Shown here: positions 1 through 39,917 of the stretch, one piece after another
Numbering within the stretch: the first letter of the stretch is position 1
How the letters are laid out: the number at the start of each line of letters is the position of its first letter
NCBI GenBank assembly: GCA_019695095.1
Contig: JAIBAQ010000036.1
Location: 1 to 39,917 of the forward strand
DNA length: 39,917 nt
Direction of reading: 5' to 3'
DNA from: Candidatus Hydrogenedentota bacterium
GTDB taxonomy: Bacteria > Hydrogenedentota > Hydrogenedentia > Hydrogenedentales > SLHB01
Notes under the pieces: generated by a model
Databases searched by the model: none
Seen by the model: the letters and a program-made list of their open reading frames with translations, nothing else
Told to the model about the DNA's origin: nothing
Position numbers and translations under genes: made by a program

Positions 1-691
1 ACCAGACTACGAGCCGGTCTCGCACCATGTGAACCATCGCGATGGCGAATAGCAGCAGCACATAGGGAAAGGGCACGAAGTACTGCAGCTCGGCTTCGTA
101 CAGTTCGACGTCGCCAGAACCGGGGCCTGTGAATTCCGACGAGTATTCGCGCGAAAGCGAAAACCAATTTCTGGCCGGAGACTCTAAACAAGAATCCAAC
201 ACAAAGAGTACGACGAGGAAGAGTATTGCAGTGACGATAGGCAATAGAGCCCATTTCTTCGACATGGCAATGCCTATGGCGGAGAGCAGGAGCAAAAGGA
301 ATAGACCTCCAATTCTGAGATGCCAAGGGGAAAACAGAGAAGGTTCTGGGCGCTCGTAGCGCGGAATCAGCCCCATGAGTTCAGGGAGCGCAATAACAAG
401 AGCCACGATGAGCATCGCGACCACCAAGAGCCGATCGGTCACCGTACGCTCGCTGGGCGGACCGAGCAGAATGGCGAGGGCAAGGGCTGCCAATCCAATG
501 ACAAAAAGGACTGCGACAAGCATGTACGGATTAGCATTCATATCGTGAATGTAGTCCGAGAAGTCAGGCCATACCGGCAGCAACGCGCAACAAAAGACTA
601 AGAATGCCAGCAGCATCGAACCAATGGACGCCCACCTGACGACCTGCACCAGCGGGTCGCGCTCGCGGACCGGCCAACGAATCTCGCTCAC
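1..691 (-). CDS. Multipass membrane protein, partial (runs off left edge), paralogue of its upstream neighbour
   Basis: An open frame runs from a GTG at 691 to the window edge, about 230 codons without a stop. The protein begins VSEIRWPVRERDPL and has about five hydrophobic stretches, the last (YFVPFPYVLLLFAIAMVHMV) close to the edge. It lines up along its whole visible length with the protein of 696-1430: the same N-terminus, a shared 'AIGIAMSKKWA' segment against 'GAGIVMSKKWA', and a shared 'PFPYVLLLFAIAMVHMVRDR' ending. The GTG was chosen because the neighbouring paralogue starts at the same position in an almost identical 66-base block, and because it lies 4 bases after that gene's stop, which suggests translational coupling. 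Function is unknown; it is an integral membrane protein. Confidence 0.8.
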   Translation of the reverse strand, partial: MSEIRWPVRERDPLVQVVRWASIGSMLLAFLVFCCALLPVWPDFSDYIHDMNANPYMLVAVLFVIGLAALALAILLGPPSERTVTDRLLVVAMLIVALVIALPELMGLIPRYERPEPSLFSPWHLRIGGLFLLLLLSAIGIAMSKKWALLPIVTAILFLVVLFVLDSCLESPARNWFSLSREYSSEFTGPGSGDVELYEAELQYFVPFPYVLLLFAIAMVHMVRDRLVVW

Positions 692-716
692 TTCTTCAGC
701 GATTTTTCGATTCTCC
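651..716. repeat. 66-base direct repeat, copy 1
   Basis: 651-716 is identical to 1390-1455 at 65 of 66 positions (one C/T difference at 706/1445). It covers the end of one membrane-protein gene and the start of the next. Confidence 0.95.
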
Positions 717-1430
717 AAGCACTCGCCGTCGTAACCACCATGCAATGACACGGTCTCGCGTTGAGTGGACCAAGGCGATGACAAACAAGGCCAACACGTA
801 CGGGATGGGCTGCAGGTATTGCACAACGGAGACAGCGGTTCTTGCACCGCCATGGGCCATAGTAACTGCATGAATCGACACTTCTACCCGCTGCTCGGTC
901 GAGAACAATCCCTCATTTTGAGGCAGAGTCGTGAATCTCATGAAATAGAACGCCCCGACTAGGATTATTCCAGCCAAGATCGGCCACGTAGCCCACTTCT
1001 TCGACATAACGATACCCGCACCCGATGAAACGAGCAGAATCAACAGACACCAGATATCGACGAGTTTCAGAGTGGGCGTCACTTCTCCCGATCGATAGGG
1101 GTAGATGATGTGAGAGAAGAAGTACGGAACCACGGCAATGAACGACATCAGCAAGAGAATTATTGCCAGCAACCAGTTGGCCGCTCTTCGTTCGCCTGGC
1201 GGGCATAGAAGAACCACAACAGCAAGCGATGTCAGACTACCCATCAGGAGAATGCCTGAGATCTCGTAGGCATTTCCCAACATGTGATTGAGAACTTTGC
1301 TGACTTCCCGAAATCCCGGAAGCTGACTGATCCTCAAGGCAGCCGCCAACAGCATAGATCCAACAGCCGCCCAGCGCACGGCGCGCATCAGCGGGTCGCG
1401 CTCGCGGACCGGCCAACGAATCTCGCTCAC
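696..1430 (-). CDS. Multipass membrane protein of unknown function (tandem paralogue)
   Basis: About 244 residues with five to six hydrophobic segments. The frame is open further upstream (to 1556), but the start is placed at the GTG at 1430, which overlaps the TGA of the lipoprotein gene in a GTGA arrangement. The upstream extension is charged and lies entirely inside the lipoprotein coding sequence. The protein begins VSEIRWPVRERDPLMRAVRW and is homologous to the partial gene at 1-691. Its last five codons lie in a 66-base sequence duplicated from the lipoprotein/membrane gene junction, so its stop was probably created by the duplication. I do not recognise the family. It probably forms an operon with the TPR lipoprotein, so a shared envelope role is possible but unproven. 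Confidence 0.75.
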   Translation of the reverse strand: MSEIRWPVRERDPLMRAVRWAAVGSMLLAAALRISQLPGFREVSKVLNHMLGNAYEISGILLMGSLTSLAVVVLLCPPGERRAANWLLAIILLLMSFIAVVPYFFSHIIYPYRSGEVTPTLKLVDIWCLLILLVSSGAGIVMSKKWATWPILAGIILVGAFYFMRFTTLPQNEGLFSTEQRVEVSIHAVTMAHGGARTAVSVVQYLQPIPYVLALFVIALVHSTRDRVIAWWLRRRVLGESKNR

Positions 1431-1455
1431 TTCTTCAGCGATTTCTCGATTCTCC
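1390..1455. repeat. 66-base direct repeat, copy 2
   Basis: The partner of 651-716. Here the block covers the last codons of the TPR lipoprotein gene and the first codons of its membrane-protein neighbour. Confidence 0.95.
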
Positions 1456-2590
1456 GATCGCTTGCCATGCCAAGCGCTTTGGCCTTCTCGTAGCACGGCC
1501 CGGCGGAGGCAGCGTCCTTCTTCTTCACGGCATACCAATACGCAAGATTGAACCACGCGGGACCGTAGTCAGGAGTGGCGTCAACAATGCCGCGAGCGCT
1601 TGCGATGGCATCGTCGAGTTGTCCGTGCAATGCCAGCGTCACCGCGTGTGCATTGCGCGCATCGACATAGCTTGGGTCGAGCTCAACCGCCTTGCGGAAG
1701 TGCTCGCCCGCCTGCTTGAACTTCTTCTGATTCAGCCGCAGCTTGCCAAGGTAGTACTCGCCAACGGCGTCCTGCGAAAGCCCCAAGTCGCACAGAAGGG
1801 CCGCCGACGCGCCGTTCACCGCCGTCTCAAACCGCTTCTTCAACTCCGCGCCCCCGTCTGCCGTCCAGCGCGACACCTTCTCGCTATCGACGGTGAAATC
1901 GGGGTCGGTGACATTCATCCCGAGCCGGTTCGTCGGGTCGCCCAGTTTCGCATTCGCCAACACGGGCTCGGTGGTCACCACGAGCGTGTCCATCCACAAG
2001 CGCTTGCCCGTTTCGAGCACGATGGCCTTGCCGCCAATACGCGCCGCGAGAATACCCTCCGGCCCGTAAATGCCGTAGGTCAGAACGAAGTCGAGGGCCG
2101 CATCCGAACCCTTCTTCATCAGCGACTCATACCGCAGCTTTTCCGCATCGGTCTTGCTACTCACGCCGGCCGTCGAACCCAGCGGGGCCGTCTCGGAGAT
2201 CCCTTGCGGCAATGCCTCTGCCAAACGCTTCGCGATGGACTCCTTGAAGACTGCCGTCGTGTCATACCCTTCCAACGCGTCGTGGATCGGCTTACGGTAC
2301 TGCGCATTCACGACCGCGTCCGCGCCCGCGCCCAGCACGATGCCCGCGCTTCCGACGATACGAAGCGACTTTCCTGCCGGCGATACCGACACGATCATCT
2401 CGCCCGGCACAGCTTTCGCCGACCAAACCGGCGCCTTCGCTTCCTTCAACGAAGTGATCGGCGGGGTCTTGGTCGTAGCGCAACCGGCAAAAGAGACAGC
2501 CAGCAGAAATGCTGTAAACGCCGCCAGCGTTTTGGAGTGCCCACCATCGTTAGAATTCACAAACCGCGATACGCGCGAAAGAATCAACAT
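1427..2590 (-). CDS. Outer-membrane-type lipoprotein with C-terminal TPR repeats
   Basis: 387 residues. A type II signal peptide is clear: a hydrophobic stretch at residues 21-36 ends in FAGC, with Cys37 as the lipidation site followed by ATT. Residues from about 276 to 377 contain helix pairs of TPR type (YLGKLRLNQKKFKQAGEHF; AVELDPSYVDARN; ATPDYGPAWFNLAYWY), which normally bind protein partners. The middle part (residues 40-270) is not recognised. AGGAG lies 9 bases before the ATG and supports this start. The stop overlaps the GTG of the next membrane-protein gene, so the two are probably cotranslated. Likely a periplasm-facing lipoprotein in a complex with the downstream membrane proteins; the partner is inferred only from position. 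Confidence 0.8.
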   Translation of the reverse strand: MLILSRVSRFVNSNDGGHSKTLAAFTAFLLAVSFAGCATTKTPPITSLKEAKAPVWSAKAVPGEMIVSVSPAGKSLRIVGSAGIVLGAGADAVVNAQYRKPIHDALEGYDTTAVFKESIAKRLAEALPQGISETAPLGSTAGVSSKTDAEKLRYESLMKKGSDAALDFVLTYGIYGPEGILAARIGGKAIVLETGKRLWMDTLVVTTEPVLANAKLGDPTNRLGMNVTDPDFTVDSEKVSRWTADGGAELKKRFETAVNGASAALLCDLGLSQDAVGEYYLGKLRLNQKKFKQAGEHFRKAVELDPSYVDARNAHAVTLALHGQLDDAIASARGIVDATPDYGPAWFNLAYWYAVKKKDAASAGPCYEKAKALGMASDRRIEKSLKK

Positions 2591-2720
2591 ACCGGAAGTC
2601 TCCTAAGGACAGGACTGTGTGCAAGCTATTGGCTCCATCGGATTCTACATGATCATCACTTGAATCGTGTAATGCCTGGCCAAGTCGAATTTGCCGACGT
2701 CTGCTCGCGTTCAAGCGTCC

Positions 2721-2749
2721 TTGATCGGCACATCCCGGATACCTATCAT
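2721..2749 (+). promoter_or_regulatory. Sigma70-type promoter for the 2794 gene
   Basis: TTGATC at 2721-2726 and TATCAT at 2744-2749 are separated by exactly 17 bases and lie 45 bases before the start codon of the membrane-protein gene. Read by eye; no transcript data. Confidence 0.6.
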
Positions 2750-2793
2750 CACGCTCATACTTACCTTTGCACAAAGGCACCTGGGAGTCCGCT

Positions 2794-3210
2794 ATGAAGT
2801 TCATCATCTATTTTCCGCTTTTGGCGCTCGTGCTTGTGGCATACAACGTCGCCATGCTGGCTGGAGTGGATTTCGAGGCCAATCCGACAATGTTTCACAT
2901 CCCCCACATGACCAGGGAAACCCCCACGGCGTTTGGGGCCGGAGATTTCTTGGTGGGATTGGGTATCGTGCTGCTTTTTGCCGAGATTCTGAAGGCAACC
3001 CGTTTGTCCAAGACCGCCGTCATTGATCACATGCTATCAACCGTGGTCTTTATCGTGTTTCTCGTCGAACTCATCGTGGTGGCAGGCGCTGGCACAGCGA
3101 CCTTTATTCTGCTCACGCTTCTGTCACTCATCGACCTAATTGCCGGATTCACCGTCAGCATTGCCACCGCACGCCGCGATCTCGCGATCGGAGGCGACGG
3201 AGCAAACTGA
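2794..3210 (+). CDS. Small integral membrane protein with four predicted helices
   Basis: 138 residues. Hydrophobic segments lie at about residues 3-22 (IYFPLLALVLVAYNVAML), 48-64, 79-97 and 99-122; the C-terminus is short and polar. The frame is open from 2767, but the start at 2794 is preferred because GGGAG lies 7 bases upstream and the protein then begins MKFIIYF directly at the first membrane segment. A sigma70-like promoter at 2721-2749 suggests a single-gene unit. The reverse-strand gene at 3248 converges on it with a 37-base gap. I cannot name a family; it resembles small conserved inner-membrane proteins of unknown function. Confidence 0.75.
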   Translation: MKFIIYFPLLALVLVAYNVAMLAGVDFEANPTMFHIPHMTRETPTAFGAGDFLVGLGIVLLFAEILKATRLSKTAVIDHMLSTVVFIVFLVELIVVAGAGTATFILLTLLSLIDLIAGFTVSIATARRDLAIGGDGAN

Positions 3211-3247
3211 TGGACGGTCCGCGAACTTGCGTGACCGCGCTGACTTC

Positions 3248-3571
3248 CTACTCGTCCCCGGTCACTTTTCTGAGCGACTTGGTCTGACTGCGCTGGCGCT
3301 TCGCATCGACGCGGCGGCGTTGGGAGGCTTTCGAAGGTTTAGTGGGGCGGCGGGGTTTGACGCGGCGGTTGCGCAGTTCGAGGCGGCGCTCCAACTCCTC
3401 GAGTGCAGCCTCTTTGTTACGCAGTTGCGACCGCGACGCGGATGACGTGACCACGATTCCCGTCGGCAAATGGCGCACGCGCACCGCGGAATCCGTGACG
3501 TTCTTGTGCTGTCCGCCGGGTCCGCTGCTGCGATAGAAACTGATCTCGATTTCATCTTCGGTGAAGTGCAT
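3248..3571 (-). CDS. Peptide chain release factor-like protein (ArfB/class I RF catalytic domain)
   Basis: 107 residues. The GGQ peptidyl-tRNA hydrolysis motif is present as [10 protein letters not shown] (residues 14-23), followed by the usual '[12 protein letters not shown]' region of the RF-1 domain and a basic tail ([18 protein letters not shown]). Full release factors are about 350 residues and have codon-recognition domains; this protein has only the catalytic domain plus a basic tail, as in ArfB/YaeJ and the short RF-like proteins. Those act on ribosomes stalled without a stop codon, the basic tail entering the empty mRNA channel. It is shorter than ArfB (about 140 residues), so the exact subfamily is uncertain. 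The ribosome binding site is weak. Confidence 0.85.
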
Positions 3572-3629
3572 GACTCTATATTCGCTTGGTCTTGTCCCAC
3601 CTATGCAGGGGTATGCGCACTAGGCCGGG

Positions 3630-3658
3630 TTGACCCAGTCCGCTCACCCTGCTATACA
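3630..3658 (+). promoter_or_regulatory. Sigma70-type promoter for rfbA
   Basis: TTGACC at 3630-3635 and TATACA at 3653-3658 with a 17-base spacer, 35 bases before the rfbA start codon. A good consensus match in an otherwise gene-free gap of 122 bases. Confidence 0.65.
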
Positions 3659-3693
3659 GTGGCAAAACACAGCAACCAAGTAAAGAGGGCGCC

Positions 3694-4557
3694 ATGAAAG
3701 GAATCATTCTCGCGGGCGGTTCGGGAACACGGCTGTACCCCCTGACGAGGGCCGTCAGTAAGCAACTGATGCCTGTCTACGATAAGCCGATGATCTACTA
3801 TCCCCTCTCGACGTTGTTGCTCGCGGGGATACGTGACGTGCTGATCATCTCGACCCCTCACGATTTGCCCCAGTTCAAACATCTCCTCGGCGACGGCTCC
3901 CAATTTGGGTGTTCCTTCTCGTATGCCGTGCAAGAGATTCCCAATGGGCTCGCCCAGGCTTTTGTAATCGGCGCGTCGTTCGTTGGCAATGACAAGGCCG
4001 CGCTCGTACTCGGCGATAACATCTTCTACGGAAGCGCGCTCGGCACGCAGTTGCAGCAGTGCAACGATCCCCAGGGCGGTATCGTGTTTGCCTACCACGT
4101 CTCCGATCCCGAACGCTACGGTGTCGTCGAATTCGATGCTCAGAACCGTGCCATCAGTATCGAAGAAAAACCCTCGAAACCCAAGTCCAACTTCGCGGTT
4201 CCCGGGCTCTATTTCTACGACAACGACGTCGTCGAAATCGCGAGAACGTTGAAGCCAAGCGCGCGCGGTGAATACGAAATCACCGATGTGAACCGTGTCT
4301 ATTTGGAACGCGGCAAACTCATGGTCTCCATTCTCGACCGCGGCACCGCCTGGCTAGACACCGGTACCTTTGCGTCCCTCATGCAGGCAGGACAGTTCGT
4401 GCAAGTCATCGAAGACCGGCAAGGGTTGAAGATTGGGTGTGTCGAAGAAGCGGCTTACCGCATGGGGTACATTGACGCGGACGGTTTGCGGGCGCTCGCC
4501 GAGCCACTTATGAAGAGCGGATATGGCGCATACCTGCTGAGTCTGCTTGAAGGGTAG
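3694..4557 (+). CDS. rfbA: Glucose-1-phosphate thymidylyltransferase
   Basis: 287 residues, the normal length for RmlA/RfbA. It joins dTTP and glucose-1-phosphate to give dTDP-glucose, the first step of dTDP-L-rhamnose and related deoxysugar synthesis in the cytoplasm. The nucleotide-binding signature [11 protein letters not shown] is at residues 8-18, followed by [20 protein letters not shown], the QE(I)PNGLAQAF segment, LGDNIFYG and EEKP; all are diagnostic of the family. rfbB, rfbC and rfbD are not adjacent, so the rest of the pathway must be encoded elsewhere. A promoter stands immediately upstream, and the gene ends 5 bases from the end of the convergent antitoxin-like gene. Confidence 0.95.
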
Positions 4558-4562
4558 ATCAC

Positions 4563-4727
4563 CTACGTATTCGCCTGCGCGCGAAGATACGCATAATCTT
4601 CCGGCAACAGAATGACGGCGATATCCTTGCCGTCTTCTTGAAGCACGACGGCATCGCCTTCCGTCGTAAGGGCTTCAAGCACCTTGTTGAGATCAATAAG
4701 CCGGCTGGAAGCATCAATCTGGGACAT
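4563..4727 (-). CDS. Phd/YefM-like antitoxin domain protein (orphan)
   Basis: 54 residues starting MSQIDASSRLIDLNKVL. The segment EGDAVVLQEDGKDIAVILLPEDYAYLR matches the usual pattern of the Phd/YefM antitoxin fold (a variable 'x-VVI-x-x-x-GKPVAVLVSPEDY' shape). The frame stays open upstream to 4868, but the 4727 start has GGAGA 6 bases before it, and the longer version would run over the tRNA-Leu promoter and into the tRNA. No toxin gene (RelE, Doc or YoeB type) sits on either side: rfbA converges on one flank and tRNA-Leu diverges on the other. It could be a solitary transcriptional regulator or a remnant of a toxin-antitoxin pair. Confidence 0.65.
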   Translation of the reverse strand: MSQIDASSRLIDLNKVLEALTTEGDAVVLQEDGKDIAVILLPEDYAYLRAQANT

Positions 4728-4803
4728 GAGATTTCTCCGTATGTCGCGAGTATGACTCGGGAAGTCTATCACATCGCGCGTGTCACCAAGGCGCATCGCA
4801 AGC

Positions 4804-4832
4804 TTGATTCCAGCCGCTTTGACGTGTAAAAT
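4804..4832 (+). promoter_or_regulatory. Sigma70-type promoter for tRNA-Leu(AAG)
   Basis: TTGATT at 4804-4809 and TAAAAT at 4827-4832 are separated by 17 bases, 10 bases before the mature tRNA 5' end. Confidence 0.65.
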
Positions 4833-4842
4833 CATTGGGCTG

Positions 4843-4929
4843 GCGCGGATGGTGGAACTGGCAGACACGCTAGACTAAGGATCTAGTCCCCGAAAGGGGA
4901 TGGGAGTTCAAGTCTCCCTCCGCGCACCA
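4843..4929 (+). tRNA. tRNA-Leu (anticodon AAG), CCA encoded
   Basis: 87 bases. The acceptor stem GCGCGGA (4843-4849) pairs with TCCGCGC (4919-4925), followed by discriminator A and an encoded CCA. The long variable arm (TCCCC/GGGGA around GAAA) marks a class II tRNA. The T arm is GGGAG-TTCAAGT-CTCCC. The anticodon stem CTAGA/TCTAG is perfect and closes a 7-base loop CTAAGGA, which places AAG at positions 34-36. AAG is rare in bacteria, where GAG normally covers CUU and CUC. It would need A34 deamination to inosine to read CUC as well. Confidence 0.9.
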
Positions 4930-4940
4930 CTTTTTAAGCC

Positions 4941-4970
4941 AAGGCGGTTCGGTGACGAGCCGCCTTTTTT
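4941..4970 (+). terminator. Rho-independent terminator after tRNA-Leu(AAG)
   Basis: An 11-base stem (4941-4951 against 4956-4966, one G-T pair) with loop GTGA is followed by a T run ending at 4970. It lies 12 bases after the tRNA CCA end. Confidence 0.8.
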
Positions 4971-5019
4971 CGATCTCCTGTAGTGTCCCGACACCATCAA
5001 AGTCACGGAAAGGAATGCT

Positions 5020-5409
5020 ATGTCGCGCACGAACATCTCCAGCGGTTCCAAGTGGGAACCTATCATCGGATACTCTCGCGCCGTGAAAATCGGCAACATG
5101 GTCCATGTATCGGGCACCACCGGCACCGGCGCCGACGGCAAAATCGTGGGTGTGGGCGACGCATATGCGCAGACCGCGCAGGCTTTGAAGAACATCGAGA
5201 CCGCCTTAGGCAACGCAGGCGCTAAGTTGTCCCACGTCTACCGGACGCGCATGTACCTCGCCGACATCGAGCAATGGGAAGCCGTAGGCCGCGCCCACGG
5301 CGAGTTCTTTGGCGAGATTCGTCCCGCTACGACGATGGTCGAAGTCAGCAAGCTCATCGACCCCAACATGCTCGTCGAAGTCGAAGCGGAAGCTTTGATC
5401 GCCGACTAA
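5020..5409 (+). CDS. RidA/YjgF/YER057c/UK114 family protein
   Basis: 129 residues, the typical family length. RidA proteins hydrolyse reactive enamine/imine intermediates (for example 2-aminoacrylate) released by PLP enzymes and act as cytoplasmic homotrimers. Matches include 'VHVSGTTG' in the N-terminal strand, '[18 protein letters not shown]', '[24 protein letters not shown]' and the C-terminal signature [12 protein letters not shown], which contains the conserved substrate-binding Arg. AAAGGA precedes the ATG by 6 bases. It sits between two rho-independent terminators (4941-4970 and 5433-5469), so it appears to be a one-gene unit. Whether it has true imine deaminase activity or belongs to another RidA subgroup cannot be decided by eye. 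Confidence 0.9.
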
Positions 5410-5720
5410 CGGCTTCAGAAACTGTACACACCAAAGGCCCTTGCGCCAAGCATCGCGCAGGGGTCTTTTCGTTTTAGGTCTGCCCCCTTGCACGAATCCA
5501 CCGACATTCCACGTCACTGCGCGACGCGCGTCCCGCTTGAATCTCGCCCCTTGTCGAGCGATCAGAGACTGCACTCGCCGAATAGCAATCGCCTCACCCT
5601 TTCGTGATACCATACTGTTTGTCGCCGATGGTTGGGGGGCGACATCGTGAGTCCGTATGCACGCGAAACCGGGCGACTCATTTACCACAGCTTTGCTTTT
5701 TCTCAAGGGAGTTCCTGGAC
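5410..5720. other. Gene-free gap between ridA-like gene and GH4 gene
   Basis: 311 bases. The first 60 hold the terminator of the RidA-family gene. Close to the GH4 gene, at 5619-5646, a 7-base inverted repeat (TGTCGCC ... GGCGACA) could form a hairpin in the 5' leader. The frame of the GH4 gene is open back to 5604, but that part has no ribosome binding site and no family similarity. I could not find a convincing -35/-10 pair. Confidence 0.5.
5433..5469 (+). terminator. Rho-independent terminator after the RidA-family gene
   Basis: A long GC-rich stem, AAAGGCCCTTGCGC against GCGCAGGGGTCTTT with 1-2 wobble or mismatch positions, encloses an 8-base loop and ends in TTTT. It begins 24 bases after the stop codon. 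Confidence 0.75.
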
Positions 5721-7022
5721 ATGCCGAAGATTTGTTTTTTGGGCGCCGGTAGCACTGTATTCGCGAAGAATGTACTGGGCGACTGCCTCACTGTGGATTG
5801 CATGCGCGATTCACACATCACGCTGGTGGATATCGACCCCGACCGTCTGCATGTATCCGAAGTGATGATGAAGAATATCAATCGTACGTTGGGCGCCAAA
5901 GCCAAGATCGAAGCGTTTATGAGCGACAAGGCCGCGGACGCCCTGCGCGATGCCGATTTCATCGTGAACGCAATCCAGGTGGGCGGCTATGAGCCCGCGA
6001 CGGTTATCGATTTCGAAGTTCCGAAGAAGTATGGCCTGAAGCAAACCATCGGCGACACGCTGGGTATCGGCGGTATTTTCCGCGGCCTACGCACCATTCC
6101 CGTCATGCTGGATTATTGCCGCATCATGGAAAAGGTCTGCCCGAAGGCCCTGCTTCTCAACTACACGAACCCTATGGCTATCTTGACTGGGGCCATCCAA
6201 CGAGGATCTGCTGTTCGCACGGTGGGTTTGTGCCACAGCGTGCAGGTCTGTGCAAGTCACCTGTGTTGGGAACTGGGCCTGCCGGAAGACAATCTGCAGT
6301 GGAAGATCGCGGGCATCAACCACCAGGGCTGGCTGCTTGAGATATCGCGCAACGGCGAGGATCTCTATCCCGAGATCAAGCGCCGCGCCCAACTTCCGGA
6401 ATACGTGCACAAGGACACCGTTCGCTTCGAAATCATGAAGCGATTCGGGTACTACGTCACCGAATCGAGCGAACACAGCAGCGAATATGTGCCGTGGTTC
6501 ATCAAGAACAAGTCCCCGGAATTGATTGACCGCTTTCACATACCTATTGACGAATATCCGCATCGATGCCGCATTCAGATTCAGGGGTGGGCCGACATGC
6601 GCGATCTCCTGTTGAAGGACGAACCGCTCGAGCACGAGCGCGGGCACGAGTACGCTTCGTACATTTTCGAAGCCATTCTCACCGGAAATCCCTATGTATT
6701 CGGCGGCAACGTCCCCAATACTGGCCTGATTACCAACCTTCCCAACAAGGTGTGCGTAGAGGTGATGTGCGTCGCCGATCGCAACGGTATCACCCCGACC
6801 TATGTGGGCGATCTCCCGCCGCAATGCGCCGCGCTCACGCGCACCAATATCAATGTGCACGACCTCACGATCGAAGCCGCGCTGACGTTGAAGAAGGAGC
6901 ACATCTACCAGGCCGCATTGCTCGACCCGCATACCGCCGCGGAATTGACCATTGATGAGATCATCTCCATGTGCGACGAACTGATCGAGGCGCACGGGGA
7001 TTACTTGCCGAAGTATCACTAG
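5721..7022 (+). CDS. Glycoside hydrolase family 4 protein (alpha-galactosidase/alpha-glucosidase type)
   Basis: 433 residues, the usual GH4 length. GH4 enzymes cleave glycosides by a redox mechanism that needs bound NAD+ and a divalent metal, usually Mn2+. The NAD-binding start FLGAGST is at residues 6-12 and VDIDPDRL at 37-44. The metal site is visible as GLCHS (Cys171, His172) and GINHQGW (His201), corresponding to the Cys and His ligands of the family. NAIQVGG and NYTNPMA are further GH4 signatures. The Cys-His pair favours the alpha-galactosidase/alpha-glucosidase branch (MelA, AglA). AAGGGAG stands 10 bases before the ATG; the frame upstream to 5604 has no such signal. It is first in a cluster with a Gfo/Idh/MocA gene (31 bases downstream) and a bacilliredoxin gene. 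Confidence 0.9.
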   Translation: MPKICFLGAGSTVFAKNVLGDCLTVDCMRDSHITLVDIDPDRLHVSEVMMKNINRTLGAKAKIEAFMSDKAADALRDADFIVNAIQVGGYEPATVIDFEVPKKYGLKQTIGDTLGIGGIFRGLRTIPVMLDYCRIMEKVCPKALLLNYTNPMAILTGAIQRGSAVRTVGLCHSVQVCASHLCWELGLPEDNLQWKIAGINHQGWLLEISRNGEDLYPEIKRRAQLPEYVHKDTVRFEIMKRFGYYVTESSEHSSEYVPWFIKNKSPELIDRFHIPIDEYPHRCRIQIQGWADMRDLLLKDEPLEHERGHEYASYIFEAILTGNPYVFGGNVPNTGLITNLPNKVCVEVMCVADRNGITPTYVGDLPPQCAALTRTNINVHDLTIEAALTLKKEHIYQAALLDPHTAAELTIDEIISMCDELIEAHGDYLPKYH

Positions 7023-7053
7023 TTTGCCGTTCACGGACAGAGGGAGGGGCATT

Positions 7054-8274
7054 ATGAAGAGCGAACATTCGATTGACCGCAGGGGTTTTCTCAAGACAGC
7101 AGGCGCCACTACCGCAGGTGCATTGTTGTTGTCGCCGGGTTCCGCCTTGGGCGCGGAAGCGAACTCGAAGATGCAGTTGGGAATTATTGGCTGCGGCGGA
7201 CGCGGTCCCTGGATTGGAAGCCTGTTTCAGGAAACCACCAACACGAAAGTCGTCGCAGTTCACGATTACTTTCGCGACCGGGCCAAGGCGGCCGGGCAAC
7301 GTCTTGATGTCGAAGAAAAGCGGCAGTACGTCGGTATCGACGGAGTCAACGAGCTCCTGAATAGCGGCGTCGATGCGGTCGCTATCATAAGCCCCCCCTA
7401 CTTTCATCCCGACCAGGTAAAGGCCGCGTTGGCGGCAGGGAAGCACGTCTATCTGGCAAAGCCCATCGCGGTCGACGTGCCCGGATGCAACGCCATCGTC
7501 GAAGCGGCGAAGGGGGCCGGCGGTAAACTGAGCGTGTGGGTCGATTTCCAGACGCGGGTCGATCCCTTGTTCATGGAAGCCGCGAATCGCATTCACAACG
7601 GCGACATCGGCGAGCCGGTGATTTGCCAGGGCTATTACCATACCGGCAGGCTCGGCATTAAGACCCCTCCCGGAACGGAGACGGCCCGCCTGAGGAACTG
7701 GGTCTTTGACATCGCGCTGTCGGGTGACATCATCGTCGAACAGAATGTCCACGTAGTCGATGTAGTCAATTGGTATTTGAAGGGGCACCCTGAAAAGGCT
7801 ATCGGCACGGGCGGACGGCGCGTGCGCACGGACGTGGGCGATTGCTGGGACCATTTCGTCGTGCGGTACCACTATCCAAACGACGTGCTTGTAGACTTCA
7901 GCTCGTCTCAGTTTGCCCCCGGCGGGTTCGACGACATCTGCATCCGGCTCTTTGGCAGCAAGGGCATGGTCGAATCGCACTACGGCGGTCTCGTGTTCCT
8001 GAAGAACAAAGAGAATCCCTGGCAGGGCGGCAAGACCGAACAGATCTATCGCGACGGCGCTGTTGCCAACATGAAGTTGTTCTGCGACAGCATCGCAAAC
8101 AACGCCCCCATCGACAATTCCCAGGAAGCCGCAAACAGCACCTTGAGCAGTATCCTTGGTCGAATGGCGGCCTACGAGAACCGCATGGTCACCTGGGACG
8201 AGATGATGGCAAAGAACGAGAAACTGGACGCTCATCTCAGTTTGCCGGCGGACGGACCTGACTCGAAAACCTGA
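7054..8274 (+). CDS. Tat-exported Gfo/Idh/MocA family oxidoreductase
   Basis: 406 residues. The N-terminus carries a twin-arginine signal (DRRGFLK at residues 8-14, then a hydrophobic Ala/Leu/Gly stretch ending near ALGAEA), so the folded, cofactor-loaded protein should be exported. The Rossmann motif GIIGCGGRG is at residues 43-51, and the family's 'EKP' region reads LAKPIAVDV with the catalytic Lys136 kept and the preceding Glu replaced by Ala. Such enzymes use NAD(P) to oxidise, reduce or epimerise sugars. The start at 7054 is supported by GGAGGGG 4 bases upstream; a TTG at 7024 is in frame but lacks this. Close spacing to the GH4 gene suggests a shared carbohydrate pathway; the substrate cannot be told. 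Confidence 0.9.
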   Translation: MKSEHSIDRRGFLKTAGATTAGALLLSPGSALGAEANSKMQLGIIGCGGRGPWIGSLFQETTNTKVVAVHDYFRDRAKAAGQRLDVEEKRQYVGIDGVNELLNSGVDAVAIISPPYFHPDQVKAALAAGKHVYLAKPIAVDVPGCNAIVEAAKGAGGKLSVWVDFQTRVDPLFMEAANRIHNGDIGEPVICQGYYHTGRLGIKTPPGTETARLRNWVFDIALSGDIIVEQNVHVVDVVNWYLKGHPEKAIGTGGRRVRTDVGDCWDHFVVRYHYPNDVLVDFSSSQFAPGGFDDICIRLFGSKGMVESHYGGLVFLKNKENPWQGGKTEQIYRDGAVANMKLFCDSIANNAPIDNSQEAANSTLSSILGRMAAYENRMVTWDEMMAKNEKLDAHLSLPADGPDSKT

Positions 8275-8344
8275 CCGGGAATAAATCCATCGGCCGCAAA
8301 CGTTTGACGGGGAAGTAAGCGCTTGTCCTGTAAGGAGATTCTTC

Positions 8345-8863
8345 ATGCCTCCCCTGTACGATCCAGAAGCAGTAAAGCCGATGTGGGAAGAGTTGGCGGC
8401 CGTAGGGGTTAAGCCCCTGACGACCCCTGAGGAAGTAGACAAAGTGCTTGGCGGCGACGCCAAAGGCACGACGTTGTTGGTCATCAATTCGGTGTGCGGA
8501 TGTGCTGCAGGCGGGTGCCGCCCAGGCGTCATGCTTGCGCTCCAGAATTCGGTGATCCCGGATACATGCGTGACCGTGTTCGCGGGTATGGACCGTGAAG
8601 CGACTCAACGCGCGCGCGACTACATGGGAGACATTCCACCTTCGTCGCCCAATATCGTCATGTTCAAAGACGGGAAGCCGGCCTACGTGATTCAGCGTCA
8701 GCATATCGAGACCATGACGCCGGTGGACATCGCAAACGTGTTGAAAGACATCTTCAACAAGGAGTGCAATACTCCTGGTCCGTCAATTCCTGCGGAGGAA
8801 TTCGAGAAGATTAGTCCGATACAGCAGTGCGGTTCCTCGATTCCGATGTATCAGGGCGACTAG
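8345..8863 (+). CDS. Bacilliredoxin BrxA/BrxB (YphP/YqiW) family protein
   Basis: 172 residues; the classical members have about 145. The active-site CGC motif lies in NSVCGCAAGGCRPG (Cys51, Cys53), where the family normally has 'NSVCGCAAG-x-ARP'; here an additional Cys58 replaces the usual residue before RP. The rest of the thioredoxin-like fold is recognisable (VTVFAGMDREAT, PPSSPNIVMFKDGKP, HIE conserved at the end of the fold). These proteins remove bacillithiol or related low-molecular-weight thiols from mixed disulfides, or act as general disulfide isomerases/reductases. The tail has two more Cys (about 141 and 164). AAGGAG lies 7 bases before the ATG. It is 70 bases downstream of the Gfo/Idh/MocA gene and followed by a strong terminator, so it probably ends the GH4 operon. 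Confidence 0.9.
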   Translation: MPPLYDPEAVKPMWEELAAVGVKPLTTPEEVDKVLGGDAKGTTLLVINSVCGCAAGGCRPGVMLALQNSVIPDTCVTVFAGMDREATQRARDYMGDIPPSSPNIVMFKDGKPAYVIQRQHIETMTPVDIANVLKDIFNKECNTPGPSIPAEEFEKISPIQQCGSSIPMYQGD

Positions 8864-9244
8864 TCCCACGAGAATCCAAGATGATTAACGGTGCGCCGAA
8901 TGTAACGATTCGGCGCACCGATTGTTTGTTCGGTAATGCATAAGGCGGGGACAGAACTGCGACAACGGTGTCGCTTCGGGAGGGTTCCCTGCCCCCGAGG
9001 ATCGTAGCCTACTCCCGCTGATGGGTAGTCAAATCAGCGGTGCATTTGCTGACAGTTGTCTTTAATTGAACGCTTATGGCATAGTCCCCCAGCGTTTGCT
9101 CCGTCCCTGGGTGGTTCACGGTGAGGGACATGGCTTCGAGGGGTTTTCTGTAAACCCGGCTGGACTGGTAGAGGGCTTGTCGTGCGATTTGAGCAAAACG
9201 CAAGGTGATTTTCGCGCGGCAAAATAAATGGAGGAGATGCGATT
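8864..9244. other. Gene-free gap with terminator and a possibly structured leader
   Basis: 381 bases. It holds the bacilliredoxin terminator (8889-8930), then about 100 bases with nothing recognisable, then a region with two hairpin candidates: 9103-9129 (GTCCCT paired with AGGGAC) and 9141-9157 (GGGTTT paired with AAACCC). The ribosome binding site of the prepilin gene is GGAGGAG near 9230. A possible promoter is TTGTCT (about 9056) with a -10-like CATAGT. No short ORF here looks like a gene. The hairpins may belong to the 5' leader of the prepilin mRNA. Confidence 0.4.
8889..8930 (+). terminator. Rho-independent terminator after the bacilliredoxin gene
   Basis: A perfect 12-base stem (8889-8900 with 8909-8920) with loop TGTAACGA, followed by a T-rich tail (ATTGTTTGTT). 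It lies 25 bases after the stop codon. Confidence 0.85.
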
Positions 9245-10114
9245 GTGAAAAAGCGTGGGTTCACCTTAATCGAGTTGTTGGTTGTCATTGCAATTATTGG
9301 AATACTTGCTGCGATACTCCTACCGGCATTGGCGCGTGCACGTGAAGCCGCCCGGCGCGCTAGCTGCCAAAACAACCTCAAGCAGATGGGTCTCGTCTTT
9401 AAGATGTACTCCAACGAGTCAAAAGGCGAGAAGTGGCCCCACATGAAGACTCGCGCAAGTTCGCACACCTTAGGAGCAACTTGCGACGTGGCTCCCGAAC
9501 TCGACGATCTGTTCTTTGAAGGGCCCTCGATTTACCCCGAGTATTTGACGGACATCAATGTCCTGACATGTCCCTCCGATCCGGACAACCAGGACGCGGA
9601 GACCTTGTGGTACGTGGATGGCGTTGTTGACCCCTGCGCGTTCAGCCCGATTTCCTACGTGTATCTGGGCTGGGCATTCAAGCCCGAGCATTACATGCTG
9701 GGCAACGCCGATGAGAATGCCGACCCGCCGCAGACGGACCCGGATTTCTACACGCAAGCACTGACTGCCGTGGCAGACCCGAGTAACTTCGACGATGATA
9801 TCGAAATTAACAGCACGGTGGACGGCGACTATGTCATCTATCGTCTGCGCGAAGGCATTGAGCGCTTCTTCATCTCGGACATCAACAATCCGGCAGCATC
9901 GAGCGAAGCGCAGAGCACGATCGTAGCTTTCTATGATCTGGTTCAAAGCGCGCAGAGCGCGGTGGGCAAGCCCTCGTACAACCACATTCCCGGCGGTGGT
10001 AACGTACTTTACATGGATGGGCACGTATCCTTCCTGAAGTACCCGTCGGAATACCCGGTAAGCAGAGCGTGGGCAGGGATCATGAACCTCTTCACGTCCA
10101 CTCTCGTCCCGTAG
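9245..10114 (+). CDS. Prepilin-like protein with N-terminal cleavage/methylation motif (DUF1559/type II pseudopilin-like)
   Basis: 289 residues. The N-terminus [19 protein letters not shown] is a textbook class III signal: cleavage after Gly5 and Glu at +5 of the mature protein. A conserved [13 protein letters not shown] follows (residues 39-51), and near the end comes [20 protein letters not shown]. This architecture, with the 'MDGHV' C-terminal motif, is typical of the very numerous DUF1559/H-X9-DG pseudopilin-like proteins of Planctomycetes, Lentisphaerae and relatives. The start is GTG, set by GGAGGAG about 9 bases upstream. It stands alone between two terminators and is not part of the gsp operon, though the same prepilin peptidase (not in this window) would process it. 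Its role in the envelope is unknown. Confidence 0.9.
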
Positions 10115-10132
10115 TAGCGAAAGAGAATTATT

Positions 10133-10174
10133 GGCGGGTTCCATCATTGGCGATGGAACCCGCCGATTTCATTT
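10133..10174 (+). terminator. Rho-independent terminator after the prepilin-like gene
   Basis: A perfect 13-base stem (10133-10145 with 10152-10164) with a 6-base loop, followed by GATTTCATTT. It lies 18 bases after the stop codon. Confidence 0.8.
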
Positions 10175-10202
10175 GCCCTATTCAACGATAAGGAGTGACG
10201 AC

Positions 10203-10598
10203 ATGGTTGGCGCACAACGGTGTGGTCTCGCCACAGGGGCAGTGTTTGGAGGACTTGGCGTCGCCCTGGGAGCCTTCGCCGCGCACGGACTCAAGCAGCG
10301 CCTCACTCCGGAGATGCTGGCCATCTTTGAAGTGGGCGTCCGCTACCAGATGTATCACGCCTTGGCCCTGGTTGCGGTCGCCATGGGAAGTGCCGGCCTT
10401 TGGCGGATGCGTTGCACATGGTGGGCCTGCATCATGTGGACAACAGGGGTCCTGATATTCTCCGGCAGCTTATATGCACTTGCGCTGACAGGTATACGCT
10501 GGCTAGGCGCTATCACTCCGTTTGGCGGCGTTGCCTTTCTGATTGGATGGAGCCTGCTCCTCGCCGCCGCTATGCGCGCTGCCTCACCTCAAGAATAA
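10203..10598 (+). CDS. DUF423 family small membrane protein
   Basis: 131 residues with four hydrophobic helices. The family pattern is clear: 'GLGVALGAFAAHGLK' near the N-terminus, 'FEVGVRYQMYHALALVAVA' with the conserved YQ-H, and 'GSLYALALTG' and 'ITPFGGVAFLIGW' near the end. DUF423 (YgdD-type) proteins are inner-membrane proteins of unknown function. The start is set by AAGGAG 8 bases upstream; the in-frame extension to 10131 would run through the preceding terminator hairpin. The 3' end overlaps the last 29 bases of the convergent gene at 10570. Confidence 0.9.
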   Translation: MVGAQRCGLATGAVFGGLGVALGAFAAHGLKQRLTPEMLAIFEVGVRYQMYHALALVAVAMGSAGLWRMRCTWWACIMWTTGVLIFSGSLYALALTGIRWLGAITPFGGVAFLIGWSLLLAAAMRAASPQE

Positions 10599-12321
10599 GC
10601 GTGCCGCCGGGACCCACGGTGACGCCCAGTTTCTGGCCCTCCCTGCTCATTCCCGAACTCGACGGCCATCCGTGCAGCACACGAGCAGACTCGATGGGAA
10701 ATCGCGCTTCGAGGGTGTCGGAAATGGAACTTGATTCGTCAAGCTCGCTGCCCACGCCGTACACGTCTCCCCTCTGTGCTCCCCAAGGATTGTAGATGCC
10801 GACAATCCACGTCTTGTCACTCTCTCGGAAGTTCACTTGCATGGGCAGGTGAGAGGTCCTGACGAACGGAGTAAATTCGTCGACTGCTTTCACAAGAGCA
10901 TCCCACGTCTGCTCAAGACTGGCGCTCCCTCCCACGGGGATAGTGACCCGATACGACGCAAGCGTGGAAGCCAAGGCGGTTGATGGCACGATGTCGAAAA
11001 GCTCAGGAAATGCACACGGGGTGTAGCACCGGGCCTCTTCCTTTGCATTCTTGGCGCCCCGCTCAGCTACGGGATTCTCTGCTTCAGACGGTACATAAAG
11101 CCGGCCCTTGAGATCCTTCCAAGCCGCAGACTGTTTTCCGTCCCAGTTCGCGTCCAAAATGAGTGAGATTGGCGTGAATGGACGCCCCACGTCAGGATGG
11201 GCATCCTGAAAATCGAGCAAGTCGCGAGTCACCAGGCCGTATGACGAAAGCGTCGCGTCGTCCCAGTTGGTGAAATTACCTTCTGCCCCCCACTCTTCAT
11301 GCATCGTGTTGGCGCCCGACAAATAGGAGTGGAAGAAGATGCGCCGCTGAAGCGCGGTCGACGGCCCCTTGTCCGGTCCGATTGGAAAACCGCTGGCCTC
11401 CATGGCATCGTTGGGGGCCTGCCAAGACCAATCCTTCATTTCAATGAAACTTGTGCACCCCCCTGGACCCCACGGCGCGTAGAAGATGCCCCACGGCTTG
11501 CCAGCAGCCTTCGCGGAACCACGGGCAGACGCGATGGCAAACTGCGATTCCGATGATGCCCACGGTCCGACTTCGACGATACACGAAGCGGCCCCGTATT
11601 CGTAGAATCGGTGCCAAACCAGTTCTCCGTAGTGGGTGCCTTCGCAGTACGAGAACCGGCCATTGAATCGCTTACCTTGGGTAATGGCCGCCCGCCTGTA
11701 ATCATCCCACCACTGGGCTTCGGTCTTGGGATACGTGCGTCCATGGTATTCAGCAATGTCTCCGTATTCGATCCACTTGTTGGCCTCGCTCCAATCGAAG
11801 TAAGCGCGAATCGATTCCGCGTCGACGGGTTCAGTGGCAAACTTGGGATTGGCCTTCGCTATGCGCCCCCAATCGTTGTGCACATTGGAAAGAACTTCAT
11901 GTACTTGACCGCCGAGGAGCTTCACCCCAAGCATCAGCTCATACTCGGCCACGAGAGACTGGTCGAAGTCGTAGGGGTAATACGGGGACCCGCCGCACAG
12001 CCGGTCTACTATGAAGTAGCTGGGCTTGTTCTTGAGAATTCCGTACAGCTCGCCATCACGGCGCGCGACCGCATTGAAGCGGCGGTTATCGTCTTTCCCG
12101 AAGGGCGATTGTACAAGCCGGACTCCGGTCGTGGACCGGATCAATCCCGCTTTCTCCAGACAGCGCCAGTATCGCCCGGTAGCCTCATAGGTGTGAAGAA
12201 ACGAGAACGCGCTGGCGGATTGGCCTGACGGCGAGGACTCCGCTCCATAAGCGAAAGTGACTCCCGCAGCGGCAACTCCCAAAGTGGACTTGATGAAATC
12301 TCGTCGCGTAACACGTTTCAT
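10570..12321 (-). CDS. Tat-exported protein, possibly a TIM-barrel glycosidase-like enzyme
   Basis: 583 residues. Residues 5-11 (TRRDFIK) and the following hydrophobic stretch form a twin-arginine signal ending near AYGAE. The body has features seen in exported glycosidase-like TIM-barrel proteins: many aromatic residues, segments such as 'FDWSEANKWIEYGDIAEYHGRTYPK', 'PWGIFYAPWGPGG' and 'EEWGAEGNF', and a C-terminal beta-rich part (about 500-583) with 'WIVGIYNPWG'. I do not recognise a specific family, so catalytic activity is a guess. It is the last gene of the secretion-gene strand, 25 bases after the YpsA-like gene. GGGGAG precedes the start by 12 bases. It overlaps the convergent DUF423 gene by 29 bases. 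Confidence 0.75.
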   Translation of the reverse strand: MKRVTRRDFIKSTLGVAAAGVTFAYGAESSPSGQSASAFSFLHTYEATGRYWRCLEKAGLIRSTTGVRLVQSPFGKDDNRRFNAVARRDGELYGILKNKPSYFIVDRLCGGSPYYPYDFDQSLVAEYELMLGVKLLGGQVHEVLSNVHNDWGRIAKANPKFATEPVDAESIRAYFDWSEANKWIEYGDIAEYHGRTYPKTEAQWWDDYRRAAITQGKRFNGRFSYCEGTHYGELVWHRFYEYGAASCIVEVGPWASSESQFAIASARGSAKAAGKPWGIFYAPWGPGGCTSFIEMKDWSWQAPNDAMEASGFPIGPDKGPSTALQRRIFFHSYLSGANTMHEEWGAEGNFTNWDDATLSSYGLVTRDLLDFQDAHPDVGRPFTPISLILDANWDGKQSAAWKDLKGRLYVPSEAENPVAERGAKNAKEEARCYTPCAFPELFDIVPSTALASTLASYRVTIPVGGSASLEQTWDALVKAVDEFTPFVRTSHLPMQVNFRESDKTWIVGIYNPWGAQRGDVYGVGSELDESSSISDTLEARFPIESARVLHGWPSSSGMSREGQKLGVTVGPGGTLILEVRQRA

Positions 12322-12346
12322 GTCGGACTAAGCTCCCCCGCACTCA

Positions 12347-12811
12347 TTACTTCAGTAGATGAAACAGAAAGTCCCTCGCCCTCTCGTAAGCAGCAGGATT
12401 CGCGCTCGCGCGCGGACCCGCTACATTCAGAATACCGACAGCGTGGGTGCGAAGCCACTCCACGGCCAAGGACGGAGACACGGCCTCGTCGAGGTCGATA
12501 ACCAAGCACGGCTTACGCTCCATTCGAGCGCACTCGACAGTAAAAGCCGTGCCGCCAGAAGGCTCGCCAAAGGTGAGAACCAAGGTGGCGTCCGAATCAC
12601 GCACGTTCCACCGGGTTCGCTCTGCGTAATCTACGGAAGGCGTTTCCGTCAGCGGGTAACGGGCGGGAATGGAACCGTCTTCCGCGAGACGATTCTTCGG
12701 ACACCAACCGCCGCAAGGAATGCCCAACTCCAAGGCTACATCTAGCGCGGCGCGATCGACCCCTGTCTGTCCTCCCGAAACGATTAGATGAAGACAGAAC
12801 AATGGCGTCAC
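12347..12811 (-). CDS. Circularly permuted YpsA-like protein (putative molybdenum carrier family)
   Basis: 154 residues. The sequence SGGQTGVDRAALD (residues 12-24), then 'GIPCGGWCPKNRLAEDGSIPARYPL', 'TRWNVRDSDATLVLT' and 'SGGTAFTVECA' match the conserved blocks of the family annotated as putative molybdenum carrier protein/circularly permuted YpsA, a Rossmann-like member of the SMF/DprA-LOG superfamily. Members are thought to bind a nucleotide or nucleotide-linked ligand; the molybdenum link is weak, and no activity can be deduced here. Its ATG overlaps the secretin stop (ATGA), so it is translationally coupled to the secretion operon, which is an odd location for a cytoplasmic protein. Confidence 0.85.
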   Translation of the reverse strand: MTPLFCLHLIVSGGQTGVDRAALDVALELGIPCGGWCPKNRLAEDGSIPARYPLTETPSVDYAERTRWNVRDSDATLVLTFGEPSGGTAFTVECARMERKPCLVIDLDEAVSPSLAVEWLRTHAVGILNVAGPRASANPAAYERARDFLFHLLK

Positions 12812-15339
12812 GGTGCGTTTGCGTCGGGCGTATTCTCTGACGGGGAAGGAGCTTCTGAGGAATTCGTCTCAGGCGTACCCTCTCCTGAGTTACTGCTGTC
12901 CGTCGTATCTTCTTTGTAGTTGGGGATAAATGGCGAGGAGTTGGCCTCAATCTTGACTTTCAAACCAGCCGCTTCAGCCCTCGACTTGGCTTCTTCGGCC
13001 AGCCCGCTGGGTGCATTCGGATGGGCGCGAAGGCATACCGTGGGTTTGACCTTGGCATCACGCGCCTTGTCGAATTCAGACTGCAACTCATCGAGCGTAA
13101 TAGTCTTGCCGTCAACGTAGAACTTACCGTTTTCGCCAAGGCCCACGGGCAGCTCGTTCGCGCCTTTCGCCATGCGGTCAGCGGTACGGCCCCAAATGTT
13201 CTTCTTGGAATGACGGAATTTGTCGGCGGTTTCAGCATCGAACTTTGCGAGATGCTCGGCTTCCGGCTGCGTATATTCATCCACGATGGTTGAAGTGATA
13301 AAAACCGCCAGTTCGCGATTGATGTGGTCCTTCTTCGTTCCCTTGAACAATCGTCCCACGAAGGGAACATCTCCCAGGATGGGCACCTTGTCCACGGAAT
13401 CGGTGAGATTCGCAAAGCGGAGCCCGCCGATGACAACCGTCTGTCCGCTGTTCACAAGGACACTCGTTTGGGCTTTGTTCTGCGATTTTTCAGGAACCGT
13501 GCTCTTCAGGTTTGCCGTCTCGATGGTCTTGTCCTCGGCCGTGCTATCCTCGGCCTCGATCTCCATGAGGACATTGTTTTCACCGTTAATCCGCGGTTTT
13601 ACCTTCAGTATCGTACCGGTCTCTTCAAATTGTACGCTGCCGGGAGAAACACGCGACCCGATCCCGGTGTCTTGGTCATTGGAGACGATACCCACGTTGG
13701 AGAATCCAAACGTCTGATACGCGTTCTTCCGCGTGTTCTCGAATGTTGCCTCTTCCCCATCTTGCACCGTTACCCGAGGACGCGCGAGGATTCGGATTTC
13801 CCCGTTCCGGTCCAGGTAATCCAAAACGATGGCAACCCGGTTGCCTTTGAAGTCCGGATCGAGAATGTTGTTGCCTGTCAACTTACCTGCCTCGCTCCCG
13901 TCCACGTTGCTCACTTCCTGGATGGGTGCGTTTGTAAAGTCGTCGCGCAGGAATGCGCGATACGGCTTCCGGCCAACCGTGGCGCGCTGACCCGATTCAG
14001 GACTGGACGTGTAGTCGGGATTGGCGTTTCCGCTTTGGAGCGCAAACGGCACCCCCGAAATCTCGTCGAAGTAGGACCAGTTGACAGATAGGTTCCTGAG
14101 CACCGTGCTGGACGCCGTGACAAGGTACGCCTCGATCATGACCTGCCGCCCTTTGACGTCCCACATCTTGATCATCTCGTCGAGTTCCTCGATGCGCGAG
14201 GGAATCGACGTCATACTGATTTGATGGGTGTCTTCGTCGATGGTCAGCCCTGTCACGTCTTCCGGCAGCACATTCTCTAGACGTTCGGAAACCGTCTTCG
14301 GATCGGCGTAGTTCAACGTCCAGGTGCGAGTTTCCAGCTTCTGATCGAGCGCCTCCAGCATCTTACCGATCTGATCCTGGCGGCTCGGCAAATCGGTAAC
14401 GACTATTGAGTTCGTCCTCGGATCGGAGTTTGCCAACCCACGCTCCGAGAGAAGGCTTTGAATCGAGTCGAGCAGATCGTCCGCCGCGAGATGCTTGAGC
14501 GCGAACACGCGCGGCTCAAGCGGAACATCCATCTGCTCGACGGCCCGCGTCATCTCCTCGATGTTGGCTTCCGTATCCCACACGATAATGCGGCCAGTTC
14601 GCGGATCGCTTACCAACTTGCCCGTTTCCGACGTAAGCGCCGACAGTATGGCCTCCATATCGATTACGTCCGCATGCTTGATATGGAATTCGGCGCTCTC
14701 AACTTTGCCAAACTGACGGTCGAGATACTCTTCGTTGAGCATCACGTACAGGAATTTGTTCTCGGCATCGTATTCGTAGTGAATGCCGTTGAACTTAAGT
14801 ACCGACATCACTTGCTTCGGCTTGACTTCATTCACCCAGAACCGTACCGACTGCCCTTCCAAGCCCTTGGACGCGATAATGTTCCAGCCTGTCGACGTGG
14901 CCACGTAGTCGAGCAATTCCATTACGGGCACCGGCGCGTCGGCTGCCAAAAGCGTGATCGGTTGTCCTTCATCCGGTACGTCGCCGTATTCAACCTTACG
15001 CTGAAGGATCGGCTCGAACGCGCCTGAACCGCCCACCGTCACCTGACGCCGCTCCGCCTTAATCGCCTTTACCGAACCGGTACGTTGCTGTTGTGTCCCG
15101 GCCTGAGACTGGGAGCCGCCTCTTCCAGGCTGCGATGAACCCATCTCGTTGCCCGTTTGTCCACTCGGATTGAACTGCTGAACGATAGCAGTTCCGGTCG
15201 TTGCACCTCCCTCAATAATAGGAGTAGGGCCAGGTGTGACTGGGCTCTGCTGAGCACCGGACTGTGGAATTGCAGCTACCGCGAGTGTGGTCAGCACTGC
15301 GGCCATCCAGAAGCGTCTCACTTCAACCCTCCCGCTCAT
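12808..15339 (-). CDS. gspD: Type II secretion secretin with C-terminal ExbD/TolR-like region
   Basis: 843 residues. A signal peptide covers residues 1-29. After a Gly/Gln/Ser-rich linker come N-domains (N0 about 125-200; N1-N3 about 215-395, with 'SDPRTGRIIVWD' and 'SDPRTNSIVVTDLPSRQ') and the secretin core at about 395-690, ending in VPILGDVPFVGRLF (652-665) and 'RELAVFITSTIV'. Secretins form the multimeric outer-membrane channel of type II secretion. Beyond the core, residues 737-798 (YVDGKTITLDEL ... AEAAGLKVKIE) resemble the periplasmic domain of ExbD/TolR, then an acidic Ser/Pro tail of about 45 residues follows. A promoter lies upstream at 15405-15433. The stop overlaps the next gene's start. 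Confidence 0.93.
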   Translation of the reverse strand: MSGRVEVRRFWMAAVLTTLAVAAIPQSGAQQSPVTPGPTPIIEGGATTGTAIVQQFNPSGQTGNEMGSSQPGRGGSQSQAGTQQQRTGSVKAIKAERRQVTVGGSGAFEPILQRKVEYGDVPDEGQPITLLAADAPVPVMELLDYVATSTGWNIIASKGLEGQSVRFWVNEVKPKQVMSVLKFNGIHYEYDAENKFLYVMLNEEYLDRQFGKVESAEFHIKHADVIDMEAILSALTSETGKLVSDPRTGRIIVWDTEANIEEMTRAVEQMDVPLEPRVFALKHLAADDLLDSIQSLLSERGLANSDPRTNSIVVTDLPSRQDQIGKMLEALDQKLETRTWTLNYADPKTVSERLENVLPEDVTGLTIDEDTHQISMTSIPSRIEELDEMIKMWDVKGRQVMIEAYLVTASSTVLRNLSVNWSYFDEISGVPFALQSGNANPDYTSSPESGQRATVGRKPYRAFLRDDFTNAPIQEVSNVDGSEAGKLTGNNILDPDFKGNRVAIVLDYLDRNGEIRILARPRVTVQDGEEATFENTRKNAYQTFGFSNVGIVSNDQDTGIGSRVSPGSVQFEETGTILKVKPRINGENNVLMEIEAEDSTAEDKTIETANLKSTVPEKSQNKAQTSVLVNSGQTVVIGGLRFANLTDSVDKVPILGDVPFVGRLFKGTKKDHINRELAVFITSTIVDEYTQPEAEHLAKFDAETADKFRHSKKNIWGRTADRMAKGANELPVGLGENGKFYVDGKTITLDELQSEFDKARDAKVKPTVCLRAHPNAPSGLAEEAKSRAEAAGLKVKIEANSSPFIPNYKEDTTDSSNSGEGTPETNSSEAPSPSENTPDANAP

Positions 15340-15404
15340 CGGATAAATACGGCCAACTCCGCTACGGCCTCCAAGTAGACCAATAACCGATGTTAACCAT
15401 TTAC

Positions 15405-15433
15405 AGTATAGCGCAAAACTCTAAAAATCAACA
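15405..15433 (-). promoter_or_regulatory. Probable internal sigma70-type promoter for the secretin gene
   Basis: On the minus strand a good -10, TATACT (15405-15410), is preceded 17 bases upstream by TGTTGA (15428-15433), or at 15 bases by TTGATT (15426-15431). It lies in the only sizeable gap (119 bases) between the inner-membrane genes and the secretin gene. Confidence 0.5.
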
Positions 15434-15458
15434 GATCAGATACGCGCGCCGGCAGTCC

Positions 15459-15920
15459 CTAACGCCGCGGAATCGTCACGTTGTACTCCTGCCCCGCCTG
15501 TGACAGAGAAAACACGACCCCCGCATCCGTTATATCCTTTATCGTACACCCTTTAATCTGCTGCCCCTTACCGTACCAGCCCTTGACGCCGTCAACAATG
15601 ATCTGAATCTTGTCCGCCATCTTGTTTCGCTTGGGCTGAACCCCTGCCAGCATGCTGGACAAGTTCGGCGGCGGAGCCGCCTGCACGGCGGCCTTGACCA
15701 GCGGCGCCCACATATCGGTCCTCGAAGTCACGACATTGCGCCAGGCGGCAGAATCGGCCTCCGTGTTGTCAGCGACATAGGCCGGCGGCTCCAGCTCTTC
15801 TAGCTGAACTGCAAATCGTTGTCGCTCTGCGGCAACGGGACTCTTGATGAAGCCCAGCACGAGCAAGGCCAACAGGGCCACCAAGACCAGTACACAGACG
15901 GGTAACGCAAGTCGTTTCAC
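15459..15920 (-). CDS. GspC/PilP-like periplasmic linker protein of the secretion system
   Basis: 153 residues: one N-terminal membrane helix (residues 4-24, LPVCVLVLVALLALLVLGF), a Pro-rich extended stretch, and a small C-terminal domain (about 105-153) with 'YGKGQQIKGCTIKDITDAGVVFS', the shape of the homology-region/PilP beta fold: 'kGd.i.g..I..I....V.l'. Such proteins connect the inner-membrane platform to the secretin N0 domain. The C-terminal domain is as expected for GspC without a PDZ domain, or for PilP. Its ATG overlaps the stop of the PilO-like gene (ATGA). The assignment rests on size, topology and position more than on sequence. Confidence 0.7.
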   Translation of the reverse strand: MKRLALPVCVLVLVALLALLVLGFIKSPVAAERQRFAVQLEELEPPAYVADNTEADSAAWRNVVTSRTDMWAPLVKAAVQAAPPPNLSSMLAGVQPKRNKMADKIQIIVDGVKGWYGKGQQIKGCTIKDITDAGVVFSLSQAGQEYNVTIPRR

Positions 15921-17002
15921 GGTTTGCCCTCCGTCTGCATCAGCGACACGTTGTCGACCGTCACAACACTGGTCTTCGCTTCAAGAACGATGAATGGGGC
16001 CCGAATGGGGACAGTCGCTCCCGGTTCGCCCGGAACAGTTATGAAGAACCGGTATGTGTAGACGCCGCTGTCGGCCTTCGCCGTTTCGCCTTTGCCCAGT
16101 GGCGCGCCGTCATTGTTTGCGACAGTTATCGTGGCAGGCGCTTGAGCCTGCAGGTCTAGGGAAAGCTCATAGGTATTGCCTGCAACCAGGTTCTGTATCT
16201 GGTACAACGAGGCACCGTCCTTCTCCGCCGTCACGCGCACGCTGCTCTGTCCTTCGGTCATGTATTGCTGACTCTGAATCATCGTGCAGCCGTCAGCGGT
16301 CCAGTCTGTCGGCATCGAAGTCTGGGAATCCCAATTCTCGAAGCTCGGATTACGTACCAGATTCACCTTGCTCACCGGCGCCGGCGCTTCAACAACGGGC
16401 GGACTCGTGGTCGCGTCGCCAATAATCGTACGAGTAACCGTGAACTTGGCGCCCACGGCGGTCGTCGCCGGCTGTCGCGAGATTTCGAGACTATCTACCC
16501 GGAGCGCCTGATCACTTTGCTGCAAGCGTTCCAGGAATTGGGCCAAGTTCTGTATAGGCGCGTCTTCGGTTCGGAAAGCCACGGTATACTTGCGATAGCC
16601 TTCCCCGCTGTTGTCCAACGTCCCTTTCTCCATATTGCGGATATCGACAAGCAAGTTGTTGGCCTGCATCGGGGGGGCCTCTTCACCCGGCTTAGGGAGG
16701 TTCTTCTGCGTGAGCCGTCTAATCTCGCGCCAAAGCCGATCATGGATCTCTTCCTGGGTCCACTGGCTTGAATGCTGGGTGGCAATTGCCTGATAGGCCT
16801 TGTCGACGGCTTCAGCCTGTACCGTCTGCTGTTTGTAGTAAAGAAGATCCTGCTGCAGGTCCGCAATCGTCTCGTCCATGGCAGCAATGCTGTCGATGGC
16901 GCGAATGGTCCCAACGACCAGAACCGCACCAGCCAACAGAACGGCAGCCAAAACGGCAAGCCTGCGCTCCGACGGCGATAGTTTTCGGATAAAGGCTAGC
17001 AC
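15917..17002 (-). CDS. PilO/GspM-like inner-membrane protein with C-terminal carbohydrate-binding-like module
   Basis: 361 residues. A membrane helix at about residues 14-34 is followed by a coiled-coil-like segment (36-75) and a PilO/GspM-type ferredoxin-like part (about 80-197; 'YRKYTVAFRTEDAPIQNLAQFLERLQQ', 'LRVDSLEIS'). A Pro-rich linker (197-212) leads to a region beginning VNLVRNPSFENWD, the classical opening of CBM4/9-type jelly-roll modules, with 'PTDWTADG' and a closing 'VVTVDNVSL' strand (213-357). GspM/PilO normally stops before this. Start is GTG with GGGAGG 5 bases upstream; 15 bases separate it from the previous gene. The C-terminal module should lie in the periplasm. Confidence 0.75.
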   Translation of the reverse strand: MLAFIRKLSPSERRLAVLAAVLLAGAVLVVGTIRAIDSIAAMDETIADLQQDLLYYKQQTVQAEAVDKAYQAIATQHSSQWTQEEIHDRLWREIRRLTQKNLPKPGEEAPPMQANNLLVDIRNMEKGTLDNSGEGYRKYTVAFRTEDAPIQNLAQFLERLQQSDQALRVDSLEISRQPATTAVGAKFTVTRTIIGDATTSPPVVEAPAPVSKVNLVRNPSFENWDSQTSMPTDWTADGCTMIQSQQYMTEGQSSVRVTAEKDGASLYQIQNLVAGNTYELSLDLQAQAPATITVANNDGAPLGKGETAKADSGVYTYRFFITVPGEPGATVPIRAPFIVLEAKTSVVTVDNVSLMQTEGKP

Positions 17003-17017
17003 CGTGAACCTCCCGTG

Positions 17018-18508
17018 TTACTGCTCATCGGCAGGCTCCTCGGCAGACATGGACACAGCCTCACTGTCATCCAGCGGGATTAGAATCTCGTACTGCCAGA
17101 CTTGCTTGTCGCCCTCCGTGACCTGCTTATGAGAGCCGGGCTGCACGCGAGCAAATTGGGGAATCTCCGTCTTGCTTGCTTCGCGTAGCGTGTCAATCCA
17201 TTGGTCGACCACGGTAATGTCCTGCACGCGTCCGCTAACGGCTATGCTTTGTCCGTGAATGAAGCGCATGCTTGTTATGTTGAGGTCGGTACTGGGGGCG
17301 CGCTTAAACAACTCGGCCATCAGTTCCAAGGCCGAGCCCGTGCGGTCAAGGCCGCGCTGCAATACCGCGAGCTGCTTCTTCTTCGCCGCGACGTCATCGG
17401 CAATAGGTTTCAATTGGTCTGCCGTAGTCTGAAGTTCACGAATATACGACTTGCGCTGCCACGCAGCCTGACCGTAGAGTGCCAGCAACGCAATGAGAAT
17501 CGCCGACCCCAGACCAACCACGTTGTACAGGTTACGTTTGAAGGCCGACCGTTCGCGATCCTCCGAGAGCGAGCGCGGAACGAGACTGATGACAATCGGC
17601 GCGCGGTCCTGCGCCGCAAGGGCCGCACCCAATGGAATAAGTGGTATGCCTGTGAGCAGCTCGTCGCCTTTGGAACAGAGGCTTTTCGGGATGTGAATGG
17701 GCGAGCACTCGAAGCCCGACGTGTCCGACAAGGTCTCCGCAATCGCCGCCACATCGGCGCACTCGGAACACAGGTACACGCGTTCCACCGGCTCGCCGTC
17801 TTCGCTCTCGCGGCGATACGCCGATAGAGAAGCGCGGAGTTCCGACGAGAGTTCTTCAATTGCCTCAAAATTCTCGCGCGGACTTGCGGACCAGTCGTAG
17901 TTGGTCGCGATACCTCGCCCAAATTCGATGCGGCCCGCGTTGAATACCAAAACCTCTATGCCAGACCCGCCCAAGTGCAGAAGAGCCCAACGTTCGGACG
18001 TGTGAAGCGATGCCGACGCCGCGCCCAAGCATGCCGTGCTTACGAGGATCTTTTCCGGCTCCAAGCCGCAGGCTTTGAGCAACGCGACATGCGATTCCAC
18101 CACGTCGCGGTGCGCGAACACGGCCAGAACACGGGATTGTCCATCCTGAGACTTTTGCAGGATACACTGATCAACGACAACCTCGTGCGCGGGATACGGC
18201 ACGTATTCCTCAACACTCAGCCGGACCATTCCCGCAACTTCCTCCGGAGACTCCGAAGGAAGCATGAGAATGCGCGCCGTCATATCGTGGCGGGGCAGTA
18301 CCGTAAAAAGGTGATCCTCTGCAAGGCGATGTTTTGCGGAGAATTCGCGCAGAGCGGACTCCAACGTGCCGTCCTGTGTAGACCATGCGCCGCGCTCCAC
18401 GACATGATCGACTATCTCGATGCCCTTCGTGGTGCGGTGGCAGCGCAACAGGGAAAGTACGGTTCCGTCTACCTGCAAAACAGCGATATTTGAAGATTTA
18501 CGAGCCAA
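17018..18508 (-). CDS. gspL: GspL-like protein (PilM-type actin-like domain plus PilN-type part)
   Basis: 496 residues. The N-terminal 300 residues have the PilM/GspL cytoplasmic actin-like fold ('VLPRHDMTARILMLPSESPEEVAGMVRLSVEEYVPYP', 'WALLHLGGSGIEVLVFNAG', 'IPLGAALA'). A membrane helix follows at about 330-347 (NVVGLGSAILIALLALYG), then a coiled coil and a PilN-like periplasmic domain ('SALELMAELFKRAPSTDLNITSM', 'VSGRVQDITVVDQWIDTL'). The combination equals GspL or a PilM-PilN fusion; it recruits the assembly ATPase GspE to the inner-membrane platform. Start is TTG, with GGAGGG 5 bases upstream. It overlaps the end of gspK by 11 bases. Confidence 0.88.
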   Translation of the reverse strand: MARKSSNIAVLQVDGTVLSLLRCHRTTKGIEIVDHVVERGAWSTQDGTLESALREFSAKHRLAEDHLFTVLPRHDMTARILMLPSESPEEVAGMVRLSVEEYVPYPAHEVVVDQCILQKSQDGQSRVLAVFAHRDVVESHVALLKACGLEPEKILVSTACLGAASASLHTSERWALLHLGGSGIEVLVFNAGRIEFGRGIATNYDWSASPRENFEAIEELSSELRASLSAYRRESEDGEPVERVYLCSECADVAAIAETLSDTSGFECSPIHIPKSLCSKGDELLTGIPLIPLGAALAAQDRAPIVISLVPRSLSEDRERSAFKRNLYNVVGLGSAILIALLALYGQAAWQRKSYIRELQTTADQLKPIADDVAAKKKQLAVLQRGLDRTGSALELMAELFKRAPSTDLNITSMRFIHGQSIAVSGRVQDITVVDQWIDTLREASKTEIPQFARVQPGSHKQVTEGDKQVWQYEILIPLDDSEAVSMSAEEPADEQ

Positions 18509-19439
18509 TGCCGCCCTCCATCCAATTGAGGAAGGTCACTTCATCTTGCTTGATTTCCACGACCGCTTCCGCCGTCGCGCGGATCTTTCCTTGCCGTTCA
18601 GTGGCAAAGCCCTTGATTTTAAAGACCTGCGACCGCAACTTACAATACTTCTGGAACGGCGTAATCTGGTCACCAGTTAAGGAAAGCCGCGCGGCCAACT
18701 CTCCCATGGTCCTGAACGTGCGATCGTCCGCGGTGTCGATGAGCCCGTCCGGCCCCTGGCGGTAACCGATGATGGCGTTACGAATGTCGTCGCTCATATC
18801 TGGAATTACTTTGAGAACCTCATCGGCAGCCGTGTTGATGTTGATCCTTCCGTCGCCGTACACAGTGAACAGGTCGCGCAGCCCCTTCGAGCCTTCAGAT
18901 CCTTCCCAGAGTTCGTCGGTCATGCCCTTCAAGTAACGTGCTTCCTCGACGGTCAGAAATGGATTGTATTTGTCCGGAGTCTCTTTCGATTTCTGGCGCT
19001 CCAGAATATCTTCGATTGTCGTGAAGCCAAGCCCTTCAATTTGCTCAAAGATTTCTTTTTGTGACGCGTTAAGCGAAATGCGGGCTTCCGCGTCTTCGAG
19101 TTCATATCCCGCCTGATCGTCACCGTATAGGCTTGGGTCTTCAGGAGCGTACACCCCTTTGTCTTCCATCAGATCGGATTTCCGGAGGCGAAGGTTCAGA
19201 TTGTATTCGAGACCCACGCTGTTGTAGAGCTGCTGCATGAAGACCTCGTTCTTCACCTTCGCAATGCCCATCTCAATGGCCCCACGCGCCCGGTAGTAGG
19301 CTTCCGTGTGGTCAATCGAGTAGGCCGCGGCGCGCTGATCGAGCATGGCTCGTCTTCCAAACCCGACCATAAGCGCCGTCAACACGACAAGCGCCCAGAG
19401 CACCGTGATCAGCACATAACCACGTTCACGCGCCCGCAT
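18498..19439 (-). CDS. gspK: Type II secretion minor pseudopilin GspK
   Basis: 313 residues. The N-terminus RERGYVLITVLWALVVLTALMV is a class III signal with cleavage after Gly, and the mature +5 position is Thr rather than Glu, as expected for GspK, the tip pseudopilin. The large globular part contains the SAM-like helical domain pattern of GspK ('IEGLGFTTIEDIL', 'FTVYGDGRININTAADEVLKVIP'), the latter being a strong family signature. GspK caps the pseudopilus together with GspI and GspJ. It overlaps gspJ by 14 bases and gspL by 11 bases. Confidence 0.9.
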   Translation of the reverse strand: MRARERGYVLITVLWALVVLTALMVGFGRRAMLDQRAAAYSIDHTEAYYRARGAIEMGIAKVKNEVFMQQLYNSVGLEYNLNLRLRKSDLMEDKGVYAPEDPSLYGDDQAGYELEDAEARISLNASQKEIFEQIEGLGFTTIEDILERQKSKETPDKYNPFLTVEEARYLKGMTDELWEGSEGSKGLRDLFTVYGDGRININTAADEVLKVIPDMSDDIRNAIIGYRQGPDGLIDTADDRTFRTMGELAARLSLTGDQITPFQKYCKLRSQVFKIKGFATERQGKIRATAEAVVEIKQDEVTFLNWMEGGIGS

Positions 19440-20211
19440 TAAGCAACCCTCCTTCTTGCTCGAAGGAATCTCGGTCGATCTCGCTGGTCGGGCCGCGGAA
19501 TGCGGTCATCATCGTGAACTTCGTCTTCTGCCCCTTCGCTTTCGACGACACGGACTTGTCCACAAGGGTCAATTCGATTCGGATGCCCTGTGGCATACCG
19601 GAGCCTTCCTTCAATTCGTCGAGAACGATGAGCTTTATAGGCCGAGGAGGCAGCGACGGATCCTCCTGTTTTATCTCGTCTTTCGGGGGAAGCCAACAAT
19701 ACCGGATCGCAAAACTATCCACATCCGACGCGAGTTCGAATTGGTGTTCGGTGCCGAGCTTGAGGACTGTCCGATCAATCTCTCCATCCTTGGGCGGTAC
19801 GGGTGGCAAAGAACTCTCGACGATGCGTTCTTCGCGGACCAGAGAGTCGGCCGCTTTACCGGAACCCTTCTTAATTCGGTAACGAATCCACATCGTGCGC
19901 GGCTCCGAGCCTTCTTCAACATCCATCGGCGGAACGACCGCAATAAACTCGAGTTCGTCGCTCGTGCCTTTGAGGAGATGAATGGCCCCTGGAAGGATGT
20001 TCTGAAGCTCGCGGCGGATGATGCCCAACGAAGTGCGGGCGTCTTGATACGACCGCAGATTGGATTCACCGGTGCGCCACAGACGGATGGACGAGCTGTA
20101 CGCGGTGAACAGCGCCGTCATCACGATGGTGATGATGGTCGTTGCCACAAGCAGCTCCGCCAGGGTAAACCCCGGGCTAGCGCTTTGCTGGCTGTGCTTG
20201 CGCTTTTTCAC
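19426..20211 (-). CDS. gspJ: Type II secretion minor pseudopilin GspJ-like
   Basis: 261 residues. The leader is basic (MKKRKHSQQSASPG) and is followed by FTLAELLVATTIITIVMTALF, giving Glu at +5 and a long hydrophobic helix. The mature part contains the GspJ-type 'TSLGIIRRELQNILPGAI' and beta-rich regions. It is longer than Escherichia GspJ (about 200). Order in the operon (between I and K) agrees with the call. It overlaps gspI by 35 bases and gspK by 14 bases, so translation is coupled. Confidence 0.8.
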   Translation of the reverse strand: MKKRKHSQQSASPGFTLAELLVATTIITIVMTALFTAYSSSIRLWRTGESNLRSYQDARTSLGIIRRELQNILPGAIHLLKGTSDELEFIAVVPPMDVEEGSEPRTMWIRYRIKKGSGKAADSLVREERIVESSLPPVPPKDGEIDRTVLKLGTEHQFELASDVDSFAIRYCWLPPKDEIKQEDPSLPPRPIKLIVLDELKEGSGMPQGIRIELTLVDKSVSSKAKGQKTKFTMMTAFRGPTSEIDRDSFEQEGGLLNAGA

Positions 20212-20695
20212 CTTGCTCCTGAACCTTCTTGTATACGTACAATCGCTCTGGCCCGATCAGGGTTTCCGCGGTTCGGGTATATGTCTGATCGCGTCGCGTC
20301 CAGAGAACCGTAACGGAAATCTTCCCGACATAAGGGACAGGCATCTCGATGCCGTCCGGATAATTCACAAGTATTTCGGGAGGAACCCTGGGAACGGGGA
20401 TATCCGCGCGGGACACGGCCCACTTGTATTTGAACCGGGGATAGTCCTTTCCGAAATCCCCTTGTCCGGTGCTGTTTTCCGCAAGCATTGGCTGCAATTC
20501 CAGTTCGGACATCACCTGCTCAATAAAGAACCGGGCTTGCGTGTAATCCTGCGCCATGGCGCGCGTGAACATCGATTCTCCGAGCGCACGGTTCGCGGCG
20601 AGAATCCCCACACTAAGGACGACCAGCGCAACAAGGGTCTCGACCAAGATCCAACCCCGATTCGTATTCCGAGCCATGTGCGTCGAGGTGCTCAC
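20177..20695 (-). CDS. gspI: Type II secretion minor pseudopilin GspI-like
   Basis: 172 residues. The prepilin signal is RGWILVETLVALVVLSVGILA, with Trp instead of Phe after the cleavage Gly, and Glu at +5. Then 'RALGESMFTRAMAQDYTQARFFIEQVMSELE' resembles the conserved GspI alpha-helix. The C-terminal tail is Lys/Gln-rich (VQEQGEKAQAQPAKR). The ATG overlaps the stop of gspH (ATGA type); the 3' end overlaps gspJ by 35 bases. The call comes from length, signal and position. Confidence 0.8.
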   Translation of the reverse strand: MSTSTHMARNTNRGWILVETLVALVVLSVGILAANRALGESMFTRAMAQDYTQARFFIEQVMSELELQPMLAENSTGQGDFGKDYPRFKYKWAVSRADIPVPRVPPEILVNYPDGIEMPVPYVGKISVTVLWTRRDQTYTRTAETLIGPERLYVYKKVQEQGEKAQAQPAKR

Positions 20696-21213
20696 GACTT
20701 CACCTCAAACTGGCCGAGGCGGCCCTTCGTATCGATGGTGACCTTCTGACGGCGGTCGAGTGTAAGCTCCAACTTCGCCTCGTCGCACGCGCCACCGGGA
20801 AAGAACGAAATATACTGCGCCTTTGCTTTCCGGTCGAGGTGGGCCTTCGGCTTCTTGAGGGTGATTGTCTTGGGGAGGTGGCGCACAATTCCCTCTCCGC
20901 CATCCGGGCGCGCGAACAAGCGCTCTCCGCGCTCATCCGTCTTGTCGTACCGCATGATCCAGTAGGCGCCTTTATCCGGGCTCATGTAAAAGCGGTACTC
21001 GACGGTGTCGATGATGGCGCGTTCCTGCGCGTACTTCATGAGCGCGATGAAATCGCGCGTTGCCCGGTCGCGTTGAATGAACGAAACGGAACCGTGATAG
21101 ACAGGCACGACCGTCGCGGACATCACGGCAATAATGGTCAGCACGATGATGAGTTCCATCAGCGTGAAACCCGCGCTCGACGACCGCTGTTCTGTCGGAC
21201 TTGTTCTTTGCAT
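20692..21213 (-). CDS. gspH: Type II secretion minor pseudopilin GspH-like
   Basis: 173 residues. The prepilin signal is AGFTLMELIIVLTIIAVMSA with Glu at +5. The following 'RDRATRDFIALMKYAQERAIIDTVEYRFYMSP' is the GspH pattern (long helix leading into strands), and the C-terminus 'VTIDTKGRLGQFEV' is a GspH-type 'i-x-x-x-G' strand end. It is separated from gspG by 72 bases, while its stop overlaps the gspI start. Confidence 0.85.
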   Translation of the reverse strand: MQRTSPTEQRSSSAGFTLMELIIVLTIIAVMSATVVPVYHGSVSFIQRDRATRDFIALMKYAQERAIIDTVEYRFYMSPDKGAYWIMRYDKTDERGERLFARPDGGEGIVRHLPKTITLKKPKAHLDRKAKAQYISFFPGGACDEAKLELTLDRRQKVTIDTKGRLGQFEVKS

Positions 21214-21285
21214 TGCCGTTAGAATTCGTGTGCCCTGACCACAACACGGAATACCAAGGAGACTCGACTGGCTGACATTGACCCG

Positions 21286-21675
21286 CTACTCGATGCCCCA
21301 TACCGATAGGTCGTCTTCGGTACCGGATTGTCCATCGATGCCGCGCGAAAACAGGTCGTATTTATTGGCTTTGCCCGGAACGCTGTATACGTAGGGGTTT
21401 CCCCATGGGTCGTTCTTGACCTTCTCGATGTACTTGATCCCCGTCTTGGGATCGGGCGTGGCAAGATCGTCGAGGGATTTCGGGTATTTGTCGTTGTGCT
21501 CAAGACCGTAGGCTTCGATGGCGCGCTGATACACGCCAAGGTCCGACTTCACTCGCGTCTCGCTCGCCTGCCGGCTGCGTCCCTGCACGCTGAAGGCGAC
21601 CGCTCCCGCAAGGATGGAGATGATCACCATCACCAACAGCAACTCAATTAGTGTGAAACCGCTTTTGTCGTTCAT
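21286..21675 (-). CDS. gspG: Type II secretion major pseudopilin GspG
   Basis: 129 residues, close to the family length after processing. [20 protein letters not shown] is the prepilin signal. 'KSDLGVYQRAIEAYGLEHNDKYPKSLDDL', 'NDPWGNPYVY' and the C-terminal calcium-binding loop 'YDLFSRGIDGQSGTEDDL' are diagnostic for GspG. This protein polymerises into the pseudopilus that pushes substrates through the secretin. The start has CGGAG 10 bases upstream. It lies 32 bases after gspF. Confidence 0.95.
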   Translation of the reverse strand: MNDKSGFTLIELLLVMVIISILAGAVAFSVQGRSRQASETRVKSDLGVYQRAIEAYGLEHNDKYPKSLDDLATPDPKTGIKYIEKVKNDPWGNPYVYSVPGKANKYDLFSRGIDGQSGTEDDLSVWGIE

Positions 21676-21707
21676 GGTTCGATATCTCCGAAATAGGGAT
21701 TTCCCTG

Positions 21708-22919
21708 TTACTTAACGTGAGAACTCAGAGTCACAATCGGGAGCAGCATGGCGATCACGAGCGTACCAATGATGCCTCCCATAATTACGATCATAATCGG
21801 CTCAAACAACGCCGTAAGCGCCTTGACCGCACGCTCAACCTCAAGATCGTAGGCGTCGGCCATGCGCTTGGTTACCGCGCCAAGGCGTCCGCTCTCTTCG
21901 CCGACGGCAAACATATTCACCACCATCGGCGGGAAATACTCGGTATCCTTGAGGCCCGAGCTGATGCTGTCGCCTTCCGCGACACGTTCCTCGATGATGG
22001 ACAGTTCGTTGGCAATGGCCTTATTGCTCAAGGTATCGCTCGTAATGCGAATGGATCGCAGAATGGGCACGCCGTTGTCGATCAAGGTGCCCAATGTGCG
22101 GGCGAACTGCGCCATCACATACTTTTGTACGAGGACGCGTACTCCCGGGATGCGTAAAGTGAACTTATCTATCTGCAACCGCCCTGGCGCGCTGCGCCAA
22201 TACGAGACGATTCCTCCTGCAATGAGCACGAATCCGAGGAGTACCGCCCACCAGAAGTGCGACATGAATGTGCAGAAGCCAAGCACAAACTGGGTAATCA
22301 ACGGCAATTCGACTTCGAAATCCTCAAACAGCCCCACAAACTTCGGGAAGACGAACGAGACCAGGATGAAGATGGCCGCAGTTCCCATAAATAACAAGAA
22401 GATGGGATAAATCATCGCGGAAACAGCCGTCCCGCGCAGTTCTTCGTCGCGTTCTCCGAAAGCCACAATGCGCCACACCACTTCTTCGAGCATGCCACCC
22501 GATTCACCTGCGTGTATAAGGCTCACATGCATGGCGGGGAAGACTCGCGGGTGCCTTTCAAGCGCTTCGGCAAACGTGCTCCCCTTCTGAATGTCTTCTC
22601 GAATCTGCTCCACCACAGCGATGAGCTTCGGATTCGTATTCTGTTCGGCAATGGTCGATAAGGCGCGCGTGAGTGGCATCCCGGACTCGATCAGATTCGC
22701 GAGTTGCCGAAAGAAGACATTTCTGTCCTTGAGGCCAATTCGCAGAATGGCGCGTTTGATTGCGTCCTGTTTCGCGTCACCCGTGAACTCGCGAATCGAG
22801 ATTGGGAAATACCCCATATCGCGCAGACGGGCAAGCGCGGCGCGCTGGCTTTCCGCTTCAAGAACGCCGGTCGTCGCCGGGCCGGGCCCTTTCTTTACCT
22901 CATACTGATACTGGGGCAT
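21708..22919 (-). CDS. gspF: Type II secretion inner-membrane platform protein GspF
   Basis: 403 residues with two repeated T2SS-F domains. Signatures include 'FFRQLANLIESGMPLTRALSTI', 'HVSLIHAGESGGML', 'FARTLGTLIDNGVPILRSIRI' and 'MVVNMFAVGEESGRLG', with three transmembrane helices (about 160-190, 210-235 and at the C-terminus). GspF forms the membrane hub around which the ATPase GspE turns. The start is placed at MPQYQYEV (22919), where homologues begin; the frame is open to 22949, and both starts lie inside the end of gspE, so translation is coupled either way. Confidence 0.93.
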   Translation of the reverse strand: MPQYQYEVKKGPGPATTGVLEAESQRAALARLRDMGYFPISIREFTGDAKQDAIKRAILRIGLKDRNVFFRQLANLIESGMPLTRALSTIAEQNTNPKLIAVVEQIREDIQKGSTFAEALERHPRVFPAMHVSLIHAGESGGMLEEVVWRIVAFGERDEELRGTAVSAMIYPIFLLFMGTAAIFILVSFVFPKFVGLFEDFEVELPLITQFVLGFCTFMSHFWWAVLLGFVLIAGGIVSYWRSAPGRLQIDKFTLRIPGVRVLVQKYVMAQFARTLGTLIDNGVPILRSIRITSDTLSNKAIANELSIIEERVAEGDSISSGLKDTEYFPPMVVNMFAVGEESGRLGAVTKRMADAYDLEVERAVKALTALFEPIMIVIMGGIIGTLVIAMLLPIVTLSSHVK

Positions 22920-24651
22920 GGACACTCTCGGGGTTGTCGTCGAAGGCATCCGACTCGGCCGTAACGCGAAGCACTTCTTCGAATGTAGTCAAACCTTGTG
23001 CAATGCGAACGCACCCGGAATGGCGAAGCGTCCGCATGCCGAGTTCCATGGCCTTGCGTTTGATATGTGTCGAAGGTTCGCGCCGTATTGTCATTTCCTT
23101 GATGGGAGAAGAGAACGGTAAGATCTCGTAGATCGCGATTCGCCCGCGATACCCCGTGTGACGGCATGCGTCGCATCCTTTTGCCCGCATGAACTTCGCG
23201 GTCTTTGCCATGCTGGCTTCCATACCTACTTGCGCCAGCGACAACGGTTCGGGCGTGAAAGGTTCCGCGCACTTCGGGCACAGTCGCCGCACCAAGCGCT
23301 GCGCAAGCGAGGCAATCATGGTGCTCGCGATGAGGAACGGCTCGACCCCCATGTCGGTGAGACGCGTTACGGCACCTGCTGCGTCGTTCGTGTGCAGCGT
23401 GCTAAACACAAGGTGCCCCGTCAGACTCGACCGGATGGCCATTTCGGCCGTTTCAAAGTCGCGAATTTCCCCCACCAGCATGATGTCGGGGTCATGGCGC
23501 AACATGGAACGCAGCGCCGTCGAGAAATCGAAGCCGATCTGCGGCAGCGTCTGCATTTGGGTAATGCCTTTAAGCTGGTATTCAATCGGGTCTTCGATGG
23601 TGATGATCTTGTGCTCAAGTTTGTTGAGCTTGCTCAGCGCCCCGTAAAGCGTGGTCGTTTTGCCGCTACCCGTAGGTCCCGTAACGAGGATCATGCCGTG
23701 CGGACGCGTCAAAAATGTGTTGAACAGCGTCAGATCTTCTTCCAGGAATCCGAGTTGTTCCAGCGTCATGAACATTGACGAACGATTCAGGATACGCAAG
23801 TTAACCGTCTCGCCGTGCGCGGACGGCAACACAGAAACGCGCAGGTCGAACTGGTCTTCTCCAAGCGACGCCCGGATCTTTCCGTCTTGAGGCAGGCGCT
23901 TTTCGGCGATGTTCAGGTTCGCCATGATCTTGATGCGCGACACGATAGCCGAATGGAACCCGCGAATCGTGGGCGGCGTCGGCACGGCGTGCAGTATGCC
24001 GTCGATGCGGTAACGCAAGCGCAATTGATCCTCAAAGGGCTCAAGGTGAACGTCGGTTGCTCCACTCTGAATGGCCTCGGCAATAAGTTCGTTCACGAAC
24101 TTGATGATCGACGCGTCTATACTCTCATCACCCAGGTCTGCGCCGGCGCTGGCGGAGTCCAGGCTCAACACTGACCCGACGCTCTCCGAATCGCTGAGAA
24201 TCTTCTCGACCGTATCCGCGCCAACGCCGTAGAGCATCTTGATCGTGCGCGTGATCTCTTCGGGCGTTGTCACTGCCGCGTCAACGCGCTGCTTCAAGAC
24301 CATACGAATGTCGTCAAGCAGATGGCGATTGAGCGGATCGCACACGGCCACGACCAGCGTACCGTTGCGATCCTGGATGGGAACAAACTGATAGTGGGTG
24401 GCAAATCGGGCCGGCACGCGAGCCGCCACCTCGGGCGGTATTTCCATCTTGGAGGGTTGGACGAAGCGCATTTCGCAGAACTGCGCGAGCGAACGGTACA
24501 GCGCCTCGGCGGTCACGCAGCCCGTTTGGACGAGCACGTCCATCAGGGCGATGCCCTTTCCGGCAGCTTCCTGGCGGGCACGTGTCAGCCGCGCCTCATC
24601 CACCACACCATCGCGTAAGAGTTGTTTTTCGAAAGCGGATTCAACGGCCAA
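22900..24651 (-). CDS. gspE: Type II secretion assembly ATPase GspE
   Basis: 583 residues. The N-terminal T2SSE_N domain (residues 1-150) precedes the ATPase. Walker A is GPTGSGKTT (325-333), the Asp box ITIEDPIEY (350-358), Walker B DIMLVGEIRD (389-398) and the His box LVFSTLHTNDA. A zinc-binding pair CPKC (458-461) and CDAC (493-496) is typical of GspE/PilB. GspE powers pseudopilus assembly from the cytoplasmic face. The start is TTG, with GGAG about 9 bases upstream. It is the first gene of the operon, which runs through the secretin; 20-50 bases of its end overlap gspF depending on the gspF start. Confidence 0.95.
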   Translation of the reverse strand: MAVESAFEKQLLRDGVVDEARLTRARQEAAGKGIALMDVLVQTGCVTAEALYRSLAQFCEMRFVQPSKMEIPPEVAARVPARFATHYQFVPIQDRNGTLVVAVCDPLNRHLLDDIRMVLKQRVDAAVTTPEEITRTIKMLYGVGADTVEKILSDSESVGSVLSLDSASAGADLGDESIDASIIKFVNELIAEAIQSGATDVHLEPFEDQLRLRYRIDGILHAVPTPPTIRGFHSAIVSRIKIMANLNIAEKRLPQDGKIRASLGEDQFDLRVSVLPSAHGETVNLRILNRSSMFMTLEQLGFLEEDLTLFNTFLTRPHGMILVTGPTGSGKTTTLYGALSKLNKLEHKIITIEDPIEYQLKGITQMQTLPQIGFDFSTALRSMLRHDPDIMLVGEIRDFETAEMAIRSSLTGHLVFSTLHTNDAAGAVTRLTDMGVEPFLIASTMIASLAQRLVRRLCPKCAEPFTPEPLSLAQVGMEASMAKTAKFMRAKGCDACRHTGYRGRIAIYEILPFSSPIKEMTIRREPSTHIKRKAMELGMRTLRHSGCVRIAQGLTTFEEVLRVTAESDAFDDNPESVHAPVSV

Positions 24652-24977
24652 GGTTATATGCTCCAGAAATGAATGAACTCGTTATGTATCAAGATCTTAT
24701 CAAACCCCGAACCAACCTGCAATGACAACCGCACCTCCGAACAACAAGGACTGCCCCAGGCGCAGCACACCGGAGACGGAGATGTCCCTGATTTCCGCAA
24801 GCCCCCAGCCCGGATTTCCGCGAACACACATGGACCTCTACCGTGATCAGTGCGATTACCACACTGTAAGCTACGAATGAGGCAGTTCCCCATAAACACA
24901 GTGTGTTCGTGAGAAACCCTCATGGGATAACCTCAATGTCCTGCATGTGAGCAAATTGCGCCGATACAAACCGCGGG
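24652..24977. other. Gene-free gap between the secretion operon and the anti-sigma gene
   Basis: 326 bases. It should contain the promoter of the gsp operon, but no -35/-10 pair stands out. A perfect 13-base palindrome AACACA-G-TGTGTT lies at 24895-24907 and could be an operator or part of a hairpin. A reverse-strand open frame (24654-24923) is Cys/Arg-rich, has no ribosome binding site and resembles no protein, so I do not call it. Confidence 0.4.
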
Positions 24978-26033
24978 CTAGCGCTTACGCTCCTCCGCCA
25001 AGACCATGAGGGCAGCCGTTGCTCGCTTCGCATAAACGGGGTTCTCGGCGGCGCGCTTGAAGTGCTCTTCGGCGGAAGAAAAATCACGCAGATCGTTCTG
25101 ATATATCTCGCCGATCTTGATCTCGAGGAGGGCAACGGCAATGGGATCGGTGCACCGATCACGGGCCAAGGTCATTGCGGTCAACCGTGGAGACTTCGCG
25201 TTGGCGTCCTTTCCGGACTCTGCTTCTGCCAACAACAGCTTGCCCATATCGAGCGCAGCTTCCTCGGCAACCAGCGAATCCTTGTTGCCTACGATAATGC
25301 TCTCCAGCTTTCCGAACGGGTCCGTTCTATCCTTACGCGCGGTATCCAACGCATAGAGCGACGCAAACTGAACCGATTCCGCTTCCGCGAGGAGGTCCCG
25401 GCGAGCGATTACGTGACGTTCCCGTTCCGGGGTCTGCTTGACGTAGTCGTGGTATCGCGTCATGAGCGCGGTAGTCGCGGCCAGGGCCTCCGGATAGCGT
25501 TTGAGATCGTATGCCAAGTCAGCAACCCGCAGTTGGGCGTCCCCGGCTTTCACATCGTCTGCATTCGCCGCGAGGCAGTCTTGAAGCGACTGATAGGCTG
25601 TGGCAAGGTCTCCCTGTTTGACCAGCGCATCGGCCTTTTCGATGGCCGCACCCAATGGAGACGAGCCTGTTGCGCCAACCGTCGAAGCGACATGCACAAC
25701 CGGGCTCGCGTGCTTGTCCGAGCGTACAAATCCAAGAGCAGCCAGTACCACGACACACGCCACCGTCGCTAATGCCAGCGCCACTCGACGCCCGCGCGCC
25801 GTCGCCGGGGAGCTAGCGAGACGGTTCCGCACAAGAGGCGCGAGGTCGAACTTCAGTTCCGGCTGATTAACAGGAATAGCTTCGCGCAGACCGCTCAACG
25901 CCTCATACTCCCGGCGCAGTCCTGCGTCTCGGGCCATCGCTTCTTCGAGCAGCCGTTTCTCCTGAGTAGAGGCGTCACCGTAAATAGATGCCGCCATGGC
26001 TGCCTCAATCCGACGTTTACGAAACAGGAACAT
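24978..26033 (-). CDS. Putative anti-sigma factor with TPR-like periplasmic domain
   Basis: 351 residues. The N-terminal 75 residues are helical and charged ('AAMAASIYGDASTQEKRLLEEAMARDAGLRREYEALSGLREAI'), of the kind that binds a sigma factor; the Cys/His zinc site of ZAS-type anti-sigma factors is missing. One membrane helix lies at about 83-103 (RVALALATVACVVVLAALGF). The outer part (130-345) has TPR-like helix pairs ('LVKQGDLATAYQSLQDCLAANADD', 'YQNDLRDFSSAEEHFKRAAENP'). It is 34 bases after the ECF sigma gene, the usual arrangement for a sigma/anti-sigma pair. The role is inferred from that neighbour and topology, not from a sequence match. Confidence 0.7.
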   Translation of the reverse strand: MFLFRKRRIEAAMAASIYGDASTQEKRLLEEAMARDAGLRREYEALSGLREAIPVNQPELKFDLAPLVRNRLASSPATARGRRVALALATVACVVVLAALGFVRSDKHASPVVHVASTVGATGSSPLGAAIEKADALVKQGDLATAYQSLQDCLAANADDVKAGDAQLRVADLAYDLKRYPEALAATTALMTRYHDYVKQTPERERHVIARRDLLAEAESVQFASLYALDTARKDRTDPFGKLESIIVGNKDSLVAEEAALDMGKLLLAEAESGKDANAKSPRLTAMTLARDRCTDPIAVALLEIKIGEIYQNDLRDFSSAEEHFKRAAENPVYAKRATAALMVLAEERKR

Positions 26034-26067
26034 GGTATGAGTCCTCTGAAAACATGAACTATCTAAT

Positions 26068-26667
26068 CTAATTATCGTTCAAGCCTGGTTCGGGGTTGAC
26101 GAAATCTTTCAACTGTACCTGCATCTTCCGTAGCGCCCGGAACAAATGCACCTTCACGCTCCCGACCGTACACCCGAGGACTTCCGCGATCTCCGCGAGT
26201 TGAAGCCCCTCGTAGTGCCGCATCACAAACACAGACCGCTGCGTCGGCGACAACACCTCCAGCGCCGCTTGGACGCGAGCGGCAATTTCCCCAGCCCGTA
26301 CCCGGCGTTCGGTGTCAATCCCGGGCGTCAGGGTATCGGCAACCGCCAATGCTTCGATGCCGCTTTCGTCAAGGCTTTCGTGACGCCGGCGCTTGCGGCG
26401 CCGTGTGGCGTCAATCGACTGGTTAACCGTCAGCCGAAGCAGCCACGGGAGGAATCCGCCGGTGGGCTGCCAGGCATCGATTTTGCGAAACGCCTTGACA
26501 AACGCGTCCTGGGCCACGTCCAGCGCGTCTTCACGGTTCCCCGTAATGCGGTAGGCAATCGCATAGACCCGGCCCTGGTGCCTGCGGACCAGTTCTTCAA
26601 ATGCGTGAGGGTCCCCGGCTTTGTATGCCAGGGCTAGTTCTTCATCACCCCTCGTTGGCAGATCCAT
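26068..26667 (-). CDS. ECF-type RNA polymerase sigma factor
   Basis: 199 residues. Region 2 is 'DPHAFEELVRRHQGRVYAIAYRITGNREDALDVAQDAFVKAFRKI' with the usual 'DA-D-x-x-Q-x-x-F' motif and 'FLPWLLRLTVNQSIDATRRRKRR'. Region 4 (about 130-185) is 'LEVLSPTQRSVFVMRHYEGLQLAEIAEVLGCTVGSVKVHLFRALRKM', containing the helix-turn-helix that reads the -35 element. There is no domain 3, as expected in the ECF group. It directs RNA polymerase to a small regulon, probably for an envelope signal sensed by the adjacent membrane protein. The upstream gap (26668-26800) would hold its promoter. Confidence 0.93.
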   Translation of the reverse strand: MDLPTRGDEELALAYKAGDPHAFEELVRRHQGRVYAIAYRITGNREDALDVAQDAFVKAFRKIDAWQPTGGFLPWLLRLTVNQSIDATRRRKRRRHESLDESGIEALAVADTLTPGIDTERRVRAGEIAARVQAALEVLSPTQRSVFVMRHYEGLQLAEIAEVLGCTVGSVKVHLFRALRKMQVQLKDFVNPEPGLNDN

Positions 26668-26800
26668 TCGGATATGTCTTCCGGATTAAGAAACGTGTGG
26701 TTGTGGCAAAAGGTTTACACGTCAAGAGTAGCGTCGGGAGTAACCGGCTGCAACCTAGGTTCGGCAGTCCAATTCGGCTTGAGGCCCCTTGCCCTGAACG

Positions 26801-27835
26801 TCACGCCACAAACAGGAAATCCACGCCCTCCACGTACCCACGCGGCAACAGCCATCCCCGGATCAAGTCCCGAGCGCCCAGCGTACCCACGGCAATCAGG
26901 ACAAAGACTTGTCCTGGCGGCGGCAACTCATCTGGAGGCACTACCGGTGTATCGTGGATGATCTCCCCGATCTTCCGTTCATTGATGTCCACTACCCCGG
27001 CAGGCCGCACGGAAATCCACTCTCGCAGCCAGCGTTTGCCCACCTCACCCGCCCCCCATTGATAGAACTGCACCGGGCGTCCCCGCGATGTACTGACCCC
27101 GTCCGGTCCGGGAACCAGAAGTCCCGACTCTCTAAGGAAATGCCTCTTCAGCGCGCGGAATGCCCCTTCGTTGTACCTCGGGTCGGTCATGGACAGGCGG
27201 TCGGGAGTGTCGTGCCAGTCCAGCAGGATGTCATCGACGTTCGCGAACCGGCCACCATCGAGCCATAGACGCATAATCAGGTCATAGTCCTCCGGCCACG
27301 CGCAGTCGCGATACCCGCCAACGCGCAGGTAAGCCTCGCGCCGCATGAAGAACGTGGGATGCGCAACTGGGCATTCAACGAAAATCTCGCGGACGATTTC
27401 GTCGTGACTTGTAAGTCCATTCAGCCAGTCAATGTATCGTTGTCGTCCATCCGTGATGCCGTCGCCAATCGCGCGAACCTGTGTTCCGCACAACGCCAGC
27501 GCGGAGTCGGACTGCATCAGTTCGAACTGCTTCTCCAATCGCGATGGATGCGCCACATCATCGGCATCCATACGCGCGATGTATAGGGCTGTGCTTTCAC
27601 GGATTCCCCGCTGCAACGCGGAGACAATGCCCACATGCGGAAGTTCCATGACACGAATGCGCGCATCGTGGCGCGCGAGCAGTGACATCAACCGGGGCGA
27701 ATCGTCCGTCGAGCCATCGTCGACAAGCAGCAATTCCCAATCGCCAACAGTCTGGGCGCACATGGAGAAAACGGCATTCTCCAACGAGGATTGAGCATTG
27801 AAGCAGGGCATCACGATGGAAATAGCGGGAGGCAT
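26801..27835 (-). CDS. Family 2 glycosyltransferase with additional C-terminal Rossmann-like domain
   Basis: 344 residues. The GT-A signature is plain: 'ISIVMPCFNAQSSLENAVFSMCAQT', 'LLLVDDGSTDDS', 'YIARMDADDVAHPSRLEKQ' with the DxD metal site, and 'HPTFFMRREAYLRVGGY ... EDYDLIMRL', typical of GT2. After about residue 250 comes 'FYQWGAGEVGKRWLREW', a glycine-rich nucleotide-binding-like turn, followed by 'VVDINERKIG' and 'HDTPVVPPDELP', resembling the dinucleotide-binding lobe of some sugar-modifying proteins. It is probably cytoplasmic and transfers a sugar to a polysaccharide or lipid. It lies 34 bases after the 27870 gene, so the two are likely cotranscribed. Confidence 0.88.
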   Translation of the reverse strand: MPPAISIVMPCFNAQSSLENAVFSMCAQTVGDWELLLVDDGSTDDSPRLMSLLARHDARIRVMELPHVGIVSALQRGIRESTALYIARMDADDVAHPSRLEKQFELMQSDSALALCGTQVRAIGDGITDGRQRYIDWLNGLTSHDEIVREIFVECPVAHPTFFMRREAYLRVGGYRDCAWPEDYDLIMRLWLDGGRFANVDDILLDWHDTPDRLSMTDPRYNEGAFRALKRHFLRESGLLVPGPDGVSTSRGRPVQFYQWGAGEVGKRWLREWISVRPAGVVDINERKIGEIIHDTPVVPPDELPPPGQVFVLIAVGTLGARDLIRGWLLPRGYVEGVDFLFVA

Positions 27836-27869
27836 GACTACAGTCTACATTTGGGTGATTCGCGGCGGC

Positions 27870-29009
27870 TCAGTGCTTTGCGATCTTCTGCCGGACCGTG
27901 TTGGCCTTATCGGCCTCGGAAGCGGCCGCGTAGAGATCGGCCGCCTTCGTATACCGGCGCTCGCAGAGCTTCATGAATAGCAGGGCGCGTTCTTTATCGC
28001 CTAGCGCGTCGTACCGTTCAGCCGCGCGGATCGCAAGTTCGCGATGCGCCGCGGCATTGGATGGCCGATACAGTTGCGCAATATGCTCCGTGACCAGAGC
28101 TGCCGCATTGGCAAATGCGGCAACCTCAGCCGCTTTGAGCACTCCGGCAAGGTATTCCAACTGCTGCTGTGCAAGCACGGCATCAAACGGCTGCTTCGAA
28201 AGCGCCGCGCGCGGAACCGATGTCCTCGCATACGCGCCAAAACCCTGCCTAAAACGCGCAAATGCCTCTTCCAGATCCTTCACATACGTCACCGTTCCGA
28301 CCGTCAAATAATGCACGGGACTCGTTTCACTGGGTGTGGGCGTTTCTGTCTTTCGCGATTCGGTACGTCGCTTTGCCTGCTCGCGAGCGTCCACTTCGTA
28401 CTTGGACGTGGCCTGTGTAAGCACACTGTGAATGCCTTGCTCGGCCATTTCCAGATACGCGGCACGGTTTTCCTGAGAGTAGAAGGCACTCTCAATCACC
28501 GATTCGATAATGATGACCGGTAGCTCGATGGCGCGACGTACATTCTTGCCTTGAAGAAGACACGCCACCAGTTCATTAAAGTATCCCGCAAAAATGTTGG
28601 GACCAATTGCGTGCTGCTCGGCTTCCATGGCGCGAAGCTCGCGCAAAATGTGCTGATAGATAAGATCGGCCGCGAAAACGTAGCCACGATCCTTCCAATT
28701 GATGGTCCCCTTGGCGGGATCGACACGAGGCATGGAATCGAGTTGAATTCGAATCTTGGAAGCGGTGACATACAAACCGCCGGACACTGCGATCTTCTTG
28801 ATCTCTTCCAGGATTTCGGGCACTTGCGGGTCGTCCACCGACTGCAAGGCAACCAACTTCTTGACTTGCTCACCCAACGGAGCTGTAGTCAAACCCTGAT
28901 CCTCAACGAGCGGATTGGCTGGACGCGGTGGCGACGTCTTTACAAATTCGGCTGGCTTAGACGGAGGCGGCGTCATTAAATCCGTGATGCGTTTGAACAA
29001 CTCCATCAC
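27870..29009 (-). CDS. Protein of unknown function with a Pro-rich N-terminal linker and helical repeats
   Basis: 379 residues; no signal peptide or membrane segment. Residues 13-40 are Pro/Lys-rich (PPPSKPAEFVKTSPPRPANP). Residues from about 45 are mostly helical, with 'GPNIFAGYFNELVACLLQGKNVRRAIELP' and a Lys/Arg/Thr-rich hinge at about 215-235. The end ('AAERYDALGDKERALLFMKLCERRYTKAADLYAAASEADKAN') resembles TPR/SEL1-type helix pairs. The start could be either of two adjacent ATGs (29009 or 29006). It lies between engB and the GT2 gene. I do not recognise the family and propose no function. Confidence 0.65.
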   Translation of the reverse strand: MMELFKRITDLMTPPPSKPAEFVKTSPPRPANPLVEDQGLTTAPLGEQVKKLVALQSVDDPQVPEILEEIKKIAVSGGLYVTASKIRIQLDSMPRVDPAKGTINWKDRGYVFAADLIYQHILRELRAMEAEQHAIGPNIFAGYFNELVACLLQGKNVRRAIELPVIIIESVIESAFYSQENRAAYLEMAEQGIHSVLTQATSKYEVDAREQAKRRTESRKTETPTPSETSPVHYLTVGTVTYVKDLEEAFARFRQGFGAYARTSVPRAALSKQPFDAVLAQQQLEYLAGVLKAAEVAAFANAAALVTEHIAQLYRPSNAAAHRELAIRAAERYDALGDKERALLFMKLCERRYTKAADLYAAASEADKANTVRQKIAKH

Positions 29010-29140
29010 CGGCTCCCACGGTAGTAGACCGAGCTTCGAGCAACTACGTAGCGGTCACGACTTCCCCACGCAAAAGACTACACAGATTGTACACGCGAAT
29101 CAATGTACATGATAGGATCGGTTTGATTTCGCATTAGTCT

Positions 29141-29731
29141 TTATTTTCGCGTAATACAGGCATCTATTGTATTCCAGAGTTCGCGCAGTCCTTCTTTCGA
29201 CACCGCCGAAAACGGAATGATCGAATCCACCTCATCTATGCCCAGTTCCTCGGCCATCGCCTCAAGATAACGCATCCGCTCAGCCGCCCCCACTTTGTCC
29301 ACTTTGGTGGCCACGAGCACTGTCGGCACCTTGGCTTCTTCCAACAGATCAAGTAGTTCGTGGTCGTTGTGCGAGGGTTTATGCCTCACGTCTATTAGGT
29401 GCGCAACAATTCGGAGCGTGTTACGCGTGGCCAGGTAGTCGGTTATGGCCCGCCCCCACTCTTCGCGGAGCGCCTTCGAGACTTTCGCGAAACCGTAGCC
29501 CGGCAGATCCACAAAATAGACGCTGCCGTTCACATCGAAGAAATTGATCATCTGCGTCTTGCCGGGCCGTTTGCTCGTCTTGGCGAGGTTCTTCTTGTTC
29601 AGGAGGACATTCAGCAGCGTCGACTTGCCCGCGTTGGACCGACCTGCGAAGGCAATCTCCGGGCGGCCGTCGCGCGGGAACTGGTCCGGCAGAATCGCGC
29701 TCTTGAGAAAGTCGGCGGACTTGATTCTCAT
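29141..29731 (-). CDS. engB: Ribosome biogenesis GTP-binding protein EngB (YsxC/YihA)
   Basis: 196 residues, the family length. G1 GRSNAGKST (residues 30-38), the switch with KTSKRPGKTQMINFF, G3 'DLPGYGFAKV', and G4 'TKVDK' are all typical of the TrmE-Era-EngA-EngB-Septin GTPase group, with PGKTQ being the EngB signature. EngB is a cytoplasmic GTPase needed for assembly of the large ribosomal subunit. Its ATG overlaps the lon stop in an ATGA unit, so the two are coupled. The lon-engB order is common in bacteria. Confidence 0.95.
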   Translation of the reverse strand: MRIKSADFLKSAILPDQFPRDGRPEIAFAGRSNAGKSTLLNVLLNKKNLAKTSKRPGKTQMINFFDVNGSVYFVDLPGYGFAKVSKALREEWGRAITDYLATRNTLRIVAHLIDVRHKPSHNDHELLDLLEEAKVPTVLVATKVDKVGAAERMRYLEAMAEELGIDEVDSIIPFSAVSKEGLRELWNTIDACITRK

Positions 29732-32112
29732 TTCGCGGAGGCCCGTTTCCTTCCTGCAGGCTTGCGAGCACGCTTACGCGATCCGTCGGGTTTTCCGAAT
29801 GCCACCGCGAACGCCTCTCCGACATCCGTCACCAGAATGATCTTGATATCCGCAAGGATTTCCTTGGGAATGTCCTTGAGATCCTTTTCATTCTCCTTGG
29901 GCAGAACAATGGTCCGTATGCCCGCCCGGTGCGCGGCCAGTACCTTCTCCTTTATCCCACCCACGGGCAACACAAGCCCACGCAATGTGATCTCGCCGGT
30001 CATGGCGAGCATCGGCGCGGGCGGAGTCGCTCGCAGCGCGGAAACCATCGAAACGGCCAACGCGACGCCTGCGGAGGGTCCGTCCTTGGGGATGGCGCCT
30101 TCCGGAACGTGAAGATGCAGGTCAAGGTTTCGAAAGAAGAGCGGCGGAATCTCCAGCTCTTTCGCATGGGCACGCAGGTACGTGTAGGCAGCTTGAGCGG
30201 ATTCCTTCATCACGTCGCCCAATTGTCCCGTGAGCATGAGCGTACCCTTGCCCTTCATCGTGCTCGTTTCGATATTCAGAATGTCGCCGCCCGCCCACGT
30301 CCAGGCAAGGCCCACGGCCACACCCGGCATGGGAACCTTATCGGTCCGGATGTCGCTGTACATCTCGGGTCCAAGCAGTTCGACAACCTTTGTGTCGGAT
30401 ATGACGGTGCGACGTGTCCGCCGCTTGGTAACAACCTGATGCGCGACCTTTCGGCAGAGATTAGCCACTTGGCGCTCGAGCTCGCGGACTCCCGCCTCGC
30501 GCGTATACCGCTGAATGACGGTCTTCAAGGCGCCATCGGAGAAGTGCACTTCGCGCTCCGTCAATCCGGTCTCTTTCATCTGCTTCGGCACGAGAAACAG
30601 GCGCGCAATCCGCTCCTTCTCGAATGAGGTGTATCCCGACAACCGGACTACCTCCATACGGTCATGCAGCGGTCCAGGTATCTCGTATTCGCTGTTCGCC
30701 GTCGTGATGAAGAAGACCTCGCTGAGATCGAAATCCACTTCAAGGTAGTGGTCGCTGAACGATGTGTTCTGCTCGGGATCGAGCACTTCCAATAGAGCCG
30801 AAGAGGGATCGCCGCGAAAATCCATGCTCATCTTGTCAATCTCGTCCAGCATGAACACCGGATTTTTCACGCCCACACGTTTCAGGCTTTGCACGATACG
30901 GCCCGGCAACGCGCCAATGTATGTCCTGCGATGACCGCGGATTTCCGCCTCGTCACGCACACCGCCAAGAGATACTCGAATGAACTTTCGGCCCATCGCC
31001 CGCGCTACGGATTTCCCCAGCGAAGTCTTTCCGACACCGGGAGGCCCAACCAAGCATAGGATAGGACCTTTGGTACTCTTGCTCAGTTTACGGACCGCCA
31101 GAAACTCAAGGATGCGCTCTTTAACCTTGACCAGTCCAAAGTGATCTTCGTCAAGCACGCGGCGCGCGGACTTCAAATCCAGCGAATCGCGCGTGCGCTT
31201 TTGCCACGGCATATCCGTCAGCCACTCGATATAGGTGCGGATAATCCCGGCCTCCGGGCTCATTGCAGGCATGCGCTCGAATCGCGTGAGTTCGCGAAGC
31301 GCTTTTTCGCGGACTTCCTCCGGCATCTTCGCGTTCTCAATCAACTCACGAACTTCGCTCGGCTCGTCGCCACCGCCTTCGCCGCGGCCGAGTTCCTGGT
31401 GGATGGCTTTAAGCTGCTCGTGCAGGTAGTACTCGCGCTGGCTACGGTCCATTTGTTCGCGGATGCGCTCGCGAACGCGCTGCTCGATTTCCAGCATCTC
31501 CCCCTCGCGCATAAGAAGCGAGGACAGTTTCTCGAGACGTTCCATCACATCGAATACGTCGAGAAGGCCCTGCCGTTCTTCTACGCGAAGCGGCAAGTAG
31601 GCGCTGATGAGGTCGGATAACGCGTTTGCGTCGGTAATGCCTCGCAACGACGCGACAACTTCCGGCGCGACCCGGCCGCTCTGCTTGACGTACGTCTCGA
31701 ATTGACCGAGCGACGTGCGCATCAGAGCCTCCACGTGCGGCCCTTCAATGACGGATTCCGGTACCCGTTCCACCGTGGCCTCGCACAAGTCCCCGCGATT
31801 ACGCGTGCGCAGGAGCCGGCCTCGGCCCAATCCCTCCACGACCACCTTGATGGTGCCATCGGGCATGCGTAGCGTCTGAAGGATACTCGCCGCCACCCCT
31901 GCGGAGTACAGGTCTTTGAACCCCGGCGAGTCGATCGCGGGATCCCGCTGCGTACACAGAAACAACGGGGAGCCACCCGTCAAACACTCTTCCACAGCGA
32001 CAATCGAGGACTTCCTACCCACGAGCAGCGGCACGACCATGCGCGGAAAGACCACCACATCCTTCAAAGGAAGCAGTGGCAACTTATGGGTCTCGGATTC
32101 CTTGTCTTTCAA
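29728..32112 (-). CDS. lon: ATP-dependent protease La (Lon)
   Basis: 794 residues, the usual length of LonA. An N-terminal LON domain (residues 10-205; LPLLPLKDVVVFPRMVVPL) is followed by the AAA+ module with Walker A GPPGVGKTS (356-364) and Walker B 'PVFMLDEIDKM' (418-428), and the peptidase domain with Ser680 in KDGPSAG and Lys723 in GGIKEK, the catalytic Ser-Lys pair. Lon degrades misfolded and regulatory proteins. The start is TTG, with AAGGG about 9 bases upstream. A terminator between clpX and lon (32162-32192) means lon either has its own promoter in the 49 bases beyond it or depends on read-through. Confidence 0.97.
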   Translation of the reverse strand: MKDKESETHKLPLLPLKDVVVFPRMVVPLLVGRKSSIVAVEECLTGGSPLFLCTQRDPAIDSPGFKDLYSAGVAASILQTLRMPDGTIKVVVEGLGRGRLLRTRNRGDLCEATVERVPESVIEGPHVEALMRTSLGQFETYVKQSGRVAPEVVASLRGITDANALSDLISAYLPLRVEERQGLLDVFDVMERLEKLSSLLMREGEMLEIEQRVRERIREQMDRSQREYYLHEQLKAIHQELGRGEGGGDEPSEVRELIENAKMPEEVREKALRELTRFERMPAMSPEAGIIRTYIEWLTDMPWQKRTRDSLDLKSARRVLDEDHFGLVKVKERILEFLAVRKLSKSTKGPILCLVGPPGVGKTSLGKSVARAMGRKFIRVSLGGVRDEAEIRGHRRTYIGALPGRIVQSLKRVGVKNPVFMLDEIDKMSMDFRGDPSSALLEVLDPEQNTSFSDHYLEVDFDLSEVFFITTANSEYEIPGPLHDRMEVVRLSGYTSFEKERIARLFLVPKQMKETGLTEREVHFSDGALKTVIQRYTREAGVRELERQVANLCRKVAHQVVTKRRTRRTVISDTKVVELLGPEMYSDIRTDKVPMPGVAVGLAWTWAGGDILNIETSTMKGKGTLMLTGQLGDVMKESAQAAYTYLRAHAKELEIPPLFFRNLDLHLHVPEGAIPKDGPSAGVALAVSMVSALRATPPAPMLAMTGEITLRGLVLPVGGIKEKVLAAHRAGIRTIVLPKENEKDLKDIPKEILADIKIILVTDVGEAFAVAFGKPDGSRKRARKPAGRKRASAK

Positions 32113-32161
32113 CGTCTTTTACCCTTCTTCGGGGACCATTCCCCGCGATCGCGCGATAACC

Positions 32162-32192
32162 AAAAAGACCGGAAGGGAAGACTCCCTTCCGG
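32162..32192 (-). terminator. Rho-independent terminator between clpX and lon
   Basis: On the minus strand a perfect 10-base stem (CCGGAAGGGA with TCCCTTCCGG, 32169-32178 against 32183-32192) with a 4-base loop is followed by TCTTTTTGG. It lies about 70 bases after the clpX stop. Confidence 0.8.
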
Positions 32193-32265
32193 CCGCGAAA
32201 CAGACCCTCTTGCGCCGAAACTTGAGGGCGATATCGACTAGTCTTGCGTGAGGCCTTCGCGGGCC

Positions 32266-33543
32266 CTACGCCGAGGCGGTGCGGCCTTGCTCGCCCACTG
32301 CCTTGAATTCCTCATGTTCGTAGACGAGCAGGGGATCTTCCTTGTGCCGGATGACGCCTGCAGTAATAACGCATTCTCGCACATCCTTGCGCGAGGGAAT
32401 GTCAAACATAACGTCGAGCATCACTTCTTCCAGGATGCTGCGCAGACCGCGCGCGCCCGTTTCCTTCTCAAGAGCACTGTCAGCGACCGCTTCGATGGCC
32501 TCATCCTTGAACGAAAGCTTGACGTTCTCCAATTCGAACAGTTTCTGATACTGGCGAATGATCGCATTCTTCGGCTCGACCAGGATGCGAATCAAGTCTT
32601 CCTTGTTGAGCTCGTGTAGCGTTGCCGTGATCGGCAGACGACCTGAGAATTCGGGAATCATGCCGAACTTGATGAGGTCTTCCGGCTCAACCATCTCGAG
32701 AATCTCGCCGACGCTGCGATCCTTTTTCGACTGAATCTCAGCGTTGAAGCCAATCACGGTCTTGCGCGTGCGTTTCTCGATGATACGTTCAAGACCATTG
32801 AAGGCCCCGCCGCAGATGAACAGGATATTGGTCGTGTCGACTTGAATGCACTCCTGCTGCGGGTGCTTACGTCCGCCTTGCGGCGGCACATTGGCAACCG
32901 TGCCTTCAAGGATCTTAAGTAAGGCTTGCTGTACACCCTCACCGGAGACATCGCGCGTGATCGACGGACTGTCGCTCTTGCGGGCGATCTTGTCGATTTC
33001 GTCAATGTAAACGATGCCGGACTCGGCGCGCCCTTGATCAAACTCAGCCGCCTGGAGAAGCTTAAGGATGATATTCTCAACGTCGTCTCCGACGTAACCC
33101 GCCTCGGTGAGGGTGGTGGCGTCGACTACGGCAAACGGCACATCCAACAACTTCGCAAGTGACTGGGCCAGAAGGGTTTTACCGCAACCAGAAGGCCCTA
33201 TAAGCAATACATTGGACTTCTGGATTTCTACGCCGTCGATTTCGCCGCCTGAAGCGATGCGCTTGTAATGATTGTGAACGGCTACGGAGAGAATTCGCTT
33301 GGCCTGTTCTTGACCGACTGCGTACTGGTCGAGGAAAGCCTTGATTTCGGCGGGCTTCGGTACGCGGAGACTTCGCGTAACCCCTTTACGGGCGCGATCT
33401 TCTGCGACTATATCGGCGCAAAGACTGACGCACTCGTCGCATATATTTACGTCTGGCCCTGCTATGAGCTTGCTAACTTCATCGTGGCGCTTGCCACAGA
33501 ACGAACACGTGTGCACATCACCCCGGGTGCGATGAGGAGCCAT
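32266..33543 (-). CDS. clpX: ATP-dependent Clp protease ATP-binding subunit ClpX
   Basis: 425 residues, normal for ClpX. The N-terminal zinc-binding domain has four Cys (13, 16, 35, 38) in [11 protein letters not shown] and 'NICDECV'. The AAA+ module has Walker A GPSGCGKT (116-123), '[14 protein letters not shown]', the sensor 'GRLPI' and the ClpP-contact loop with IGF ('KTVIGFNAE'). ClpX unfolds substrates and feeds them to ClpP. AAGGGAGG lies 5 bases before the ATG, and a strong promoter with a palindrome lies just upstream, so clpX is probably transcribed independently of clpP, which is 225 bases away. Confidence 0.97.
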
Positions 33544-33566
33544 ACGAACCTCCCTTACAACCTGCC

Positions 33567-33580
33567 AGACATAGATGTCT
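33567..33580. promoter_or_regulatory. Palindrome at the clpX promoter (operator candidate)
   Basis: AGACATAGATGTCT is a perfect 6+2+6 palindrome that overlaps the first two bases of the clpX -10 box and the expected transcription start. This is a position from which a repressor would block transcription. No regulator can be named. Confidence 0.4.
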
Positions 33581-33607
33581 TATAGCAGTTAAGGGCGAAT
33601 TTGTCAA
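33579..33607 (-). promoter_or_regulatory. Sigma70-type promoter for clpX
   Basis: TTGACA (33602-33607) and TATAAG (33579-33584) on the minus strand are separated by 17 bases, a near-perfect consensus, 35 bases before the clpX start codon. Confidence 0.75.
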
Positions 33608-33768
33608 CAGTTTTCTTCACGGCTTCCCTCGCCTACCGTCGGCTATCGTCCCTATTGTGCCTTCAAGATAGGCATTTGCGCAACTCCTTTCCGGAATTGC
33701 TCATACAGAATCAGGTAACACACCCAATCGATCCTCTATTTCACGCGAGGGTTCCCGCGAACAAGGAC

Positions 33769-34386
33769 CTAGCGCTTCAGCACTTCGTCGATCAGACCGT
33801 AGGCTTTGGCCTCATCGGCGCCCATGAAGAAATCACGGTCGCTGTCGCGTCGAATGGCTTCAGAGGTCTGCCCCGTGTGCCGGACAAGGATCTCGTCAAT
33901 CATCTCACCTATGCGCATGATTTCGCGGGCCTGGATGTCAATGTCGGATGCTTGTCCGTGGATTCCACCCATAGGTTGATGAAGCAGGAAGCGCGAATAG
34001 GGCAATGCGAATCGCTTGCCTTTTTCACCGGCACTCATGAGTACGGCGGCCATGCTGGCGGCCTGCCCAAGACAAATCGTTGAAATGTCGGGCTTTATGT
34101 ACTGCATGGTGTCATAAATCGCCAGCCCCGCGGTCACACTGCCCCCCGGAGAGTTGATGTAGAGCTGGACGTCTTTGTCGGGGTCTTCGGCTTCGAGGAA
34201 AAGCAACTGGGCGATGATGTAGTTCGCCACGTAATCGTCTATGGGCATCCCCAGGAATATGATTCGATCGGCAAGGAGTCGCGAGTAGATGTCGTAAGGA
34301 CGTTCTCCGCGGCTCGTCTGCTCGTAAATCGTTACGGCTTGTACGTCCAACGGATTCACAAGCCGGATACCCGGACTAGTGTTCAT
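33769..34386 (-). CDS. clpP: ATP-dependent Clp protease proteolytic subunit ClpP
   Basis: 205 residues from the chosen ATG. The catalytic triad is Ser111 in GQAASMA, His136 in FLLHQPMGG and Asp185 in DSDRDFF, spaced as in Escherichia coli ClpP (Ser97, His122, Asp171). The N-terminal '[26 protein letters not shown]' is typical. Several in-frame ATGs (34386, 34392, 34404) fall within the His-codon tract at the end of tig. 34386 gives a normal length, but no good ribosome binding site decides between them. Overlap with tig (stop at 34376) implies coupled translation. ClpP forms the tetradecameric chamber for ClpX. Confidence 0.95.
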
Positions 34387-35827
34387 GGTCATGGTGGTGA
34401 TCATGTTCCTGTTCTTCGTCAAGAGCGTCGGCCGGTACTTCCTTGTCGGTAACGACCGCATGCTCCATGATAACGTTCAGGGCCTTATTGCGGTAGATGC
34501 GCGACTCGTACATGCTGCGCCGATCATTTTCGGATGCAAGATAGTGGCTCACGGTATCCGTATCCATGCCCCACTGCGTGGCAAGCGCCTCGGCTTCCTT
34601 CTCGAAATCTTCGTCGGTGACTTCGATGCCCTCGGCCTCGCCTACTTCATTGAGCGCGACCATCTGCTTGATTTCCGTGATGGCCGACTCGCGAGCTTCT
34701 TTCATGAGTTCTTCGGTACGCGACATGATGGCATCCGCGTGTACGCGGTGCGACATCAAGTGCCGGACTTCGCGCTCGAAATGCTCGTGGGCTACGGCTT
34801 CGATGAGCGACTTCGGAATCTCGTAGGTGCTGTTCTTCACGACTTCTTCCAGAGCGCGGCGGCGAGCGATGGACTCGCTCATCTGCTTCGAATTGGTATT
34901 CAGCCGTTCCGCAACCTTCGTCCGCAGGTCGTCAACGTTCTCATATCCCGACAGCTTGGCAAAATCGTCGCTCAATTCGGGAAGAACCTTGCGCTTGACC
35001 TCGCTCACGTTGATGGTGAAATTCGCGGTCTTGCCGCGAAGCTTCTCGCTGGGCGTTTCTTCCGGGAAGGTTACGTCGCACTTCAACTCATCCCCTGCGG
35101 AACTCCCCAGAAGGGCTTTCTCAAATTCGGGGAAGAAGCGCTTCGTGCCCAGAATGTACGGGTAATCCGTGGCCTTGCCGCCCTGGAAGGGCTCCCCGTC
35201 AATCTGCCCCTCAAACGAGATGATTAACTGGTCGCCGTCTGCGGCAACGCCCTCGGCAAGGGTCTCGAACGTCGCGTATCTTTCGCGCAATTCGTTGACG
35301 GCCTCTTCGCAATCACTGTCCTTGACGGTGACAACGGGGCGCTCAACCGCGATACCACGATACTTGCCCAATTCAATCTTCGGCGTAACTTCAAACTTCA
35401 GCGTGAAGGAAAGAGGTACATCATCTTTGCCCTGGCTTTCCTCGATCCCCTCGATATCTGGCGCGCCGATGGGCTTGAGGGACTTGTCGGTCAGAAGCTT
35501 CCGAAACGCCGCGGAGACCAGCTTCTGTTCGACTTCGGACCGGACGGCCTTCGAGAACTTCCGCTCGATGAGCTTGCGCGGGGCGCGTCCCCGGCGGAAA
35601 CCCGGCACTTCGGCGTCGTGTTTGAGTTCGTCGAACAGGGTGTCGGCCTGCTTCTGACGATTCGCGGCAGGGACGACAACCTTGACCTCATAGGCACACT
35701 CGCCTTTGTACTCGACATCAAAGGTGGGATCCTCGACGAACTTAAACTCTTCGTCTCCCGCCTCGGCGTCGGTGGCAACGGGCTTCTCTTCTGTCACGGT
35801 CGCTGCATCTTTTTCTTGGTCGGCCAT
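34376..35827 (-). CDS. tig: Trigger factor (ribosome-associated chaperone and prolyl isomerase)
   Basis: 483 residues (Escherichia coli: 432). The ribosome-binding signature GFRRGRAP is at residues 76-83, an FKBP-type isomerase domain at about 195-278 ('[20 protein letters not shown]'), and a helical C-terminal chaperone domain from about 280. Residues 1-28 form an acidic extension ([15 protein letters not shown]). The last 14 residues are [14 protein letters not shown], with six His, a metal-binding type tail not seen in model trigger factors. The start codon is 22 bases after the 3' end of tRNA-Leu(TAG), with a poor ribosome binding site, so the mRNA probably begins at the tRNA promoter and is released by tRNA processing. 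Confidence 0.95.
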
Positions 35828-35849
35828 GTCTCACATTTCACTTCACAGT

Positions 35850-35934
35850 TGGTGGGCGAGGCGGGAGTTGAACCCGCACATCTTGCGATACTGGATCCTA
35901 AGTCCAGCGCGTCTGCCAATTCCGCCACTCGCCC
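35850..35934 (-). tRNA. tRNA-Leu (anticodon TAG), CCA encoded
   Basis: 85 bases. Acceptor GGGCGAG pairs with CTCGCCC, followed by A and CCA. The anticodon stem CTGGA/TCCAG closes the loop CTTAGGA, giving anticodon TAG (UAG). A long variable arm of class II type (ATCGCAAGAT) is present. T arm GCGGG-TTCAACT-CCCGC. Third of three tRNAs ahead of tig. Confidence 0.93.
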
Positions 35935-36016
35935 AGAGAGTCTGCTGACAAGGATTGGCTCCGCATAGGATCGCCGGAAAGGCTGCTTGAGCGCAAACCG
36001 GAAATGAAACAAGAAC

Positions 36017-36092
36017 TGGTGGGCCGCGAGGGAATCGAACCCACGACCTTGTGATTAAGAGTCACCTGCTCTACCATCTGAGCTAGCGGCCC
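36017..36092 (-). tRNA. tRNA-Lys (anticodon CTT), CCA encoded
   Basis: 76 bases. Acceptor GGGCCGC pairs with GCGGCCC, followed by A and CCA. D arm GCTC...GAGC, T arm GTGGG-TTCGATT-CCC. The anticodon loop CTCTTAA gives CTT. The outermost anticodon-stem pair (27-43) looks like G-A. Confidence 0.92.
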
Positions 36093-36139
36093 ACTACCGC
36101 TGACTTGGGGTGTTACCCCCTCGTCGACGAAAATAAAAA

Positions 36140-36214
<75 letters not shown>

Positions 36215-36230
36215 TCAGCAAGCGGCAGGC

Positions 36231-36259
36231 ATGATAGCATACGGGGATAGGCGTGTCAA
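36231..36259 (-). promoter_or_regulatory. Sigma70-type promoter for the tRNA-Gly/Lys/Leu-tig-clpP unit
   Basis: TTGACA (36254-36259) and TATCAT (36231-36236) on the minus strand with a 17-base spacer, 16 bases from the tRNA-Gly 5' end. It is the only strong promoter visible ahead of tig and clpP. Confidence 0.75.
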
Positions 36260-36390
36260 GAAATGGAGCTCGCTAACAGCACAGGCCCAAGGGACTGTAT
36301 GGTCGCGCCTTAATTCACCCGGCTCGCAACTGTTGGGGAGGTCACTTCATCCCGTCGTCGACACCTTCGCACCTTCGTCACAGACTACGT

Positions 36391-37419
36391 CTAGCCTGCC
36401 GCGTGCAACCGAGGAGAATAGTCGGAAATGGCACGCATCACCGCATTGTGACAACGTCCCGTCCGCTCAAACTCGGTAATGTTCTCCAGTGTTGCCGCGG
36501 CCAAATACGCCAAAGACGCTTGCGAAAGATACCCTTGATGGCTCGTGACGATCACGTTTGAAAAGGACATCAACTTCGGCATCACGTCCTGAAACGTCGT
36601 TGCTGTCGCTCGTTCCACCCCGTGAAACTCATCTTCCTCTTCATACAGGTCCAAGCCCAAATAGCCGATCCGGCCACTCTTGAGCCCCTCCAGAATCGCC
36701 GTCGGACTGAGCAACGCGCCATGAGACGTGTTAACGAGCATCACGCCGTCCTTCATCTCCTTGATGGCTTTGCGCCCGATCATGTGACGGGTGTCGGCGG
36801 TCAACGGACAATGCAACGTTACGATATCGGACTGGGCAAGCAACTCGTCAAACGCGACATAGGCGCCATGGGCCTCGAACAGCAGATTAGGAATGAGGTC
36901 ACAGCCAAGAACATTGCAGCCGAACCCCTCAAACATGCGCGCGACGGCCCTTCCGATGGAGCCGGTCCCAATGATTCCGACCGTCTTCTCGTTGAGGTCA
37001 AACCCTACGAGTCCCTCTTGCGAGGGATTGCCATCCTTCACGCGCTCACACGCGCGCGGAATTCGGCGGCTCAACGCTAAAACGAGGGCGAGGGTGTGCT
37101 CCGCGATAGAATGTGGCGAATACCCCGGTGTCCGCACCACCACGATACCGCCTCCCCACGCCGCCTCCAGATCGACGCGGCTAACTTCGGGAGTACGAAG
37201 CGCCAGGAGCCGTGTGCCGCCGGACACAAGCGTTTGTATGACGCGCGCATCAGCTTCGTCTCCCGCGGAAACGCAGACACATGGAAATCCCTTCGCGATC
37301 GGTGCGGTCTCGGAGTTGAGCGGCGATCGCAGGAAGGTCAGAGCGTGGCCATATCTGCTATTGGCTTCCGAAAAAGGGGCCTCATCGTGAGTACTTGTGC
37401 TGAATACGGCAACGCGCAT
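36391..37419 (-). CDS. D-2-hydroxyacid dehydrogenase, D-lactate dehydrogenase-like, catalytic Arg replaced by His
   Basis: 342 residues, close to D-LDH length (about 330). The NAD-binding motif GTGSIG is at 151-156. The fold signatures 'VVVRTPGYSPHSIAEHTLALVLALSRRI', 'GFDLNEKTVGIIG' and 'TLHCPLTADTRHMIG' are the closest to LdhA-type enzymes. Of the catalytic residues, Glu (about 262, LDLYEEE) and His294 (SHQGYL) are present, but the Arg of 'NTSRGAL' is His233 here (NTSHGAL; the codon is CAT). The Arg normally holds the substrate carboxylate. GGGAG precedes the ATG by 8 bases. It may have altered specificity, low activity, or a regulatory role. Confidence 0.88.
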   Translation of the reverse strand: MRVAVFSTSTHDEAPFSEANSRYGHALTFLRSPLNSETAPIAKGFPCVCVSAGDEADARVIQTLVSGGTRLLALRTPEVSRVDLEAAWGGGIVVVRTPGYSPHSIAEHTLALVLALSRRIPRACERVKDGNPSQEGLVGFDLNEKTVGIIGTGSIGRAVARMFEGFGCNVLGCDLIPNLLFEAHGAYVAFDELLAQSDIVTLHCPLTADTRHMIGRKAIKEMKDGVMLVNTSHGALLSPTAILEGLKSGRIGYLGLDLYEEEDEFHGVERATATTFQDVMPKLMSFSNVIVTSHQGYLSQASLAYLAAATLENITEFERTGRCHNAVMRAISDYSPRLHAAG

Positions 37420-37526
37420 ATGCGTTACTCCCGTTCAATACCCCTGGACAGCGATTTCAAAAGACGGCAGATACCCCACCCCATCTTAGAGGGCGCGCTG
37501 ATGGATGTCCAGCAGGAAAAGGAGCG

Positions 37527-38828
37527 TCAAACCAGGTTCCGCTGCACCATGGTTTCGTACACGCGCTGGAGTGCGACGTCGGTGCTGGCCTCGGACATGG
37601 AGCGGCCTCGCTTCACGAAGGGTTCCATCGCGGCCAACATGGCGTCAAAACGATCGCGAATATGCGCGAGGACGGCGTCGCGGTTGAACTTGGGGCCGCC
37701 AAGTGCTTGCCGGAATTCGAGGTTGGATGCGATCACGCCACCCGCGTTTGCATAGGTATCGGGAATTACGGTGATGCCCCGCTCTTCGAGCGACTTCATC
37801 GCTTCATAGGTCACTGGCATGTTGGCCGCTTCGACGACGGCCTTAGCCTTGACGCTCGCGGCATTGTCTGCATGGATAACGTGGCCGGTTGCAGCGGGAA
37901 TCAGATAGTCACATTTCAATGCAAACAGGGCTGCATTGCTGATGGATTTCGCGCGAAAGCCGTCCACGTGCCCTACCCGGTTGCAGTGTGCGATCAACGC
38001 AGGGATATCCAGGCCCTGCGGCGCATGCACACCCGCAGTCATATCCGTTACGGCAACGATACGCGCGCCAGCATCGTAGAGGAAACGCGCCGCGTGCGAA
38101 CCCACTTTGCCAAAACCCTGGATAGTGATGGTGGTCTGTGCGGGTGAGATACCACGCTTCTCAAGATCCTTCAGAACCGCATAGTACACGCCGTAACCGG
38201 TGGATTCCGCACGCCCTGGCAACCATCCCTCGATGCCATCGGGCTTGCCTGTCACGGAGGCGGGGTCATACGTCTCGTTATAGATACACACCATCTCAGG
38301 ACCGCCCGACCCCATGTCCGGGGCGGGCACGTATTCGTGACTGGCAAACAACGGTCCAAAGTGCCGCGCAAACTCGGTCATGATGTCGGTCTTGGCAATG
38401 CGTTCGAATTCCCGGTAGGCGCCTCGAAAACGCTTGGCCTTCTTCATATCGTTGTAGAGCGCCCGCAGGTCGACGCTGATCCCCGATTTGCCGCCGCCGA
38501 GTTCGATATCGGCCAAGGCCGTCTTCAACGTCATTAGACGCGCCAGTTCTGTGGTTTCCCACAGGTCTACGTCCTTGGCGAGGCGAATTCCGCCTTTGTA
38601 GGGGCCACGCGCGCGGTTGTGCAATACGATTCCGCTAATGATGTTCACTACAGCGCCGAGAATCGGCACCGGCAACCGTTGAATGTGAACGGCGTAAGGC
38701 TTGATGACTTCCTGAATGGCGTGCGTCGAGATACGCATGCGACGCGCGCTTTCCAGCAACAAGCGGGCGGACCGAGTTGGGGGTTCTTTGCTAAGGACAT
38801 AGTCCTCAATATTGTTGCCGATCCGCAT
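37527..38828 (-). CDS. Glutamate/leucine/phenylalanine/valine-type dehydrogenase (Glu dehydrogenase family)
   Basis: 433 residues. The conserved blocks are GPYKGGIR (about 75-82) and ELGGGKSGI (about 109-117, with the catalytic Lys), 'PAPDMGSGGPEM' with the catalytic Asp, a Rossmann motif GFGKVGSHAA (about 236-245), and 'IPDTYANAGGVIASNLE' near the C-terminus. These fit the family of NAD(P)-dependent glutamate dehydrogenases: glutamate + NAD(P)+ + H2O to 2-oxoglutarate + ammonia. The length fits the homohexameric small type. The exact amino acid cannot be told from sequence by eye. A 13-base gap separates it from the preceding gene, and the ribosome binding site is weak. Confidence 0.9.
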   Translation of the reverse strand: MRIGNNIEDYVLSKEPPTRSARLLLESARRMRISTHAIQEVIKPYAVHIQRLPVPILGAVVNIISGIVLHNRARGPYKGGIRLAKDVDLWETTELARLMTLKTALADIELGGGKSGISVDLRALYNDMKKAKRFRGAYREFERIAKTDIMTEFARHFGPLFASHEYVPAPDMGSGGPEMVCIYNETYDPASVTGKPDGIEGWLPGRAESTGYGVYYAVLKDLEKRGISPAQTTITIQGFGKVGSHAARFLYDAGARIVAVTDMTAGVHAPQGLDIPALIAHCNRVGHVDGFRAKSISNAALFALKCDYLIPAATGHVIHADNAASVKAKAVVEAANMPVTYEAMKSLEERGITVIPDTYANAGGVIASNLEFRQALGGPKFNRDAVLAHIRDRFDAMLAAMEPFVKRGRSMSEASTDVALQRVYETMVQRNLV

Positions 38829-38841
38829 CTAAGAGTCCGCT

Positions 38842-39780
38842 CTATGCGCCGGCGGGCGGTGCCGCTGGTGCAGGTGCCGCTGGTGCAGGTGCCGCTGGTG
38901 CAGGTGCCGCTGGTGCAGGTGCCGCTGGTGCAGGTGCCGGGACTGCTGGTGCAGGTGCTTCTTTCGGAGCGCCCTCGGCAGGCTTCGCTTCTTCCGCGGG
39001 CGGTTTATTCTCGGACCGAAGCTTCTCCGCGCCTTCCTTGGTGGCGATAACGGTCTTGTCCGTCAGCAGAACCAATTCGAGCGCAGGAAATTTCGCTATA
39101 AGGTCATCGCGCAGGAATTGAATCAACGTCGTTTGGGGCTTCACGTCTACCGTCCACTTGCGGTCCGCGGGCGGTAGGGCGACAACCGATTGATCAACCG
39201 ACAAGACCCCATCCACTCGTTTAGAGACATCGTTCAGAATATCGACAAGATCGGCATCAGCAAAGCTGAGCGGTGGGGTCGAAATATCCGCGGACAGTTT
39301 TTCCTGCAGTTCTGGCGTGACCTTCTGACCTGAGATCGACACAAGCTCCCGCTCTCCTGAGTTCTCGTCCGCAGCCGGTTTCGGAGCATTCGGGTCTATG
39401 TCGTCGTAGTCGACGGACGTCACCTGACGTCGCGGGACCTCAAGCGTTATGTCGTCTCCAGAGACTACCTCAAGTACGTATGAACTCGCCGTTTCGCGAA
39501 GCACCTGAAACCCGGAAATCACCTTCCCGTTCTTCATGTGCAGGATATCGCCTTTTAACGGAACCGGCTGGGCCTCCGCTTCAGCGGCCGCAGCACCCTC
39601 TTGAGGTTTGGCATTTGCATCCGTGGCAGCCTCGGCGTCGCCAGGCTTTGCTTTTTCTGCAGCTTCCCCCGCCTGAGCTCCGTCTGCGGGATCTTTGGCC
39701 GGCGCGGCCTCGGCGGCGTGCGCGAACCTTACGGCTGCAAACGCCAGCAACACGGTCAAACACACCACCCTAAACCACAT
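38842..39780 (-). CDS. Exported protein with STN-like domain and C-terminal Ala/Pro repeat tail
   Basis: 312 residues. The start at 39780 gives a standard Sec signal (MWFRVVCLTVLLAFAAVRFAHA, cleavage before AEAAP); the frame is open further upstream but that part has no signal. After an Ala/Glu/Lys-rich linker comes 'GDILHMKNGKVISGFQVLRETASSYVLEV', a small beta domain. Then 'ISTPPLSFADADLVDILNDVSKRVDGVLSVD' and 'VDVKPQTTLIQFLRDDLI' resemble the STN (secretin/TonB N-terminal) fold. The C-terminal 40 residues are PAPAA repeats, encoded by 15-base tandem repeats. It precedes the Glu-dehydrogenase-type gene on the same strand but probably has a separate envelope role. Confidence 0.75.
   Translation of the reverse strand: MWFRVVCLTVLLAFAAVRFAHAAEAAPAKDPADGAQAGEAAEKAKPGDAEAATDANAKPQEGAAAAEAEAQPVPLKGDILHMKNGKVISGFQVLRETASSYVLEVVSGDDITLEVPRRQVTSVDYDDIDPNAPKPAADENSGERELVSISGQKVTPELQEKLSADISTPPLSFADADLVDILNDVSKRVDGVLSVDQSVVALPPADRKWTVDVKPQTTLIQFLRDDLIAKFPALELVLLTDKTVIATKEGAEKLRSENKPPAEEAKPAEGAPKEAPAPAVPAPAPAAPAPAAPAPAAPAPAAPAPAAPPAGA
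38861..38935. repeat. Five perfect 15-base tandem repeats in a coding region
   Basis: The unit gccgctggtgcaggt occurs five times in a row, with a degenerate sixth beyond 38936. On the minus strand it encodes PAPAA, extending the Ala/Pro tail of the exported protein. The 15-base unit keeps the reading frame whatever the copy number. Confidence 0.95.
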
Positions 39781-39846
39781 TGGCAAGAGTTCCTTCTTCC
39801 TCCGAGTGCATGTCACAGCGCCCGGTTCTCTAGTCACCAAGCCCCC

Positions 39847-39886
39847 GTATCGAGTCCAGCGCGGCGGAGCTCCGCACTCTCGATAC
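39847..39886. repeat. Nested inverted repeat upstream of the exported protein gene
   Basis: GTATCGAG (39847-39854) is the inverted partner of CTCGATAC (39879-39886), and a perfect 12-base palindrome GCGGAGCTCCGC (39864-39875) lies between them. It is about 70-105 bases before the start codon of the gene at 38842-39780, in the likely 5' leader or promoter. Confidence 0.6.
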
Positions 39887-39917
39887 CTCACTATCGAACC
39901 TCATTCTAAGAGTCTGC

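Follow-up and report, generated by a model that had tools for sequence, protein, structure and literature searches.

A tRNA-Leu gene with anticodon AAG is fixed in Hydrogenedentota and probably decodes CUU and CUC through inosine

The 39,917-nucleotide stretch of Candidatus Hydrogenedentota DNA analyzed here (the window) carries a real, functional-looking gene for a leucine tRNA with the anticodon AAG. It is the sole tRNA detected in its genome for the codons CUU and CUC. We consider it highly probable that the gene forms a transcription unit of its own, that TadA edits A34 of its product to I34 and that the resulting IAG anticodon decodes both codons; the gene itself would have arisen by a G34A change accompanied by A at position 38. 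A tRNA-Leu reading CUU and CUC usually has G as its first anticodon base, and leucine tRNAs with A34 are known mainly from some Gram-positive bacteria, mycoplasmas and cyanobacteria. A study from 2026 places bacterial tRNA-Leu(AAG) almost wholly in Bacilli (PMC13249217).

A leucine tRNA gene with anticodon AAG

ARAGORN reports a tRNA-Leu(aag) with boundaries at exactly 4843-4929 (+), and Rfam family RF00005 matches 4843-4926 with a score of 52.1 bits (gathering score 29). The class II fold, the long variable arm and the leucine anticodon identify the product as a tRNA-Leu. Its anticodon arm reads CTAGA-CTAAGGA-TCTAG, in which a 5-bp stem free of mismatches closes a loop of positions 32-38. The first-pass annotation had read AAG on a perfect 5-base stem here and had noted a second tRNA-Leu, with anticodon TAG, in the window; both readings are borne out, the former by ARAGORN, RF00005 and the sequence itself and the latter by ARAGORN on the minus strand. 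A window-wide Rfam scan with default fast filters misses the AAG gene, which is detected when its stretch is searched alone. Because of this, the call is based on ARAGORN, the focused Rfam search and a search of the host's own genome.

The gene is flanked by a promoter-like site and by a hairpin resembling an intrinsic terminator (Table 1). When 20 relatives from the phylum were inspected by eye, most of them had promoter-like pairs of the TTG.../TATAAT type at an equal distance 5' of the gene, and most had hairpins like that of the window 3' of it. Because similar elements recur at similar distances in most of these relatives, the gene appears to have been kept as a transcription unit of its own.

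Table 1. Features in and around the tRNA-Leu(AAG) unit, with the second tRNA-Leu gene of the window
Feature	Position	Strand	Remarks
Promoter-like site TTGATT-17-TAAAAT	4804..4832	+	ends 10 nt before tRNA-Leu(AAG)
tRNA-Leu(AAG)	4843..4929	+	87 nt including encoded CCA; ARAGORN and Rfam RF00005
Intrinsic-terminator-like hairpin, then T run	4941..4966	+	-20.3 kcal/mol, z -3.9
rmlA (glucose-1-phosphate thymidylyltransferase)	3694..4557	+	TIGR01207, 481 bits; upstream neighbor, outside the tRNA unit
Rid-family protein, 129 aa	5020..5409	+	TIGR00004, 72.8 bits (below curated cut-off); downstream neighbor, outside the tRNA unit
tRNA-Leu(TAG), loop CTTAGGA	35850..35934	-	ARAGORN; expected codons CUA and CUG

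Leucine tRNAs of the host and its phylum

The host MAG (G000) comprises 6.77 Mb in 405 contigs, of which the window is contig 36, and is 95.3% complete and 3.1% contaminated. Among its 46 decoded tRNA matches the leucine anticodons are CAA, CAG, TAA, TAG and AAG, and the genome-wide look for a tRNA-Leu(GAG) proposed in the first-pass annotation found none among these 46. That annotation also had the CUN box decoded by IAG plus UAG; the reading of CUU and CUC by IAG fits, but the box contains a CAG tRNA as well. The remaining four-codon boxes use G34 (Pro GGG, Ser GGA, Thr GGT, Val GAC, Ala GGC and Gly GCC). The sole other A34 tRNA of the genome is tRNA-Arg(ACG), the canonical bacterial substrate of TadA, whose loop CTACGGA differs from the leucine loop CTAAGGA only at position 35. 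As the MAG is incomplete and a tRNA-Asp was not found in the draft either, the absence of GAG rests on a survey of the phylum and not on one genome.

Hydrogenedentota, represented by one order in the genome collection used, was surveyed with two patterns, each accepting A34 or G34. The pattern survey found tRNA-Leu(AAG) in 38 of the 42 genomes that are at least 90% complete, and the second pattern search placed it on a paired anticodon stem in 55 of 68 genomes of any completeness. Six stems recur and differ by compensatory changes (CTAGA/TCTAG, CCAGA/TCTGG, CAAGA/TCTTG, CTAGG/CCTAG, CAAGG/CCTTG and CATGG/CCATG). Neither of the two G34-tolerant patterns revealed a true GAG tRNA in the surveyed genomes. 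All GAG matches were unpaired except one in G026:C100, the stem of which is mostly paired; ARAGORN rejects it, and it is not a tRNA. Since AAG occurs in 38 of these 42 genomes and GAG in none, tRNA-Leu(AAG) is a fixed trait of Hydrogenedentota and not a sequencing error. The host tRNA set and the phylum survey thus agree that A34 is encoded and the GAG isoacceptor absent.

Occurrence in other phyla

A named scan for the strict core gave at least 80 loci, a sample selected for CTAAGGA, and every one listed is tRNA-Leu(AAG) according to ARAGORN. The groups among the matches listed are Cloacimonadota, Hydrogenedentota, Mycoplasmopsis, Clostridia, Fermentibacteria, Deltaproteobacteria/Myxococcales and Patescibacteria. 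With a looser pattern, AAG was found in 79 of 88 Cloacimonadota genomes and in 20 of 24 genomes of the phylum to which G060 belongs. The same pattern showed the two anticodons to be mutually exclusive in Fermentibacteria (26 genomes with AAG and 3 with GAG out of 31). In the deltaproteobacterial/Myxococcales class of G051, 19 of the 45 genomes have AAG, another 19 have GAG and none has both, with one additional, unverified GAG-like match in G258. The recovery of GAG in Fermentibacteria and in this class indicates that the looser pattern detects GAG genes well. The first-pass annotation had taken leucine I34 to be limited mainly to some Firmicutes and Cyanobacteria. That range proves far too narrow: Hydrogenedentota and Cloacimonadota have AAG as a fixed trait, and it is common in Fermentibacteria, the phylum of G060 and the deltaproteobacterial class. 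In the literature on anticodons and inosine we found no mention of AAG for Hydrogenedentota or Cloacimonadota, the nearest report being one on 4-bp anticodon stems. Two Cloacimonadota drafts, G134 and G136, have a tRNA-Leu(GAG) beside tRNA-Leu(AAG) (L274, 204-287, and L275, 4730-4816), which is either contamination or a genuine case of A34 and G34 side by side in one genome.

Base 38 changes together with base 34

In five surveys position 38 was left free, while position 32 was set to Y and position 37 to R. A38 was present in 198 of 199 AAG genomes versus 0 of 24 GAG genomes, most matches outside Hydrogenedentota being assessed from the pairing of the stem, with ARAGORN confirming a sample of them. 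The AAG loops read C/U-UAAGGA, and the loops of the GAG genomes read TTGAGGG or TTGAGGT. The lone AAG exception, G172 from the phylum of G060, has G38 in the loop TTAAGGG of a tRNA confirmed by ARAGORN (L306, G172:C179:36612-36639). This tRNA may be unedited or may reflect a recent switch.

In Fermentibacteria, a GAG gene (L281) and an AAG gene (L302) differ only at positions 34 and 38 and at three positions of the variable loop. The pair represents a direct G34A plus G38A switch. A mechanism is available from published work. TadA of Streptococcus pyogenes edits tRNA-Leu(AAG) fully, with the editing consensus YUAMGRA (PMC11472039), and the CTAAGGA loop of the window matches this consensus. Editing of an AAG loop by the Escherichia coli enzyme is blocked by changes at positions 32, 37 or 38 (PMC11066159). 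Leucine IAG decoding as such is known; the A34-A38 rule and the breadth of the trait over uncultured phyla are new as judged from the literature that we searched.

TadA of Hydrogenedentota

All 16 Hydrogenedentota genomes tested contain one clear TadA. In the host, which is among them, the enzyme is encoded on G000:C81, scores 166 bits with NF008113 (over the cut-off) and has the HAE and PCxxC motifs. We aligned Hydrogenedentota sequences with the B. subtilis-like, S. aureus, E. coli and S. pyogenes enzymes and with those of AAG taxa. The first-pass annotation had expected a TadA of wider specificity. The alignment contained no signature common to all AAG taxa and no unambiguous specificity change in Hydrogenedentota, whose TadA looks canonical, with D and LM near E. 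coli positions 108 and 118. The S. pyogenes enzyme has N and LY near these positions; Cloacimonadota, the phylum of G060 and one deltaproteobacterium share the LY change, which Hydrogenedentota lack. All sampled Hydrogenedentota sequences (L058, 1489-2001) and that of S. pyogenes have Cys where E. coli has A32, and no other aligned sequence does; with so few sequences aligned, this is a lead only. E. coli TadA edits an AAG-type leucine loop to only about 15% (PMC11066159) and does not edit the S. pyogenes tRNA-Leu(AAG) (PMC11472039). Within the sequences compared, the visible covariation with A34 lies in position 38 of the tRNA.

Use of CUU and CUC

CUC is heavily used in the host even though its genome has no detected GAG tRNA, which answers the comparison of CUC with CUU suggested in the first-pass annotation. 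CUU and CUC make up about 17% and 24% of its leucine codons, respectively, and 16% and 21% of those in the ribosomal-protein genes of the S10 operon. We then expressed codon preference by setting the CUC:CUU log-ratio against that of six other C/U boxes, using about 8-40 kb per genome and a gene caller checked on the ribosomal contig. The host value of -0.63 means a lowered preference for CUC. With genomes taken as independent and phylogeny ignored, the AAG and GAG genomes differ both in Fermentibacteria (-0.80 in 13 genomes vs +0.17 in 3) and in the class of G051 (-0.45 in 10 genomes vs +0.30 in 10). No parallel shift of Arg CGC:CGU was seen between AAG and GAG genomes. Kinship set aside, the use of CUU against CUC is raised in AAG genomes and not in GAG ones. 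The shift has the same direction as the published effect of IAG, which equalizes the decoding of CUU and CUC (PMC13249217).

Proposed decoding and its alternatives

These findings are in agreement with the following scheme. The tRNA-Leu(AAG) would be transcribed alone with A34 and would serve as the only detected tRNA for both CUU and CUC. TadA, the editor of tRNA-Arg(ACG), very probably deaminates A34 of the leucine tRNA to inosine too. The IAG anticodon would then read CUU and CUC and could also read CUA, with the UAG and CAG tRNAs reading CUA and CUG. Within Hydrogenedentota, the gene would have descended from a tRNA-Leu(GAG) in which G34A went together with the acquisition of A38, and the resulting loop YUAAGGA resembles the Arg(ACG) loop that TadA recognizes. 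The expectation in the first-pass annotation that IAG decodes CUU and CUC fits the lack of GAG, the presence of TadA and tRNA-Arg(ACG), and the heavy use of CUC.

Alternatively, A34 could stay unmodified, so that AAG reads CUU while CUC is read through weak A:C pairing or superwobble of UAG, as in some mycoplasmas. We infer I34 in Hydrogenedentota from DNA, some C-ending codons can be read by unmodified A34 (PMC11066159), and there are Mycoplasmopsis genomes with the same AAG core, of which the one tested (G063) yielded no match to TadA at the chosen cut-off. However, CUC does not behave like a poorly read codon, being among the most used leucine codons of the host and common in its ribosomal-protein genes. 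In addition, 16 of 16 Hydrogenedentota genomes tested have TadA, and the coupled A38 fits recognition by TadA; decoding by unmodified A34 is therefore unlikely. An artefact, be it a sequencing error, a pseudogene or contamination of the MAG, has a negligible probability. The host is a draft of 405 contigs with about 3% contamination, but the gene has its own promoter-like and terminator-like elements, its recurrence in 55 of the 68 genomes of the phylum, on stems that differ by compensatory changes, rules out sequencing error and pseudogene, and the contig also bears such normal chromosomal genes as clpX, lon, tig and a pilQ-like gene.

Another objection concerns the account of the coupling and not that of decoding. 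A38 might be explained by a general adjustment of the 32-38 pair to suit the anticodon, or by an origin of the gene through duplication of Leu(UAG) or Leu(CAG), rather than by recognition by TadA. Indeed, the host Leu(UAG) and Leu(CAG) loops (CTTAGGA and TTCAGGA) also have A38, and the UAG anticodon arm is similar to that of AAG. Nevertheless, the Fermentibacteria AAG gene is plainly a GAG gene with G34A and G38A, and because the two differ only by these changes outside the variable loop, duplication of UAG is excluded in that group. Furthermore, within the loop it is changes at 32, 37 and 38 that block editing (PMC11066159). We regard this objection as possible but doubtful and retain recognition by TadA as the more likely reason for the coupling.

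Relation to known systems

The closest parallel is the tRNA-Leu(IAG) of the Lactobacillales S. pyogenes, S. mutans and Oenococcus oeni, where, as here, an A34 gene replaces GAG, the loop fits YUAAGRA, TadA is present and the use of CUU and CUC is shifted (PMC11472039, PMC13249217). For Lactobacillales the inosine has been proven, and the S. pyogenes enzyme works where that of E. coli fails, whereas here I34 is deduced from the genes and TadA does not carry the N and LY that S. pyogenes has near E. coli positions 108 and 118. The present host is also GC-richer, and its trait spans a whole phylum. Mycoplasma and Prochlorococcus have the same tRNA-Leu anticodon (PMC13249217), and Mycoplasmopsis has the core GGCAGACACG...CTAAGGA in common with the window tRNA. 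Those genomes are reduced, and TadA may be absent in mollicutes, in contrast to the 6.8 Mb, nearly full tRNA set and TadA found here. The tRNA-Arg(ACG) also has A34, but differs from the window tRNA in amino acid, tRNA body and position 35.

With some reserve we favor a broader reading, in which leucine inosine decoding would be lineage-fixed in several whole phyla (Hydrogenedentota, Cloacimonadota and others) and would have been gained repeatedly from Leu(GAG) by coupled G34A and N38A changes, with no obvious rebuilding of TadA. If so, it is no speciality of Gram-positive bacteria. Fixation over uncultured phyla and the AAG/GAG switching inside two groups provide natural replicates for asking how bacterial inosine decoding extends beyond arginine and affects codon use, and the A34-A38 coupling offers a simple, testable rule for the tRNAs that TadA accepts.

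Further features of the window and host

On the minus strand, 29728-36214 contains tRNA-Gly(GCC), tRNA-Lys(CTT) and tRNA-Leu(TAG) immediately 5' of tig, with clpX and lon further on. A type IV pilus/type II secretion-like cluster occupies 12808-24651 and encodes a PilQ/GspD-like secretin, a T2SSF-type inner-membrane protein and a T2SSE ATPase with an MshEN domain. A 523-aa ORF (6961-8532, -), for which Pfam and NCBIfam gave no match, overlaps the end of an alpha-galactosidase-family gene. The host tRNA-Trp(CCA) (L021, 1498-1574, -) has G.A in place of the top anticodon-stem pair, leaving a stem of 4 bp, and such a 4-bp stem of tRNA-Trp(CCA) has been reported for all Hydrogenedentota (PMC13092985).
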